From NCBI GenBank assembly GCA_021613335.1, contig JAJTWR010000070.1:62001-126000 (forward strand): a stretch of DNA of 64,000 nucleotides, written 5' to 3'. Shown here one piece after another: positions 1 through 64,000 of the stretch (within the stretch, counting starts at the first letter, position 1; the number at the start of each line of letters is the position of its first letter). The stretch comes from Whitmania pigra. Lineage: Eukaryota > Annelida > Clitellata > Hirudinida > Haemopidae. The translations under genes were made by a program, and so were the position numbers. The notes under the pieces are model-generated. The model was not told the DNA's origin, did no database searches, and was given only the letters and a program-made list of their open reading frames with translations.

Positions 1-356
1 TTTTTAAGGCTTTTGTAAATGCCGCTAATTAAGGCTTTTTGGTTTTTAATCCAATGAAAGACGGCATTGCTAAAAACCGCGTCAAATTCTTGATCAAAGT
101 TAAGCGCTGTGCCGTCGGCAATTTCAAAGTTGTGTAATGGATATTTTTGTTTTGCGGCGGCAATCATTTCTGCCGATATATCTATTCCAAAAACAACGGC
201 TCCTGATTTGCCAATTTGACTAGTTAAATCGCCGGTTCCGCAACCAAGGTCTAAAATATGCTCGTTTTTTTTAGGAGCTAACCATTGCAACGCGTTTGCG
301 CCAAATTTGGATACGAAATGATGTTGCTTGTCGTAAATATTGCTATCCCAATACAT
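1..356 (-). CDS. Class I SAM-dependent methyltransferase, 3' end outside the window
   Basis: An open frame starts at the ATG at 356 and runs off the left edge after 118 codons. The visible part begins MYWDSNIYDKQHHFVSKFG and contains the SAM-binding motif I (LDLGCGTGDLT, about residues 35-45), followed by an acidic strand end (GIDIS) and a VFSNAVFHWI stretch typical of trans-aconitate/UbiG-like small-molecule methyltransferases. The frame is too short for automatic ORF lists because the stop codon is missing. It lies just downstream of the ilv-leuC operon on the same strand, 18 bases past the small ORF at 375-656. The substrate cannot be told. Confidence 0.85.
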   Translation of the reverse strand, partial: MYWDSNIYDKQHHFVSKFGANALQWLAPKKNEHILDLGCGTGDLTSQIGKSGAVVFGIDISAEMIAAAKQKYPLHNFEIADGTALNFDQEFDAVFSNAVFHWIKNQKALISGIYKSLK

Positions 357-374
357 TGTAATACAAATTTAGTT

Positions 375-656
375 TTAAAATTTAACCATAATGTTCAATT
401 TTTGAAAAAGCGTATAAAAATGCAATAACGGTTTCCATTGTTGATATTTTGCTGAAGTTTTAAAATTTTCGGACTGCGCTTTTAAGTTATCCCGATTTAC
501 CGGGAAAAGGCCTTGAGCTTGCTTTTTTATATATTTTTGAAGTTGATGAAAATACCTCCTCATAAACGAAATAATTTTTCTTGCTTTGCAAAAAACTTTT
601 TCAAATTCGTTTGCCCGTTGTAGAATCGCATTCAATATGGCAACCTTCGGTACCAT
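375..656 (-). CDS. Antibiotic biosynthesis monooxygenase (ABM)-like small protein, divergent
   Basis: A 93-residue basic protein whose ATG overlaps the leuC stop codon (TAATG), so it may be translationally coupled. Its layout matches the YgiN/ABM dimeric alpha-beta barrel family, which is about 93-96 residues long. VAILN forms the first strand, EFEKVFCKARKIISFM the first helix, HQLQKYIKK the second strand, and ENFKTSAKYQQWKPLLH the helix normally seen as a GF-x-SPEYQEW-x-LLH motif. The segment between (about residues 48-62) is poorly conserved and Lys-rich, so the gene may be drifting or decaying. The family includes quinol and haem-degrading monooxygenases. No catalytic role can be assigned here. 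The family call rests on pattern memory, not on a search. Confidence 0.45.
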   Translation of the reverse strand: MVPKVAILNAILQRANEFEKVFCKARKIISFMRRYFHQLQKYIKKQAQGLFPVNRDNLKAQSENFKTSAKYQQWKPLLHFYTLFQKLNIMVKF

Positions 657-2062
657 TAAGCTTCGGCTAATAATTTTCTTACGTCGGTAATTTTGCCGGT
701 TATCGCTGCCGCTGCCGCTGTTAAGGGCGATACAAGCATAGTTCTGGCATTAGGCCCTTGCCTGCCCTCAAAGTTTCTGTTAGAGGTAGATACGCAGTAC
801 CTGCCTGCCGGAATTTTATCTTCGTTCATGCCCAAGCAGGCGCTGCAACCCGGTTCGCGAAACTGAAAACCTGATTGTTCAAATATTTTGTCTAAACCTT
901 CTTCTTTGGCTTGTTTTTCAACTTGCTTAGAGCCGGGCACAATCCAAACCTCTACCGAGCGGGCTTTTTGTTTACCTTTTACAAAAGCCGCAACTTCGCG
1001 CAAATCTTCAATACGCGAGTTGGTACAACTGCCAATAAAAACATAATCTATCGGTTTGTCAATTAGCAATTCATTGTCATTAAAGCCCATGTATTTTAAG
1101 GCTTTTTGATAAGAGGGTTGTTCGCTTTCAGGCTGCAATTGGGTTGATGGTATCTGTTCTGTAATACCCATTCCCATACCCGGATTGGTGCCATAGGTAA
1201 TCATTGGAGCAATATCTTCTGCTTTAAATGTTAGCACATTGTCAAACGTTGCATCCGCATCGCTATAAAGCGTTTTCCAATAGGCAACGGCTTTGCGCCA
1301 TTTTTCGTTTTTGGGCGAAAATTGACGGCCCTCTAAGTAATTGAAAGTGGTTTGGTCTGGCGCAATTAAGCCGCCTCTGGCCCCCATTTCAATGCTCATA
1401 TTACAGATGGTCATTCTGGCTTCCATGCTTAGGTTTTTAATTGCCGAACCGGCGTACTCAATAAAGTAGCCCGTACCGCCGGCAGCAGAAATTTGCGAAA
1501 TAATGTATAAAATGATGTCTTTGGCCCCAACGCCTTTGCCCAACTTGCCGTTAACCTCAATTTTCATCGTTTTAGGTATTTGCTGCAATATGCATTGGGT
1601 AGCTAAAACTTGTTCTACCTGACTGGTTCCGATACCAAAGGCAATGGCTCCAAACGCGCCATGAGTAGAAGTATGGCTGTCGCCGCAAACGATGGTTGCC
1701 CCCGGGCGAGTAATTCCTAACTCGGGGCCGATTACATGTACAATGCCTTGATAAGGATGGCCTAAACCGTAAAGTTCAATCCCAAATTCTTTACAGTTTT
1801 TTGCGAGCATATTTACCTGATATCGCGACAGTTCTTCTTTAATAGGCAAATGCTGATTTAAAGTGGGCACGTTGTGGTCTGCGGTTGCTATGGTTTGTTG
1901 CGGCCTGAAAACCGACAAATTTCGTTTACGCAGACCGTCAAATGCCTGAGGGCTGGTTACCTCATGGATGAAATGAGTATCGATATATAAGATATCGGGA
2001 AAGCCCTTTTGACTTCTCACCACGTGCGAATCCCAGATTTTTTCTACCAATGTTTTGGACAT
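656..2062 (-). CDS. leuC: 3-isopropylmalate dehydratase large subunit
   Basis: Isomerises 2-isopropylmalate to 3-isopropylmalate in leucine synthesis, with the small subunit LeuD. The protein is an aconitase-type hydratase. The iron-sulfur cluster cysteines are visible in [13 protein letters not shown] and in [13 protein letters not shown], and the [12 protein letters not shown] substrate motif is present. The frame is open from 2098, but the start at 2062 ([15 protein letters not shown]) fits the family N terminus and gives 468 residues, the usual length. It is the last biosynthetic gene of the ilvD-ilvB-ilvN-ilvC-leuC unit, 67 bases after ilvC. The expected partner leuD does not follow. A short ABM-like ORF overlaps its stop instead. 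Expression is probably set by the leader attenuator near 8.1 kb. Confidence 0.96.
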
Positions 2063-2129
2063 AATATTTATGTTTTGTTTTCGCTGAGGAAACAACAAGT
2101 AAATATAGCGATTTTTGCAATTGTTTTGA

Positions 2130-3611
2130 TTAAACCGTTTTTATAGCCTTCATGGCGGTCATCGCTTTGCGCAGTTTAGCTCCAACAATTTCAACCGGAT
2201 GAGTACGAATGGCCTCGTTAATGGCCGTCAGTTTTTGATTGTCTACCGCTCCGTTTTTGTTTTGGTTATAGTTTTTGCCTACCACCTCGGTATCAATTCT
2301 GCTCATAAAATCTTTTAATAAAGGTTTACAAGCCTGATCAAACAGGTAGCAGCCATATTCGGCAGTGTCAGAAATTACGCGGTTCATTTCGAATAATTTT
2401 TTACGAGCAATGGTGTTTGCAATTAAAGGGGTTTCGTGTAGCGATTCGTAGTACGCGCTTTCGGGTTTAATGCCTGAATCAACCATGGTTTCAAAAGCGA
2501 GCTCTACGCCTGCTTTAATAAAGGCAATCATTAAAACATAATTATCAAAATATTCTTGTTCGTCAATTTTAACATCGCCGGAGGGGGTTTTTTCAAAAGC
2601 CGTTTGGCTTGTTTGGGCTCTCCATTTCAATAAATCGGCATCGCCGTTAGCCCAATCTTGCATCATAACGCGGCTAAACTCGCCGCTCATAATATCATCC
2701 TGATGTTTATGAAATAAAGGGCGCATAATGGTTTTTAATTCTTGGGCCAGTTCAAAAGCTTTTATTTTAGCGATATTGCTTAAACGATCCATCATGCCGG
2801 TAATGCCGCCATGTTTTAATGCTTCGGTAATAATTTCAACGCCGTATTGAACCAATTTTGAAGCATAACCTGCATTAATTCCTTTTTCAATCATTTTATC
2901 GAACGAGAGGATAGAGCCTGTTTGCAACAGGCCGCAAAGAATGGTTTGCTCGCCCATTAAATCTGATTTTACTTCGGCTACGAAAGACGAGTTTAAAACG
3001 CCGGCTTTGTGTCCGCCTATTGCTACGGCATAGGCTTTGGCTTGGTCAAAACCCTTACCTTCAGGGTCGTTTTCAGGGTGTACGGCAATCAGGGTAGGCA
3101 CCCCAAAACCGCGAACATACTCTGCCCTTACTTCGCTGCCAGGGCATTTAGGAGCCACCATAATTACCGTTATATCTTTACGAATCTGCATTCCTTCTTC
3201 CACAATGTTAAAACCATGAGAGTAGGACAGGGTAGCTCCTTTTTTCATCAAAGGCATAACAGTACTAACCGCTTGGGTATGTTGTTTATCGGGGGTTAAG
3301 TTAATTACCAGGTCTGCTGTGGGAATTAATTCTTCGAAAACGCCTACTTTAAAGTTGGCTCCGGCAGCGTTTTTCCAGCTGTCGCGTTTTTGTTCAATAG
3401 CCTCTTTACGTAAAGCGTAAGAAACATCCAGCCCGCTGTCTCTTAAATTTAAACCTTGGTTAAGGCCTTGTGCGCCGCAACCTAAAATTACCAGTTTTTT
3501 ACCCTTAAGGGCCTCAACGCCATCTGTAAATTCTTCGTTGGCCATAAACTCGCAAACCCCCAATTGTTTTAATTTTTCTCTGAAAGATAGTGTGTTAAAA
3601 TAATTTGCCAT
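2130..3611 (-). CDS. ilvC: Ketol-acid reductoisomerase, long (class II) form
   Basis: Converts acetolactate or acetohydroxybutyrate to the dihydroxy acid using NADPH and magnesium, the second shared step of valine and isoleucine synthesis. At 493 residues it is the long class II form known from enterobacteria and Bacteroidota. The Rossmann motif GCGAQG lies at residues 44-49, followed by the phosphate-binding YALRKEAI stretch. [11 protein letters not shown] and the duplicated knotted C-terminal domain ([10 protein letters not shown], later [19 protein letters not shown]) supply the metal ligands. It sits 275 bases downstream of ilvN. That gap is longer than others in the operon and shows no gene. 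A short plus-strand frame opposite it is a shadow. Confidence 0.97.
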
Positions 3612-3886
3612 TGTTTTATTTTTTTTTTTTGTATCAATTTTTTTAGTTTAAAATCTCTTTATAGAAAAATTGGTTTTGTTTAAAATCAAACCCGTTTTTT
3701 TCAATGTTGCCATAGCCAACGGCTTAAAATTATGCTTTGCAGAGCGGGCAAAGGTTTTTTAACTTTATCAGGAGAGTTTGGCGCGCCCTCCTTTAAAGAA
3801 AGACGATAAGGAATTTAAAAATCTTTTGTTAGCAATGCGCTGCAAAAATATCGGTTATCTGTTTTTGTAAATAAAAACCGGTCTCA

Positions 3887-4519
3887 TTACATCGAAAAAA
3901 TTTTATCTCCTTTATTTAAAAATTCGTTTTCAATCAGCTCCTGGCCGGGTTGAATTGCTTCAAACTCTTTTAACTTTTCGTGGAAACCGGCGCTGGCTTT
4001 AATAATTGCTACCCTAGCGCTTCTTACAAATTCAATCAAATTAAAAGGTTCAAGCGCTTTTATCAAAACGTCTGTTTCTTGGCGATGACCGACTACTGCA
4101 AAAACCGTGTAATCTTTACGTATTACCACCGCATGGGCGCCATATTGCCTAAGCAGGCGTTCTACGGTAACTTTTTCGGTAATTTCTTCGGTTGATACTT
4201 TATAAAGGGCTAGTTCTTGCCAAATAATCTCTTCGTTAGTGTTAAAATAAGCTTTTAAAACCTCCACTTGTTTTTCTATCTGGCGGGCTAATTTTCTTAC
4301 CACATCGTAACTTTCGTGTATTACAATGTTAAAACGATGAATACCTTCAATTTCTGAATGAGTGGTATTTAAACTTTCTATGTTGATTTTTCTTTTTGAA
4401 AAGATAATTGCAATTCTGTTGAGCAAACCAATTCTGTTTTCGGCATAAATTGTAATGGTAAACTCTTGTTTGCCTTCCATATTTTTATGGGCGGTTTGAT
4501 GACGTATGCTGTTGTCCAT
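3887..4519 (-). CDS. ilvN: Acetolactate synthase small (regulatory) subunit
   Basis: Regulatory subunit that activates the IlvB catalytic subunit and gives feedback inhibition by valine. The N-terminal ACT domain (about residues 18-90) opens with FTITIYAENRIGLLNRIAIIFSKR, shown here by the core AENRIGLLNRIA. It is followed by a second ACT-like half with VERLLRQYGAHAVVIRKDYTVFAVVGH. The length of 210 residues fits the longer Bacteroidota form. It lies 40 bases after ilvB on the same strand. The chosen ATG at 4519 is the first in frame and gives a short polar tail before the ACT domain. A start at the internal Met of MEGKQEFTITIY is an alternative. Confidence 0.94.
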   Translation of the reverse strand: MDNSIRHQTAHKNMEGKQEFTITIYAENRIGLLNRIAIIFSKRKINIESLNTTHSEIEGIHRFNIVIHESYDVVRKLARQIEKQVEVLKAYFNTNEEIIWQELALYKVSTEEITEKVTVERLLRQYGAHAVVIRKDYTVFAVVGHRQETDVLIKALEPFNLIEFVRSARVAIIKASAGFHEKLKEFEAIQPGQELIENEFLNKGDKIFSM

Positions 4520-4559
4520 CTTATTTTTAATTAATTTTTTCAGCCAAAAGGCTCAATTG

Positions 4560-6320
4560 TTATTTCAATCTGATTTCGCTCACGCTGCAACCTTGCGGAA
4601 CCATCGGAAAAACATTATTTTCTTTTCCTACTATTACTTCCAACAGGTAAGATCCTTGGTGGTTAATCATGGTTTCTATAGCCGGTTTCAGCATGGCTCT
4701 TTGGTTGACAGACTGCCCTTTGATGTAGTAGGCTTTGGCAAGGGTAACAAAATCAGGACTGGTTATATTTACAAAAGAATAACGCTTATCGTGAAAAAGT
4801 TGTTGCCATTGGCGAACCATGCCCAGGAAGCGGTTATTCAATATCAAAATTTTAATCTCAGCGCCAAACTGCATGATGGTTCCAAGTTCTTGAGAGGTCA
4901 TTTGAAAACCGCCATCTCCCACAATAGCAATTACGGTTTTGTTTGGAGCGCCGTATTTTGCCCCAATAGCTGCCGGTAAACAGAAGCCCATCGTACCCAA
5001 ACCGCCGGAGGTGATGTTGCTGCGAGAATGGTTAAACTTTGCATAACGGCAAGCCACCATTTGATGTTGCCCTACATCGCTCACAATGATAGCGTTGCCG
5101 TCGGTAATCTCATTAATGGTACGTAAAACTTCGCCCATGGTTATTTCTTCTCCGCTTGGGTAAAGTTCGGGGGTAATTAGCAGTTCGGTTTCTTTTTGGT
5201 TGTATTCTTTAAATTTTGCTATCCAACTTTCGCGTTTATCTTGGTTAATTAATTTGGTTAGCAGGGGTAGGGTTTGTTTGCAATCGCCCCAAACGCCTAC
5301 ATGGGTTTTTACATTTTTGTCGATTTCTGCCGGGTCGATATCTAAATGGATAACTTTAGCTTGTTTTGCATATTTGTCAAGGCGTCCTGTTACGCGGTCG
5401 TCAAAGCGCATGCCAACGGCAATAAGCACGTCGCATTCGTTGGTGAGAACGTTAGGGCCGTAATTGCCATGCATTCCTAACATGCCCATATTAAGGGGGT
5501 GGTTGGTTGGGATGGCGCTTTTGCCCATAATGGTCCATGCGGCAGGCAGGTTTCCTTTTTCAATAAAAGTTTTAAATTCTGTTTCGGCTTCGCCTAAAAT
5601 TACCCCCTGTCCAAACAACACAAATGGTTTTTGAGCGTGGTTAATCAACTTGGCAGCTTCTTCTATGTATTGAATACGGATATCGGGTTTAGGACGGTAG
5701 CTGCGGATGTGGAAACATTTTTTGTAGGTTTCAAATTTTTCTATTTGCAGTTGGGCATTTTTGGTGATGTCTATCAGTACGGGCCCTGGCCTGCCGCTAC
5801 CGGCAATATAAAAGGCTTTGGCCAAAACTTCGGGTATTTCTTTGGCGTCGGTTACTTGATAATTCCATTTGGTAACCGGGGTTGTAATGTTAATTACATC
5901 GGTTTCCTGAAAGGCGTCTGTACCTAGTAAATGTGCAAATACTTGCCCGGTAATACATACAACAGGGGTGCTGTCTATTTGTGCGTCAGCCAAGCCGGTT
6001 ATCAGATTGGTGGCGCCGGGGCCGCTTGTTGCAAATACAACGCCTATTTTTCCGCTAGCCCGGGCATAACCCTGGGCAGCGTGTATGCCGCCTTGTTCGT
6101 GTCTAACCAAGATATGCTCAATTTTGTCGCTATAATCGTAAAGGGCGTCATAAATTGGCATGATGGCGCCGCCCGGGTAACCAAAAATGGTAGTTACCCC
6201 TTCGGCTATCAACCCATTTAAAAGCGCTTGAGAACCGGATAATTTTTGTTGTTTTTTCGCTTTGGAACTTATTGTTTTGGAAGCCGGTTTTTGCATAGTT
6301 GCCTTTTGTGTTGTTTTCAT
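4560..6320 (-). CDS. ilvB: Acetolactate synthase large (catalytic) subunit
   Basis: Thiamine-diphosphate enzyme that joins two pyruvates, or pyruvate and 2-oxobutyrate, as the first shared step of branched-chain amino acid synthesis. The three ThDP-enzyme domains are in order. The PYR domain carries the activating Glu75 in VRHEQGGIHAAQGYAR. The central FAD-binding domain follows. The PP domain holds the ThDP motif GDGGFQMTSQELGT and the NNRFLGMVRQWQ loop found in true acetolactate synthases. Length is 586 residues. An N-terminal Lys/Thr-rich tail of about 28 residues precedes the fold, so a later start cannot be excluded. It starts 17 bases after ilvD ends. Confidence 0.96.
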   Translation of the reverse strand: MKTTQKATMQKPASKTISSKAKKQQKLSGSQALLNGLIAEGVTTIFGYPGGAIMPIYDALYDYSDKIEHILVRHEQGGIHAAQGYARASGKIGVVFATSGPGATNLITGLADAQIDSTPVVCITGQVFAHLLGTDAFQETDVINITTPVTKWNYQVTDAKEIPEVLAKAFYIAGSGRPGPVLIDITKNAQLQIEKFETYKKCFHIRSYRPKPDIRIQYIEEAAKLINHAQKPFVLFGQGVILGEAETEFKTFIEKGNLPAAWTIMGKSAIPTNHPLNMGMLGMHGNYGPNVLTNECDVLIAVGMRFDDRVTGRLDKYAKQAKVIHLDIDPAEIDKNVKTHVGVWGDCKQTLPLLTKLINQDKRESWIAKFKEYNQKETELLITPELYPSGEEITMGEVLRTINEITDGNAIIVSDVGQHQMVACRYAKFNHSRSNITSGGLGTMGFCLPAAIGAKYGAPNKTVIAIVGDGGFQMTSQELGTIMQFGAEIKILILNNRFLGMVRQWQQLFHDKRYSFVNITSPDFVTLAKAYYIKGQSVNQRAMLKPAIETMINHQGSYLLEVIVGKENNVFPMVPQGCSVSEIRLK

Positions 6321-6337
6321 TTTTTCGGGTTTGGTAT

Positions 6338-7403
6338 TTAAGTTTGATCAGTTACGCAACCTTCGGCTGCGGTTGATACTGTTTTAGCATATTTATAAAG
6401 AACGCCTTTATTTACTTTTAATGTCGGTTTTTGCCATTTGGCCTTGCGTTGGGCAATAATTTCGTCGCTAACTTTTAGATCAATGGTATTATTAACGGCA
6501 TCAATTACAATAATGTCGTTGTTTTCTACCAAACCAATTAATCCGCCAAGAAAAGCCTCCGGGGTAATGTGTCCTACTACAAAGCCATGAGTGCCGCCGC
6601 TAAAACGGCCGTCGGTAATTAAAGCCACGCTTTTACCTAAGCCTGCCCCAATAATAGCCGAAGTAGGTTTTAGCATTTCGGGCATGCCCGGCGCGCCTAC
6701 CGGTCCTTCGTTTTTAATTACTACTACGTCGCCTTGTTTAACGGTTCCGTTGGTAATACCGGCAATTAAGTTTTGTTCCCCGTCAAATACTCGGGCTGGT
6801 CCTTCAAATTTTTCGCCTTCTTTTCCTGAAATTTTAGCCACGCTACCCCCCTGTGCCAAATTGCCGTAAAGGATGCGTAAATGCCCGGTTTGTTTAAGAG
6901 GTTTGTTTAAGGGACGAATAACAAGTTGATCTATTTGGTTGATGGGGGTTACATTAATCAGGTTTTCGGCTAAGGTTTTTCCGGTTACGGTTAAACAATC
7001 TCCGTGCAATAAGCCTTGGTTTAACAGGTATTTCATAAGAGCGGGTATACCGCCATATTGATGCAAATCCTGCATCAGGTACTTCCCGCTTGGCTTAAAG
7101 TCGGCCAATACGGGGGTAATATCGCTCATACGTTGAAAATCGTCTTGCGTTATTTTAACCCCAACGCTTTTGCCCATTGCCACAAAGTGAAGCACGGCAT
7201 TGGTGCTGCCCCCGAGTACAATGATTAACCTTAAAGCATTCTCAAATGCTTTTGGGGTCATAATATCAGACGGTTTAATATCTTTTTCCAACAAGATCCG
7301 GATATATTTTCCTGCTTGCAAACATTCTTTGCGTTTTTCATCGCTAAGGGCAGGGTTAGACGAAGAGTAAGGCAAACTCATGCCTAATGCTTCAATAGCC
7401 GAT

Positions 7404-7437
<34 letters not shown>

Positions 7438-8020
7438 CGCCGGCGCCCGGACAGGCGTTTTTGATAATGCCTTTATAATCTTGGTCTGACAGATTGCCGC
7501 AAATTTTTTGACCTAAAGCTTCAAATGCTGATATGATATTTAAGTCTTCTCCTTTATAATGTCCCGGAGCAATGGCGCCGCCATAAACCATAATAGACGG
7601 ACGGTTTAACCGCCCCATAGCCATAATAACGCCCGGCATATTTTTATCGCATCCCGGAATACCGATTATTCCATCATAATATTGGCCGCCGCAGATTGTC
7701 TCAATGCTATCGGCAATAATATCTCTGCTAACTAAAGAATAGCGCATGCCGTCAGTACCGTTAGCCATCCCGTCGCTAACGCCAATGGTGTTAAAAATTA
7801 AACCCGCCAGGTCGTTTTTCCATACGCCTTCTTTCACCAATTTGGCTAAATCGTTTAGATGCATATTACAAGTATTGCCATCGTAGCCCATGCTGGCAAT
7901 ACCAATTTGTGCTTTGCGCATATCGGCATCGGTTAAGCCGATTCCATAAAGCATGGCCTGCGCTGCAGGCTGGCTGGGGTTTTGTGTAAATACCTTACTG
8001 TATTTGTTTAACTCGTTCAT
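6338..8020 (-). CDS. ilvD: Dihydroxy-acid dehydratase
   Basis: Dehydrates dihydroxy acids to 2-keto acids, the third shared step to valine and isoleucine. The cluster-binding cysteines sit in GCDKNMPG and in [15 protein letters not shown], with another in the early [14 protein letters not shown]. The C-terminal IlvD/Edd signature is seen as [23 protein letters not shown] (core [12 protein letters not shown]). Length is 560 residues, normal for the family. It is the first structural gene of the operon and lies 46 bases downstream of the attenuator hairpin at 8066-8091. The start [15 protein letters not shown] is the only reasonable ATG. Confidence 0.97.
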
Positions 8021-8065
8021 TGTATGTTCCGATTCGTTTTATTGTTTGTTTTGTTAATTCAAAAA

Positions 8066-8091
8066 AAAACGCCTCTTTTTGGAGGCGTTTT
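8066..8091 (-). terminator. Intrinsic terminator of the ilv leader (attenuator hairpin)
   Basis: Read on the minus strand, an inverted repeat AACGCCTC / GAGGCGTT with a 6-base loop is followed directly by a run of nine or more T. It stands between the leader peptide and ilvD, so it acts inside the transcript rather than at the operon's end. Its 5' arm is complementary to an upstream GGAGGC segment, which allows a competing antiterminator. Confidence 0.85.
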
Positions 8092-8142
8092 CGCTATCAT
8101 ATGTTTTTCATTATATACAACGATTGCCTCCCCCTTGAGGAG
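8081..8142 (-). promoter_or_regulatory. Alternative leader hairpins (pause and antiterminator) of the ilv attenuator
   Basis: On the minus strand, CTCC at 8142-8139 can pair with GGAG at 8131-8128 (segment 1:2). GGAGGC at 8131-8126 can pair with GCCTCC at 8086-8081 (segment 2:3), which is the 5' arm of the terminator. The two pairings exclude each other, as in trp/ilv-type attenuation. A ribosome stalled at the Leu/Ile/Val codons would cover segment 1 or upstream and favour 2:3, so transcription continues. The pairings are read directly from the sequence. The regulatory logic is inferred from known amino acid attenuators. Confidence 0.7.
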
Positions 8143-8179
8143 AAATAATGTTATTAATAATGACTGTATTTAAAAGCAT
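8111..8179 (-). CDS. ilv operon leader peptide
   Basis: A 22-codon ORF, too short for ordinary gene lists. It begins MLLNTVIINNII and ends NRCI before TAA. Five Ile, two Leu and one Val fall in its 22 residues, with Leu2-Leu3, Val6-Ile7-Ile8 and Ile11-Ile12 clusters. It ends 20 bases before the attenuator hairpin and precedes a branched-chain amino acid operon. Residues 13-18 (SPQGGG) are encoded by the bases forming segments 1 and 2 of the leader hairpins, so translation and RNA folding are physically coupled. The peptide itself probably has no other function. Confidence 0.75.
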   Translation of the reverse strand: MLLNTVIINNIISPQGGGNRCI

Positions 8180-8197
8180 GCGGTTATTGTTCCAATA

Positions 8198-8205
8198 CAA
8201 ACATA
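8198..8205 (-). promoter_or_regulatory. Possible Bacteroidota -7 box for the ilv leader
   Basis: On the minus strand the bases read TATGTTTG, a match to the Bacteroidota -7 consensus TAnnTTTG. It is 18 bases upstream of the leader peptide ATG, which would leave a very short 5' untranslated region. A clear TTTG -33 box at the right spacing is not seen, only a T-rich stretch, so the call is tentative. Confidence 0.4.
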
Positions 8206-8569
8206 CTAACAAATTATCAAAAGAAAAAAATTAAATAGTCACATTTGTAGTTCGCTGTCTCCAATATCGATTTGTTTTTTTAATTAAGTCATATCACATC
8301 GAATATAAAAAACGGTAAGGTTAAATCTATACAAAGCCCGATGGCGAATAGATAGGGGAAAAAGAGTCTGTTCTGTCTTCTTTAATAATCGATAAAACTA
8401 ACATATCCTTATGTTTTTGATTTGAAGAGTTGTTCGTTTCGATTTTTACCAAGAGTTTAATTTTAAATTTTTATAACCAAATTAAAATACAGCCTTTTGT
8501 TTATAGGATAAATAAACTATAACTTTTAGTTAAAAGATTTTCCGTTTAGATTGAAATAACAAGGATAAT
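8206..8569. other. Intergenic stretch between the ilv leader and the atpDC terminator
   Basis: About 360 AT-rich bases without a convincing ORF, hairpin or repeat. It separates the outgoing ilv promoter region from the 3' end of the atpD-atpC unit. I see nothing further in it. Confidence 0.5.
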
Positions 8570-8606
8570 AAAAATAAAAGCCTTCGCAATTGTTTGGAGA
8601 AGGCCT
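8570..8606 (-). terminator. Terminator after atpC
   Basis: On the minus strand GCCTTC and GAAGGC form a stem with a 13-base loop, followed by CTTTTATTTTTATT. It starts about 15 bases after the atpC stop codon, as expected for the end of the atpD-atpC transcript. Confidence 0.75.
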
Positions 8607-8620
8607 TACGCTTTTTAAAT

Positions 8621-8866
8621 TTATGCAATAACAGTTTCGGCCAAAATAGTAATTTTGTTATTAACCACTTCAATCGCTCCTCCTTTAAGGTTAAATATTT
8701 GCTTGCGGGTATCTTGTATTATTTTCACCTGGCCGTCTTCCAAGGTTGAAATAAGGGGAGCGTGTTCATTTAAAATTTGGAATGAACCCAAAGCCCCCGG
8801 AACCGTAACCGAAGTAACCTCGCCTTCAAAAATATTACTATCAGGCGTTAGTATTTCTAATTTCAT
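8621..8866 (-). CDS. atpC: ATP synthase F1 epsilon subunit
   Basis: Stalk subunit of F1 that links gamma to the c-ring and regulates ATPase activity. From the ATG at 8866 the protein (MKLEILTPDSNIFEGEV) has 81 residues and holds only the N-terminal beta-sandwich. The C-terminal helical hairpin of the longer proteobacterial form is absent, which is normal in Bacteroidota. Motifs PGALGSFQILNEHAPLISTL and GGAIEVVNNKITILAE are typical. The frame remains open upstream to 8974, but that part overlaps the end of atpD and is not epsilon-like. It is 58 bases after atpD, and the pair is separate from the other atp genes, as usual in this phylum. Confidence 0.95.
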   Translation of the reverse strand: MKLEILTPDSNIFEGEVTSVTVPGALGSFQILNEHAPLISTLEDGQVKIIQDTRKQIFNLKGGAIEVVNNKITILAETVIA

Positions 8867-8924
8867 ATCGCAACAACTTTTATGATGGGTAACAAGTTTT
8901 TCTGCGCGCCATGTTTGTTTAATT

Positions 8925-10445
<1,521 letters not shown>

Positions 10446-10559
10446 TTATTTAAATCTCGAAATGTTAAAGGCATTTTGACTGTCCGTATTTCGGTTGGCG
10501 GCAAAGATATGATATTTTAATAAAATTATAGCCGCCAATTAATTTTTTTCGATGGCTTA

Positions 10560-10932
10560 GAAACAGTTTAAATTTTATTCAAAATAATTTTATGGGTGCC
10601 GGCCATAGCATAGCTTGGGAAGATTCTAACAAGAGCTCAAAATTTTTGCCGAGCCTTCGGAGGTTTCCTGGCTAAGAGAAAGTTCTTTCCGTCCCGTTTG
10701 CCATCGGCAACCTGTTTTCAACAAATAAAACAGGGCGTCAAAAATGTCGTCAAGATGGTGTTTACGCTTGCGATTTGTTGCTCTAAAATATTTTTCCATC
10801 TTTTGCCATTGGAGGTCGCTTAGTTGCGTAGTTTCATTGGCGTTTTCCCGAAAATCAAACCAATGATTTTTACGCTTAATTTAGCGGTCTTTTTCATAAG
10901 TTTTTTAACAAACCATATTTTTAAACAGTTTC
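10560..10932 (-). mobile_element. Internally deleted IS5-family element (transposase remnant with both ends)
   Basis: Imperfect terminal inverted repeats bound this stretch: GAAACAGTTTAAA at 10560-10572 and TTTAAACAGTTTC at 10920-10932, matching 12 of 13 when one is reversed. On the minus strand, about 10690-10850, a broken frame reads LSDLQWQKMEKYF, then NRKRKHHLDDIFDALFYLLK and TGCRWQ. This is the N-terminal helix-turn-helix region of IS5-type (IS427-like) transposases. The catalytic DDE part is missing, so the element cannot move alone. At about 373 bases it resembles a MITE. The part next to the right-hand repeat (10860-10932) is about 80% identical to bases 53210-53285. No clear target duplication is seen. 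Confidence 0.7.
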
Positions 10933-11021
10933 TTTTATTTAGACGGCAATAATGTCGCTAAAATAATAGAACTTTACATGCTGTTAAGAAATAATTAAGA
11001 AGTTAAATTTTTAAATAAATT

Positions 11022-11483
11022 ATGACACTAAAAACAGGCGATCAAGCCCCTGAATTTAATTTGTACAATTCAGAACTTAAAGAAGTAAGTTTGACAGATT
11101 TTAGAGGGAAAAAAGTGGTTTTACATTTTTTTCCGATGGCTTTTACGGGCGTATGTACCACCCAGTTATGCGCCATCAGAGATTCTTTTGAATACTATCA
11201 AGACGTTAATGCCGTGGTATTGGCTATTTCTGTCGATTCGCCTTTTGCATTGGCTAAATTTAAAGAAGAACAAAAGTATCAGTTTTCTTTGTTATCTGAT
11301 TTTAACAAAAAAGTATCGATTGCTTACGGCGTTTTTTACGAAGAATTTGTTTTTAATTTAAAAGGCGTATCAAAAAGGGCGGCATTTGTTATTGATGAAC
11401 AAGGCAAAATAGTTTATGCAGAGGCGCTTGAAAATGCGGGAGATCTTCCTGATTTTGATGCCATTAAGCAGGCTTTGGCCTAG
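11022..11483 (+). CDS. Peroxiredoxin (AhpC/TSA redoxin family)
   Basis: Thioredoxin-fold thiol peroxidase that reduces peroxides in the cytoplasm. The peroxidatic cysteine is Cys45 in the FPMAFTGVCTTQLC motif (Pro38, Thr42 and Cys45 form the PxxxT/SxxC pattern). A second cysteine at position 50 is also present and could resolve the disulfide as in BCP-type enzymes. Length is 153 residues without a C-terminal extension, as in the AhpE/BCP-like groups. It is a single gene upstream of the tRNA-Arg, with the IS remnant on its other side. The exact subclass is not certain. Confidence 0.92.
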   Translation: MTLKTGDQAPEFNLYNSELKEVSLTDFRGKKVVLHFFPMAFTGVCTTQLCAIRDSFEYYQDVNAVVLAISVDSPFALAKFKEEQKYQFSLLSDFNKKVSIAYGVFYEEFVFNLKGVSKRAAFVIDEQGKIVYAEALENAGDLPDFDAIKQALA

Positions 11484-11606
11484 TGTAGGCGGTTAAAATA
11501 GAGCTTAAGCGGCATGAAAATTTATGGCAGATTTAACCTAAAGATGAAAAAATAAAAATTCGTTGCAAATATAATTCTTAAAACTTACATTTGCAATCTT
11601 TTAAAA

Positions 11607-11680
11607 GCATTCGTAGCTCAATTGGATAGAGCGTCTGACTACGGATCAGGAGGTTTGGGGTTCGAATCCCTACGAGTGCA
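11607..11680 (+). tRNA. tRNA-Arg (anticodon ACG)
   Basis: A 74-base cloverleaf. Acceptor arms GCATTCG (11607-11613) and CGAGTGC (11673-11679) pair with one G-T, followed by discriminator A. The D arm has AGCTCAATTGGATAGAGC. The anticodon loop CTACGGA gives ACG, read as ICG after deamination, for CGN arginine codons. The T arm has GGTTCGAATCC. CCA is not encoded. Confidence 0.97.
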
Positions 11681-11693
11681 CAATAGCTTAATT

Positions 11694-11726
11694 AAGCCTT
11701 TACGCCCATGCGCTAAGGCTTTTACT
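11694..11726 (+). terminator. Terminator after tRNA-Arg
   Basis: AAGCCTT (11694-11700) and AAGGCTT (11715-11721) form a stem with a 14-base loop, followed by TTACTTTTT. It lies 14 bases after the tRNA and just before adk. Confidence 0.65.
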
Positions 11727-11744
11727 TTTTAAAGATAATCTTGC

Positions 11745-12317
11745 ATGCTAAATTTAGTTATTTTTGGCCCTCCGGGAGCCGGAAAGGGTACCCAATCAGA
11801 GAAATTGATCGAACGGTATCAATTGCTACACATTTCAACGGGCAATCTTTTCAGAGATCACATTAAAAAACAAACCGATTTGGGGCAGCAAGTGAGCAGG
11901 TTGATTGCCAATGGCGAATTAGTGTCTGATTCCATTACCATTGCCATGCTGGAAAAAGAAGTAGAAAAAGATCCTCAGGCCAAAGGTTATATTTTCGATG
12001 GTTTTCCGCGTACGGTTAAACAGGCTCAAGAGTTAGACAGGCTTTTAGCAAGCAAAGAGGAGAAAGTTACAGGCGTTATTGCCTTAGAGGTTGATCAGCT
12101 TGAATTAACGCGCCGTATAGCAGAACGCCATAAATCAAGCGGGCGACCCGACGATGACGCCCAAAAATTGAAAAAACGAATTGAAGAATATTTCAATAAA
12201 ACAATACTTGTGCTACCTTATTATCAGCAACAAAACAAGCTGGTTAAAATAAACGGAATCGGAGATATTGATAGGGTATTTGCAAACCTTTGTAAGGTTG
12301 TTGACGGTTTTTTCTGA
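11745..12317 (+). CDS. adk: Adenylate kinase
   Basis: Catalyses ATP + AMP to 2 ADP. The P-loop FGPPGAGKGTQ lies at about residues 7-17. The AMP-binding ISTGNLFRDHIKK and GFPRTVKQAQEL motifs are present. The LID region is short (RRIAERHKSSGRPDDD) and lacks the four-cysteine zinc site, as in the 190-residue Bacteroidota form. It is followed 57 bases later by obg, a common neighbour. Confidence 0.97.
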   Translation: MLNLVIFGPPGAGKGTQSEKLIERYQLLHISTGNLFRDHIKKQTDLGQQVSRLIANGELVSDSITIAMLEKEVEKDPQAKGYIFDGFPRTVKQAQELDRLLASKEEKVTGVIALEVDQLELTRRIAERHKSSGRPDDDAQKLKKRIEEYFNKTILVLPYYQQQNKLVKINGIGDIDRVFANLCKVVDGFF

Positions 12318-12374
12318 AATTGAGGTCAACTGCCAAATATTTGTTTCGCTTTACTCTCTGAAATTCTAAGTCAT

Positions 12375-13373
12375 ATGTTGCAGGGTTCTAATTTTGTAGA
12401 TTATGTAAAAATTTGTTGTCGTTCGGGGAAGGGCGGAGCGGGTTCTGCACATTTACACCGCGATAAGCATACGGCAAAAGGCGGGCCGGATGGAGGAGAT
12501 GGCGGTCGCGGCGGGCATATTATGATAAAAGGGAATGCACAATTTTGGACCTTACTTCATTTAAAATACCGTAAACATGTTATTGCAGAAAATGGAGGAG
12601 ATGGCGGAAGCGGTCGGAAAACAGGCCGCAACGGCAATGATGAAATATTGGAAGTTCCGTTAGGAACTATTGCCCGCTGCGCAGATACGGGCGAGGCGGT
12701 TTTTGAAATTATCCAAGACGGAGAAACAAAAATTTTGACCGCCGGCGGACGCGGCGGTTTAGGCAATTGGCATTTTAAATCGGCTACCTTGCAAACCCCC
12801 CGCTTTGCCCAACCGGGCCAAATCGGTAAAGAAGAATGGATTATTTTAGAGCTAAAAGTATTGGCCGATGTAGGCTTGGTAGGTTTTCCTAATGCCGGAA
12901 AATCTACGTTGCTATCGGTTATGTCGGCCGCAAAACCCGAAATTGCCGATTATCCTTTTACCACTCTGACGCCCAATTTAGGTATTGTTTCTTATCGTGA
13001 CAACAAATCTTTTGTAATGGCTGATATTCCCGGCATTATAGAAGGAGCTTCAAAAGGTAGAGGACTGGGATTCCGTTTTTTAAGGCATATCGAAAGAAAT
13101 GCCGTTTTGTTGTTTATCGTACCGGCAGATACAAACAGAACCATTGCCCAAGAGTACCAAATACTGAAAAAAGAACTTCGGCAATACAACAGCGAACTAA
13201 TGCGCAAACCGCATGTACTTGCCGTAACAAAAAGCGATTTACTTGATGAGGAATTGAAAGCCGAAATGGTAAAAGAAATGCGCTTAAATATACCTGCCGT
13301 GTTTATCTCCTCGGTTACTCAAAGAGGGATTTTAGAACTGAAGGATTTACTTTGGAATGCAATTAATAACTAA
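12375..13373 (+). CDS. obgE: Obg-family GTPase (ribosome-associated)
   Basis: Essential P-loop GTPase that binds the large ribosomal subunit. The N-terminal Obg domain (residues 4-160) shows the glycine-rich repeats, for example GGDGGRGGH and [14 protein letters not shown]. The GTPase domain follows with G1 [10 protein letters not shown]3 DIPG, and G4 in TKSD. The protein ends at 332 residues, so the OCT C-terminal domain of some homologues is absent. It ends in a gap of 76 bases facing the convergent polysaccharide locus. Confidence 0.96.
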
Positions 13374-13412
13374 AATTAAAGATTCTCCATTTTTATTCAT
13401 CGGCCAAACTTT

Positions 13413-13434
13413 TGAGGCGGTAAAAAGCGCCTTA
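13413..13434. terminator. Possible bidirectional terminator between obg and the polysaccharide locus
   Basis: AGGCG (13415-13419) and CGCCT (13428-13432) can form a short hairpin in the 76-base gap between two convergent genes. The T run is weak on both strands, so this is a low-confidence call based mostly on position. Confidence 0.35.
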
Positions 13435-13449
13435 ACCTTCAGGGGATAA

Positions 13450-14004
13450 TTATTCGTCTATTTTTCTTTCTTTAATCCAGACAGCGGGATGGCCTTGATA
13501 AATGCCATAGGGTTTTAAATCTTTGCCGGCAACCGAATTAACGGTAAGTACCGCGTGAGATTTTACCCTGACCCCGGGGCAAACGGTAGCCTTAGCGCCA
13601 ATCCATGCGCCTTCTTCAATTACAATGGGTTTGGTGATTAAATCAAAGGATGATTTTGTAAAATCGTGATTTCCGGTAAGCAGCATGGCTTGTTGGGAAA
13701 TGCAGGCATTTTTGCCGATATGCACTTCGGCTAAATTTTCAATTCGGCATTCGGCAAGCCAGGCATAATCTCCAACGGTTAATTTCCAAGGATAATAAAC
13801 GTAAATACCCGGTTTAATACGAACATCTTTACCGATTTTTGCGCCAAAAAGTCTCAGCATAAAAACAAGAACGCCGCTAAAAGGGATGATACCCGATCTG
13901 ATCAAAAAAAGACTGGTAAAATACCAGCATGCCATCTTTAATTTTGAAGCGCCGGTATCGAAATTTTTTTTATCAAATGCTTTTTTCAGTTTTGTTTGAT
14001 TCAT
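13450..14004 (-). CDS. WcaF-type polysaccharide acetyltransferase
   Basis: Left-handed beta-helix (hexapeptide repeat) O-acetyltransferase of the colanic acid WcaF type. Repeats are seen in IGKNACISQQAMLLTG, the acetyl-CoA-site motif GNHDFTKSSFDLI, and the coil IEEGAWIGAKATVCPGV. It ends with GIYQGHPAVWIKERK, equivalent to the usual GxPAKxIK ending. A hydrophobic N-terminal stretch (about residues 27-55) may attach it to the membrane. It is the last gene of the 34-kb minus-strand locus and overlaps the upstream gene by 32 bases. WcaF-like genes often accompany XrtY-type exosortase loci in Bacteroidota, which fits its neighbour. Confidence 0.88.
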   Translation of the reverse strand: MNQTKLKKAFDKKNFDTGASKLKMACWYFTSLFLIRSGIIPFSGVLVFMLRLFGAKIGKDVRIKPGIYVYYPWKLTVGDYAWLAECRIENLAEVHIGKNACISQQAMLLTGNHDFTKSSFDLITKPIVIEEGAWIGAKATVCPGVRVKSHAVLTVNSVAGKDLKPYGIYQGHPAVWIKERKIDE

Positions 14005-15469
14005 GCTTTTTTGAGTTCATGTTCAACCAAATGTAAATTACAATCATTAAAAGAATGTAAATAAACCCGTTGAAAAGATCGTGATGATCGAGATTCAAAA
14101 AAGGTTTATTTTTGTTCCAATAAAGTGAAAGGAATACAAAACGAAAGATATTGGCTGTTTGGATAAGCAGTAAACCGAATACCCAAAATTTTAATTTAGC
14201 TCTAAAAGATTTAGGATAGGCGATAAGGAATGCCGTAAAAGCTCCCATTATATCGTAACCCAAGCATGCGTAAACCAAAGAAATTCCTCTTCGGCCTGTA
14301 ACAACCAAAGACGTATCGGCCGTTAGTACATGATAGTTAAGACTTTTGAGAATAAATGCCGCACTTTCTATAGAAAAATGCCGCCACCAACGAATATAGT
14401 TAAGATGATTATCTAAAAAAGGAATGTAAAATCCGCCTTTGGCGGTAATTCCAATATAGGCAATGTTAAAATAGTAGATTGCAAGATAACTGGTAAAAAA
14501 AATGAGGATAAAACCTAAGTAGCTATTTTGCCATCTGTTAAAAGGGCTCTTGGTTTGCTCATGCAGTTTTGTTTTTGCTTTTAATTGTTCTTCAATTTTC
14601 ATATCAACTACTAATCTAAACCAAAAACCTTGTAAAAAATGAAATAATATACCTGTTTTTCCATCAAAAAAACCCAGTTGAAAAATCATGCGGTATGAAA
14701 AATATAAAAACGGGCGAAAATATCTTGGTAAATTGTACCAAATGTTTTTAAAGTAAGCGGTGCGCTGATTGGGGTCTCCAAAAAGTTTTGCGTCAAATTT
14801 TTTTTCTCTTAGGCGTAATAAACGTTCCGTTTCGTCTGCCGCTACCAAATCGCTATACCTGTTATGTTTTGTAATCCAAAAACTAATTTGATTTTCTTTT
14901 AGATTCTCTTCGATTAAATGTCCTTTTTTCCAAACTTTGGTTTCCCCTTGTACCATAAAGCGGTGATCCATTAACTCGCTCAAATCAGAATAGCCGATAC
15001 CTGTGCGGAACATTTTGAGCAAATACTTGGGATAATAGCCTCCAAAACGAATCCATTTGCCTTTAAAGTAATTTTTTCTATTAAAATAAATGCCGTTTAT
15101 GTTGGCATAATCTTCATTTCGGAAATGCTTGAGTAAGCATATCAGTTCGGGGGTAAGCGCCTGGTCGGCGTCTAAGCCGATGGTCCAAGGGGTTTGAATG
15201 GCAAAGGTTTTTAATGCAAAAGCCCATTGCTTGGGGTGTGTTTCAAAAGCATGTTGTTTAACATTTGCTCCATAGCTTTGGGCAATTTCTAAGGTTTTAT
15301 CGGTACTGCCGCTATCTAAGATAAAAATGGGCGCTTTTAACTCGGCGATAGAGTTTAGCAATCTAGGTAAATGCTGTTCTTCGTTAAAGGTAAGAATAAC
15401 AAAAGAAAACTGCGGAGCGGTGTAATAATTGGGGAGAGCTAACATGTAATAACTGATGAGAGCGAACAA
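13973..15469 (-). CDS. Fusion of family 2 glycosyltransferase and exosortase-like membrane protein
   Basis: Residues 20 to about 250 are a GT-A glycosyltransferase. FSFVILTFNEEQHLPRLL opens the fold, DSGSTD is at 52-57 and the metal-binding LDADQA at 99-104. Residues about 315-485 are a multi-pass membrane domain carrying the exosortase/archaeosortase triad: Cys402 in VYACLGYD, Arg443 in ANIFRFVF, and His462/His463 in LDHHDLFNGFIY. Exosortases cleave and re-attach C-terminal sorting tails in the cytoplasmic membrane, and XrtY-type members sit in Bacteroidota polysaccharide loci. Both halves are complete and in one uninterrupted frame. A later start at Met9 (15445) is possible. No PEP-CTERM-like substrate is seen in the window. 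The sortase role is inferred from the triad. Confidence 0.85.
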   Translation of the reverse strand: MFALISYYMLALPNYYTAPQFSFVILTFNEEQHLPRLLNSIAELKAPIFILDSGSTDKTLEIAQSYGANVKQHAFETHPKQWAFALKTFAIQTPWTIGLDADQALTPELICLLKHFRNEDYANINGIYFNRKNYFKGKWIRFGGYYPKYLLKMFRTGIGYSDLSELMDHRFMVQGETKVWKKGHLIEENLKENQISFWITKHNRYSDLVAADETERLLRLREKKFDAKLFGDPNQRTAYFKNIWYNLPRYFRPFLYFSYRMIFQLGFFDGKTGILFHFLQGFWFRLVVDMKIEEQLKAKTKLHEQTKSPFNRWQNSYLGFILIFFTSYLAIYYFNIAYIGITAKGGFYIPFLDNHLNYIRWWRHFSIESAAFILKSLNYHVLTADTSLVVTGRRGISLVYACLGYDIMGAFTAFLIAYPKSFRAKLKFWVFGLLLIQTANIFRFVFLSLYWNKNKPFLNLDHHDLFNGFIYILLMIVIYIWLNMNSKKHESNKTEKSI

Positions 15470-15562
15470 AGTTAGGAATCAAATATCGTATTACCAACAA
15501 GATGTTAAGTTGAGTTTTTATAGGTTGCTTTGTTGGTTGATATGATCTAAAATCAAAAATTT

Positions 15563-16180
15563 TCAAATTTCAGCACAAATAATCATTGATTTCCAGAGGT
15601 AAGGGAATCGTCCTGCGCCTTTAAAATCAGTTATCGTAAAGCCGTTTTCTTCTAACAGCAAGGTTAAAGTACGCTTGGACCATAATTTAATATGCCCTCC
15701 TTGCCAAAGCGGGTTGGCATGATGATCCCATTTTCCTGCTAAGGAAATTGCCAGGTTTTTCAGATAACCATGATACGGAGTAGAAAGGATAAACCTGCCG
15801 CCTCCGGTTTGGAGCAAAATTTTTTTGACAAATTGCACAAAGCCTCCCGGGTTATACAGGTGTTCTATTACTTCGGTAGAGATGACGGTATTGAAAGAGA
15901 TATTTTTAAAGGCTTCCGGTAAATGGTTATCGGATAAATTTTGTAATTCAAATCGGTCCGGAAATTGCTTTTTAGCAATGGCAATACCCGAAACAGAAGC
16001 GTCTGTACCGTATGCATTAAAACCAAATTTAATTAGCTTAGTAGTTAAGCTGCCATTACCACAACCTAAATCAAGTATTATATCATCCGGATTAATAAGC
16101 TTAATTACCGGATCGTGTAAATATTTTTCGGTGTGTTCGGCTTGGGCGGTTGTAAAATTATAATCCTTATAATTAGTCAT
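15563..16180 (-). CDS. Class I SAM-dependent methyltransferase in polysaccharide locus
   Basis: A 205-residue UbiG-like methyltransferase. Motif I is ILDLGCGNGSLTTKL (about residues 34-48). YGTDAS marks the acidic end of strand 2, FNTVISTEVIEHLYNP motif II, and GGGRFILSTPYHGYLKN motif III. In polysaccharide loci such proteins methylate sugars or lipid-linked intermediates. The substrate here is unknown. The start overlaps the preceding glycosyltransferase gene's stop by 4 bases (16177-16180), so the genes are co-translated. Confidence 0.9.
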   Translation of the reverse strand: MTNYKDYNFTTAQAEHTEKYLHDPVIKLINPDDIILDLGCGNGSLTTKLIKFGFNAYGTDASVSGIAIAKKQFPDRFELQNLSDNHLPEAFKNISFNTVISTEVIEHLYNPGGFVQFVKKILLQTGGGRFILSTPYHGYLKNLAISLAGKWDHHANPLWQGGHIKLWSKRTLTLLLEENGFTITDFKGAGRFPYLWKSMIICAEI

Positions 16181-17316
16181 TTTGGCTGGGTAAGATAATT
16201 TTGATAATTATTTAGATAGTTTTTTGCCAATATTTTTGAATCGAAGTTTTGAAATACAATGCTTGATGCATGGGCAGAAATCCAATTTCGTTTCTTTGTT
16301 TGCAAAATTGCCTCGATAAGTTTTTGTTTAAGTTCTTCTTTTGTCCCGTCAAAAATCCAGCCTAGTTTTTTTTGCTCAACAAAATCTGCCAGACCTACCT
16401 GTTTGCTTAACAATACCGGCGTGCCTGCTAAAAGAGATTCTAAAACAACTACGGCAAAGTTTTCGTTATAAGAAGGCAGAACAAATAAGTCAATCGTTTG
16501 TAGAAATTGATACTTTTTTTTTTGGTCGAGCCAACCTAACCATATTACCTGCTCTTCTAAACCCAACCGTTTAATTTTGTCTTTTAAGGTTTTTATATAC
16601 GTTTGGCGGCCGCTACCTGCTATTTGCAGTATTACCTTTTTGTCAAGCTCTGCCATTACATCGAGCAAAAGCTCCAAGTTCTTTTTCTTTTCTACTCTGG
16701 ATAAAAAACCCAGCGAAAACTCCTTGTTTGTATTTTTAGTCGGCAGGTTAAATTGCGGTAAATCAATGATGTTAGCGCATTGGAAACGCTTACTGTTGGG
16801 GCTAATTTGGTCAATTTCGTCTATTTCTTGCATGCTTGTACCATGCAATATTGCAGCCCTGATTAATCTTTTTCCTAAAAAATAATGGAAAAGTTTTTTA
16901 ATAAATGATGCTTGTTTAAAAGTGTAAGGGCTGAACATCCCGTGAGGAGATATGATATAAGGCCATTTTCTGATATACAAAAGAAAGGCAGCCGTTATAC
17001 TGAAAATGTTCCACCAAGAATGGAGATGAATTACCTGAAATTTTTTGCCATGACGGTACAGCATACGCAGCATTTGAGGCGAAAAATGCGAATGATCTTT
17101 GGTCAGTCTTTTAAAATAAAATACGGTAACGCCATCTATGACGATGGGTGCGTTGGGCGTTACATTTAATTCTGTATTGCCATTGGCCGTGGTGGTGTAA
17201 ACGTGCACTTCGGCTCCTGCTTGGGTAAGGGCTTGGGCTAATTTGGAAACAACTACCGTAGTGCCGCCGTAAATAATTGCCGGTTGATAGGAGGGGCTAA
17301 TTAACAGAATTTTCAT
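16177..17316 (-). CDS. Family 4 glycosyltransferase
   Basis: A 379-residue GT-B enzyme that transfers a sugar from a nucleotide donor to the growing lipid-linked glycan. The N-terminal acceptor domain begins MKILLISPSYQPAIIYGGTTVVVSKLA. The key part YGGTTVVVSKLAQAL is the usual GG start loop. The donor domain starts at SLGFLSRVEKKKNLELLLD. The EX7E-type region reads LFVLPSYNENFAVVVLESLLAGTPVLLS, with the two Glu in ENFAVVVLE. It overlaps genes on both sides. The sugar is unknown. Confidence 0.93.
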   Translation of the reverse strand: MKILLISPSYQPAIIYGGTTVVVSKLAQALTQAGAEVHVYTTTANGNTELNVTPNAPIVIDGVTVFYFKRLTKDHSHFSPQMLRMLYRHGKKFQVIHLHSWWNIFSITAAFLLYIRKWPYIISPHGMFSPYTFKQASFIKKLFHYFLGKRLIRAAILHGTSMQEIDEIDQISPNSKRFQCANIIDLPQFNLPTKNTNKEFSLGFLSRVEKKKNLELLLDVMAELDKKVILQIAGSGRQTYIKTLKDKIKRLGLEEQVIWLGWLDQKKKYQFLQTIDLFVLPSYNENFAVVVLESLLAGTPVLLSKQVGLADFVEQKKLGWIFDGTKEELKQKLIEAILQTKKRNWISAHASSIVFQNFDSKILAKNYLNNYQNYLTQPK

Positions 17317-18325
17317 TTTTTTCTAATCTGCGGTATAATTGTTCGTATTGCCAAACAATGTTTTCAAATTGGAACCGACGGATGTTTGCAAAACCCAAAT
17401 TAATTAAATTATTTCTAAGCGATTCATTTTGAATAAGTTCTATAATGCCTTTTCTTATAGATTGGATATCGTAAGGATTTACAAAAAAAGCCGCTTTTCC
17501 GGCTACTTCAGGCATAGAGGAAAGATTGCCTGTTATTACGGGAAGACCGCTTGACTGGGCCTCTAAAATGGGCAATCCAAAACCTTCGGCAACGCTGCAA
17601 AACAGCAGGATATCTGCTTTTTGGTATAGCAGATAAAGTTCGGAAGGTTTTAAATCGATATGGTTTTTATAAACAATTTGGTGTTGCGCTAAAAGCATTT
17701 TCTCGGACGCAGATAACCGGCCGACAATCCATAATTGGCAACAAATACCATTTAAAGCAGGAATCAGATTTTGCAGGTTTTTGTTAAAATCGGTGCCTAC
17801 TTGCAAAAGTATGGGGCAGTTTGTATGGAATGAATGATTAGCCCGTTTTTTAAAAATCGGATCAATAAAATTGGGAATAACTGTAATTTTTGAAGATGGA
17901 ACATTTACATGTTTTAGCAATTCTTGTTTGGTGGCCTCGGATACGGCGGTGAGAGCGTGCGCAAATTTAACAGGCCATTTTACCCAAAATAATTCAAGTA
18001 ATTTTCGTTTAATTCCGCTGCTGCGCTCTAAAAAACTCAGGTCGTGATAGGTTATTATTCTTTTACTAAACCAAGCTCCTAAAACGGCATAATAAACATC
18101 GCCCGTAATATGCACCGTTTTCCGATTAAATTTTAGCAGGTAGAGCGTATTTTTGATTCGGGGCCAAAAACCTTTGCTTAAACAAGGCAGTTCTATTTTG
18201 GCGCTTGGGTAGGCCCCGCGGTTATTAATGGCCTGCATAATAGGCATAAACAAATTTTCAATGCTGCGCGAACCGGGAAAAGCCCTGCGAAAAATAAATA
18301 TTAGCGAATTGCTTTTTTTTATCAT
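17297..18325 (-). CDS. Family 4 glycosyltransferase
   Basis: A 342-residue GT-B glycosyltransferase. The N-terminal half is short (residues 1-165). The donor-binding half shows LLQVGTDFNKNLQNLIPALNG and the catalytic-site region LLFCSVAEGFGLPILEAQSSGLPVI, where EGFGLPILE is the EX7E motif. It resembles the mannosyltransferase type (WbaZ/MtfB-like), but the donor cannot be read from sequence. It overlaps the next gene by 20 bases and the previous by 4, so it is part of the same operon. Confidence 0.92.
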   Translation of the reverse strand: MIKKSNSLIFIFRRAFPGSRSIENLFMPIMQAINNRGAYPSAKIELPCLSKGFWPRIKNTLYLLKFNRKTVHITGDVYYAVLGAWFSKRIITYHDLSFLERSSGIKRKLLELFWVKWPVKFAHALTAVSEATKQELLKHVNVPSSKITVIPNFIDPIFKKRANHSFHTNCPILLQVGTDFNKNLQNLIPALNGICCQLWIVGRLSASEKMLLAQHQIVYKNHIDLKPSELYLLYQKADILLFCSVAEGFGLPILEAQSSGLPVITGNLSSMPEVAGKAAFFVNPYDIQSIRKGIIELIQNESLRNNLINLGFANIRRFQFENIVWQYEQLYRRLEKNENSVN

Positions 18326-19566
18326 TTTCTAATTGAGTTGATAAAAGTTTTAATGGCTTGATGATAACTATGCCATTGGTAATTTTCAGCGGCGCGTTGA
18401 GCAGCCATGCCATCGCTAATAATTTTTTCAGGATTTTCCAGATAACTTAAAATAGCATTTTTTAAAGCGAGAACATTTCCCGCATCGATTACCATTCCGC
18501 CTCCATGTTTAATTACCGAATCAGCGGCTCCCGTATTTTCGGTTACAATTACCGGAGTGCCGCAGGCCATACACTCTAAAACCACCATTGCCCACGAATC
18601 TAGCAGGGAAGGAAAAACAAATAAATCAGCTTTTTGATAATAATTTCGTAATGCTTGATGCGTTTGGTTGGTAATGTGTTGGAAATTTATCCGCCCTTTA
18701 AACCGGTCTAATTCTTGCTTGTCTATAAGCCCTCCTATAAAGGTGATTTTGAACTGAAACGAGGTTTCTTTAGCAAGCGCTGAAACGGCTTTTAAAAGCT
18801 CGATAATCCCTTTTCTTTTGATAATGGCTCCCACAAATAAGATGTTTAGCGGGGTATGATTGAAGTTTTTTATTTCTTTATTTTTTGGTTGAAATATTGA
18901 AGGATTAAACCCCAAATTAGCGGTAAACAATTTCTCAGGCGAGATATGATGTTTAGTCATGCTGTTTTTGGCAAATTGCGACAGCACAATAATTCTATCA
19001 GCCAATTGATATTCTTTTTCTTTAATCAAGTTCACCTTCTTCCTAAAGCGGTTGGCGTGTAAATGCGACAAGCCGACGTATTGACCGGCAAGAGATTCTA
19101 TTTCAAGGTAATGTATTTGCGCCAGATCTAAAACGGTGTGTTTCCCCATTTTTTTGGCTTCTTTAAATGAAAGCGCGCTACTCATTTCATAACCGATCAA
19201 CAGGTCGAAATCTTCTTTTACAATTAAGCGTTTAGTTAATTTGTCATGCCATCTGTCAAAAAAGAATTGCGATTGCTCGCCTTGTTTAATAAAAGATATT
19301 TTACTGATAATGACTCTTAAAAATTCAACAAACGGGGCTTGTAACACCCGAATAGTTTCGAGTTCAGGATCAAATTTTTTAAGCAATTGCATTTCCAGTT
19401 TTTTGACAAATGCAGATGGAAGCAGTTTTTGTATTTTTTTCCGGAACCAACCATTTGGTCGGTACCAAAAAAGGGTTATAAAAGTAACCTGATGACCCGC
19501 TTTTATCAAGGCTTTTATAAGTTCGTAGGTATATTGCTTGCCTGATTGGGATACGATGATTTTCAT
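18322..19566 (-). CDS. Family 4 glycosyltransferase
   Basis: A 414-residue GT-B enzyme with an insertion of basic residues in the N-terminal half (about residues 45-130). The donor domain contains LNILFVGAIIKRKGIIELLKA and the site motif LFVFPSLLDSWAMVVLECMACGTPVIV, in which the first Glu of EX7E is replaced by Asp (DSWAMVVLE). This is a common variant. It overlaps genes on both sides by 4 bases. Confidence 0.92.
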   Translation of the reverse strand: MKIIVSQSGKQYTYELIKALIKAGHQVTFITLFWYRPNGWFRKKIQKLLPSAFVKKLEMQLLKKFDPELETIRVLQAPFVEFLRVIISKISFIKQGEQSQFFFDRWHDKLTKRLIVKEDFDLLIGYEMSSALSFKEAKKMGKHTVLDLAQIHYLEIESLAGQYVGLSHLHANRFRKKVNLIKEKEYQLADRIIVLSQFAKNSMTKHHISPEKLFTANLGFNPSIFQPKNKEIKNFNHTPLNILFVGAIIKRKGIIELLKAVSALAKETSFQFKITFIGGLIDKQELDRFKGRINFQHITNQTHQALRNYYQKADLFVFPSLLDSWAMVVLECMACGTPVIVTENTGAADSVIKHGGGMVIDAGNVLALKNAILSYLENPEKIISDGMAAQRAAENYQWHSYHQAIKTFINSIRK

Positions 19567-20804
19567 TTTAATTTTTCGCGCCGGTAGGCGGCGTCTAAAA
19601 CAATAATACCGCAGGCAATATATACGGCATTGTAGATGTTAAATACCAGCATTGAGTAAAATGCGGTGATAATAAAAAGATAAATTTTGAAGAGATTAGA
19701 AAAATGGAGTTTAGAAAGAATAAATGCAATCAGCGCAAAACGAAAAAAGAGTAATAAGTACCCCCCCTCAAGAAGTAGGCGAAATAATTCTTCTTCATAA
19801 TAAATATCGTTCAAATAAGAGCTCTTGCCCCATTTAGACAAAGAGCCTTGGTAAGTGGCTCCCAAACCAATCCCGGTAAAATCATGCTTGAAATTATGGT
19901 AGGCAATATTTTTAAAATCTATATACACGCGTTCTTGTCCTTCGCTTGAGTTCATTGTCAGTCTATCGTAAAAATTATTCCAGCTTTTTTCAAATCTGCT
20001 GTTTAGCGAAGTCGGATCGTCAAATAATGTATTGATAAATATAAAAACAATAGTAAAACCTACCGAGCGAATAATTTGTTTGCCGTTTTTTATTTGGAGT
20101 TCGGTAATTGAAAATACCAAGATGGTTGCCACATAAACTACCACCATACTTCTTGATCCGCTCAAAAGACAGCCATAAAGGCCAAAAAGTAAAAAAATAA
20201 GATTCCAGGGGTTGTTTTTGTATGTTTTAAGTCTGTATAACAAAAAAAACAGAAAAAAAAACAGAAACGAGGTATAACCGGCAATATAACTGAACGTTCC
20301 GGTAGCGCGGACAGCGTCTCCTATATAGGCGGTATTAATTGCTTCCGAACTGTCAGAAACGGCAAATCGGTTTATCCAAGCGTCAGGCGCTGATATATAT
20401 TGAATAGATGCCAGTATTATTTCTATAACTCCCAAAGTTAAAAATACTTTGTTCCAGTACTTTTCATTTATTTGCTGATCTGACAGTAGATAACCAAACA
20501 TCAATACATAAAAACCCAAATGAATAATGAGCCCGAATAAAGAATGGTACCAGGTTAGTTGCATGGGGTTTACGGCACATATCAGTAGGTAAAAAAAATA
20601 AAAGACTAACCAAGCGCCAGTTTGCCGGTTTTCTTGTTTTTTTAGGACAAAAAAGCAAATAAGCGGCGAAACCAGCTGTATAAGCAGCACAATATTATTT
20701 AATAAATTAGAGATATCTCCCCATTTTCTTATGGCGCCAGAAAGTGTCGTAAATAACACAAGGTAAATAACTGCCTGATATAAATTGATTTTATTTTTGA
20801 ACAC
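19563..20804 (-). CDS. Wzy-like / O-antigen ligase-like multi-pass membrane protein
   Basis: A 413-residue protein with about 10-12 predicted membrane spans and a large periplasmic loop around residues 270-330 (NSRFEKSWNNFYDRL ... GIGLGATYQGSLSKWG). This is the layout of Wzy polymerases and WaaL ligases. The short GSRS motif (LLSGSRSMVVVYVA) is also typical. In Bacteroidota, Wzy-like proteins of this size occur next to XrtY-type exosortases, and an exosortase-like fusion lies 4 kb downstream. No Wzx flippase is seen in the window, so a ligase role or work with the ABC exporter is possible. Confidence 0.8.
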   Translation of the reverse strand: MFKNKINLYQAVIYLVLFTTLSGAIRKWGDISNLLNNIVLLIQLVSPLICFFVLKKQENRQTGAWLVFYFFYLLICAVNPMQLTWYHSLFGLIIHLGFYVLMFGYLLSDQQINEKYWNKVFLTLGVIEIILASIQYISAPDAWINRFAVSDSSEAINTAYIGDAVRATGTFSYIAGYTSFLFFFLFFLLYRLKTYKNNPWNLIFLLFGLYGCLLSGSRSMVVVYVATILVFSITELQIKNGKQIIRSVGFTIVFIFINTLFDDPTSLNSRFEKSWNNFYDRLTMNSSEGQERVYIDFKNIAYHNFKHDFTGIGLGATYQGSLSKWGKSSYLNDIYYEEELFRLLLEGGYLLLFFRFALIAFILSKLHFSNLFKIYLFIITAFYSMLVFNIYNAVYIACGIIVLDAAYRREKLK

Positions 20805-21843
20805 TTTTTATAATCAAATCCAATGTTTTTTTGTAATTATCTATTGAGAATTTCTCTTTCTCGGTAAGAGTTTCTTTTATTAATTCGGATAGCAATTTTT
20901 CATCTTTTATGATTGTTTCCATTTTTAAGGCCAAATCGTTAATGTTAAAAGATTGGAAGCAGCGGGCTGCTTTGCCGCCTGCTTCAAGCATTGACGGTTG
21001 ATTGGAACAAAGAATGGGCGTTCTACAAAAAAGAGCTTCCGCAAACACCAGAGGACAGCCTTCTATGTGCGTGGTTGACGGTAATATTAAACATTTACTG
21101 CTCATATACAAGTCTGCAATTTTATTTCCATCTATTCGGCCTAAAAAATCCATATCAAGTTTATTTGATTTGCAATATAATTTAAGCTTATGCTCATCAA
21201 TTCCAGAGCCTGCAACCGCTACTTTTGGATGAATATTTTTTTGCTTTAACCTAAGCAGGGCTTCTGCCAATAAAAAAACGCCTTTTCCATCAATAATTCT
21301 TCCTACAAAACAAAAATCGTAAGTTTTTTTTTGTTTTAAAGCGCTATCAAAATCTATGTATTGAATCAAGTTAGGGTCGATTGGATTATAAAGGACAAAG
21401 GATTTTTTATTACCTAATTTAAGGTTCTGCTTAGAATCTTTGGTTAACGTTACATTAATTGATATTAGTTTGGCAATGGTTTTTCTAAAAATATTTTCAA
21501 GTTTTGCTGTTATCGTTTTATTTTGGTTTTGATTATATAATGTAGCGTTTTGATAAATAATCACTATTTTTTTTGCTAGTAATAATGCGGGTAGGATAGC
21601 TTTTAAAGCTATGCCTCCGTTTACAATTAACAGGTCTGTATTTTTTAAAAGGGATAACATTTTTAGCGGGCTTTTACTTCTAAAAATGTTGTTAGTCAAA
21701 TCGTTATCGAGTTTATCAAGAGTTTCAGTTAATAAAAAACATTGATGGTTTTGTTCTGTTAACGAATTTTTTAGAATTAGCGAATTTTTTTCTAAACCGC
21801 CTAAATCCGGTATGTATTTTTTTGAATAGATTAAAATTTTCAT
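20791..21843 (-). CDS. Family 4 glycosyltransferase
   Basis: A GT-B glycosyltransferase of about 350 residues when started at the ATG at 21843 (MKILIYSKKYIPDLGGLEKN). The frame is open to 21864, but the extra seven residues are not family-like. The donor domain contains FCFVGRIIDGKGVFLLAEAL, shown by VGRIIDGKG, and the C-terminal CLILPSTTHIEGCPLVFAEALFC with the EX7E-like EGCPLVFAE. Base composition is more AT-rich than in the three glycosyltransferase genes downstream, suggesting a different origin. It overlaps the Wzy-like gene start by 14 bases. Confidence 0.9.
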   Translation of the reverse strand: MKILIYSKKYIPDLGGLEKNSLILKNSLTEQNHQCFLLTETLDKLDNDLTNNIFRSKSPLKMLSLLKNTDLLIVNGGIALKAILPALLLAKKIVIIYQNATLYNQNQNKTITAKLENIFRKTIAKLISINVTLTKDSKQNLKLGNKKSFVLYNPIDPNLIQYIDFDSALKQKKTYDFCFVGRIIDGKGVFLLAEALLRLKQKNIHPKVAVAGSGIDEHKLKLYCKSNKLDMDFLGRIDGNKIADLYMSSKCLILPSTTHIEGCPLVFAEALFCRTPILCSNQPSMLEAGGKAARCFQSFNINDLALKMETIIKDEKLLSELIKETLTEKEKFSIDNYKKTLDLIIKSVQK

Positions 21844-21953
21844 ATTATAGGTTATAATGCGCATACAATTTAAGAAAGAATATCTTGTTGATAAGATTTC
21901 TTAAATAACCGCTAATCTTAACATAAATTGATACGCGAAAACCATTATTCTCG

Positions 21954-22955
21954 CTATGGTTTTCTAAAAAAGTTTATTAGTCTTTTTATCTTATGTTTTA
22001 AATTTAAAGGTAGGGCTTGTCTTAAAAAATTTTCTAAACTTCTCCTTCTTTTTTTTGCTTTTTCGTTATTAAGGTAAAAACATTTTAACGACTTAAAGTA
22101 GTGATAATTATTATCCAGAATATCATTTCTGTATTCTTCAAAAAGCGTCTTTAAATCCGGTCTTGTTTCTAGGTTGTATCTATTATGAAAAGAAGCTATA
22201 GCTTCTTTTGAAGGATTAAAGTGGCTGTAATGGAAAAAAACAAGAGGATATTTGTTATTTACCATATAAGTTGAGTTAATTTTGGAAATCATTCTTTCGT
22301 GTAAATTCCAATGAGCAACATTTAGGCCTAAGTTTTTGTATACTAGTATATTATTAAAGTAAATTGGAAATAAATTTGTCCATAATTGGTCTACAAAGTA
22401 ACCTCGCGTTAAATCTAAAATGCATTGTGATTCCAGTCTGCTTGCCCACCAGTCTAATACTTTGTTTGTATTTAGAGATTTTTTTGTGGCTAAAAAACCA
22501 AGATTATACAAGCCGGTTCTGAAAATATGTAATTCCGTAGGAATAAATCCGTCGTTAATTGGTGTTACAATGTGGGGCGACAGAACAATATCGTATGTTT
22601 TTAGTTGCTCAAGTATTGGGTTAAAGTTTCCATAAACTTTAATATCCGGATCTAAGTAGATTATATTTTCAGTGTTGCTAACATGCTTATAAAGCCATTT
22701 AAAATAGAAAGGCTTTACAGAAGTTAATAGCTCTACAATACTGTATCTTTTAACCATTTCATCAAATTTATTGATCCCTAAAGAATCAACCCAAAGTAAG
22801 TTTTGGTTAGGTAGGCCTAAATCTATTTCATTGATGTTTTTGTCTACCAGCCCAATGATAATTTTCCAGTCAGGGTTTGTTTTTTTGATTGAGTGGTATA
22901 AAACTCTGGCTTGGGCAATATAATTAATGGCGCAAAGTGTAAAAACAATATTCAT
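21954..22955 (-). CDS. GT8-like glycosyltransferase (GT-A, DPD motif)
   Basis: A 333-residue protein with a GT-A fold of the GT8 type. It starts MNIVFTLCAINYIAQARVLYHS, of which CAINYIAQARVLYHSI is the typical first helix. The metal-binding motif is YLDPDIKVYG (about residues 95-104). VAHWNLHER and VFFHYSHF near the C terminus match the second half of a family common in surface polysaccharide loci, also represented here by the gene at 37297-38367. The C-terminal 30 residues are strongly basic and may contact the membrane. It overlaps its upstream neighbour by 4 bases. Confidence 0.85.
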   Translation of the reverse strand: MNIVFTLCAINYIAQARVLYHSIKKTNPDWKIIIGLVDKNINEIDLGLPNQNLLWVDSLGINKFDEMVKRYSIVELLTSVKPFYFKWLYKHVSNTENIIYLDPDIKVYGNFNPILEQLKTYDIVLSPHIVTPINDGFIPTELHIFRTGLYNLGFLATKKSLNTNKVLDWWASRLESQCILDLTRGYFVDQLWTNLFPIYFNNILVYKNLGLNVAHWNLHERMISKINSTYMVNNKYPLVFFHYSHFNPSKEAIASFHNRYNLETRPDLKTLFEEYRNDILDNNYHYFKSLKCFYLNNEKAKKRRRSLENFLRQALPLNLKHKIKRLINFFRKP

Positions 22956-23983
22956 GGATTAAATAATTTGTTTTTAATAAAGGACGTATGATTTTCTAAA
23001 GTTTTATTTTTATACCATTCTAAAACACGACAAGATAGCGCATTGCCGTCAAAGTCAAAATTTTCAGGGCTTAAGTATAAATTTTTCATTGTCGATTGTT
23101 TGTCATTCTTGCTAACTTCGTTTATGCCGTAAAGATTAATCACGGCAATTCCGTGAGCTGCATAAGCGGCAAAAATACCCGATTTGTCTATTAATAAATC
23201 TCTATAGTTAATTATTCCCCATTTTGCAGAGGCTAACATATGAGAAATTTCTATATGAGAACGTTGTCCCATTTTTTCAATTTTGATTCCGGCGGGGTAT
23301 TCTATAAATCCGGGCCCTATATCAATTATTTTTTCAATTCGGGTTTGTTGGCAAACTTTGAGTAAACATTCTGAATTATAAACTTTTTGTCTGTTTGGTA
23401 AAGAACCAAAAACTATGGCAAAATTTTGCCTGTTTTGCCAATTTATCGGTTTGGTTATTGGATTGATATTTGAAAAAATTCCAATGTTGTAAACTTTGGA
23501 TGATTTGCTTTTAAGTATCGAAAAAACAACTTCTGTTGAGCAAAATGAATGTTCTGAAAGTTTTAAAATCTGAAACCCTATATACTTTTGTAATGGTTTT
23601 AACCAGAATGACGAATGGTATATTTTGCCCGAGGCGCTAAACTCGTGAAAGAAGCAATATATTTTAAAACCGTGCTTTTTAAGCTTAATCAGTTTAAACA
23701 TTAATTTTAAAGGAATACCTCGCTTATGGTAGCCATACGATACATAGTTAACAAAAATTTTTTGAATAGATAAAGACTTTAAAAGTAATACCAGTTTGCT
23801 TGTTTTTAGGTTTAAACTATAACAATCAAAATCTGTTGAATCACAGTTTTTGTAACTTATAAAAACGGTATGAATTCCGCTTTTTTGTAATTCATTAGCC
23901 AAGTTACAGGCATAATCGCCCACCCCATCAATGCGGGGCGGCAAAGCCGGGACAATTTGAATAATTTTATTTTCTTTCTCCAA
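22952..23983 (-). CDS. Divergent GT-B glycosyltransferase
   Basis: The protein opens with KIIQIVPALPPRIDGVGDYACNLANEL, the core PRIDGVGDYACNLA being a family 4-like acceptor-domain start. The C-terminal half is weakly conserved: SHMLASAKWGIINYRDLLIDKSGIFAAYAAHGIAV replaces the usual EX7E region, so catalytic residues are unclear. The frame is open from 24055, but that part overlaps the acetyltransferase gene by 89 bases and is not family-like. A TTG at 23983, just before the recognisable domain, is my best start. The true start is uncertain. Confidence 0.7.
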   Translation of the reverse strand: MEKENKIIQIVPALPPRIDGVGDYACNLANELQKSGIHTVFISYKNCDSTDFDCYSLNLKTSKLVLLLKSLSIQKIFVNYVSYGYHKRGIPLKLMFKLIKLKKHGFKIYCFFHEFSASGKIYHSSFWLKPLQKYIGFQILKLSEHSFCSTEVVFSILKSKSSKVYNIGIFSNINPITKPINWQNRQNFAIVFGSLPNRQKVYNSECLLKVCQQTRIEKIIDIGPGFIEYPAGIKIEKMGQRSHIEISHMLASAKWGIINYRDLLIDKSGIFAAYAAHGIAVINLYGINEVSKNDKQSTMKNLYLSPENFDFDGNALSCRVLEWYKNKTLENHTSFIKNKLFNP

Positions 23984-24416
23984 TTTTTTTAGCGGGTATG
24001 CCGCCCCAAATTTCGTAAGGCGGAACAGATTGATTAACAATGGCTCCGGCGGCAATTATAGCGCCTTCACCAATATGTGCTCCTTTTAAAATAACTGCGT
24101 TGGCGCCAATCCAAACGTCGCTAGCGATGCTGATGGCTTTGCGGGGGCAATCTTGCTTAACCATTAGTTGATTTTTTGCAGTACCATGATCGTGATCAAT
24201 GAACTTTGAACCGGATGCAATGAGACAATAATCGCCGATTTCGATAAACTCTTGGATATTAAATTCTACATAACTTCCAATAAAAACATGATTACCAATT
24301 TTTATTGACTTACCTCGACTGTAAGGTCCGTCATGTTTAAAATAGCATCCTTTTTCAATAATGCAGTAATTGCCAATCGTTATTTTATGAGGCCAAGTAA
24401 AATTTGGTTTGTTCAT
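23967..24416 (-). CDS. Hexapeptide-repeat acetyltransferase (WbbJ/CatB-like)
   Basis: A 149-residue left-handed beta-helix O-acetyltransferase. Hexapeptide turns appear in IKIGNHVFIGSYVEF and IEIGDYCLIASGSKF. The catalytic-site loop has IDHDHGTAK. The acetyl-CoA coil reads ISIASDVWIGANAVILKGAHIGEGAIIAAGAIV (core DVWIGANAVILKG). The end GGIPAKKIG is typical. It probably acetylates a sugar of the polysaccharide. The start codon is embedded in a 14-base tandem repeat. The first upstream ATG opens a five-codon frame whose TGA overlaps this start. Confidence 0.9.
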   Translation of the reverse strand: MNKPNFTWPHKITIGNYCIIEKGCYFKHDGPYSRGKSIKIGNHVFIGSYVEFNIQEFIEIGDYCLIASGSKFIDHDHGTAKNQLMVKQDCPRKAISIASDVWIGANAVILKGAHIGEGAIIAAGAIVNQSVPPYEIWGGIPAKKIGERK

Positions 24417-24444
24417 CTTGGTTTGTTCATTTTGGTTTGTTTAC
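24403..24444. repeat. Three tandem copies of a 14-base repeat over a start codon
   Basis: Plus-strand units TTTGGTTTGTTCAT (24403-24416), CTTGGTTTGTTCAT (24417-24430) and TTTGGTTTGTTTAC (24431-24444). On the minus strand two of the units supply an ATG: the acetyltransferase start at 24416 and a decoy ATG at 24430 opening a five-codon frame. A 14-base unit is not a multiple of three, so copy-number change would alter the start region. Confidence 0.85.
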
Positions 24445-24536
24445 CAAGTTTTAATCCGATTAGCTGCCAATAACAATTGTTAATTAACCTGCATGCGGTT
24501 AAAAAAAATTCTCGCAACTTATAAAATACGATGTAC

Positions 24537-25490
24537 TTATTCATGTTTTAACAGGGTAATAATGGCGTTGGGTACAAATCTTTTGTAAAGTTTAAACCGT
24601 ATAAACTTGCTGTAAAAATATTTGTTAAAAAAGGCCATTTTAATAAAGAAGCTCAAAATATCGCTTATTTTTTTTATGCCAATGCTTTCTTTAAACTGTA
24701 GCATTCTGGATTGGTTGTTTAAATTAAAGAGTTGTTTAAAGCGAGAATCAAAAGCAGAATGGTTTGTTATAAACTTTGTTAAACCTTTGCATGAATTAAT
24801 CATTCTTAGCGCTTTGTTGTTGGTTTTTGCCTGTTTTACGGTGTAATTGGCGCCGTGCAATCGCCAAACAGATAATGGCTCGGAAAAAAAATAAGTATAT
24901 CCGGCAGACATAGCCATTAATACCAACAGTTCATCGATAAACATATCACAATCCGGAGAGATGTTTGAGGGATTAACGGCCGAAGCTCTACAGGCAAAAC
25001 TAGATCCTCCGCCAAAGAAAATTTGTTTATTATAAAAATAGAATAAAACTTTTAAGCCTTGATTTTTTTTGTCCAGTAAAAATGCCGGAATATTTTCTTT
25101 TCCGTTAACGGTTCCATCTTCATCAACAAAAGCAACCAGATTGGCAATATGCGTAAGTGTTGGGTCGGCTTCAAATAAGTCTACGAATCGTTTTATTTTA
25201 TCGGGATAAAAAAAATCATCGGCGTCCAGATTAAAAATGTATTTACCTTTTGCCAGTTCAAAACCCTTGCGGACGGCTGCGGCTTTACCTAAATTTTTTT
25301 GATAATGATAATGTATGTTTTCAGATAAATAAGGAGCTGCAACTTCTTTGGTTCGGTCTGTTGAACCATCATCAATAATGATGATTTCCCAATGAGGATA
25401 GCTTTGCGCCTTGATTGACCCAATGGCCTCGACAATGAAATTTTGATAATTATAGGCGGGAATGATAATGCTCACCTTTAATTGATTCAT
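24537..25490 (-). CDS. Family 2 glycosyltransferase
   Basis: A 317-residue GT-A enzyme. The nucleotide-binding start is VSIIIPAYNYQNFIVEAI, then IIDDGSTDRT, and the metal-binding DADDFFYP at about residues 90-97. The acceptor-side region has GGGSSFACRAS and VWRLHGANYT. It is intact. It is preceded by the methyltransferase gene with 11 bases between them. The donor sugar cannot be told. Confidence 0.93.
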   Translation of the reverse strand: MNQLKVSIIIPAYNYQNFIVEAIGSIKAQSYPHWEIIIIDDGSTDRTKEVAAPYLSENIHYHYQKNLGKAAAVRKGFELAKGKYIFNLDADDFFYPDKIKRFVDLFEADPTLTHIANLVAFVDEDGTVNGKENIPAFLLDKKNQGLKVLFYFYNKQIFFGGGSSFACRASAVNPSNISPDCDMFIDELLVLMAMSAGYTYFFSEPLSVWRLHGANYTVKQAKTNNKALRMINSCKGLTKFITNHSAFDSRFKQLFNLNNQSRMLQFKESIGIKKISDILSFFIKMAFFNKYFYSKFIRFKLYKRFVPNAIITLLKHE

Positions 25491-25501
25491 AACAAAAAAT
25501 A

Positions 25502-26137
25502 TTATATGGTAGCTAGGGTAAGTTGTGAAGGGAATATTTTTCTAAATTTTCCTAATTTTCTAATCAGTTCTAAGTTATTAAATTTTGTCAGTCCGGTAGG
25601 GCCATAAACAAATTTTTGTATGCTTACTTTATATCCAAGTTCTATTAACAAATTACTTATATTTTGAAAATTCCAGTCGTAAAAATGTCTATGAATATCT
25701 TGCGTATATGCGGGAAAAGGGGTTGCCTTATCTATTGGTAATACAATAGCCAGCATTCCGCCGGGTTTTAATAAAGTTTTAAAAAGCGATAACTGATCGG
25801 TAGGGATTAGATAATGTTCTAACGAATGGTTACATAGAATAATGTCGTAATGATTTTTGGGAATTTGGTCTTCGCTATCAAAAACAAGCTGATTGCTTGA
25901 TTCTTTTATTTTATTTCGGCAGTACTCAGAAATATCATAACAGTCTGCCTGTACAGAAAAGGTAATATGACCAAGGCCGCAACCAAAATCAAGAATTTTT
26001 TTTTGTCGTATATCTATACGATTTCGCTCAAAATAGTTATACATATAAAATATGGAAAGCTTACGGGCATAGTCATTTTTAATATTTAATAGACTGAAAA
26101 CGCTTTCAATGTATTCTTTTTCATAATATTTATCCAT
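25502..26137 (-). CDS. Class I SAM-dependent methyltransferase in polysaccharide locus
   Basis: A 211-residue methyltransferase. Motif I is ILDFGCGLGHITFSV (about residues 48-62). NHYDIILCNHSLEHY carries the motif II region and LKTLLKPGGMLAIVLP motif III. The region after it (TQDIHRHFYDWNFQNISNLL) resembles sugar or lipid-glycan methyltransferases in surface polysaccharide loci. Its own upstream gap is 367 bases, so it may start a sub-operon. Confidence 0.88.
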   Translation of the reverse strand: MDKYYEKEYIESVFSLLNIKNDYARKLSIFYMYNYFERNRIDIRQKKILDFGCGLGHITFSVQADCYDISEYCRNKIKESSNQLVFDSEDQIPKNHYDIILCNHSLEHYLIPTDQLSLFKTLLKPGGMLAIVLPIDKATPFPAYTQDIHRHFYDWNFQNISNLLIELGYKVSIQKFVYGPTGLTKFNNLELIRKLGKFRKIFPSQLTLATI

Positions 26138-26504
26138 GCGTTCAAATTTTGGAAAGTAAACGATAAAAATATTGATTTTATTTTAAAGGGAATTTGTTTT
26201 TGCTGTTTAAAATTCTGTTTTTATGGCGCTGATACAATTTAAACAATAGGCCTGCTTTTAATAAAATTAATTAGGGATAATTTTAGGGGCGTGTTCGTTT
26301 AGGTAAGGGTATGGGGTTGTTGTTTAAGTGTGCTGCTATATTTTTGTATTTCTCTGATAAATGGGATGATGGTTAATCAATCCAATACTTATAGGGTTTG
26401 CAATTTATCAAGTAGTTTCTTCAGGGATTTAAAAACCTCAGTCTTTTACCTTCCGCATTTACCGTATGCGGGGCGGTTATAGGCTCTGCAATATCGATAA
26501 TAAT
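26138..26504. other. Intergenic gap inside the polysaccharide locus
   Basis: A 367-base stretch without a usable ORF in a locus whose other genes nearly overlap. It contains a palindrome CCGCATTTACCGTATGCGG (26454-26472), without a T run on either side. I see no recognisable protein remnant. The gap may mark a junction where a gene was lost or where a module was inserted. Confidence 0.5.
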
Positions 26505-27392
26505 TTAATCCTGTAAATCGTAATCATTTAAGATATACTTATTGCCGAGGTGTCTTATGGTAAAATAATCAAGATGTGATAAGGCACAATTCATTGGTTC
26601 AAAATTTTCGAATAAGCAGAAAGTAGACGCAGATTCTAAAACTCCAATACTAACCACTTTTCGGCGCCATTTATATCCTGAGTTTATCCAAATCTTCATT
26701 TGCGGTTTTGATAAACAGTAAAATGCAGCGTACGGGTTTTCATATTTACAATATTTTACGCCGCTAACCGATTTAAAAGAAAAAGATTCAAGGCGTTTGT
26801 AATTGGTTTCAATTTGGTCTCTTTTTGTAATTTGATCAAGATAATGCTTTATGCCTTCAAAAAATTCAAAACGGTGCGGAAATAACAAATATTTATTATT
26901 CGGGCTAACCGCGTTAAATTCCATTATTTTATGTAAAAAGGAACTATCGTTTAGAATAATATCATCTTCTAAAGACAAAAAAAAGTCTCCTTGCCGATAG
27001 TTTTCTTTAAAAATATCGTAAGCGCCGTATCCTACATACATGGGATCAGGTTCTTCAGAATAAACAACTTTTAATTGCTTTTTTAGGTATTGGGGCAATT
27101 CTTCTACCAGCGAGTAACCTTTTTTTGTAAGAATGTTTATTTCATATTTATATCCGTAAAGGGTAATTAATAAATGCTCTAAACAATTGAATAAACGATC
27201 GTATTTTTCGGGATTTTTCAGGTCGGTAACAACATGGGTAATAACCGCAATAATGGTTTGGTTGTTTTTGGGTATTTCAAAATTTTTCCCAAATATGCGA
27301 AAAAAGAAATATCGTTTTTGAAAACATTTGATCTCTAAATAAGAGATCAAATGTTTAAACAGAGCGCATGTATGAGCGATATATTTCATCAT
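26505..27392 (-). CDS. Putative GT-A glycosyltransferase
   Basis: A 295-residue protein of uncertain family. QTIIAVITHVVTDLKNPEKYDRL begins a GT-A-like Rossmann fold, and DFFLSLEDDIILNDSSFLHKI carries a probable metal-binding EDD (about residues 148-150). The C-terminal part has NPYAAFYCLSKPQMKIW, which fits the acceptor domain of small family 2-like enzymes. Its ATG overlaps the reconstructed stop of the upstream glycosyltransferase (ATGA), so translation was coupled before that gene was broken. Confidence 0.65.
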   Translation of the reverse strand: MMKYIAHTCALFKHLISYLEIKCFQKRYFFFRIFGKNFEIPKNNQTIIAVITHVVTDLKNPEKYDRLFNCLEHLLITLYGYKYEINILTKKGYSLVEELPQYLKKQLKVVYSEEPDPMYVGYGAYDIFKENYRQGDFFLSLEDDIILNDSSFLHKIMEFNAVSPNNKYLLFPHRFEFFEGIKHYLDQITKRDQIETNYKRLESFSFKSVSGVKYCKYENPYAAFYCLSKPQMKIWINSGYKWRRKVVSIGVLESASTFCLFENFEPMNCALSHLDYFTIRHLGNKYILNDYDLQD

Positions 27393-28226
27393 CTTTTAAA
27401 TAATAAAATGAAACCAAATTTTATTTGCATAAATCCTTCTGCTATTCTTGGCAACGCTCCTTTATATTGGTACCGGCGTCCTTTTAAAATAACCATTATT
27501 AATCTTTTAACCCCTATTTTAAAATAAAATAAAGAAGATAATTCATTTTTTTTTCCGAATGCTTGGCTCTAAAATAAAGGGCCGATTTTAATCGCTCGTT
27601 AGTTATTTGGATAATATTTTTTGGCAAACGAGAAGGGTGTATTACCAAAGCATCCGGAAGAAATAAAATTTTAATTTGTTTTTTTTTAAACGCCAATGAA
27701 AATCAACATCTTCCATGGCGGCGTATGGAAAATTTTCATCAAATCCGTCTTGAGAAAAAAAAAGTTTTTTGTTAATCATAAAATTACAAGACCAAAGAAA
27801 GCCGCCCGTTTCGTTGATGGGCGATTCTTCAATCATGTTGAGCGGTTTTCTGTCTGCGATAGTTTTACCTTCAAAAACCCTTATTCCCGGATTATATTTT
27901 ATAGCATTTTGATAAGTTTTAATCAATGTTTCGTTTGGCAAAATATCATCATCCAAAAAAATCAACCAATTTCCTTGCGCTTTTTTTGCTCCATGGTTAC
28001 GGTTTGCAGCAGGGCCTTTTTGTGGCCCTTTGTAATATTTTACAATTGGAAATTGTTTTTTTAGCAAAGCGCTCATATCTGTATCACTGTCATCAGAAAC
28101 AATAACCTCCGGGATTGCCGTGCTTGTATTTTGCAGTTGGGCAAGCAAAGCAGACAGGCAGCGTTGTAACATGTCAATTCTGTTACAAGTTGGGATTATT
28201 ATGCTGATAGAACTATCCATTTCCAT
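27389..28226 (-). pseudogene. Family 2 glycosyltransferase broken at two A9 tracts
   Basis: The N-terminal part (194 residues) is a normal GT2: ISIIIPTCNRIDMLQRCLSALL, then VSDDSDTD, the metal site FLDDDILPN and AMEDVDFHWRLKK. The frame is then lost at nine A on the minus strand (27679-27687). With ten, the reading continues into QIKILFLPDALVIHPSRLPK. A second A9 run (27546-27554) breaks the frame again; one extra A there leads to LSSLFYFKIGVKRL and on to a TGA at 27389. That stop overlaps the next gene's ATG in the usual ATGA form, which supports the reconstruction. The intact gene would have about 279 residues. It may be a phase-variable gene, a recent pseudogene or a sequencing artefact. 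Confidence 0.8.
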
Positions 28227-28268
28227 TATTTATTTTTATGCATTTAATCGGTTGCTAAAATTAAATGC

Positions 28269-29248
28269 TTAGTTAAGGGTTTTTATATTGATATTTCGTT
28301 TTTTTGCGATTTTTAAAGATATCGAACGCCATTTCGATTTTATTTTCCAGAGGGGTGTTTTAATAATAACCATTAGCACGCCAATCCAAAACTTGACAGA
28401 GAAAAAATAGCTTATATAATTTGGCTTTGTTTTAAAACTTCCTCTACGAGTAATATAATACGGATATGGGAGAACAGCGCCAAGATAAAAGCAATAAGGG
28501 TATTTAAAAATAAGCAAATGTACGAGCAGATATTCTTTCCCTTGATATTCAATCAGATGATTATCTGCTTTTACTATGCCGTTTATATTAGGGTCTAACA
28601 AGCTGTTTTCAAATAAGATTTTTATCTGGTTGTTTTTTAGAATAACATGCGAAATACTTTCGATAGGGGTGGTAAACTCTAAAACAGGCTTCCCTTTCTG
28701 ATCTATTTCGTAAAATGTATTACCAACCAGAACGCCTAATTCATCAAAACCTAAATATCCCCGTTCTTGCATAACTTTGTGCCAGTCTTTGCTTTTTTCA
28801 TATAAAGTATTACACAGGGCGTTATTACGCATCAAAAAAAACGCTCCGTGCATTCTTCGTTCTATGCAGCTGTAAACGTCAATCCGATCAAGCAGGTCGT
28901 CTGAAATAAATTTGCTGAAATTTCCAACAATCACATCCGGATCTATGTTTCCCCAAAAGTCATAGTTTTTAAGTTCTTGCGAAAATATTATCCCCCAAGC
29001 GGGTTTGTAATCGCAAAGTTTATAGGGATGTCTTATTTCGCATTGCCGGCCAAGCGTTGCGGATATGCGTTGTACAAAAGCTTCAAAAGAGCTTTTTTTA
29101 CAAATACGTTTTTTGGCACATTAAGTTTTTCAATATTGGTAATTATCAACAGATTAAAAGGCTGGTTAGCTACAGATTGAAGGAAATAATCAAAATATGC
29201 GGGTTTTTTGCCGAAAAATGGTAACAGAAGTAAAATTTTATTTTTCAT
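28269..29248 (-). pseudogene. DUF6625-type glycosyltransferase, array copy 1, frameshifted
   Basis: The copy farthest from the operon promoter. It reads like its sisters up to NVFV (residue 49). A base is then missing: TACAAAAAAGC of copy 2 is TAAAAAAAGC here (T7 at 29093-29099 on the plus strand). The frame closes at 29033. The rest is intact in the other frame down to 28269 and carries its own variants, for example LGVLVGNTFYEIDQKG in the variable loop and a diverged tail ending NINIKTLN. The family is described under copy 2. The long intact 3' part argues that the break is recent or reversible. Confidence 0.85.
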
Positions 29249-29332
29249 AAAAGGTATTAAAAAATGGAGTTATAATAAGGCCCGCGTTTGTTCGGATTAT
29301 GCATTTAATCGGGTGCTAAAATAAATGCTTAG

Positions 29333-30310
29333 TTAAGGGTTTTTTATATTGATATTTCGTTTTTTTGCGATTTTTAAAGATATCGAACGCCATTTCGATT
29401 TTATTTTATGGGGAGATGTTTTAATAATAAACATTAGCGCGGCAAACCAAAAGTTGACAGAGAAAAAATAGCTTATATAATTTGGCTTTGTTTTAAAACT
29501 TCCTCTACAAGTAATATAATACGGATATGGGAGAACAGCGCCAAGATAAAAGTAATAAGAGTATTTAAAAAAAAGCAAATGCAACAGCAAATACTCTTTT
29601 TCGTTATATTCGATCAGATGATTATCTGCCTTCACTATGCAGTTTTTAATTTCTATTATATAATATTCTAAAATACTATTTTCAAATAAGATTTTTACCG
29701 GGTTGTTTTTTAGAATAACATGCGAAAAACTTTCGATAGGGGTGGTAATCTCTAAAACTGATTTCCCCCCGTCTATTTTATCAAAAAAACGGCCGCCTAA
29801 TTCATCAAAACCTAAATATCCCCGTTCTTGCATAACTTTGTGCCAGTCTTTGCTTTTTTGATATAAAGCATTACACAGGGCGTTATTACGCATCAAAAAA
29901 AACGCTCCGTGCATTCTTCGTTCTATGCAGCTGTAAACGTCAATCCGATCAAGCAGGTCGTCTGAAATAAATTTGCTGAAATTTCCAACAATCACATCCG
30001 GATCTATGTTTCCCCAAAAGTCATAGTTTTTAAGTTCTTGCGAAAATATTATCCCCCAAGCGGGTTTGTAATCGCAAAGTTTATAGGGATGTCTTATTTC
30101 GCATTGCCGGCCAAGCGTTGCGGATATGCGTTGCACAAAAGCTTCAAAAGAGCTTTTTTGTACAAATACGTTTTTTGGCACATTAAGTTTTTCAATATTG
30201 GTAATTATCAACAGATTAAAAGGCTGGTTAGCTACAGATTGAAGGAAATAATCAAAATATGCGGGTTTTTTGCCGAAAAACGGTAACAGAAGTAAAATTT
30301 TATTTTTCAT
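29333..30310 (-). CDS. DUF6625-type glycosyltransferase, array copy 2
   Basis: A 325-residue intact copy. It starts MKNKILLLLPFFGKKPAYFD, the typical opening of DUF6625 proteins, which are GT-A-like enzymes of bacterial surface polysaccharide loci. YKPAWGIIFSQEL precedes the metal-site region YDFWGNIDPDVIVGNF (about residues 95-110). RMHGAFFLMRNN follows. The variable loop here reads LGGRFFDKIDGGKS and the second loop has a six-residue insertion (SILEYYIIEIKN). The C-terminal region GAVLPYPYYITCRGSFKTKP is shared by all copies. Function as a glycosyltransferase is inferred. Copy-to-copy loop variation could change acceptor or donor choice. Confidence 0.85.
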   Translation of the reverse strand: MKNKILLLLPFFGKKPAYFDYFLQSVANQPFNLLIITNIEKLNVPKNVFVQKSSFEAFVQRISATLGRQCEIRHPYKLCDYKPAWGIIFSQELKNYDFWGNIDPDVIVGNFSKFISDDLLDRIDVYSCIERRMHGAFFLMRNNALCNALYQKSKDWHKVMQERGYLGFDELGGRFFDKIDGGKSVLEITTPIESFSHVILKNNPVKILFENSILEYYIIEIKNCIVKADNHLIEYNEKEYLLLHLLFFKYSYYFYLGAVLPYPYYITCRGSFKTKPNYISYFFSVNFWFAALMFIIKTSPHKIKSKWRSISLKIAKKRNINIKNP

Positions 30311-30394
30311 AAAAGGTATTAAAAAATGGAGCTATAATAAGGCCCGCGTTTGTTCGGATTATGCATTTAATCGGTTGCTAAAATAAATGCTTAG

Positions 30395-31381
30395 TTAAGG
30401 GTTTTTTATATTGATATTTCGTTTTTTTGCGATTTTTAAAGATATCGAACGCCATTTCAATTTTATTTTATGGGGAGGTATTTTAATAATTATTAGCGCG
30501 GCCAACCAAAAGTTGACAGAAAAAAAATAGCTTATATAATTTGGTTTTGTTTTAAAACTTCCCCTACGAGTAATATAATACGGATATGGGAGAACAGCTC
30601 CAAGATAAAAGTAATAATAGTATTTAAAACAAACCAAATGCAACAGCATGTATTCTTTCCCTTGATATTCAATCAGATGATTATCTGCTTTCACTATGCC
30701 GTTTATAGGTTCTAAAATACTATTTTCAAATAAGATTTTTACCTGGTTGTTTTTTAGAATAACATGCGAAAAACTTTCGATAGGGGTGCTAAACTCTAAA
30801 ACAGACCTCCCTTTCTGATCTATTTCGTTAAATATATTAATAATACCCATATTATTCCAAGGCATGCCTATTTCATCAAAACCTAAATATTTCTGTTCTT
30901 GCATAACTTTGTGCCAGTCTTTGCTTTTTTGATATAAAGCGTTACACAGGGCGTTATTACGCGCTAAAAAAAACGCCCCGTGTATTCTTCGTTCTCTGCA
31001 GCTGTAAAGGTCAATCCGATCAAGCAGATCGTCAGAAATAAATTTGCTGAAATTTCCAACAATCACATCCGGATCTATGTTTCCCCAAAAGTCATAGTTT
31101 TTAAGTTCTTGCGAAAATATTATCCCCCAAGCGGGTTTGTAATCGCAAAGTTTATGAGGATGTCTTATTTCGCATTGCCGGCCAAGCGTTGCGGATATGC
31201 GTTGCACAAAAGCTTCAAAAGAGCTTTTTTGTACAAATACGTTTTTTGGCACATTAAGTTTTTCAATATCGGTAATTATCAACAGATTAAAAGGCTGGTT
31301 AGCTACAGATTGAAGGAAATAATCAAAATATGCGGGTTTTTTGCCGAAAAACGGTAACAGAAGTAAAATTTTATTTTTCAT
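30395..31381 (-). CDS. DUF6625-type glycosyltransferase, array copy 3
   Basis: A 328-residue intact copy, the longest of the five. It differs from copies 2 and 5 by the central loop IGMPWNNMGIINIFNEIDQK and by RERRIHGAFFLARNN in place of RMHGAFFLMRNN. The N-terminal third is the same as in other copies except for single changes (ITDIEK, HPHKL). It appears identical in nucleotide sequence to copy 4 over the full unit and both spacers. The only difference I find is one A at 32158-32160, where copy 3 has four and copy 4 three. The duplication is therefore very recent. Confidence 0.87.
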   Translation of the reverse strand: MKNKILLLLPFFGKKPAYFDYFLQSVANQPFNLLIITDIEKLNVPKNVFVQKSSFEAFVQRISATLGRQCEIRHPHKLCDYKPAWGIIFSQELKNYDFWGNIDPDVIVGNFSKFISDDLLDRIDLYSCRERRIHGAFFLARNNALCNALYQKSKDWHKVMQEQKYLGFDEIGMPWNNMGIINIFNEIDQKGRSVLEFSTPIESFSHVILKNNQVKILFENSILEPINGIVKADNHLIEYQGKEYMLLHLVCFKYYYYFYLGAVLPYPYYITRRGSFKTKPNYISYFFSVNFWLAALIIIKIPPHKIKLKWRSISLKIAKKRNINIKNP

Positions 31382-31465
31382 AAAAGGTATTAAAAAATGG
31401 AGCTATAATAAGGCCCGCGTTTGTTCGGATTATGCATTTAATCGGTTGCTAAAATAAATGCTTAG

Positions 31466-32451
31466 TTAAGGGTTTTTTATATTGATATTTCGTTTTTTTG
31501 CGATTTTTAAAGATATCGAACGCCATTTCAATTTTATTTTATGGGGAGGTATTTTAATAATTATTAGCGCGGCCAACCAAAAGTTGACAGAAAAAAAATA
31601 GCTTATATAATTTGGTTTTGTTTTAAAACTTCCCCTACGAGTAATATAATACGGATATGGGAGAACAGCTCCAAGATAAAAGTAATAATAGTATTTAAAA
31701 CAAACCAAATGCAACAGCATGTATTCTTTCCCTTGATATTCAATCAGATGATTATCTGCTTTCACTATGCCGTTTATAGGTTCTAAAATACTATTTTCAA
31801 ATAAGATTTTTACCTGGTTGTTTTTTAGAATAACATGCGAAAAACTTTCGATAGGGGTGCTAAACTCTAAAACAGACCTCCCTTTCTGATCTATTTCGTT
31901 AAATATATTAATAATACCCATATTATTCCAAGGCATGCCTATTTCATCAAAACCTAAATATTTCTGTTCTTGCATAACTTTGTGCCAGTCTTTGCTTTTT
32001 TGATATAAAGCGTTACACAGGGCGTTATTACGCGCTAAAAAAAACGCCCCGTGTATTCTTCGTTCTCTGCAGCTGTAAAGGTCAATCCGATCAAGCAGAT
32101 CGTCAGAAATAAATTTGCTGAAATTTCCAACAATCACATCCGGATCTATGTTTCCCCAAAGTCATAGTTTTTAAGTTCTTGCGAAAATATTATCCCCCAA
32201 GCGGGTTTGTAATCGCAAAGTTTATGAGGATGTCTTATTTCGCATTGCCGGCCAAGCGTTGCGGATATGCGTTGCACAAAAGCTTCAAAAGAGCTTTTTT
32301 GTACAAATACGTTTTTTGGCACATTAAGTTTTTCAATATCGGTAATTATCAACAGATTAAAAGGCTGGTTAGCTACAGATTGAAGGAAATAATCAAAATA
32401 TGCGGGTTTTTTGCCGAAAAACGGTAACAGAAGTAAAATTTTATTTTTCAT
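31466..32451 (-). pseudogene. DUF6625-type glycosyltransferase, array copy 4, frameshifted
   Basis: An almost exact duplicate of copy 3. The N-terminal frame stops at 32146 after KNYDFGET because one base is lost in the CTTTTGG (here CTTTGG) that encodes the YDFWGNIDPD metal-site motif, at 32158-32160 on the plus strand. The remaining 223 codons are intact in the next frame. As it stands the product lacks the catalytic region. The single-base difference between two otherwise identical 1-kb repeats could equally be an assembly or polishing error. Confidence 0.85.
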
Positions 32452-32535
32452 AAAAGGTATTAAAAAATGGAGCTATAATAAGGCTCGCGTTTGTTCGGAT
32501 TATGCATTTAATCGGTTGCTAAAATAAATGCTTAG

Positions 32536-33498
32536 TTAAGGGTTTTTTATATTGATATTTCGTTTTTTTGCGATTTTTAAAGATATCGAACGCCATTTCA
32601 ATTTTATTTTATGGGGAGATCTTTTAATAATAAACATTAGCGCGGCAAACCAAAAGTTGACAGAGAAAAAATAGCTTATATAATTTGGCTTTGTTTTAAA
32701 ACTCCCTTTATAAGTAATATAATACGGATATGGGAGAACAGCGCCAAGATAAAAGAAATAAAACCATTTAAAAATAAGCAAATGCAACAGCATATATTCT
32801 TTCCCTTGATGTTCAATCAGATGATTATCTGCCTTCACTATGCCGTTTATAGATTCTAAAATACTATTTTCAAATAAGATTTTTACCTGATTGTTTTTTA
32901 GAATAACATACGAAAAACTTTCGATAGGGGTGGTAATCTCTAAAACTGATTTCCCCCCGTCTATTTCATTAAAAAAACAGCCGCCTAATTCATCAAAACC
33001 TAAAAATTTCTGTTCTTGCATAACTTTGTGCCAGTCTTTGCTTTTTTCATATAAAGTATTACACAGGGCGTTATTACGCATCAAAAAAAACGCTCCGTGC
33101 ATTCTTCGTTCTCTGCAGCTGTAAACGTCAATCCGATCAAGCAGATCGTCTGAAATAAATTTGCTGAAATTTCCAACAATCACATCCGGATCTATGTTTC
33201 CCCAAAAGTCATAGTTTTTAAGTTCTTGCGAAAATATTATCCCCCAAGTTGGTTTGTAATCGCAAAGTTTATAGGGATGTCTTATTTCGCATTGCCGGCC
33301 AAGCGTTGCGGATATGCGTTGTACAAAAGCTTCAAAAGAGCTTTTTTGTACAAATACGTTTTTTGGCACATTAAGTTTTTCAATATTGGTAATTATCAAC
33401 AGATTAAAAGGCTGGTTAGCTACAGATTGAAGAAGATAATCAAAATATGCGGGTTTTTTGCCGAAAAACGGTAACAGAAGTAAAATTTTATTTTTCAT
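32536..33498 (-). CDS. DUF6625-type glycosyltransferase, array copy 5
   Basis: A 320-residue intact copy nearest the operon promoter, probably the array's first translated gene. Its variable loop (LGGCFFNEIDGGKS) resembles copy 2, while its second loop (NSILESINGIVKAD) resembles copy 3. RERRMHGAFFLMRNN combines features of both groups. This pattern is expected if copies exchange segments by gene conversion. Copy-specific changes include YLLQSVANQ, YKPTWGII and the aromatic stretch FKWFYFFYLG. It begins 11 bases inside the end of a truncated FkbM gene, so the array was probably joined to that gene by recombination. Confidence 0.86.
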   Translation of the reverse strand: MKNKILLLLPFFGKKPAYFDYLLQSVANQPFNLLIITNIEKLNVPKNVFVQKSSFEAFVQRISATLGRQCEIRHPYKLCDYKPTWGIIFSQELKNYDFWGNIDPDVIVGNFSKFISDDLLDRIDVYSCRERRMHGAFFLMRNNALCNTLYEKSKDWHKVMQEQKFLGFDELGGCFFNEIDGGKSVLEITTPIESFSYVILKNNQVKILFENSILESINGIVKADNHLIEHQGKEYMLLHLLIFKWFYFFYLGAVLPYPYYITYKGSFKTKPNYISYFFSVNFWFAALMFIIKRSPHKIKLKWRSISLKIAKKRNINIKNP

Positions 33499-33868
33499 TT
33501 AAAAGTAGTTTATTTAAATTTACAGCTACTGTCAGTTCTCCTGAGCGGTAAATAAAAAAGCCATGACCTGTTAAAATGGAGTTAATAATATTTCTATTGC
33601 CATATTCGTCATGAATTTCGAGAGCTAAAACTTTTATTTTGTTTAACCATGATAAATTATTTGAAGGGTTTAATACGTCAAACTCGCCGCCTTCAATATC
33701 TATTTTTAAAAAATCGATAAAAGAGTTGTTGAATTGAAGAATTATTCTATTGTTTTCTTCGGCATAAAAAACTTTATTTCGCCATGCAATGCGGTTAAAC
33801 AAACCTCCTACTAAATATTTCAGTTTTTTTGTTTGGTTTAAAGATTTACTATAAGTAATTAAATTCAT
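33488..33868 (-). CDS. N-terminally truncated FkbM-family methyltransferase
   Basis: 126 residues containing only the second half of an FkbM methyltransferase: FIDFLKIDIEGGEFDVL (the family's KIDIEGxE motif) and VLALEIHDEYGNRNIINSIL. The SAM-binding motif I that should lie about 60-80 residues earlier is absent. Upstream DNA is taken by the end of the GT2 gene, with which the ATG overlaps by 20 bases. It is thus a remnant or an unusually short variant, most likely inactive as a methyltransferase alone. Its stop lies within array copy 5. Confidence 0.65.
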   Translation of the reverse strand: MNLITYSKSLNQTKKLKYLVGGLFNRIAWRNKVFYAEENNRIILQFNNSFIDFLKIDIEGGEFDVLNPSNNLSWLNKIKVLALEIHDEYGNRNIINSILTGHGFFIYRSGELTVAVNLNKLLLNEK

Positions 33869-34765
33869 TTTTTAATATTTTTTTAATGATTCCTAAAAAG
33901 CGAGTATCTTTCCATACAATTATAGGTAATCTAATTGCTAAGGTAATTATACTTTTACGAGTATAGTTTATTTTGCCTGCCCAAATTTTTGTTAAAACAC
34001 GGTGTACGAGCAAAAGTTTTAAAAGTTTTTTTTGTTCTTTAATATCAAGTTCCGGTAATTTAGAGTATAAAACTTGAATGGATTCATGAATGGGTTTTAA
34101 AGGTTGAGAACCGGTTTTGGTGGTATTGTTGTATCTATAAAAAGTAAGGGGTTTATATAGTATTGAAAAATATTGGGGCCTGCTTTTATAATTCTATAAT
34201 ACCATTCCATATCTAAGCAATAGTGCAATGATTCGTCTAGCTTTTTTAAATCCTTTTGTTCTAAAAATGTTTTTCTGATAAAAACAGACTGCGATGGAAT
34301 TATGTACTCTATTTTGTAGAAAAACTTTAATAATCTGGGCGCTTTAAAATATTTGGGTTGTCTTATGTTAACATCAATGGCATTTTGAGGGCTTTCTCCC
34401 ACTTTTACAGGTCCGTGCACAAAGTCTGCATACTTAGCGTTTGTAGAAAATATTTCTTTAAAAGCATGTGGATAATAAACGTCGTCAGAATTTATAAAAG
34501 CCACAAACTCGCCGGAGGCTTTTTCAAGCCCTTTATTAATTGCATGGGCTTGGCCACGATCTTTTTCAGAAATCCAGTAGCTGATTTTGTTCTCATATTT
34601 TTTGATAATGTTTACCGAGTTATCGGTACTTCCTCCGTCAATTACAAGCAACTCAACATGAGGATAATCTTGGGTAATAATAGAAAGCAAGGTTTCTTCT
34701 AAATACTGTTCTTGATTATAAGATGGAACAATAATGGAGAGTTTTGGAAGTTTTTCTTTAGCCAT
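33849..34765 (-). pseudogene. Family 2 glycosyltransferase with C-terminal frameshift
   Basis: The first 205 residues are a normal GT2: LSIIVPSYNQEQYLEETL, VIDGGSTDNS, the metal site INSDDVYYP, HAINKGLEKASGEF. A single base is missing near 34145-34165 (the run of four C on the minus strand at 34148-34151 is a candidate). The present frame ends at 34097 after TTIPPKPVLNL. In the next frame the protein continues as PLTFYRYNNTTKTGSQPLKP and further to a stop at 33849. LTFYRYNNTTKTGS matches the usual FYRYHxxSKT motif of this subfamily, so the reconstruction is firm. It overlaps genes on both sides once restored. Confidence 0.8.
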
Positions 34766-35826
34766 GATATAATTTTTTTTTACTTAGAAAAGGTAACTCA
34801 ACTATGCGATAGGTTACTATGGAAATGATGACAGAAACTGCCCAAATTAAAATAAACTGATTTAATGAGTTTATTGCCGGGTTTTGGGAGATAACAAAAT
34901 ATTTCAAAACGTAATAACGTATGGGGTAATGCCAGAGGTAAATACCATAAGATGGATAGTTTTACCATTATTTTTGATGAGAGAAATTTATTGATGATAC
35001 CGTGAGGATGTAAAAGGATAAACAAAGTAAATACAGCCCAAGCTATATTATGCATTACATAGGTAAACCGAGTTACATAAATGTTAATTAATTTATAAAA
35101 TCTTAAATACATACACGCGAATACGATAATTAAAGCTATTATTTGAATGACTGTAAACGCCATATCTGGTTTTTTAATTTTAAGATTGAATTTTTCGTAT
35201 AATAAGGCCGCTGCAATGCCTAATAGAAAACAATCAGCGTTTGCAAGGAAAGAAACATAAAGTATATCTTCTGCTTCAGAAGGAAACTGGTAATACACGT
35301 ACGCCCTATAAGCATACGCCAAGCCAAAAAAACAGGCAACAACTGTGCTAAGCAGTTTAAAGTGTTGTTTTTGAGTAAGTTTGCACAAAAAATGCATTAA
35401 TAGAGGCAATATCAAATAAAAATGCATTTCCATAAATAAAGACCAAGTAACCGGGTTAAGCCTAATATCTTTTATAAAAGATACAAACAGTAAAATTTTA
35501 CTAAGCGAATAGGAAACGCTAAAAACTCGATCATAACCAATTAAATATAGCGCCAAAGAAGAGAATAAAAATAGTGGATATATTCTTAATATTCGTTTTT
35601 TATAAAAGTTTGTAATAAAGTTGAGTTTATTTTGTGTTTGATTGTAGGCTAATAAAAATTGTCGGCTTAATAACAGGCTGCTTAAAAAAAAGAATATTTG
35701 AACGCCGAGATAACCCGTACCTGTAACAGCGTTATAGCCCGGTATCCAACTAATGTACATTCCGATATGGAAATTTACCACAAGTATTAATGCAATGGCT
35801 CGGATGCCGTCTAGTTCTTTAATCAT
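34758..35826 (-). pseudogene. Acyltransferase-3 (OafA-like) membrane protein with C-terminal frameshift
   Basis: An integral membrane O-acyltransferase with about ten spans. It starts MIKELDGIRAIALILVVNFH. The catalytic-type Arg/His region is seen as LDGIRAIALILVVNFHIG, followed by GVQIFFFLSSLLLS and the WSLFMEMHFYLILPLL motif. One base is missing between 34948 and 34968. The open frame then runs through an unrelated 50-residue tail to 34798, whereas the next frame gives SYGIYLWHYPIRYY, the conserved last helix motif (SYxxYLxHxP), and ends at 34758. The restored gene overlaps the GT2 start by 8 bases. The present product lacks the last two spans. Confidence 0.8.
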
Positions 35827-35862
35827 TTTTTAAAATAAGCGTTTGTAGACGTTGAAATAAGT

Positions 35863-36951
35863 TTACGTAAAACGGTTGATCATATCGGCTATGGTCATAA
35901 TTTCCTGTTGGGTGTTAGCGGTGGAAATTGGCAAACTTAGGGTTGTTTGATGAATTTTTTGGCAAATAGGGAATAACCCTTTTAAGCGCATCCGATATGC
36001 AGTTTGATTATGCGGCGCAACCGGGTAATGAATTTCGGTTTTTATCCTGTTTTTTAAAAGGAAATTTTTTAATTCATCTCGCCTCTCTGTGCGGATATTA
36101 TAAATATGGAATACCTCAAAAGCATTTTCTACCGCAGTAGGCAATATTATATTGGGGTTAACAATTTGCGTGTTATAAATTGTCGCTAATTTTCTTTTAT
36201 GCGCTGTAATTGTTTCCAAATTTTTTAACTTAATTCGTAAAAAAGCGGCTTGTAATTCATCTAAACGAGAGTTAATGCCGATATAAGCATTATGATATTT
36301 TTGATGAGAGCCATAGTTTCGCAAAGCGCGCAGTTTTATTGCCATTTCCTTGTCGCTGGTGGTAACGGCCCCTGCGTCGCCTAAGGCGCCTAAATTTTTA
36401 GTCGGATAAAAACTAAAAGCTCCGAATTTGCCCCAAGTTCCAACTTTTTTACTCAAATAAGAAGCTCCGTGGGCTTGCGCGCAATCTTCGATTACCTCGA
36501 GATGATGACTTTGGGCAATTGCCATTATTTGATCCATTTTACAGGGTTTACCATATAAATGAACCGCCATTATAGCTTTTGTTTGATGAGTTATGCGCGC
36601 TTCAATTAACGCGGGGTCGATATTGTACGTTGATAGCTCAGGCTCTACTAAAATTGGCACTAAACCGGCATTTACAATGCTTAATATAGTAGCAATATAA
36701 GTATTAGACGGTACTATTACTTCTGATTCAGGCGGTAAATCGAGCGATAGAAGAGAAAGATATAAAGCGTCTAATCCATTGGCCATACCAATGCAATATT
36801 TGCTGCCGATAAAAGTTGCAAATTCTTCTTCAAATCGCATCACCTCTTCTCCCAAAATATACCATCCCCTGCGCAAAAAATTTTCAAAAACTTTTCGATA
36901 TGCGGCTTCGTAAGGAGCGTTTACAAGTTTTAAATTTTCGTATTCGATCAT
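35863..36951 (-). CDS. DegT/DnrJ/EryC1-type sugar aminotransferase (FdtB/QdtB-like)
   Basis: PLP enzyme that aminates a keto sugar nucleotide. Lys185 in [18 protein letters not shown] is the Schiff-base lysine. [13 protein letters not shown] supplies the PLP-binding Asp, and [16 protein letters not shown] is a family signature. Length is 362 residues. It follows the ketoisomerase FdtA with a 4-base overlap. This pair makes dTDP-3-amino-3,6-dideoxy-hexose (Fuc3N or Qui3N). The N-acetyltransferase FdtC/QdtC is not found intact, but a broken hexapeptide acetyltransferase lies at 40840-41430. Confidence 0.92.
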
Positions 36952-37313
36952 AAGTAAGGTTGTTGGATATAGTCGTCGGCATCAAAGTATTCAGAGGCTA
37001 ATACCATTAATATAGCGTCGGCCGAGAATAGATCCATGGTGTGCCAATCTTCCGGTTCTATAATCAAACACTTGTGGGGCGCATCTAGGTAAAAAAAACT
37101 TTCTTGATGTCCGTTGTTGTTAAATATTCTGCAATTACCTTTGATACAAATAGCCGCCTGTCTTGTTTTTTTGTGCCTGTGGCCCCCTCGTGCAGAATCG
37201 TTTACCCCGTATATATAGAAAATACGTTTAATGTTAAAGGGTATCACTTTTTCAATAACCGTTAAATTGCCTCTCGAATCTGTAAATGTTTTTAAATCAA
37301 TTAATTTTGCCAT
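36948..37313 (-). CDS. Sugar 3,4-ketoisomerase (FdtA/QdtA, WxcM-like cupin)
   Basis: A 121-residue cupin that converts dTDP-4-keto-6-deoxyglucose to the 3-keto isomer, the substrate of the following aminotransferase. [12 protein letters not shown] opens the fold. The active-site histidines lie in [12 protein letters not shown] (His45, His47), and [22 protein letters not shown] forms the last strands. It is in an operon with the aminotransferase. Whether the product has the galacto (FdtA) or gluco (QdtA) configuration cannot be read with confidence. RmlA and RmlB, which make the precursor, are not in the window. Confidence 0.92.
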
Positions 37314-38367
37314 TTTTTAGCTTACAAAGTTCTTCGTCTGATTTTAAAAACGTTAAATCGAAAAAATATATTTTCCTAAAACAAAGCAAAGCGCCGCTAC
37401 CTATTTTCCACATACTTCGTAAGGCGTTAGACGATTTTTTAAAAGGATGCCGATTCATGGATAAATCATTATGGTTTTGAACCATTTTATTGCTTTTTAG
37501 TATAGCTTTAATGTATTTTTCATATAGTTTTTTTATAGCAAATGTATTTTTAACATCATAAAACAAAAAATTATGTTTTACAATTGGGGGAGAAATACGA
37601 AGGGCGTGGAAATGATAAAAAATTAACCTTTCATCGCCGACAAGAATTGTTCCGTTTTTATATTTTAATGGCGTTTCAGCAATGTTCCATGGAGCTCTAC
37701 AGCATCTTTTATCCGCTAAGGGATGTATATTCATAAAGTTTTGTTCCCAAGAGTCCAGATATTTCTGATCTGCAAAAAAACCGGTTTCTTCGTCATACCT
37801 ATCTTCGCACCAATTAAAACATTTTGTTCGCCAATCGTTTAAAACGGCAAGGCCATTATCGTTATTCGGAAATGATTGGAAACTAACATTGTATACGCCA
37901 AACTTGGTAAGACCTTTTAAAGTACTGCTAAAATCATGCGGACTAATAATGATGGCGTCTTTAGGATACCGATCAAAAATTTTTTCGGGGCTGTCAAAAA
38001 AATAAATGTCTGAATCTAAAGTGGTTATTCTTTCGCACTGAGGGTAATTTTTTAACAGATACAAAGGCCAGTAAGGGCTTAAAGTAAAATAATACTCTAT
38101 TATGCTGCGGTTAGTCTTTGCTTGGCTAAGCTCCGGAAAAAACGCTTCAATATCTTCTGTTTTAACAGGAAAAACGCCAAAAGCAGGTTGTTGTTGAAAG
38201 TATTGATAGGTTTGGTTGTCCAAACATAATACAAATAACAGGTAGTCATCTTTTAAATATTCGCGAAGAGAATTATTTAAACAAAGACCTCTGCTGAGGT
38301 AATTAAAATCAAAAAGTGTAGCGAAATGTTTCAAAATTTTTTCTTGCTCAAGATAAAGCCTTTCCAT
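37297..38367 (-). CDS. GT8-like glycosyltransferase (GT-A, DSD motif)
   Basis: A GT-A protein of 356 residues when started at the ATG at 38367 (MERLYLEQEKILKHFATLFD). The frame is open to 38397. FATLFDFNYLSRGLCLNNSL is the family's first helix, with the metal-binding motif TTLDSDIYFFDSPE. YNVSFQSFPNNDNG and ADQKYLDSWEQNF lie in the middle, and LIFYHFHAL near the end. It resembles the gene at 21954-22955. The start overlaps the methyltransferase end by 37 bases and its end overlaps fdtA by 17. Confidence 0.85.
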   Translation of the reverse strand: MERLYLEQEKILKHFATLFDFNYLSRGLCLNNSLREYLKDDYLLFVLCLDNQTYQYFQQQPAFGVFPVKTEDIEAFFPELSQAKTNRSIIEYYFTLSPYWPLYLLKNYPQCERITTLDSDIYFFDSPEKIFDRYPKDAIIISPHDFSSTLKGLTKFGVYNVSFQSFPNNDNGLAVLNDWRTKCFNWCEDRYDEETGFFADQKYLDSWEQNFMNIHPLADKRCCRAPWNIAETPLKYKNGTILVGDERLIFYHFHALRISPPIVKHNFLFYDVKNTFAIKKLYEKYIKAILKSNKMVQNHNDLSMNRHPFKKSSNALRSMWKIGSGALLCFRKIYFFDLTFLKSDEELCKLKNGKIN

Positions 38368-39143
38368 TGCATCAATTTTTTGTCTTCGCTTAGGCAATTA
38401 GGATCGGCGAAACTCTGGAAATCGGCAATCAGGTCGTATTTTTTTGAAAATATATTTAATAAATGCGTTTCATTAAAAAACCAACAGGGGTATGACGCTA
38501 CGTAAATTGATTCAGGCACATGCTGCACGGTAATTCTGGACTCATCGTTTATAAAACTTGTTCGGTCTATAATAATGTGATTAAAATCGTAAGTTTGTAT
38601 TTCTTCCAATAGTTCAAAAGGCTTTTCTAAGTATTGAAGCACGCTACTAAGTAATAAAACATCAGGCTTTTTTACAGCCATACAACTGCCAATATCCCCA
38701 AAGAAATGAAGTTGTTCATTTGCAAAATGTTGTTTACCGCATTCAACAAAATGCCGCTGTTCAACAATGCTCCAATTTATCGTTTTTAAGTTGGAAATAA
38801 ACGCGTGATTTTGATAAAATGAACTGCCAAGCGAGCCGCCGTAATCTAAAATATTTAATTCGTTATTATTATCTAACGCCGCTTTTTGAAGCCCCGCAAG
38901 TAATGGCCAGCTATATTCTATTTTTTCAAATAAAACGCTGTCTCTTTCGTAAGGTACAATACCGTTTTTAACTTTTAAAAGCGCCGAAAGGCATTTATTT
39001 AGTATTACTTGGTTATCATAACCGCTTGATTTTTCTGCAGCCTGGCTCCAAGACGAGAAATTTCCGTTCCATAGAATGGTTTCTTGTACGATTTTCTTTT
39101 TATTGGAAACCCCGAATATAAAACGCTTAATTAGTTTTTTCAA
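38331..39143 (-). CDS. Methyltransferase, TIGR04325 family
   Basis: A 270-residue putative SAM methyltransferase of the TIGR04325 type found in Leptospira and Bacteroidota surface polysaccharide loci. The N-terminal part has WSQAAEKSSGYDNQVIL. The SAM site is LNILDYGGSLGSSFYQN (about residues 94-110). VEQRHFVECGKQHF, then DVLLLSSVLQYLEKPFELL follows. IDRTSFINDESRITVQHVP is a family hallmark. It overlaps neighbours on both sides. The substrate is unknown. Confidence 0.88.
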   Translation of the reverse strand: MKKLIKRFIFGVSNKKKIVQETILWNGNFSSWSQAAEKSSGYDNQVILNKCLSALLKVKNGIVPYERDSVLFEKIEYSWPLLAGLQKAALDNNNELNILDYGGSLGSSFYQNHAFISNLKTINWSIVEQRHFVECGKQHFANEQLHFFGDIGSCMAVKKPDVLLLSSVLQYLEKPFELLEEIQTYDFNHIIIDRTSFINDESRITVQHVPESIYVASYPCWFFNETHLLNIFSKKYDLIADFQSFADPNCLSEDKKLMQWKGFILSKKKF

Positions 39144-40030
39144 ATCGAATTTACAAAATTAATTAATTTATAGAAACGAGAAGGTTTGAAATACTGCTTT
39201 ATTCTTTTTTTTACTAGCAGGTTGTCTGTCAACGGTATTGCTTTTACTTCACAATAGTCTTGAAAATTGTCGTATGCCAAAATGGCGGTTTTATAATGTG
39301 TTCCGCTACCATCAAGGCCGATATTCTTAATAAGCGGGATTTTGGGATAAAGAGTGAGCTTATTTTTTAAAAACGCGGATGCATACCATCTAATTGCCCA
39401 CGAATCTATATGTCCGTTTATTTGATCCATTAACATTTTAGTATAATCTATGGCTCCGTATATATCAAATTCAAACTCCAGATTTTTAGACCTGATGTTT
39501 TCTAACAAAATTTTGCCGTCTGAATTGAATAAATTCCAACCTCTTTTCCAGGTAGCCCATCCCCAACAATCGGCTCCTTTTAAAAAAAAAGTTTCCGGTA
39601 ATTTATTGGTTCTAACAGGATAAATATAACCATGAATTGAGCATACTTCTTCAACGTTTTGGTATAAATGTAATGCGTCATTCATATATTTTAAAAAACC
39701 TTTTCCTGTAACTATGTCGTCTTCTAACACAATTACTTTTCCATGCCTATTTGTTATTTCGGTTACGCCGTCAATTACAGAGTTGGCTAAACCTTTGTTT
39801 TTTTCATGCGTTTTGATATGTTTTTCCTTGAAAACCCAGTCTTTTTCTGCGATTTTTCGGGCTAATTTTATGTTGTTTAGGTTTTCGGTAGAAGAATTTT
39901 CTTTCGGGCCATCGCAGAAAATATAAAGTATAGACTCATTGGCCAGTTCATTTTTTTCTAATGCCAATAATGTTTGTTCGGTATGCCATGGCCGATTATA
40001 TATGAAAAGAACAACAGGAGCCGGATCCAT
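39140..40030 (-). CDS. GT-A glycosyltransferase of the GNT-I-like superfamily
   Basis: A 296-residue intact enzyme. It starts MDPAPVVLFIYNRPWHTEQT, with the typical LFIYNRPxHTxxTL helix. The metal-binding motif is VIVLEDDIVTGKGFLKYMNDAL (core LEDDIV). FFLKGADCWGWATWKRGW is the conserved Trp-rich acceptor-side motif, and NIGLDGSGTHY follows. This type is widespread in Bacteroidota capsule loci. The donor is unknown. It overlaps the methyltransferase gene by 4 bases. Confidence 0.88.
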   Translation of the reverse strand: MDPAPVVLFIYNRPWHTEQTLLALEKNELANESILYIFCDGPKENSSTENLNNIKLARKIAEKDWVFKEKHIKTHEKNKGLANSVIDGVTEITNRHGKVIVLEDDIVTGKGFLKYMNDALHLYQNVEEVCSIHGYIYPVRTNKLPETFFLKGADCWGWATWKRGWNLFNSDGKILLENIRSKNLEFEFDIYGAIDYTKMLMDQINGHIDSWAIRWYASAFLKNKLTLYPKIPLIKNIGLDGSGTHYKTAILAYDNFQDYCEVKAIPLTDNLLVKKRIKQYFKPSRFYKLINFVNSI

Positions 40031-40080
40031 TAGATTTAAAATTTTGCAAAAATAATTCGATTTTTTAGATGAGGGTTAAA

Positions 40081-40835
40081 TCAAACCTCAACGTTTTTTT
40101 TATAAAAGGATGTGTTAAAAGTTCTGGCGTAAAAAGTATAACCCTTTGTTGTTAAATATTTGTATACCTCGCTTGTATTAATTATAGAATTGATATCCAT
40201 TCTTAACTCTTCTACTAATATGTAATCAGGACGATATTTTGTCCAATCATTGCTTTTTAAAACAGCGAGATCCAATCCCTCTACATCAATTGTCATAAAA
40301 TCAATAGGTAAATTATCAGGCAAATACATGTCTAAAACTTTAAATAAGGGATAGGTTTTTAATTTGGTTTCAGATATAATATAAACATCTTTTAATGCGC
40401 TGAAATTTTGAGCCTCTTGAGGGCTAAAAGTGTTGAAAGCAGGATCATTAAACGCATAATAAATTAAATGTCCTTCGGTTTCGTTTATACCGATTTCTAA
40501 ATTGATATCCTTAGGACGTAGCTTGTCAAACAAAGCTTTTGTACCCGAAGCGGGCTCTATATTGATGCCGGTCCACCCTATTAAATATAGCTTATAAGTA
40601 TTAGAATACTTTTAGGATGATGGGCGCCAATATCTATAAAAAAGCCGTTGGATTTGTTGAAAATACGATTTAGAAGGAGGTCTTCTCCTTCTTGTGAGTA
40701 GGATTCATTTATGTGGTGCAGGCGGTAAGAAAAGATTAATAGCTCTCGTTTTATGGATTCGGGTACGAATATTTTAAATAATTTGAATACTATTTTTGTA
40801 TATAATTTGAATACTATTTTTTTTAAAAGTTTCAT
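40081..40835 (-). pseudogene. FkbM-family methyltransferase with a single-base frameshift
   Basis: An N-terminal ORF of 84 codons (40835-40581) has ESYSQEGEDLLLNRIF and the SAM motif FFIDIGAHHPKS. The frame is then lost around 40608-40614 (AAAAGT on the minus strand). In the next frame it continues SNTYKLYLIGWTGINIEPAS and on through LPIDFMTIDVEGLDLAVLKS (the FkbM motif) and ILVEELRMDINSI to a stop at 40081. GAHHPxxxSNTYxLY is the standard sequence at this point, so one base has been lost. The two parts together give a full FkbM protein of about 251 residues. Confidence 0.82.
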
Positions 40836-40839
40836 ATGT

Positions 40840-41430
40840 TCACTTTTTATGATTATAATTTAAATTAAAAACACGTGGCCAAGGGGATACAAATAAGCTG
40901 TTTTCATCGAAGTTTACTTTAGAAACAATGCGCCGAATATCAATGATAGAGATTTTGATTTAATTTCCTTTTAATATGGCGGCTCCTTTTCCTATCTAAA
41001 CCTTATTTTTTATTACTATTTGGAGATGTTTTCGGCTTACTAAGTTCATAGAATGAGTGTTTGTGTCGAATATGCAAATCTCGTAAGAGATTGCACAAAA
41101 ATTACCTAAGTCAATTTTTTTTCGCATTTAATTTCCGAACCCTCATTTACAAAAGCGTAATCCCCAATATTTAATTTTCTGCCAAATCGATATAGAATAT
41201 CACATCTTATACTTGAGTTATTTCCAATTGTTGTATGGCCTCCATCTATAACAGAGATTAATCGTTTTTCAGATAAATTTAAATAATTATATTGTCCAAA
41301 TAATAAGTTCTGCGTGTGTGATAAATTTGACAATTTTCCAACCCCCCCCGTCTATTCTATTCGTAGGAAATTCTCATCACGCACAATAATTTCCGAATTT
41401 TTAATTTTAACCTCATCTTCATCACAATAG
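40840..41430 (-). pseudogene. Decayed hexapeptide-repeat acetyltransferase
   Basis: Fragments of one left-handed beta-helix acetyltransferase lie in order in three frames: VKIKNSEIIVRDENFLRIE, then a run of eight G (C8 at 41342-41349), then HTTIGNNSSIRCDI and LNIGDYAFVNEGSEIKCEKK. After an A8 run (41115-41122) comes LGNFCAISYEICIFDTNTHS, then VxIGKGAAILKG with an in-frame TAG (40996-40998) replacing the usual Trp. Last is VSKVNFDENSLFVSPWPRVF and a TGA at 40840. NFCAIS, the Asp-x-His region and IGKGAAILKG are family landmarks. It has at least two indels and two stops, so it is more decayed than its neighbours. It may once have supplied the N-acetyl step for the Fdt sugar. Confidence 0.75.
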
Positions 41431-41435
41431 CTGAA

Positions 41436-42749
41436 TTACTTATTTTTTAGCGAAGTTATATGATTAGCATTTAAATGAAATTTATGGTCAACTAAAAAAT
41501 AACCCTGAATATTATTTGAAATGTATCCTACTTCGAAAAAATCGCCATTTTCAACATGAATTGTTCCGGCTTTTATAATCCAGTCAGAAATTTGCTGGTT
41601 AGTTGTCATATATAATGAATAAGTATAACTTCCTTGTTTGAGAGTCAATTTAGGTAATTCTATTGTTATATTAAATTTTTTGGCATGTATATTATTAATA
41701 GGCTGTTTTGTTAAGTGATTAGACAAAACAAACAATCTGGTTTCATAAGAGTCATCAAATACCACGTAGATTTCCAGCCCATTTATTTTATCGGGAATTG
41801 TTTTTTCTAAATCCATTTTGATAAAATATTTCTTTCCAGACATTAATGTGCTTACTTGTTGACCATCCACATCCTCAAAAGTTACTTTAGAAAACCGAAC
41901 GTTTTGAGACCCTCCTTGCCTAACAGCGTCTTCTAAAACGCCTTCTTTATGATGATCATCGTTGGTTACATATGAATTTATAGCATTGCTTGCTTCGCCG
42001 AAATACGTCAGTTCGCCCTTGTTTAAAAGAAGACCGATATTACAAAGAGTTTGCATATTTCCCATATTATGGCTTACAAACAACACTGTTCTGCCTTCGT
42101 TTTTGCTTATATTGCTCATTTTGCCCAGGCACTTTTTTTGAAATTCGGCGTCGCCTACAGCTAAAACCTCATCTACAATCAATATTTCGCTTTCTAAATG
42201 TGCGGCTACGGCAAAAGCTAACCGTACATACATGCCGCTGGAATATCGTTTTACAGGGGTATCAATATAACGTTCTACCCCGGCAAAATCTACAATGGCG
42301 TCAAAATGACGGGTAATCTCTTTTTTGCGCATGCCAAGAATCGCTCCATTGAGATAAATATTTTCGCGGCCTGTTAGTTCGTAATGAAAACCGGTTCCAA
42401 CTTCTAAAAGAGAGGCAACCCGCCCCTTTCCTTTGATTTTGCCTGTGGTAGGAGAGGTTACTCGGCTCAATATTTTCAGCAAGGTAGATTTACCGGAACC
42501 GTTACGGCCAATAATACCTACGGCATCGCCCCGCTCAATTTCAAAACTCAGGTCTTTTAAACTCCACACTACATTGTTAATGCCTTTGCTGTTGCGATCG
42601 TTGGTTTCGCCGATTTTTAAAAAGGGGTCTTCTTTACCCCGTAACCTGGCCAACCAACGTTCAAGATCTCGGCTAATGGTGCCGGTTCCTATTTCGCCGA
42701 GTTGGTATATTTTAGAAAGACCTTCTACTTTAATGACAAAATTACTCAT
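41436..42749 (-). CDS. wzt: ABC transporter ATPase for polysaccharide export (Wzt) with C-terminal carbohydrate-binding domain
   Basis: A 437-residue ATPase that drives export of finished lipid-linked glycan through the Wzm channel. Walker A is GIIGRNGSGKSTLLK, the signature is KRYSSGMYVRLAFAV and Walker B ILIVDEVLAVGD. A Gly-rich loop GTGFHYELTGRENIYLNG matches the Wzt/TagH type. Residues about 280-437 form an added beta-sandwich of the Wzt C-terminal type (VRFSKVTFEDVDGQQVSTL to the end), which in known systems reads the capped end of the glycan. The start at 42749 is the only sensible one. It is 94 bases after wzm. Confidence 0.93.
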   Translation of the reverse strand: MSNFVIKVEGLSKIYQLGEIGTGTISRDLERWLARLRGKEDPFLKIGETNDRNSKGINNVVWSLKDLSFEIERGDAVGIIGRNGSGKSTLLKILSRVTSPTTGKIKGKGRVASLLEVGTGFHYELTGRENIYLNGAILGMRKKEITRHFDAIVDFAGVERYIDTPVKRYSSGMYVRLAFAVAAHLESEILIVDEVLAVGDAEFQKKCLGKMSNISKNEGRTVLFVSHNMGNMQTLCNIGLLLNKGELTYFGEASNAINSYVTNDDHHKEGVLEDAVRQGGSQNVRFSKVTFEDVDGQQVSTLMSGKKYFIKMDLEKTIPDKINGLEIYVVFDDSYETRLFVLSNHLTKQPINNIHAKKFNITIELPKLTLKQGSYTYSLYMTTNQQISDWIIKAGTIHVENGDFFEVGYISNNIQGYFLVDHKFHLNANHITSLKNK

Positions 42750-42843
42750 GTATTTTAAATTTCTATAAAAAAAATTACTGTCAGCAGTTAATGATATCTA
42801 TTTTTATATTTCTTAATAAATTTTAGGTAATGACAGAAGAAGC

Positions 42844-43701
42844 TTAAATGGTGTCTACAAAAGTTTTTTCTACCTTGTTAAAAATAACAATACCAAATAG
42901 CAGGATGATGCCGGTAATTAAACACGAGTAGCCTAAAAAAAACCAACTGAAGACGCCATTACCTAAAAAACCAAATCTAAAAATTTCGATAATAGGCGTC
43001 ATCGGGTTGTACTGAATAATCCAACTGTATGTGGGATATTTTTCAATAGCGGCAGATAAAGGGTATATAACGGTAGTTGCGTACATGAGTAATTGCACCC
43101 CAAAGGTTATCAGGTGGGCCAAGTCGCGGTACTTGGTGGTCATGGCAGAGATAATCATTCCGGCTCCTAAACCCAAAGCAGCCATTAAAAAAACAATTAA
43201 AGGAAAAAGCAAAATGTAAAATGTAAAATGAAAAGAAGCGCCTATATACCAATAATACCCCATCGTTAATATAAATAACAGCATTTGTACCCCAAAACGA
43301 ACTAAATTTGATACCACAATGCTTAAAGGCATAATTAGTCTTGGAAAGTATACCTTCCCAAAAATATAGGCATTATCTTTAAAAACGGTGGAGGTTTTGG
43401 TCAAACAGTCGGCAAAATAATTCCATGCCGTTATGCCTGCCATGTAAAAAAGAGGCTGAGGTAAGCCGTCTGTGCTAATGCCGGCTAAGTTTCCAAAAAC
43501 ATATGTGAAAATGATCGTTGTAAATAGCGGTTGAATAAAAAACCACAATGGCCCTAAAATAGTTTGCTTATAAAAAGATACAAAATCTCTTCGAACCAGA
43601 AGCCAAAGCAGGTCGCGATATTCCCAAACATCTTTAAGTTTAAGATCCAACAAAGAACTTTGCGGCTTTATTTCCCAATCGTGGGTTTGATAATTAATCA
43701 T
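42844..43701 (-). CDS. wzm: ABC-2 type polysaccharide export permease (Wzm)
   Basis: A 285-residue permease with six membrane spans. The N-terminal DVWEYRDLLWLLVRRDFVSFYKQT is the amphipathic gate helix. GPLWFFIQPLFTTIIFTYVFGNL is the first span pair, MTTKYRDLAHLITFGVQLLMY the central motif, and YNPMTPIIEIFRFGFLG the standard ABC2 end. With wzt it forms an ABC-dependent export system in the inner membrane, like those of A-band LPS and group 2 capsule. Confidence 0.93.
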   Translation of the reverse strand: MINYQTHDWEIKPQSSLLDLKLKDVWEYRDLLWLLVRRDFVSFYKQTILGPLWFFIQPLFTTIIFTYVFGNLAGISTDGLPQPLFYMAGITAWNYFADCLTKTSTVFKDNAYIFGKVYFPRLIMPLSIVVSNLVRFGVQMLLFILTMGYYWYIGASFHFTFYILLFPLIVFLMAALGLGAGMIISAMTTKYRDLAHLITFGVQLLMYATTVIYPLSAAIEKYPTYSWIIQYNPMTPIIEIFRFGFLGNGVFSWFFLGYSCLITGIILLFGIVIFNKVEKTFVDTI

Positions 43702-43786
43702 ATTTTATTTTTGGTGATTATGTATAGCTACGCCCTTTAAGTCCCAGTTTTTTTTGAAACTTTTGTCTTTCAGAAGTATAAGTTTT

Positions 43787-44293
43787 TTAATTTAAGGGTT
43801 CAATAAAAGCGGTCGCTACTTTAAGTTCAAATGCAACCCCAATATTATCTAATCTTAAAATAATATGTTTTTTTCCTTTATATTTTACTGTTTCGGCCGT
43901 CATTCCTTTTAGAGGGCCTGCTTTAATTAAAACTTTTGTACCCGGATTAATTTCAAAATCGAGCATTTCAAGTTCTTGATCGGTAGCCAATAACATTTTT
44001 AATCCATCAATTTGTTGTTGCGGAATAAAGGCCGCTTTTCCGGAGAAATAAATAAAGTTGACCACTCCTTTTGTCATTAAAACGATACTTTGATCTTTTA
44101 TATTGATTTTTACGAACAAGTACGATTTAATGAGCGGTTCTTCGATGATTTTTTTGCGATCGCTCCACTGTTTTAACACTTTTTTCAAAGGTAAATAACA
44201 GGTAATTCCTTTTTTTGTCAGCTCGTCGTAAACTTTTTTTTCTGTCCGCGATTTGGTATAAACAGGAAACCACATTTCTTTCGTTTTATCCAT
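43787..44293 (-). CDS. NusG-like transcription antiterminator (UpxY family)
   Basis: A NusG N-terminal domain protein. From the ATG at 44293 (MDKTKEMWFPVYTKSRTEKK) it has 168 residues. WFPVYTKSRTEKKVYDELTKKGITCYLP is the family start, PLIKSYLFVKIN and VVNFIYFSGKAAFIP follow, and a KOW-like C-terminal part contains PGTKVLIKAGPLKGMTAE. UpxY proteins prevent early termination in capsule operons of Bacteroides. The frame is open to 44329, overlapping wzc, but that part is not NusG-like. It is third in the locus, after wza and wzc, and 30 kb of genes follow downstream. Confidence 0.88.
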   Translation of the reverse strand: MDKTKEMWFPVYTKSRTEKKVYDELTKKGITCYLPLKKVLKQWSDRKKIIEEPLIKSYLFVKINIKDQSIVLMTKGVVNFIYFSGKAAFIPQQQIDGLKMLLATDQELEMLDFEINPGTKVLIKAGPLKGMTAETVKYKGKKHIILRLDNIGVAFELKVATAFIEPLN

Positions 44294-44301
44294 CCCGCGC
44301 A

Positions 44302-46722
44302 TTAGCTTTTTTTCCAAATTTCCCACCATTTTCTTTTTTTCATCTCATCAGAATAATATCCTCCTTCATAGTCGTAGTTAGAAAAATCTGTATAATAATA
44401 ATAGCTGACGTAAGAGCTGCCGGAATAATTTGTGCTGTAATACCTGCTATGTAAAATATCGTTATCAAAAGCATTTAAAATAATGGCAATATTGTTTAAC
44501 CCAAATTCTTTAGACAAACGTTCGGGAACAGATGCCGCATAATATTTAGAAACGCCTGACCGAATTACAAACAGATTGATATCGGCCATACGAATTAAAG
44601 GCGCGGTATCGGAAACCAATCCAACCGGAGCAGAGTCAATAATTACAAAATCATAATCAGCCGATAGGTCTGTAATAAGATCTTTCATTTTTGAGGAATA
44701 TAAAAGCTCTGAGGGGTTGGGCGGCATAGGGCCTGCCGGAATAAAATTCATATTCTCTATTTCGGTTTTATAAATAATTTCTTCTAAAGTTGATTGATTG
44801 GATAAATACGAACTTAAGCCTTTTAAGTTATTAACCTGAAAGGTTTTATGTAATTTAGATTTTCGTAAGTCGGCCGCAATAATGATTATTTTTTTATCAA
44901 TTAAGCTAAGGGTACTTGCAAGGTTAATCGTGGTAAAAGATTTACCTTCTCCAGAAACTTCTGAGGTAATACACACCACTTTATGGGCTTTTTCAGCAGC
45001 TAAAAAGCTTAAATTGGTACGCACTGAACGCACGGATTCTGCAAATAAACTTTTCGGATTTTTGATGGAAACAATTTCCCTGTTATCTTCGCTCACATTG
45101 CCAGGGTATTTCCTTATAATACCGATGATGGGGATATTGGTTAAACTTTCAATGGTTTCTTTATCATATATAAACGGATTCAGCAACCGAACTAAAAATA
45201 TCAAGCCTATACCCGCTAACAAACCGGCAAATAAAGCAAAAGTATATGTTTTACGAGGAATAGGCGAAATAGGAAAAGAGTTTACCAAGGCTAAGTCTAC
45301 AATTACCGAGCCTGGCGTTACGGCAGCCTTACTAATTTGTGCTTCTAATTTTTTTTCAGAGAGGAAAGAGTAAACTTTTTGATTGATATTAAAATTGGCT
45401 TGCAGATCAATATAATTTCGTTCAGCTTTTGGAATGGTATTAAAATTCTGCTTGGTTTTAGCGATCAGAAGATTGAGGTATTTAATTGTTTCCTTATTTT
45501 TTTCCTGTTGTATTTTAACGTTATTTAAAAAAGCGGTTTTTACTTCAATAAGCATTTTGTCTATTTGTGTTATAAAAGTAGAAGTGGGTTTAAAAGATTG
45601 TAAACCATCGGTTCTTTGTTTTATCAAGTCGTTATAGATATTTATTAATGTAAGCATTTGCGGATCGCTTATGCCCTGTAAGTTGAAATTGATGAGGTTT
45701 TCGTCTTTGTTGTTAATAATAGCTTGCTTTACTTGACTGATTATCAGTTCCTGTAAATTAAGATTTCTTTTTTGATTTTCAAAATCTGTTATCTCTTTCA
45801 AAATTTTTTCAGAACCCGACGAAATGTCTAACATTTGGTTGTCTACTTTAAATTGCTCTATTTTTTTACCCGAAGAGGCAACCACATTTGCCATGTTGCG
45901 TAAAAGAGTATCGATAAACAAGATGGTTTGGTGGGCAGATTGAGAGCGTTGTTTTCGGTCAAATCTTACGTAAGAATTAATAATGGCATTAAGGCCATCG
46001 GTAGCAAAAAAGGGATTTGAGTCTGTTTGTACAATATTTAAAATATTGGTGTTTTTGTTATCCATCATAGATAACCCGCTTCTTAAACGACTAATAATTT
46101 CGCTTTTGGTATTGAATTTAAAAACATAAGTTACTCCTTTGGGTAATTTTAAAATAGCGGGGAGGGCGATACGAAATTTAATGTTGGGTAAACTGATGAT
46201 TTGGTTAAAATTATAAATTTTGGCGTGTTCAACTCCGTTCAAATTGTAAGCCAGTTCAAAATTATTGCTGTTTATAGTTGTTAATTCTATCGGACTCGTA
46301 TAATAACTGGTCGTATCTCTATCAATAATCTCTACATGGAAAGGTTTTTGAGGATAAAGATCTTTGGTTCGTATGCGGCCTTTTAAAAAATAAGAAACAT
46401 CATAATTCAGTAGACTTGCCGCTTTATTTAAAACCTCTCTAGAGGAAATTACAAATGTTTCAGAGGCAATTTTATTGGTGCGATCGTATACATTACGAAC
46501 ATTTAATAATTCTGAAATTTCTGATCGCTTTTCTTCAAATTTTAAAGAAGCGCTTGTAGAATAGGAGGGGGGGGTATACCAAAGATAGATATAAGCAAGT
46601 AATACTGAAATAAATATTGTGCTGGCTACCCAATACCAACGACTAAGAATAATCTTAACAATTTTAGTATAATCAATATCCTGTTTAATGTTCGACTTAT
46701 TATTCAATTCCTTATCCTGCAT
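44302..46722 (-). CDS. wzc: Polysaccharide co-polymerase and tyrosine autokinase (Wzc)
   Basis: An 806-residue inner membrane protein that controls chain length and export. There is an N-terminal span (about 28-50) and a large periplasmic Wzz-type domain with coiled-coil segments (about 270-470). PRKTYTFALFAGLLAGIGLIF is the second span. The cytoplasmic BY-kinase domain has Walker A SEVSGEGKSFTT, Walker A' IIAADLRKSKLHK and Walker B FVIIDSAPVG. The C-terminal tail has about 14 Tyr in 40 residues (SRYYSTNYSGSSYVSYYYY), the autophosphorylation cluster. It starts 2 bases after the wza stop. A run of eight C in codons for TPPS (46565-46572) keeps the frame. Confidence 0.95.
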   Translation of the reverse strand: MQDKELNNKSNIKQDIDYTKIVKIILSRWYWVASTIFISVLLAYIYLWYTPPSYSTSASLKFEEKRSEISELLNVRNVYDRTNKIASETFVISSREVLNKAASLLNYDVSYFLKGRIRTKDLYPQKPFHVEIIDRDTTSYYTSPIELTTINSNNFELAYNLNGVEHAKIYNFNQIISLPNIKFRIALPAILKLPKGVTYVFKFNTKSEIISRLRSGLSMMDNKNTNILNIVQTDSNPFFATDGLNAIINSYVRFDRKQRSQSAHQTILFIDTLLRNMANVVASSGKKIEQFKVDNQMLDISSGSEKILKEITDFENQKRNLNLQELIISQVKQAIINNKDENLINFNLQGISDPQMLTLINIYNDLIKQRTDGLQSFKPTSTFITQIDKMLIEVKTAFLNNVKIQQEKNKETIKYLNLLIAKTKQNFNTIPKAERNYIDLQANFNINQKVYSFLSEKKLEAQISKAAVTPGSVIVDLALVNSFPISPIPRKTYTFALFAGLLAGIGLIFLVRLLNPFIYDKETIESLTNIPIIGIIRKYPGNVSEDNREIVSIKNPKSLFAESVRSVRTNLSFLAAEKAHKVVCITSEVSGEGKSFTTINLASTLSLIDKKIIIIAADLRKSKLHKTFQVNNLKGLSSYLSNQSTLEEIIYKTEIENMNFIPAGPMPPNPSELLYSSKMKDLITDLSADYDFVIIDSAPVGLVSDTAPLIRMADINLFVIRSGVSKYYAASVPERLSKEFGLNNIAIILNAFDNDILHSRYYSTNYSGSSYVSYYYYTDFSNYDYEGGYYSDEMKKRKWWEIWKKS

Positions 46723-46724
46723 GA

Positions 46725-47504
46725 TTACTTAGACAGATTGTAAAAAATCAAAAAAGTATTTATAATTAATAAGCCAATGGATGCAATAGCGTTGTAAGGT
46801 TGTAGATCTAGGCTCGTAGTAACCACTCTGCGCGGTTCTACATAAACGATATCTTTATTTTGTAATTTCAAGCGTTTATCTTTTATAAAATCGTACTTAT
46901 CTAAATTAACCAAAATAATTTCAGGGTTATTCCGGTCGCCACGAAATATTTTAATCATTTTACGGTTAGCGGTAACCGGCACTCCTCCCGCCTCTGAGAG
47001 GAGATCTATCAAATCATAATCTTCGCGGTTAATAATGAATTTGCCCGGTTGCTTTATCTCTCCTATAAGATTTACATACATATTAACAATTTGTAAATCT
47101 ATTATGGGGTTTTTCAGTTCCGTTTTCTCGTAGGCAAGCTGTATTTTTTCATTTGCCTGTTTACGGGTTAACCCGCCAATTTTTATCATGCCAATCAGCG
47201 GTAAAATAACTTCCCCGTTTGCGTCTACTCTAAAAGCGGTTGTAACTAAGTTGGCGCTCTGAATAACATCTTCTTTTGGCACAATTAAATTTCTATTTTG
47301 CAGATTACGCACTACAATTTCATCTTCTGGTTTAATAAGATTGTAATATTCTTTGGTAGAGTATTGCTCGTTTATAACTATAATATTATTAATTTTATCG
47401 GCATCATAAAGGGTTTTTAAAATAGCGTTTCTGTTTTTATAAGAACAAGATATCAAAACTGATGTAATAATTAACAGATATATGTATGATTTAAATATTG
47501 GCAT
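46725..47504 (-). CDS. wza: Outer membrane polysaccharide export lipoprotein (Wza-like)
   Basis: A 259-residue lipoprotein. The signal peptide ends at Cys20 (TSVLISCSYKNR). The polysaccharide-export (PES) domain follows with IKPEDEIVVRNLQNRNLIV and ANGEVILPLIGMIKIGGLTRKQA. An SLBB domain is seen as MYVNLIGEIKQPGKFIINRE. A C-terminal hydrophobic helix (NAIASIGLLIINTFLIFYNL) is probably the membrane-crossing segment. It forms the outer membrane exit for the glycan, together with Wzc. It is the first gene of the 34-kb minus-strand locus. Confidence 0.92.
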   Translation of the reverse strand: MPIFKSYIYLLIITSVLISCSYKNRNAILKTLYDADKINNIIVINEQYSTKEYYNLIKPEDEIVVRNLQNRNLIVPKEDVIQSANLVTTAFRVDANGEVILPLIGMIKIGGLTRKQANEKIQLAYEKTELKNPIIDLQIVNMYVNLIGEIKQPGKFIINREDYDLIDLLSEAGGVPVTANRKMIKIFRGDRNNPEIILVNLDKYDFIKDKRLKLQNKDIVYVEPRRVVTTSLDLQPYNAIASIGLLIINTFLIFYNLSK

Positions 47505-47685
47505 TAAATAAAAATTAGCATTAATAAAAATAGCGTCGCAATTTACGTAATAATTTTATTCATAGAATAAAGAAAGCGATAAAATATTGATCAGTAGATA
47601 AATAGATTTATAAAAGAAACATAAGATTAAGAATTTTTTAAATTTGTCAAAATTATTTTTGTCAATTTAATGCTGAGGCAGACCA
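47505..47685. promoter_or_regulatory. Divergent control region between wza and the plus-strand glycosyltransferase
   Basis: 181 AT-rich bases that must hold the main promoter of the 34-kb minus-strand locus and that of the plus-strand gene at 47686. TAAATTTG at 47639-47646 and TATTTTTG at 47654-47661 match the Bacteroidota -7 consensus TAnnTTTG on the plus strand, but neither has a clear TTTG box at the right distance. No inverted repeat flanked by promoter half-sites, as in invertible capsule promoters, is seen. Confidence 0.4.
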
Positions 47686-48429
47686 ATGAGGGTAAGTTTA
47701 ATTACAGTTGTATATCAAGCCAAAGATACTATAGCCGATGCTATCCAATCTGTATTTTTACAACAATATCCCGATATTGAATACATTGTGGTTGATGGGG
47801 GATCTGTTGATGGCACACTGGAAATTATCCAATCTTTTGCAGATAAAATAGATGCCTTTATCTCTGAACCGGACGGGGGCATGTATGATGCTTTGAACAA
47901 AGGTATTGCAATGGCAAAAGGAGAAATTGTGGGTATTTTAAATGCCGATGATATGCTGGCCTCTCCTGATGTGATTTCGGAAATTGTAGCACAATTTAAA
48001 AAAACGAACGCAGATGGCGTATATGGTAATTTACATTATGTGCAGAGAGATAAACCTAATCAAATTATTCGTAAATGGAAGTCTAAACAAGTAAGTAGTC
48101 AGGCTATGGCATGGGGTTGGATGCCTGCTCATCCTTCGCTTTATTTAAAAAAAGAACTTTTCGAAAGTTTTGGAAATTATTCCTTAGATTTTGGGTCTGC
48201 TGCAGACTATGAACTGATGCTGCGTTTTCTTTATCGCAATAAAATTAAGGTCGCATATCTGGACAAGTTATTGGTAAATATGCGGGTGGGCGGGATGAGT
48301 AATCAATCGGTCAAACATCGAAAAAACGCTTTGCAGTTCGATTGGCAGATACTTAAACGCCATAAAGTGCCATGGCCAATAATTGCAATCGTTATCAAAA
48401 AAATAAGTAAACTTAAACAGTTTTTTTGA
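47686..48429 (+). CDS. Family 2 glycosyltransferase (WcaA-like)
   Basis: A 247-residue intact enzyme. VSLITVVYQAKDTIADAIQS opens the fold, VVDGGSVDGTL follows, and the metal site is ILNADDMLASP. EPDGGMYDALNKGIAMAKGE and WMPAHPSLYLKKELFESFG are typical of the group that adds the second or third sugar to a lipid carrier. It is divergent from wza and is followed by the WecA-like gene 186 bases downstream. It probably works early in synthesis of the same glycan. Confidence 0.93.
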   Translation: MRVSLITVVYQAKDTIADAIQSVFLQQYPDIEYIVVDGGSVDGTLEIIQSFADKIDAFISEPDGGMYDALNKGIAMAKGEIVGILNADDMLASPDVISEIVAQFKKTNADGVYGNLHYVQRDKPNQIIRKWKSKQVSSQAMAWGWMPAHPSLYLKKELFESFGNYSLDFGSAADYELMLRFLYRNKIKVAYLDKLLVNMRVGGMSNQSVKHRKNALQFDWQILKRHKVPWPIIAIVIKKISKLKQFF

Positions 48430-48614
48430 AGATTAAATAACAGCTCAGTGTTTTAAAAGAAAAAATATGCTTTAACTTGGCGTATTTGGAGCTTTTTTTA
48501 GGCAATGAGTTGCAGTTGTTATTGTACTAAAATGTTATAAAGCTGAAAGATGTCGTCTTTTTACATTGTTTTTTAAGATAATTAAACTACTTTTGCCTTT
48601 GATTTTTTTTTTGA

Positions 48615-49748
48615 ATGAAGTCTCTCAGTCAATTTTTAATGCAAAACTCTTTTTTTTGCTTTATCGTTATTGTTGTGATGGCGTTCTCTTTAGTGCTGAT
48701 GGTTATACCCTCGCTTATGCACGCGGCAAACCGATATCAACTTTTTGACATAAACGATGCTCATCGTAAAGTTCATAAAGGAAATATATCCCGATTAGGG
48801 GGAATTGCCATATTTTGTAGTTTTGCAATTGTATTGTTGCTTTTTTCTAAATTTATTTCTTTTCAAGAAAGCAATTATCTGTTAATTAGTTGTATTATAC
48901 TTTTTGTATTAGGCGTAAAAGATGATGTTTACGGCGTGAGCGCCAAAACAAAATTTGTTTTGCAAATTTGTCTTGCTTTTATATTAGTGGTTTTGGGCGA
49001 TTTTAGGTTAACCAGTTTATATGGGGTGTTTAATATATGGGATGTGGATCCTTTAGTTGGCGGCATTTTTTCGGTAGTGTTAATTATTTTTATCAATAAT
49101 TCTTTTAATTTGATTGACGGGGTTGACGGGTTAGCCGGAACCATTGGGGCTATTGCGTGTTTAAGTTTTGGAATATTCTTTGCGTCGCATAAAGAATTGT
49201 CATACGCTTTTATTGCTTTTGCCATGTTTGGGGCCATTTTAGGTTTTTTGGTATTCAATTATGCTCCCGCAAAGATTTTTATGGGCGATACCGGATCTCT
49301 TATTATAGGCTTAGTTTCTATTACCCTTGCCATTAAATTTATTGAGATTAATAAAATTGGAAGCCTTGCTCCGGTTCATTTTTATTCGGCGCCGGCTATT
49401 TCGGTAGCGGTCTTAATTATTCCTATTTTTGATTCCTTGCGTATTTTTGTAATCAGAGTTTTGAATCGTAAATCGCCATTTAAAGGCGATCGCAATCATA
49501 TACATCATCGATTACTGCAATTGGGTTTTAGCAGTAATCAAATTGTTTTGGCGTGCAGTATTTTTAATGTTTTTATTATTTTTTTTGCGGTTAATTTTCA
49601 GAACTTGGGAAATTTTGCGTTAATTAGTTTAATCATTGGCATTTGCATGGCGGTTAATTTCATTCTTACTTATATAAACGGAAAAAGAAGCCAAAAAGAT
49701 TATTCTCTTATTGATGTAATTGTGAAGGACACCTTCAGAATATTTTAA
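48615..49748 (+). CDS. WecA/MraY-type polyprenyl-phosphate sugar-1-phosphate transferase
   Basis: A 377-residue integral membrane enzyme that loads HexNAc-1-phosphate on undecaprenyl phosphate. There are about eleven spans. ISRLGGIAIF is the first cytoplasmic motif, VKDDVYGVSAKTKFVLQ carries the metal-binding DD, NSFNLIDGVDGLAGTIG the central Asp motif, FMGDTGSLIIGL the next, and GDRNHIHHRLLQLG the C-terminal HIHH loop. It probably initiates polysaccharide synthesis for the adjacent locus, though a role in peptidoglycan-linked polymers is possible. It precedes gapA by 37 bases. Confidence 0.92.
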   Translation: MKSLSQFLMQNSFFCFIVIVVMAFSLVLMVIPSLMHAANRYQLFDINDAHRKVHKGNISRLGGIAIFCSFAIVLLLFSKFISFQESNYLLISCIILFVLGVKDDVYGVSAKTKFVLQICLAFILVVLGDFRLTSLYGVFNIWDVDPLVGGIFSVVLIIFINNSFNLIDGVDGLAGTIGAIACLSFGIFFASHKELSYAFIAFAMFGAILGFLVFNYAPAKIFMGDTGSLIIGLVSITLAIKFIEINKIGSLAPVHFYSAPAISVAVLIIPIFDSLRIFVIRVLNRKSPFKGDRNHIHHRLLQLGFSSNQIVLACSIFNVFIIFFAVNFQNLGNFALISLIIGICMAVNFILTYINGKRSQKDYSLIDVIVKDTFRIF

Positions 49749-49785
49749 TTCATTTTTACTTACAAATAATATAATTGGTTTAAGC

Positions 49786-50781
49786 ATGAAAATAGTTATT
49801 AACGGCTTTGGTCGTATCGGGCGTACATTTCTTCGTTTAGCCATTCATCATAAGCTGGAGGTGGTTGCTGTTAATGATTTAGGCAAGGCGGAGGCGCTTG
49901 CGCATTTGTTTAAATACGATTCTGCGCATGGTTTGTTTGGGGGAGAGGTGCGGGTTGAAGACGATCGCTTGATTGTAAACAATAAACCGATTCAGTTATT
50001 TGCAAAATCTAATCCGCAAGAATTGCCTTGGGCAGAATTAGGCGTTGGATTGGCGCTGGAATCCACCGGTAAGTTTACCGCTAAAGAGCAGGCTCAAAAA
50101 CATTTGCAGGCAGGAGCCCGACAGGTGTTAATTTCAGCCCCAACGCCAAGTAAAGATATTCCGATGGTGGTAATGGGGGTAAACGAGGAATTGATTGATT
50201 TTAGAACGCCTATTCTTTCAAACGCGTCTTGTACTACCAATAATGTGGCGCCGTTAATTAAAGTTATGGATACTTATTGGGGAGTAATTGAAGGTTATAT
50301 TACAACGGTTCATTCTATGACCAGCGATCAAAACCTGCATGACGCTCCCCATAACGACTTAAGACGGGCTCGTGCTGCCGGAACTTCTATTATTCCGACA
50401 ACAACCGGCGCAGCCAAAGCAATTACCCATATCTTTCCTCTGCTTGAAGGCAAACTGGGCGGCGCAGGTATCAGAGTGCCGGTGTTAAATGGTTCTTTAA
50501 CCGATTTTACCTGTTTGTTAAAGAAAAAAACAACGGTTGCAGAAATTAATCAAACTTTCAAAAAAGAGGCTCTAACTAATTTAAAAAATATTCTTGAATA
50601 CGTCGAAGATCCAATTGTGTCAATAGATGTTGTTAATAATAAGCATTCCTGTATTTTTGATTCGAAATTAACTTCAATTGTAGGCAGGTTGGTAAAAGTG
50701 GTAGGCTGGTATGATAATGAATCCGGATATGCCGCCCGTTTAATAGATGTAGTAAAGAAAATTCAAATGATAAACGGTTAA
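49786..50781 (+). CDS. gapA: Glyceraldehyde-3-phosphate dehydrogenase
   Basis: Glycolytic enzyme that oxidises glyceraldehyde 3-phosphate with NAD. The Rossmann motif INGFGRIGR is at residues 5-13. The catalytic Cys149 lies in SNASCTTNNVAP. ATTTGAAKAI-type binding is seen as PTTTGAAKAITHIFP, and VGWYDNESGYAARLID closes the domain. Length is 331 residues. It reads in the same direction as pgk, but 1.2 kb of debris separates them. Confidence 0.96.
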   Translation: MKIVINGFGRIGRTFLRLAIHHKLEVVAVNDLGKAEALAHLFKYDSAHGLFGGEVRVEDDRLIVNNKPIQLFAKSNPQELPWAELGVGLALESTGKFTAKEQAQKHLQAGARQVLISAPTPSKDIPMVVMGVNEELIDFRTPILSNASCTTNNVAPLIKVMDTYWGVIEGYITTVHSMTSDQNLHDAPHNDLRRARAAGTSIIPTTTGAAKAITHIFPLLEGKLGGAGIRVPVLNGSLTDFTCLLKKKTTVAEINQTFKKEALTNLKNILEYVEDPIVSIDVVNNKHSCIFDSKLTSIVGRLVKVVGWYDNESGYAARLIDVVKKIQMING

Positions 50782-51220
50782 TTTTGTTTTTTTGAGCATG
50801 TTTTTGCAAATCAACTTTTTTACTGGCAGTGGCTTTTTGTTTGGCAAAGCAGGCGGGTAATGAAATTGTTGCAGGCTTCTCTTTCTCAATAACTTAACAA
50901 GAGTTCGAAAGCCTTGGGGCATCAGTTTAGCGGAGCGGTTGATTTTCTAAATATTCCTAATGTTTAAGTTAGCCCATATGTTTATAAACAGGCGCTTCAG
51001 CCCCGCTTAAAATTATAAATATTAGAAGCGAATCCGTAATTCCAAATTCCATTATATCAAGCCATTTGTTGAGATGCTAATTTTAAATCAATTTGTTCAG
51101 ATAATTGATTGTCCAAATTGCTTCTTAATTTTTAAAAACAATTAAACCAATCCAATTTTTTATAGAATTAGCGAATTTTGTGCAGTTTGGACACCAAATT
51201 ATCATAAAACAACTATCATT
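50782..51220. other. Intergenic stretch after gapA
   Basis: About 440 bases with no supported gene. A 60-codon minus-strand frame across the gapA end (50740-50922) is a shadow. A few bases near 50889 (TTAACAAGAGTTC) recall a site inside the IS5-like remnant (TCTAACAAGAGCTC near 10628), but the match is too short to call. No terminator is clear. Confidence 0.5.
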
Positions 51221-51554
51221 CTACTCTTCATTATTCATTCTTTTTAATTTATTTTCTGTTGATATAGCACAAAAAATACTACCAATAATCTATTATTGAA
51301 ATAATCAGAATCATAAAAGGTCCTTTTTCTAAGGCAATATTTGCCATAAAAATTAGTATTATTAATTGTGTAATAACCATATTAACGGAACCTATTAACC
51401 AAAGTTTAGAAAAATATTTTTGAGAAAACTTCCGGTTTTCAATATTTTTCATTGAGCGTTTTGTTCTATATCCAACAACATAATTTTCTTTTGGAGGATA
51501 TAAAAGCAATGATATTATAATAAAATCAAATACTAAAATTATTTCGGCTGACAT
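51221..51554 (-). pseudogene. SdpI-family small membrane protein, frameshifted near its C terminus
   Basis: A 91-codon ORF starts MSAEIILVFDFIIISLLLYP and contains NYVVGYRTKRSMKNIENRKF, the SdpI-family motif (GYRTxRSMKNxxxW). A second span, LWLIGSVNMVITQLIILIF, follows. It ends at 51279 after IISIIDYW. In another frame the sequence continues IIGSIFCAISTENKLKRMNN to a stop at 51221, a normal SdpI ending (third span plus TExKL). A one-base insertion (or loss of two) near 51284-51290 therefore broke it. SdpI proteins give immunity to a killing factor in Bacillus. In Bacteroidota the role is unknown. An active shortened protein is possible. Confidence 0.65.
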
Positions 51555-51769
51555 ATTTTAAATTTATTTGTTAAGGTTTTTGAAATTCATTCTGTTTGGT
51601 AATAAATTGGTAATAAATACAATGCAAGGGCGGAAAATATTGCAAAAAAGAACACGTTTACATTTCAAAAAATATTATTAATTTTCTCAAAGGAAAGCAG
51701 AAGTGAATTATCGGCATGGAAAGATAATATCTTCGCATTAGTCTTCCGCTCCTCCTTGAGTTAATTGGT

Positions 51770-51976
51770 TGAATGGCTTCAAAAACGTCTAAAAGGCGGA
51801 GTGGTTGCCGAACCATTTTGAGGTAAGGGTTAGAGCAGTAAGGCTAAAGCTTATAGCCGCCGGTTATTATCTGGCCTAATGCCGGGTAAGCGGCCGTAAA
51901 TTTTTATAAAAAACTTGGTTTTAAGATAGTTTCTGATAAATTTGAGGTTCAAAGTATAGAGTCTCATTATAAATGA
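51770..51976 (+). pseudogene. GNAT acetyltransferase remnant
   Basis: The last part of a GNAT-fold N-acetyltransferase reads VNFYKKLGFKIVSDKFEV and ESHYK before a TGA at 51976. FYxKLGF is the C-terminal GNAT motif. Just upstream, in the same frame but cut by a stop, VIIWPNAG corresponds to the usual LIWCNAR strand. Earlier parts are unreadable. The remnant ends 22 bases before pgk. It cannot make a functional enzyme. Confidence 0.65.
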
Positions 51977-51997
51977 TTTTAAAAATTAATCAAGCAT

Positions 51998-53188
51998 ATG
52001 AAAGTAATCGACAACTTTAATTTTAAGGATAAAAGGGCATTAATTCGCGTAGATTTTAATGTGCCGTTAGACGAGGCTTTTAATATTACGGACGATAAAC
52101 GCATGAGAGCGGCATTGCCAACCATTAATAAGGTATTAAACGATGGAGGGTCGGTTGTGTTGATGTCACATTTAGGACGTCCAAAAGGCGGCTTCCAAGA
52201 AAAATATTCATTGAAACACATTTTAGGAGATCTTTCCAGAATGCTGGATTTTAAAGTTAAGTTTTCTGCCGATTGCATAGGCACAGAGGCTGAAAGTTTG
52301 GCAAAAAATCTTTTTCCAGGCGAAGTTTTATTGTTGGAGAATCTCAGGTTTTATAAAGAAGAAGAAAATGGCGATGTGGCCTTTGCCGAAAAACTTTCAA
52401 AATTGGGCAATGTATACCTAAACGATGCTTTTGGTACCGCCCATCGCGCGCATGCCTCAACTACCATTGTTGCGCAATTTTTTCCTGATAATAAATATTT
52501 TGGTTATTTAATGGCCGAAGAATTAGAAAATGCAGCCAAAGTAAACAAAGGAGCCGATAAACCTTTTACGGCAATTATGGGAGGGGCAAAGGTTTCAGAC
52601 AAGATTTTACTGATCGAAAGTTTGCTGGAAAAAGTAGACAATCTGATTATTGGCGGGGGGATGGCTTATACTTTTACTAAAGCGCAAGGAGGAGAAATCG
52701 GCAATTCTTTATTAGAGGCCGACAAGATGGCGCTTTGTTTAAAACTTTTAGAAAAAGCAAAAAGTAAAGGCGTTAATTTGCTTTTGCCCATAGATACGGT
52801 TGTTGCCGATAAATTTGACAACAATGCCGAAAAGAAAAACGTAGATAATGGACAGGTCCCCGACAATTGGATGGGTTTAGATATAGGCCCTAAAACAATT
52901 GCCCTTTTTAGTCAGGTGATAAAAAACTCGAAAACCATTTTATGGAATGGCCCTATGGGTGTTTTTGAAATGGATAATTTTGCGGCCGGAACTCATGGAA
53001 TTGCAGAGGCAGTAGTACAGGCAACCAAAGCGGGTTCTTATTCTTTAATTGGCGGGGGCGATTCTGCTGCTGCCATTGCCAAATTTGGTCTTGAAAACCA
53101 AGTGAGTTTTGTTTCTACCGGCGGCGGCGCGCTTTTAGAGTATATGGAAGGTAAAGAACTTCCCGGCGTAAAAGCTATTCTTTCCTAG
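51998..53188 (+). CDS. pgk: Phosphoglycerate kinase
   Basis: Transfers the acyl phosphate of 1,3-bisphosphoglycerate to [19 protein letters not shown] is the N-terminal signature. [13 protein letters not shown] carries substrate-binding residues. [21 protein letters not shown], then [17 protein letters not shown] and [14 protein letters not shown] form the nucleotide site. It has 396 residues, the normal length. Confidence 0.97.
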
Positions 53189-53209
53189 TTAAATAATTTG
53201 AGAGATTAA

Positions 53210-53285
53210 GAAACTGTTTAAAAATAAATTGTTAAGATTTTATAAAAAAGGGCGCTAAAGTAAGCGTAAAAATCATTGGTTAACA
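53210..53285 (+). mobile_element. Solo end of an IS5-like element
   Basis: Begins with GAAACTGTTTAAA, the same terminal repeat as at 10932-10920 (minus strand), and continues about 80% identical to that element for 76 bases, including GCGTAAAAATCATTGGTT. No transposase part and no second end are found. It sits directly after pgk within a 400-base gap that is otherwise empty up to recN at 53595. Confidence 0.65.
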
Positions 53286-53594
53286 TCTTGAAGCAATAAG
53301 TATTTTTTTGCAAAAGGCATTATATGAAAATTATCACATGATCAGCTTTTTAATGATTAGGCGCTTCTCTTTTTGGCAAAAAATAAAACTAAAATAAAGA
53401 TAAGCAAGAAACATTTCGACTATTTTTAAAGTATCGCCGCGTTTAAGTCCGGATCCGAATTTTCATTTTCAAGACAAGGAAAGGATTTAATTTACTTGAA
53501 TTTGAGGCTAAAATGAAAAATTTGGATAAAATTTTAAAGTTAAATTCAATGCCTTTTTGAAAACTCTATTCAATATGTAGTAATTTAGCAACAT

Positions 53595-55250
53595 ATGCTT
53601 CAAAAACTTTCCATCCGCAATTATACGCTTATAGACAGTATCGACATTGAATTTGACGCCGGGTTAAACATCATTACCGGAGAAACCGGCGCAGGTAAAT
53701 CGATTATACTGGGAGCATTAGCTTTAATATTGGGCCAACGAGCCGAAGCTAAATATTTTTTCAATCAAAACAAAAAGTGCATTATTGAAGGTCTGTTTAA
53801 ACTGAAAAATGAAAGCCTCAAACCTCTTTTCGATAGTAATGACTTAGACTTTACAGAACAAACAACGTTTAGACGGGAGATTTTCAACGACGGAAAAACT
53901 CGGTCTTTTATTAATGACACTCCCGTTAACTTATCGGTACTAAAATTAATTGGAGAAAAACTGATTGATATACATTCTCAGCAAGCTACCTTAGAACTTA
54001 ATAATCGAGAATTTCAACTCCTCATAGTTGATGTTTTAACCGGCCATACCCAAACGCTAGCCGACTATAGAACCGATTTTAAACTTCTTAAAAAATTAAA
54101 ACAAGACCTTATCTTACTTCAAGAACAAGCCCTGGAAGCCCACAGTAAGCAAGATTTCGAACAGTTTCTTTATAACGAACTGTTAGAAGCCAAACTAATA
54201 CCTGACGAGCAAGCTGAACTTGAACAAGAATTGAAGCGTTTAAATAATGCCGAGCAAATAAAAAAGACTTTGCTAATGGCAACCGATATGTTAATTAATG
54301 ATGAAGATTCGGCAAACAGCATCCTCAAAAAGGCAAACCGCCAACTTAATGCGATAGAAAAATTTGATTCAAAATATAATGAATTAAATCAACGACTTAA
54401 ATCGGTCTTAATTGAAATTAAAGACGTTGCCTTTGAATTAGAACAATGTGAAAATAAGATACAACACAACCCCCAACGGTTATTAATCTTGCAGGAACGC
54501 TTGGATAAATTATACGCACTGCAACAAAAACACCGGGTTAACAGCATAGAAGAATTATTAAATAAACAACAAATTTTGGCCGATAGTTTAGACCGGCTGT
54601 TTCATACAGACACAAACCTTGCTAAGCTAAACAAAGAAATTTCTGATCTGGAAACCGAGCTACTGCAACAAGCAAATAAACTTAGCGAAGGAAGAAAAAA
54701 AGGAATCAAAGCGGCAGAACAAAGCATATCTAAACACTTAAATGAACTTCATTTGCCAAATGGTAAAATACAATTTGTTCACAAAAAAAACGACCGGCTA
54801 AATACAAACGGCTTAGACGAAATTGAACTTCTTTTTACGGCTAATGCGGGGCAAAACCCTGCTCCGGTAAATAAAGTTGCTTCCGGAGGCGAATTATCTC
54901 GATTAATGCTCGCTATTAAATCAGTTTTAGCAAAGCAAGCAGCTTTACCTACTCAAGTTTTTGATGAAATTGATGCCGGCATATCCGGAGAAACAGCGCT
55001 CAAAGTTGGAAATGTAATTGCTGATTTGGGTTGCGATATGCAGGTAATTGCCATTACCCACTTGCCTCAGATTGCCGCTAAAGGCAAAAACCATTTTTTG
55101 GTTTATAAAACAGAATTTACCGATAAAACCAACACAGGACTGCGAAAATTATCACCCCAGGAACGCGTATTAACACTGGCAGAAATGCTTAGTGGAAAAA
55201 ATCCGGGCCAATCGGCAATTAAAAATGCCCTAGAGTTATTGAATACTTAA
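53595..55250 (+). CDS. recN: DNA repair protein RecN
   Basis: SMC-like ATPase for double-strand break repair. Walker A GETGAGKS is at residues 29-36. A long coiled coil spans about residues 155-370. The ABC signature ASGGELSRLMLAIK and Walker B VFDEIDAGISGETA are in the C-terminal half, followed by IAITHLPQIAAKGKNHFLV. Length is 551 residues, typical. No LexA-type site can be judged in the upstream DNA. Confidence 0.96.
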   Translation: MLQKLSIRNYTLIDSIDIEFDAGLNIITGETGAGKSIILGALALILGQRAEAKYFFNQNKKCIIEGLFKLKNESLKPLFDSNDLDFTEQTTFRREIFNDGKTRSFINDTPVNLSVLKLIGEKLIDIHSQQATLELNNREFQLLIVDVLTGHTQTLADYRTDFKLLKKLKQDLILLQEQALEAHSKQDFEQFLYNELLEAKLIPDEQAELEQELKRLNNAEQIKKTLLMATDMLINDEDSANSILKKANRQLNAIEKFDSKYNELNQRLKSVLIEIKDVAFELEQCENKIQHNPQRLLILQERLDKLYALQQKHRVNSIEELLNKQQILADSLDRLFHTDTNLAKLNKEISDLETELLQQANKLSEGRKKGIKAAEQSISKHLNELHLPNGKIQFVHKKNDRLNTNGLDEIELLFTANAGQNPAPVNKVASGGELSRLMLAIKSVLAKQAALPTQVFDEIDAGISGETALKVGNVIADLGCDMQVIAITHLPQIAAKGKNHFLVYKTEFTDKTNTGLRKLSPQERVLTLAEMLSGKNPGQSAIKNALELLNT

Positions 55251-55518
55251 ACAAATAAATGTCGGAGGTATTTCTATCAATATACTGTTTTTTGCTTATT
55301 ATTGCGCCCTTGGGCAACATTCAGTCCTTTAAAAACTGCTAATGATGTCAAAAAAAACCATACCGGGCGCATTTGCTTACATTGTCAACTTTTAAAGCTC
55401 ATTTAAACGGGTTTAAATTTAACTGTAATCTTTTTAATAAAAACCGGCAGATGATCTATCTTAATCGGTAACAGAAAAAAAATAAATTTAATTACTAAAA
55501 AAAATAGTAATTTTAACT

Positions 55519-56583
55519 GTGATTGATTTTTCCAACAAGTATAAAAGCGGCCGAGGCGCCCAATTTAACACCCATAATCGTTTTCACCGGCAATTTTTAT
55601 CCAAAGATAATACTGAAGGAATTGATGATTGGGAGGAGCCCAATCCAAAAACCGTTTTTATCGATACTCATCCCAAAACCATTGTCAACAAGGTTGAAAG
55701 CCCTGATATAGGAATAATGTATTCGTTAAATCCTTATCAAGGTTGCGAACATGGATGTATTTATTGTTACGCGCGCAACAGCCACCAATATTGGGATTTT
55801 AGCGCCGGGTTAGATTTTGAACAAAAAATTCTTATAAAAAAGGAAGCGCCCATACTTTTTAAAAAATTCATAGAAACAAAAAGCTGGGATGCTTCTATCA
55901 TCTCCTTATCCGGAAATACCGATTGTTATCAGCCCGCAGAGCGAAAATTTAAACTAACGAGACAGATTTTAGAAATAGCCGCCATCTATAAACAACCTGT
56001 CAGCATAATTACCAAAAACTCGCTCATTTTACGAGATACGGATGTTTTGACCGTGCTTGCAAAAGATAAGCTGGTTATGGCGCATGTATCTATTACCTGT
56101 TTGGATGAAAAACTTAGGCAAAAATTGGAACCGCGCACCACTACCGCAAAACAAAGATTAAAGGTGATAGAAGAACTGCGTAAAATAGGCGTGCCGGTGG
56201 GCGTAATGACAGCTCCTATTATTCCGGGTTTAAACGATTATGAAATTCCTAACTTATTAAAAGCTGCTGCCAACCACGGAGCGCTTAATGCAAATTATAC
56301 CATTGTTCGGCTAAATGGCGATGTTGGTCAATTATTTGAAGACTGGTTACAAAAAAATTTTCCAGACAGATTTAACAAAGTTTGGCACATGATACAAAAC
56401 TGTCATAACGGCCAAGTAAGCGACCACAGATTTGGACAAAGAATAAAAGGGGAAGGAAATATAGCCAAAATAATCAATGATAACTTTCGGCTGCATTGCC
56501 AATTGAATCATTTAAATCAAACCCCTATTGAATTAAATCGTAGCCTTTTTAAGGCGCCAAAAACACAAATGAGTTTATTTTAA
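55519..56583 (+). CDS. Radical SAM protein, PA0069/SplB-like family
   Basis: A 354-residue radical SAM enzyme. The [4Fe-4S] cysteines Cys76, Cys80 and Cys83 lie in NPYQGCEHGCIYCYARNSH, a CX3CX2C pattern. ISLSGNTDCYQPAERKF and VGVMTAPIIPGLND are typical of the PA0069 family, related to spore photoproduct lyase but found in non-sporulating bacteria. The function is unknown. A DNA or RNA repair role has been guessed for the group. The start is GTG at 55519. No nearby ATG fits. Confidence 0.92.
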   Translation: MIDFSNKYKSGRGAQFNTHNRFHRQFLSKDNTEGIDDWEEPNPKTVFIDTHPKTIVNKVESPDIGIMYSLNPYQGCEHGCIYCYARNSHQYWDFSAGLDFEQKILIKKEAPILFKKFIETKSWDASIISLSGNTDCYQPAERKFKLTRQILEIAAIYKQPVSIITKNSLILRDTDVLTVLAKDKLVMAHVSITCLDEKLRQKLEPRTTTAKQRLKVIEELRKIGVPVGVMTAPIIPGLNDYEIPNLLKAAANHGALNANYTIVRLNGDVGQLFEDWLQKNFPDRFNKVWHMIQNCHNGQVSDHRFGQRIKGEGNIAKIINDNFRLHCQLNHLNQTPIELNRSLFKAPKTQMSLF

Positions 56584-56758
56584 CCGAAGTTTTTACAATG
56601 CTGAAAATAATGCAAAAAAACTTTTTTAACAAAAAACCGTCTTGTTTATGATATGGAAATTAAAACCAATTATTATAAATTAAGCAATTAAGAATTTTTT
56701 AACCGTAAAAATTTCAAATTTAGCCTTTATGATATTTAACGGACATTTGTAATTTTGC

Positions 56759-59287
56759 TTATTCTTTTTCTTTCTTTTTTCTTTTGGCGCTTTTATTTAT
56801 GACCAAGATTTCTTCTTTGTCTTTATTAAAATCAATCTCTAAAACATCTCTATCTTGGATTTCTCCTTTTAAAATTTCTTCCGCAATCGGATCTTCCAAA
56901 TATTTTTGAATAGCGCGTTTTAAAGGACGAGCGCCAAAATTACTATCAAAACCTTTATTTGCAATAAAATTTTTAGCCCGCTCTGTCAGTTTGACTTGGT
57001 AACCAAGTAAATTTACCCGACTAAATAATGCTTTCAATTCTAAATCAATAATTTTAAAAATTTCTTCTTTTCTAAGGTTACTGAACATGATAACATCATC
57101 AACCCGGTTTAAAAACTCGGGAGCAAATGCGCGTTTCAAAGCGTTTTCTATTACCCCGCGGGTATGCGTATCTGATTGATTTAATCTGGCAGAAGTTGAA
57201 AAACCTACCCCTTGCCCAAAATCTTTCAGCTGGCGGGCGCCGATATTTGAGGTCATAATGATGATGGTGTTTCTAAAATCAACCTTGCGCCCTAAACTAT
57301 CGGTTAATTGACCTTCGTCTAAAACTTGTAACAAAATATTGAAAACATCCGGATGCGCTTTTTCAATCTCATCCAATAGTAAAACCGAATAAGGTTTACG
57401 TCTAACCTTTTCGGTTAACTGGCCGCCTTCCTCATAACCTACGTATCCGGGAGGGGCGCCAATCAAACGAGAAACCGCGAATTTTTCCATGTACTCGCTC
57501 ATATCAATTTGGATAAGAGAATCTTCTGTATCAAACATAAAACGAGCTAGTTCTTTTGCCAATTCTGTTTTGCCAACGCCTGTGGGGCCTAAAAAAATAA
57601 AAGAACCGATAGGCTTTTTAGGATCTTTTAATCCGGCTCTGGTACGCTGAATAGCTTTGGCTAATTTTTTAATTGCTTCTCCCTGTCCGATGATTTTTTC
57701 AGCTATTGTATCGTACATATTCAGCAACTTAACGCTTCCGGCTTGCCCAACGCGTTGTAGCGGAATTCCTGTCATCATAGAAACTACCTCTGCAACGCTA
57801 TCTTCATTTACTTCATAACGCTTGTTTTTTGTTTCGGCCTCCCATTCTAGTTTGGCTTTTTCCAAATCTTCCAGCAGTCTTTTTTCGGTATCGCGTAACC
57901 TGGCAGCCTCTTCGTATTTTTGGCTTTTTACCACCTTGTTTTTTTCAAGTTTAATAGCCTCGATTTTATTTTCAACGGCAATAATGTTCTCAGGCACATG
58001 AATATTGGTTAAATGTACGCGAGAACCTGCCTCATCCAAAGCATCAATTGCTTTATCGGGTAAAAAACGATCGGTAACATATCTTGCAGTTAGGTTAACG
58101 CAAGCATTAACCGCTTCTTGGGTATAAGTTACTCCGTGGTGTTCCTCATATTTTTCTTTAATACGATTCAGGATTTCTATGGTCTCGTCAGGGGTTGCCG
58201 GTTCAATCATCACTTTTTGAAAACGACGATCTAATGCGCCATCTTTTTCAATAAACTGACGATACTCGTCTAAAGTTGTAGCGCCAATACATTGAATTTC
58301 GCCCCTTGCCAAAGCCGGCTTAAACATATTAGAGGCATCTAAAGAACCTGATGCCCCGCCGGCGCCCACAATGGTATGAATTTCATCAATAAACAAAATC
58401 ACGTCTGTAGATTTTTCCAACTCGTTCATAACCGCTTTCATTCGTTCTTCAAATTGCCCTCGGTATTTTGTGCCTGCTACCAACGAAGCCAAATCAAGGG
58501 TTACCACCCGCTTATCAAATAAAACACGCGAAACTTTACGTTGAACAATTCTAAGCGCTAAACCTTCTGCCACCGCGCTTTTGCCTACGCCCGGCTCGCC
58601 AATTAAAATCGGATTGTTTTTTTTACGCCGCGATAAAATTTGGGAAACGCGCTCAATTTCTTTTTCCCGGCCAACAATTGGATCTAACCGGCCTTCTTCG
58701 GCAGCGCGTGTTAAATCTCTGCCAAAATTATCCAAAACGGGCGTTTTAGATTTAATATCTGAAACTTTTTTGGGAGAGGTAAAACTCTCTTCTTCGCGGT
58801 AATCATCTTCTCCTCCGGCCGTTCCTCCGCTTTGAGCCTCGTCTTTAAATCCATTTCTATTTGTCTCAACTTCCTGTTTAAAAATTTCGTAAGTAATGTT
58901 GTATTGCATTAAAATCTGCGAGGCAATATTATCATCGTCTCTTAAAATAGATAATAATAAATGCTCTGTTCCAATTAAATCGCTTTTAAAAATTTTGGCT
59001 TCCAGATAAGTGATTTTCAGTACTTTTTCAGCTTGCCTAGTTAACGGAATATTGCCCAAATTAACCGATACGCCGGAAGCCCCGCGAACAGCGTCTTCTA
59101 TAGACCGACGAAGGGTTGCCGTATCCACCCCAATAGATTTTAAAATTTTTATCGCCATTCCATCTCCTTCACGTATTAATCCAAGTAATAAATGCTCTGC
59201 GCCAATATAATCGTGACCTAAACGAAGCGCTTCTTCTCTGCTAAAAGAGATTACATCTTTTACTTGTGGTGAAAATTTAGCTTCCAT
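56759..59287 (-). CDS. clpC: ATP-dependent Clp protease ATP-binding subunit ClpC
   Basis: Hsp100 unfoldase that feeds proteins to ClpP. It has 842 residues. A double Clp N domain (about 1-145) is followed by a Gly/Glu-rich linker, AAA1 with Walker [10 protein letters not shown], and a UVR-type middle segment ([20 protein letters not shown]). AAA2 follows with [15 protein letters not shown] and [15 protein letters not shown]. The UVR segment and the pattern of the N domain mark ClpC rather than ClpB. The final residues are Lys-rich. It is convergent with the radical SAM gene. Confidence 0.96.
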
Positions 59288-60094
59288 AATTATTTTGATA
59301 TCGGGTTTAAGGCTAAACTATAAAATTGTTTTTATAATTACGCGCTTCGATTGTTTATATTTTATCAACAATTACACTCATTTGCTTGATAAACGGCTTC
59401 TTAAGGCATCTTCAAAAATAAAAACTTACCTTCGTTACCCCATTTGAAACCTGAAAAAATGATTAAATTTTGCACAAATCGGCATTCATATTTTTTGCCT
59501 GTTTATTATAAGTAATTTTTAAATATACATAAACTGACCAAACCGAACAAATAAATCAGAAAAATTGACAACCATTGAATGACATTTTGTTAAAAAGATA
59601 CCATAATAAATCTATCCTAATTGCCGAAGTAATAAATCATCGAGAACAGTATTTCCACAACAAAAATCGCACCTTTTTGTAAATCAGCATAAAGATAAAA
59701 ATAGGAATTGTTTAAACCATACTAAATCTGTCTTTGCTTAATTTACAGATTGCCAAAAAAGGTTGCATATCGGCGTATTTGGCGTTAACAGAGGCCCGTT
59801 ATGCTTCTTTTTGTAATTGTTGAAGACATCATTTTATCACAAGTTATAAGTTAAATATGATTTAAAAATGACAATAAGCAAAACTTGATTTTTAGAGAAA
59901 ATACCGCCATTTTCAATACAGAAAGCAGCTATTCTTGTCATATAGTCATTTATAAAAACATGATAAAAATTTTTACGCTTTCAGTAATTTTTATGCTGTG
60001 AAAATTAAATAACGCTTTTTGTAATCAATTTCTTCATTTTAAAAAATAGGGAACAAGAATTTAAAACGATTTTCCCTCTTTTTTACAGTTTAAA
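59288..60094. other. Long intergenic region upstream of clpC
   Basis: About 800 AT-rich bases with the clpC promoter at its left end. A tiny plus-strand frame from about 59959 (MIKIFTLSVIFML then stop) looks like the beginning of a signal peptide and may be the first bases of a lost secreted-protein gene. Otherwise I see no gene, RNA or repeat. Confidence 0.45.
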
Positions 60095-60811
60095 ATGAAA
60101 AATCATAAATTTTCGCTGTTTTTAACTGTTGTAGCCATACTCAATATCCGCAGCGCAAATTCTCAAAGCCAAAAAAGTTATTGACCGGGCCGCCTACCGG
60201 GTTTTTTATACGTATAACCATCAGCCCATTATTAGCGGCCTAAATTCGGGAATGAAATTTGACATCATAACCCTCAAAAACCCGATTCAAGAATCGAATC
60301 AATAACATTGCTTCAAATTGGGCGTAAGTATAACCGGTTTGTCGATTATTTCAAATACAAAACGGATTCAACCATCGATATATCTGCTAAACAAATTGCC
60401 CAATGCTTCCCCTTGTTGATGAATATGGGAAAGCAGGTAAAATTTGAACCTAATATAGTACAAAACAAGGTTGAAAACACAATAGCAATCCAGGAAAGAA
60501 TTGTTAGGGCAAAATACTATCAATACGAAGAACCAATGCCAAAAATACAATGGCGTATGTTAAAAGGCGATACCCTAATGTCGGATGAAACGCTGCTCAG
60601 TATAAAACCTAAACCCTATAACCCAAGCCGGAGGGAAAGGCAAAAAACAATGAAATGGAATTAAGCTTCTCTCCTAAACTTTATTGTAAATATTCTAAGG
60701 GGTATTTTTCGGTTGAGCTGCCAATTATCTGGAATTTTAAAAATCATATTTGCAGGCGTGTCTGTTGATAAAACCTATACCGATTTAGGTTTATCGTTAA
60801 AAGCCGAATAG
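60095..60811 (+). pseudogene. GLPGLI-family secreted protein, decayed
   Basis: Pieces of one protein lie in order in different frames. MKNHKFSLFLTVVAILN is a signal peptide, ending in a stop at about 60182. IDRAAYRVFYTYNHQPIISG follows. LQIGRKYNRFVDYFKYKTDS starts an open frame of 118 codons (60308-60664) that continues with YYQYEEPMPKIQWRMLKGD. Then LSGILKIIFAGVSVDKTYTD appears where the family's GLPGLI motif should be. YEEPxPKIxW and the LxIGxxYSxFY pattern are hallmarks of the Bacteroidota-specific GLPGLI family (TIGR01200), whose function is unknown. With several frameshifts and stops the gene is dead. Confidence 0.65.
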
Positions 60812-61032
60812 ATTATACCCAAGCCGATTATATAATCTCAGTCGCTTCAGGGGTAAATTATCTGTTACATCAAATGCCGTTAAGGAAAAGAGAATTTTTT
60901 ATTTCATGTTTATTTCGGTTGTAAACAACGCTATATTATTAAAACTCGGTTTGAAATATTTATATTTATTGGAAATAGATGGAGTTATTATTTCAAAAAA
61001 TTGAGAAACTTATCAAAAATTAAATTATAGCC

Positions 61033-61266
61033 TTAATTGGCTTTTTTCTCTTTGGAGCCTCGTTTATAAATTACTAAACCATTTAAGAAGTTTCTCAAAA
61101 TCTGATCTCCACATTTTTTAAAATTGGGGTGGTCTTCTCTTCTAAAAATATCGCCAAGTTCGCTTTTAGTGATCTTAAAATTTACCAAAGCACAAATTTC
61201 TATGATTTGATCGGTACGGAGAGACAAAGCTACTCTCAATTTTTTCATAATGTCGTTATTGCTCAT
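61033..61266 (-). CDS. DUF1456 (YehS-like) single-domain protein
   Basis: A 77-residue protein matching one DUF1456 repeat: NNDIMKKLRVALSLRTDQII, then FRREDHPNFKKCGDQILRNF and LNGLVIYKRG. E. coli YehS has about 156 residues with two such repeats, and this one is closest to the second half. No other repeat is seen upstream, so it is either a natural single-domain form or a half gene. The family's role is unknown. It stands alone between two gene-poor stretches. Confidence 0.75.
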   Translation of the reverse strand: MSNNDIMKKLRVALSLRTDQIIEICALVNFKITKSELGDIFRREDHPNFKKCGDQILRNFLNGLVIYKRGSKEKKAN

Positions 61267-61765
61267 TTTAATTTTGCAATTTTTATTTATACCTTTTTCC
61301 TTTCATTTTTTGGCTCGATAAGGCTTTTTTTCGTTCGCCGCTACACAATCAACTTTATTTTATCGTTTTTACTCCATATTATTTTTTCGGTCTGCGCTAA
61401 AATACAAAGTTTGTCTTTGGGTTATACAGGTAGTTTATAATTATCGGGTGGTTCAAACGCCTCTCGTTTTGTAAATAAAGTTAGATTTTGGCGGCGGAAA
61501 CCGTTTCTGTTGAAGCTATATGCACAAAATTTTGCGATGAAGTTATTAAAAAACGCTCAACATTTGCTTCATGAAGGCCGATTTCCCCGAGCTGTTTAAT
61601 CACAAAAGCCTACTTTATACCCCCTTTAAAATATACTTCCGGCTTGTTTTGTTGATAACCTGTTAAATGTTAGAAAAAATCAACTGATAATTAACACAAG
61701 GTTTACATGAACAATTTAACTTTAATTAAACGATTTGCTATGGAAATTTAAAATTAATAACAAAT
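61267..61765. other. Intergenic region between DUF1456 and YkuK-like genes
   Basis: About 500 bases. A 103-codon plus-strand frame (61129-61440) is mainly the shadow of the DUF1456 gene. A 28-codon stretch near 61491-61577 (ETVSVEAICTKFCDEV) looks coding-like but has no start or context. No terminator or RNA is evident. Confidence 0.4.
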
Positions 61766-62239
61766 ATGATTTGGAAAAAATTTAGCGGTGAACATATTCG
61801 CCTTAGCATTTTGGAAGAAGTAGAAAATGCGATTTTAAGAGAAACTGAAAAAGGTTATAAATTGAAAGTTTGCATTGGCACTGATTCTCAAGTAAAGGGA
61901 ATATGTACTGATTTTGCAACTGTTATTGTGCTGTTAAGGGAACATCATGGCGGTTTTATGTACATTGCCCAAGACAAAACTACGCAACAACTCAACATAA
62001 AAGAAAGGATGTTGTTGGAAGTGCAAAAATCTATCGAAATAGCTTATTCGCTGTGCGATTTGTTGGATGTTTATGATGTTGATTTGGAAGTGCATGCAGA
62101 CATTAATACAAACCCTATGTTTAAATCTAACAAAGCTCTTAACGACGCTATGGGTTACATCCTAAGCATGGGATTTATTTTTAAGGCCAAGCCTGAAGCA
62201 TTTGCCAGTTCTACCTGCGCCGATAAAATGGTTCATTAA
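61766..62239 (+). CDS. YkuK-like (DUF458) RNase H-fold protein
   Basis: A 157-residue protein with the hallmark GTDSQ (residues 38-42) on the first RNase H-like strand, followed by ICTDFATVIVLLREHHGGFM. Next come MLLEVQKSIEIAYSL and VHADINTNPMFKSNKAL with the second acidic site. SMGFIFKAKPEAFASSTCAD ends it. These acidic residues match the DUF458 family, which has an RNase H-like fold and no proven activity. It is a single gene followed closely by a terminator. Confidence 0.88.
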   Translation: MIWKKFSGEHIRLSILEEVENAILRETEKGYKLKVCIGTDSQVKGICTDFATVIVLLREHHGGFMYIAQDKTTQQLNIKERMLLEVQKSIEIAYSLCDLLDVYDVDLEVHADINTNPMFKSNKALNDAMGYILSMGFIFKAKPEAFASSTCADKMVH

Positions 62240-62246
62240 TTACCAT

Positions 62247-62286
62247 AGCATTTTAAGTTGCCGCCTTGCTTTGAAAATGCTTTTTG
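62247..62286 (+). terminator. Terminator after the YkuK-like gene
   Basis: AGCATTTT (62247-62254) and AAAATGCT (62274-62281) form an eight-pair stem with a 19-base loop, followed by TTTT. It starts 8 bases after the stop codon. Confidence 0.7.
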
Positions 62287-62980
62287 GCCGAGATTTCTCC
62301 GTAAACTTTTCAGCTAATCTGAACAATAACAACTCGCTTTATGCGCGTGCAATATTGCGGTATAATTTCATCTATGATCCTGTGCGCAAAATTGAGACAA
62401 GAAGATACCCTACTGCCCCCTTTTATACCAGCAATTAAACCGCAAGCTAATTCATATTCGGCATCCTTGCCTGTAGCTTTAAACCTCAAGTATTCAGAAT
62501 ACATATAGCTTAAGCCTTGTTTGATTTCACATCAGATTTTTGTATTATTTAAATATCGATATTTGCAATATTTACACAAAAATTGCTTAACAAGCCACGT
62601 TGTCCATCCGCCTATATTTATCAAGAACTAAGTTTTGTTTTAAGCAGTTTTCATACCCTTTTTGTTTCAAACATCGAAAATCTATATCAAAAACAGATAG
62701 AATAAATTGGCTTGTTTTATTTCGAACTTATTGTTTGCCCCCCTGTTTAAAAAAGCGAAACCACAAAAAACAAAATGATATATAGAAAACAGATAGGCAA
62801 TAAAAAAACCCGAAGAGAACTCGGAATGCAATAATTTAATAAATATATTATCATGTTTCACAACTTTAAGCTGCATCTTTTTAAAATCGTTAGTTACTCA
62901 CAAGTCCTTAAAATATAACAACAACAAATTCGTTACATTTAAAAATATCATTTTTTGTTGCACTTTTTTATCTGAATAGC
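62287..62980. other. Intergenic region with one unrecognised small ORF
   Basis: About 690 bases. A 64-codon minus-strand frame (62504-62310) starts MYSEYLRFKATGKDAEYELA and contains CGLIAGIKGGSRVSSCLNFA. Its composition looks protein-like, but I know no family for it and it has no operon context. It could be a real small gene or a fragment. Other frames here look like shadows. The lipoprotein gene's promoter must lie at the right end. Confidence 0.35.
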
Positions 62981-63847
62981 ATGCCTAAAATCTCCAACAT
63001 GGCAAAACACACCCAAAATTTTACTCAATTATCAACAAAGTTAACGGCAGGTATAGTTGTTGCTGCGGTTCTATTCTTTTTTTCGTGTAAAAAACAGGAA
63101 ATATTTTTAGAAACCAAGCCAATTTATACCGTTACTTTTAACCCCAAAGGCGGTTCGGCGGTAAAAGCTGTAAAGGTAAAACAGGGAGATACCATTACTT
63201 TACCTGACGCTCCAATAAAAAATAACTCTACCTTTGACGGATGGTATACTAATGGCAAAACAGGCGCAACTCCTTTTTTGACTTCAACAGCTATTACCGC
63301 TGACCTTACCTTGTATGCTAAATGGAATGTTTTTACATTAAGCAGTACAAGTTTTACCGATGGAGGCCGGATTCCGCCAAAATATGCCGGTTGTGATTAT
63401 TATAACCATGATTATGTTTACCCATATCGAGGACAAGTTGGTTATTTAAATACTTCACCTCAACTAAGTTGGACAAACATTCCCCCCGGAACAAACTCTT
63501 TTTTTATTATCATGGAAAATATTAGCATATCAGAATTTCCGCGTTGGATTGTTTTTAATATACCTGCCCAAAAAACCTCATTAGCAGAAGACGAATCCTT
63601 ATTATTAGAAGAATCGGTTGAGTATAGAGGGCCATGGGCGTATGAAGGAAAAGCATGCGCTTATCAAATCACAATTTTTGCTTTAAACTTACCCGAAGAT
63701 TATTTTCCTCATGCTTATTATACCCCTAAATCTAAAATGGAAGCAGAAAATGAATTTGGAGATCATATTTTGGCAAGCGCATTTATTACTGGAAAATTTA
63801 TGTCAAAATCTGTAAAACAATTAAAGTTGCTAAAACATGCAAAATAA
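62981..63847 (+). CDS. Lipoprotein with InlB-type repeat and PEBP (YbhB/RKIP-like) domain
   Basis: 288 residues. A long N-terminal signal ends in a hydrophobic stretch and FFFSCKKQ, so Cys36 is the likely lipid-anchored residue. Residues about 46-113 are one InlB/Listeria-Bacteroides repeat (YTVTFNPKGGSAVKAVKV ... FDGWYTNGKTG ... LTLYAKW). Residues about 116-275 are a phosphatidylethanolamine-binding domain: SFTDGGRIPPKYAG, SPQLSWTNIPPGTNSFFIIM, RWIVFNIPA and YQITIFALNLP. The DPDAP and His residues of the ligand pocket are altered here (ENISISEFPRW). The combination of these two domains on a surface lipoprotein is unusual. A start at Met7 is possible. Confidence 0.82.
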   Translation: MPKISNMAKHTQNFTQLSTKLTAGIVVAAVLFFFSCKKQEIFLETKPIYTVTFNPKGGSAVKAVKVKQGDTITLPDAPIKNNSTFDGWYTNGKTGATPFLTSTAITADLTLYAKWNVFTLSSTSFTDGGRIPPKYAGCDYYNHDYVYPYRGQVGYLNTSPQLSWTNIPPGTNSFFIIMENISISEFPRWIVFNIPAQKTSLAEDESLLLEESVEYRGPWAYEGKACAYQITIFALNLPEDYFPHAYYTPKSKMEAENEFGDHILASAFITGKFMSKSVKQLKLLKHAK

Positions 63848-64000
63848 TTTTTAAAAAGACGGCTTATTTTAGAAAAGTTTCTGCAAGTTTGTTTTCAAAA
63901 ATCGGAGTATCTGTAATTGATTTACTTAATTTTATAATTCTTTATAAAAGAAAAATTATTCCTTTTTCCCTTTCTTTAACCGCTATTTTTAGCACATTTC

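Follow-up and report, generated by a model that had tools for sequence, protein, structure and literature searches.

In Helicobacter pylori, the tandem glycosyltransferase paralogues HP1105 and JHP0562/JHP0563 rearrange, sometimes into hybrids of N- and C-terminal parts, and some of the copies are frameshifted, as set out in excerpts of PMC6892558. According to the same excerpts, the amino-terminal part of HP1105, a beta-1,3-GlcNAc transferase, is highly conserved, its alleles are typed by the carboxy-terminal half, and the JHP locus was surveyed in 177 strains. Gonococcal pilE represents another described system, with antigenic variation by gene conversion from truncated donors (excerpts of PMC6959607).

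Here we compare with these systems an array of five head-to-tail DUF6625 units of ~1.05-1.07 kb each, located on the minus strand within an exopolysaccharide locus in a stretch of 64,000 nucleotides (the window). Our preferred reading, to which we assign a probability of roughly 0.6, is that this array of predicted GT-A glycosyltransferases has grown and been homogenised by ordinary homologous recombination of neighbours, while two old loop variants have been kept apart by selection. The units and the sequences between them are as follows:

32536..33498, minus strand: copy 5 (c5), the most upstream copy; intact DUF6625 ORF, 320 aa, loop-1 type A
32452..32535, minus strand: spacer c5-c4, 84 bp
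31466..32451, minus strand: copy 4 (c4), equal to c3 bar one indel; frame broken into two ORFs, 32146-32451 and 31466-32137
31382..31465, minus strand: spacer c4-c3, 84 bp
30395..31381, minus strand: copy 3 (c3), intact, 328 aa, loop-1 type B; PF20330 E 1.2e-50
30311..30394, minus strand: spacer c3-c2, 84 bp
29333..30310, minus strand: copy 2 (c2), intact, 325 aa, type A in loop 1 and an insert of five codons in loop 2; PF20330 E 1.1e-47
29249..29332, minus strand: spacer c2-c1, 84 bp
28269..29248, minus strand: copy 1 (c1), frameshift near codon 51; loop-1 type B
28236..28268, minus strand: tail after c1, resembling the first part of the spacers and followed by unique sequence, the downstream edge of the repeat

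The units are spaced 1,046-1,071 bp from start to start, and a search of the whole assembly returned seven matches, all of them pieces of the same five units. The spacers are 97.8-100% alike (89-nt query), and the six pairs of distinct units differ by 1-4 nt in the first 224 alignment columns, which bears out the initial annotation of five tandem copies with near-identical N-terminal parts and spacers; the loop motifs quoted there were likewise found in the copies. The count of five holds for units, but c3 and c4 differ by a single indel in 1,071 bp and are counted as the same gene, and c1 and c4 are frameshifted as assembled, so that the intact ORFs are c2, c3 and c5. A wrong copy number or a false c3/c4 duplication introduced by the assembly appears very improbable: a 435-kb bacterial contig within a 178-Mb assembly and frameshifts that suggest an imperfect consensus speak for such an artefact, yet pairs beyond c3/c4 differ in 58-128 alignment columns (the c1 values take in 33-36 columns beyond the repeat's end), the array edges are clean, and at most the copy number would be affected.

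The copies fall into two types according to loop 1, type A in c2 and c5 and type B in c1, c3 and c4, located as follows:

32926..32988, minus strand: loop 1 of c5, type A, codons 171-191 (coordinates derived from codon numbers)
31853..31942, minus strand: loop 1 of c4, type B (coordinates derived)
30782..30871, minus strand: loop 1 of c3, type B, codons 171-200 (coordinates derived from codon numbers)
29738..29800, minus strand: loop 1 of c2, type A, codons 171-191 (coordinates derived from codon numbers)
28665..28739, minus strand: loop 1 of c1, type B (coordinates derived)

Within loops 1 and 2, the copies differ in length by multiples of three. Both of the central loops to which variation had been ascribed do vary, but they are joined by a third variable segment (c3 codons ~236-260). 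The differences were mapped by copy, as the initial annotation had proposed: of 12 scans, two placed a breakpoint just before loop 1 at p<=0.0002 and six had p>0.1; breakpoint and run tests alike reached p<=0.0002, and five of the six run tests failed after correction, all on the basis of four distinct units and 24 two-by-two sites. Beyond the patterns of the backbone and loop 1, ten further amino-acid split patterns were found, with 1-2 sites each, and some of these are in conflict as well. Moreover, synonymous divergence between the loop-1 types is ~4-25 fold above that of the N-terminal half, and protein constraint alone is therefore insufficient as an explanation. For dN/dS, the loops showed no clear excess over 1, and a claim of positive selection was dropped for this reason. 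Overall, the sequence comparisons support the view that the copies are mosaics left by gene conversion or unequal crossing-over, as first proposed.

Plain tandem duplication without recombination, with a constrained N-terminal half and fast or positively selected loops, would draw on the family-wide tendency of DUF6625 proteins to be more conserved in the N-terminal half (N identity exceeds C identity by 0.09-0.13 on average among pairs whose N identity is 0.3-0.8 and which have at least 100 N and 40 C aligned residues). However, we consider it quite unlikely in view of the synonymous contrast, the breakpoint scans and the pairs in other genomes whose N identity is the same, 17 of 17 of which drop by <=0.04 (mostly Chryseobacterium and Flavobacterium; the pairs are not independent).

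Loop types A and B both recur in two close-relative proteins, which represent one sister contig each and have backbones that group together; the loop-1 incongruence with these relatives amounts to two substitutions plus indels. The form of loop 2 common to c5 and c3 also occurs in both of these proteins, so the likeness is, on sequence grounds, best read as a retained ancestral state, and we dropped it as a sign of shuffling. The checkerboard of shuffled loops described earlier accordingly stands in part, resting on the conflict between loop 1 and its flanks. Acquisition of loop types A and B by horizontal transfer, instead of long retention, would fit a locus whose content seems to vary among relatives, the acyltransferase at 34798-35826 having no match from the two sister contigs among 40 listed (7,999 best candidates scored), but it is unlikely given that type B is found in 0 of 119 other homologues listed and that two imports would be required. 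Sister genomes were not found among 394 genomes of Hydrotalea's family (match in 11), 399 genomes of Pedobacter psychrotolerans' family (match in 28, of which 26 have a single copy) or 400 genomes of the latter's order (three at E<=1e-50), these sets being partly overlapping samples of larger groups.

The genes around the array fit an exported polysaccharide, in agreement with the exopolysaccharide locus of the initial annotation, and comparison of their sequences supports this function:

13450..47504, minus strand: polysaccharide locus with a WcaF-like acetyltransferase, an ORF with a GT2 domain and exosortase Y, an XrtY-associated glycosyltransferase, a weak Wzy_C protein, more glycosyltransferases, methyltransferases, ABC exporter genes, and NusG-like, Wzc-like and polysaccharide export proteins

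Several genes next to the array appear interrupted. The ORFs scanned include one for a RecN repair protein; a PADLOC scan of six ORFs gave no hit, and the papers listed for exosortase Y are unrelated by title.

The position of mosaic copies in a polysaccharide locus, the presence of both loop types in two relatives' proteins and the frameshifted c1 and c4, which could act as donors, would be compatible with programmed antigenic or phase variation, in which the array serves as a within-strain switch of surface polysaccharide. This is decidedly unlikely, however, since silent cassettes were not found in the assembly and the three intact ORFs adjoin one another. Furthermore, no inverted-repeat arm of at least 20 nt was detected inside 5 kb of the array (14-nt exact seed), and no site-specific recombinase was found in 44 distinct ORFs by Pfam or NCBIfam (68 ORFs of at least 100 aa in the window). 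Two inverted-repeat pairs were detected in the 13-48 kb region (30 nt, 77%; 21 nt, 86%) with a seed of 14, which short repeats could escape; the arms of the 21-nt pair lie 24.7 kb apart and enclose the array. Neutral concerted evolution or a decaying dosage array, with loop differences that have no functional role, is a possibility on the unlikely side. The identity of c3 and c4, the interrupted-looking neighbours and the frameshifts in c1 and c4 (which fit decay as well as sequencing error) point in this direction, but the loop lengths change in multiples of 3, three of the ORFs remain intact, and close relatives, too, have types A and B.

Membership of DUF6625 is clear from the PF20330 profile (c2 163.5 bits, c3 173.3 bits; curated cut-off 27). 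The structure predicted with pLDDT 93 has a GT-A fold with a DxD motif, as the initial annotation of a glycosyltransferase would lead one to expect, and all 50 fold matches listed are glycosyltransferases (GT6, UGGT and a PBCV-1 enzyme), structures which we take to belong to the GT-A class. GT6 (ABO-type) enzymes are nearest to the model; Foldseek gave low TM-scores, 0.31-0.39 when scaled to query length, with rmsd 6.6-9.5, and residues 259-328 are scarcely covered by the fold matches. Compared with GT6 enzymes (ABO GTA/GTB, alpha-1,3-galactosyltransferase, BoGT6a), identity is 10-17% without a sequence-profile match, and no known glycosyltransferase family was matched at the sequence level. 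PF03414 (GT6) was not among the 25 families shown, of 29, for 123 DUF6625 members, and searching with PF03414 gave no match in any of 198 genomes or 14 controls. D103xD105 is invariant in 123 aligned rows, as is E170 (FDE170) in the DUF6625 alignment; loop 1 comes directly after this glutamate, and FDE170 is presumably the equivalent of the GT6 catalytic-Glu motif that follows the acceptor-side motif.

Under the preferred reading of recombination between neighbours, unequal crossing-over would change the copy number and gene conversion would homogenise the backbones of neighbouring copies, while selection would keep apart two variants, possibly long retained, of the loop that immediately follows the glutamate predicted to be catalytic. 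The enzymes, probably transcribed together, would attach sugars to the polysaccharide that the locus exports, and the loops may tune the choice of acceptor (or donor). If the loop types differ in specificity, these near-isogenic natural chimeras offer a ready experiment on sugar choice by an ABO-like predicted fold, a Bacteroidota counterpart to the glycosyltransferase shuffling of H. pylori and a first suggested function for DUF6625; if they are alike in specificity, the array offers a clear-cut example of concerted evolution.

Like the array, Flavobacterium sp. LC2016-23 (L077), F. collinsii (L059) and Puia dinghuensis (L017) have tandem or nearby DUF6625 genes at the same locus, but their full-length copies are 35-65% identical overall. 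Two copies at L077 agree at every one of the first 60 aligned codons and are ~60% alike past codon ~100, a mosaic that is sharper than the array's own and breaks near the DxD motif instead of at loop 1; the Puia copies have no break of this kind. The genome loci compared were the best 80 of 449, and a count among them, such as 9 of 80, is therefore no rate for the family as a whole. Tandem spreading genes of F. collinsii appear in PMC9950754, whose excerpted text names no DUF, and the term DUF6625 was absent from the literature searched. It is tempting, if rather unlikely, to see DUF6625 as a family of glycosyltransferases built from modules, with Bacteroidota holding the N-module constant time and again and exchanging C-halves or loops on the acceptor side between neighbours, the array being a standing repertoire of surface-sugar specificities kept across species and re-mixed by recombination.

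Together, the likeness to cassette antigenic variation first suggested is not supported: like pilE, the array has mosaic tracts among homologous copies, but unlike pilE as the excerpts describe it, it consists of full-length units in one orientation, three of them intact neighbouring ORFs, and the rest of the assembly yielded no donor copies, on which ground we rejected this mechanism. The novelty of the system had also been overstated, since the pattern appears much like that already described in H. pylori: in both, tandem glycosyltransferase paralogues, some frameshifted, lie at one surface-glycan locus, and a conserved N-terminal part, a typed variable C-terminal part and recombinant copies are found. 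In contrast, the H. pylori system, as far as the excerpts go, has at most two full-size copies against five units here, belongs to another protein family and another phylum, and has been surveyed for strain variation, the array being known from one assembly. Within the array, moreover, the contrast between copies is strongest at one loop and does not take in the whole C-terminal half.

The five DUF6625 units, which encode a predicted glycosyltransferase, start at the following positions:

33498, minus strand: c5, the most upstream unit
32451, minus strand: c4
31381, minus strand: c3
30310, minus strand: c2
29248, minus strand: c1, the most downstream unit

Start-to-start distances are 1,046-1,071 bp; c2, c3 and c5 are intact, c1 and c4 frameshifted. 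The near-identity of the spacers described in the initial annotation was confirmed (84 bp each, 97.8-100% over an 89-nt query). On the upstream side of c5, similarity ends at the ATG, and on the downstream side it ends soon after the c1 stop; an assembly-wide search returned seven matches, every one inside the array. A single indel in 1,071 bp separates c3 from c4; across the full unit, the other pairs show 58-128 differing columns in the alignment, and for pairs with c1, 33-36 of these belong to the last block, beyond the repeat end. All five copies also carry, antisense in their 3' part, a perfect TTGACA-16-TATAAT (plus strand, 28393, 29454, 30513, 31584 and 32657), probably a chance match multiplied with the units.

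The array is mosaic. Based on four distinct units and 107 ungapped polymorphic columns, the 24 two-by-two sites showed 7 switches versus 13.7 expected (p = 0.0015). Breakpoint mapping, as proposed initially, placed a break directly before loop 1 in two of 12 maximum-contrast scans (p ≤ 0.0002), which draw on common data and are not independent; further scans gave p = 0.004 (two) and p = 0.03 (one), the breaks of these three falling within columns 451-522, one gave p = 0.045 near column 750, and six gave p > 0.1. One of six run tests survived correction (c1-c2, columns 225-441). Between loop types (A in c2 and c5, B in c1, c3 and c4), synonymous differences per site reached 0.31-0.38 in loop 1 versus 0.015-0.08 in the N-half, a contrast absent within loop types, so that protein constraint alone would not produce the pattern. 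Against a mosaic array of differing specificities stand the few copies, the modest numbers of sites and the dN/dS comparison, likewise suggested at the outset, which revealed no clear excess.

Two database contigs, 1,502,174 and 2,759,965 bp long, encode proteins that share 98% identity with the IlvC of the window (2130-3611), and the remaining 117 of the 120 matches listed (own protein aside) reach at most 85%, the best named being Niabella MAGs and Pedobacter; we read the bacterium as a loosely placed lineage near Sphingobacteriaceae. The DUF6625 homologues P0001 (77% identity) and P0002 (72%) are listed under contigs of these two lengths, and we therefore assign them to the genomes that encode the two IlvC relatives. 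The IlvC sequences of the relatives differ from one another at one of 493 residues, and from that of the window at 9 and 10; in the DUF6625 N-part, 154 of 166 positions match between P0001 and P0002, and 139-142 of 166 between these proteins and the intact copies of the window. Despite these similar N-parts, P0001 has loop 1 of type A and P0002 of type B. The short loop occurs in 97 of 117 scorable rows, and P0002 alone among the 120 homologues listed has the B motif. The loop types, as judged by sequence, are thus common to window and relatives, and most simply type B would have arisen once before the split, with A and B both kept and the backbones homogenised within each lineage. It counts against the mosaic/specificity reading that the loop incongruence with the relatives comprises two substitutions plus indels. 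Two member sequences are listed in each of the P0001 and P0002 clusters, compatible with more than one copy in the relatives. At site 264, a single site in the third variable segment, c5 and P0002 share a tryptophan that P0001 lacks. The loop 2 likeness of c5 and c3, previously taken as a sign of shuffling, was discarded because this state is ancestral.

More than one DUF6625 gene within the fetched stretch was found at nine of 80 genome loci (best 80 of 449); a would-be tenth, L069, holds one gene split into two ORFs. Two genome samples contained matches in 28 of 399 and 11 of 394 genomes, nearly all single-copy. Full-length copies at the same locus are 35-65% identical. Outside the window, 14 same-locus pairs were compared. 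L077 (Flavobacterium sp. LC2016-23) stood out, with identities of 0.80 (N) versus 0.37 (C), and L059 (0.61/0.29), L043 (0.40/0.13) and L060 (0.53/0.31) also exceeded the average difference; the other ten did so to a lesser degree or not at all. Two of the three DUF6625 genes of L077:1-6336 are identical for the first 60 aligned codons, ~91% identical to codon 100 and ~60% thereafter, a break that calls for caution given that the first copy is truncated by the contig end; the third is interrupted, its downstream part resembling the first. At L059, identity is ~80% up to the region of codon 100 and ~58% beyond it, and the four copies of L017 (Puia) show no comparable break. Such breaks indicate that recombination which leaves the N-part intact occurs beyond the window as well, although most same-locus pairs give no clear signal of it. 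Cross-genome Flavobacterium pairs (L059, L063, L064, L072, L074, L084) have N identities of 0.71-0.75 and C identities of about 0.4, a pattern that two C-half types distributed across related N-halves would give. Six IMG/VR contigs (L135-L140) encode distant relatives (31-36%), and the enzyme may therefore occur in some phages or prophage regions.

The window lies within the 435,010-bp contig C38 of an assembly (G000) of 178 Mb and 381 contigs, and, the assembly having the size of a eukaryote's, C38 is read as a bacterial contig from a cobiont or contaminant. The array belongs to a locus for exported polysaccharide:

13973-15469, minus strand: exosortase Y, one ORF with a GT2 domain (profile matches: GT2 residues 22-139, exosortase Y residues 316-482)
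about 13.4-47.5 kb, minus strand: XrtY-associated glycosyltransferase, other glycosyltransferases, methyltransferases
about 13.4-47.5 kb, minus strand: ABC exporter genes, NusG-like, Wzc-like, export protein

A literature search for exosortase Y returned unrelated titles only. Several polysaccharide genes are seemingly interrupted or short (27642-28226, 33488-33868, 40081-40533 with 40581-40835, 34798-35826); in leuC, ilvC, ilvB, ilvD and recN of the window, the profile match covers almost the full length. Together with the two frameshifted copies, whose position amid such neighbours speaks against the mosaic/specificity reading, these genes may reflect sequencing error or decay.

For the mosaic array we propose that neighbouring copies recombine homologously, by duplication for c3/c4 and by conversion for the backbones, that selection would keep the loop types apart, and that these, on a predicted GT-A fold, may differ in specificity. 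The copies would be transcribed jointly, since they share a strand and the three terminator-like sites in 27.5-35 kb all lie on the plus strand. The suggested likeness to cassette antigenic variation was not borne out: the assembly search found no donor copies outside the array, and a seed-limited search found no inverted-repeat arm of at least 20 nt within 5 kb of it; a dedicated switch is therefore not supported, though it keeps a low probability.

A comparable tandem arrangement is known from Helicobacter pylori. According to PMC6892558, HP1105 has five alleles, which are told apart by their C-terminal halves and share a highly conserved N-part; it frequently occurs as two tandem copies, hybrids being very rare. 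At JHP0562/0563, 177 strains yielded no fewer than 16 combinations of n and c modules. The window array resembles these loci in outline and can thus be counted with an already described type of system, from which it differs in having more units, a loop-scale mosaic, another family and another phylum.
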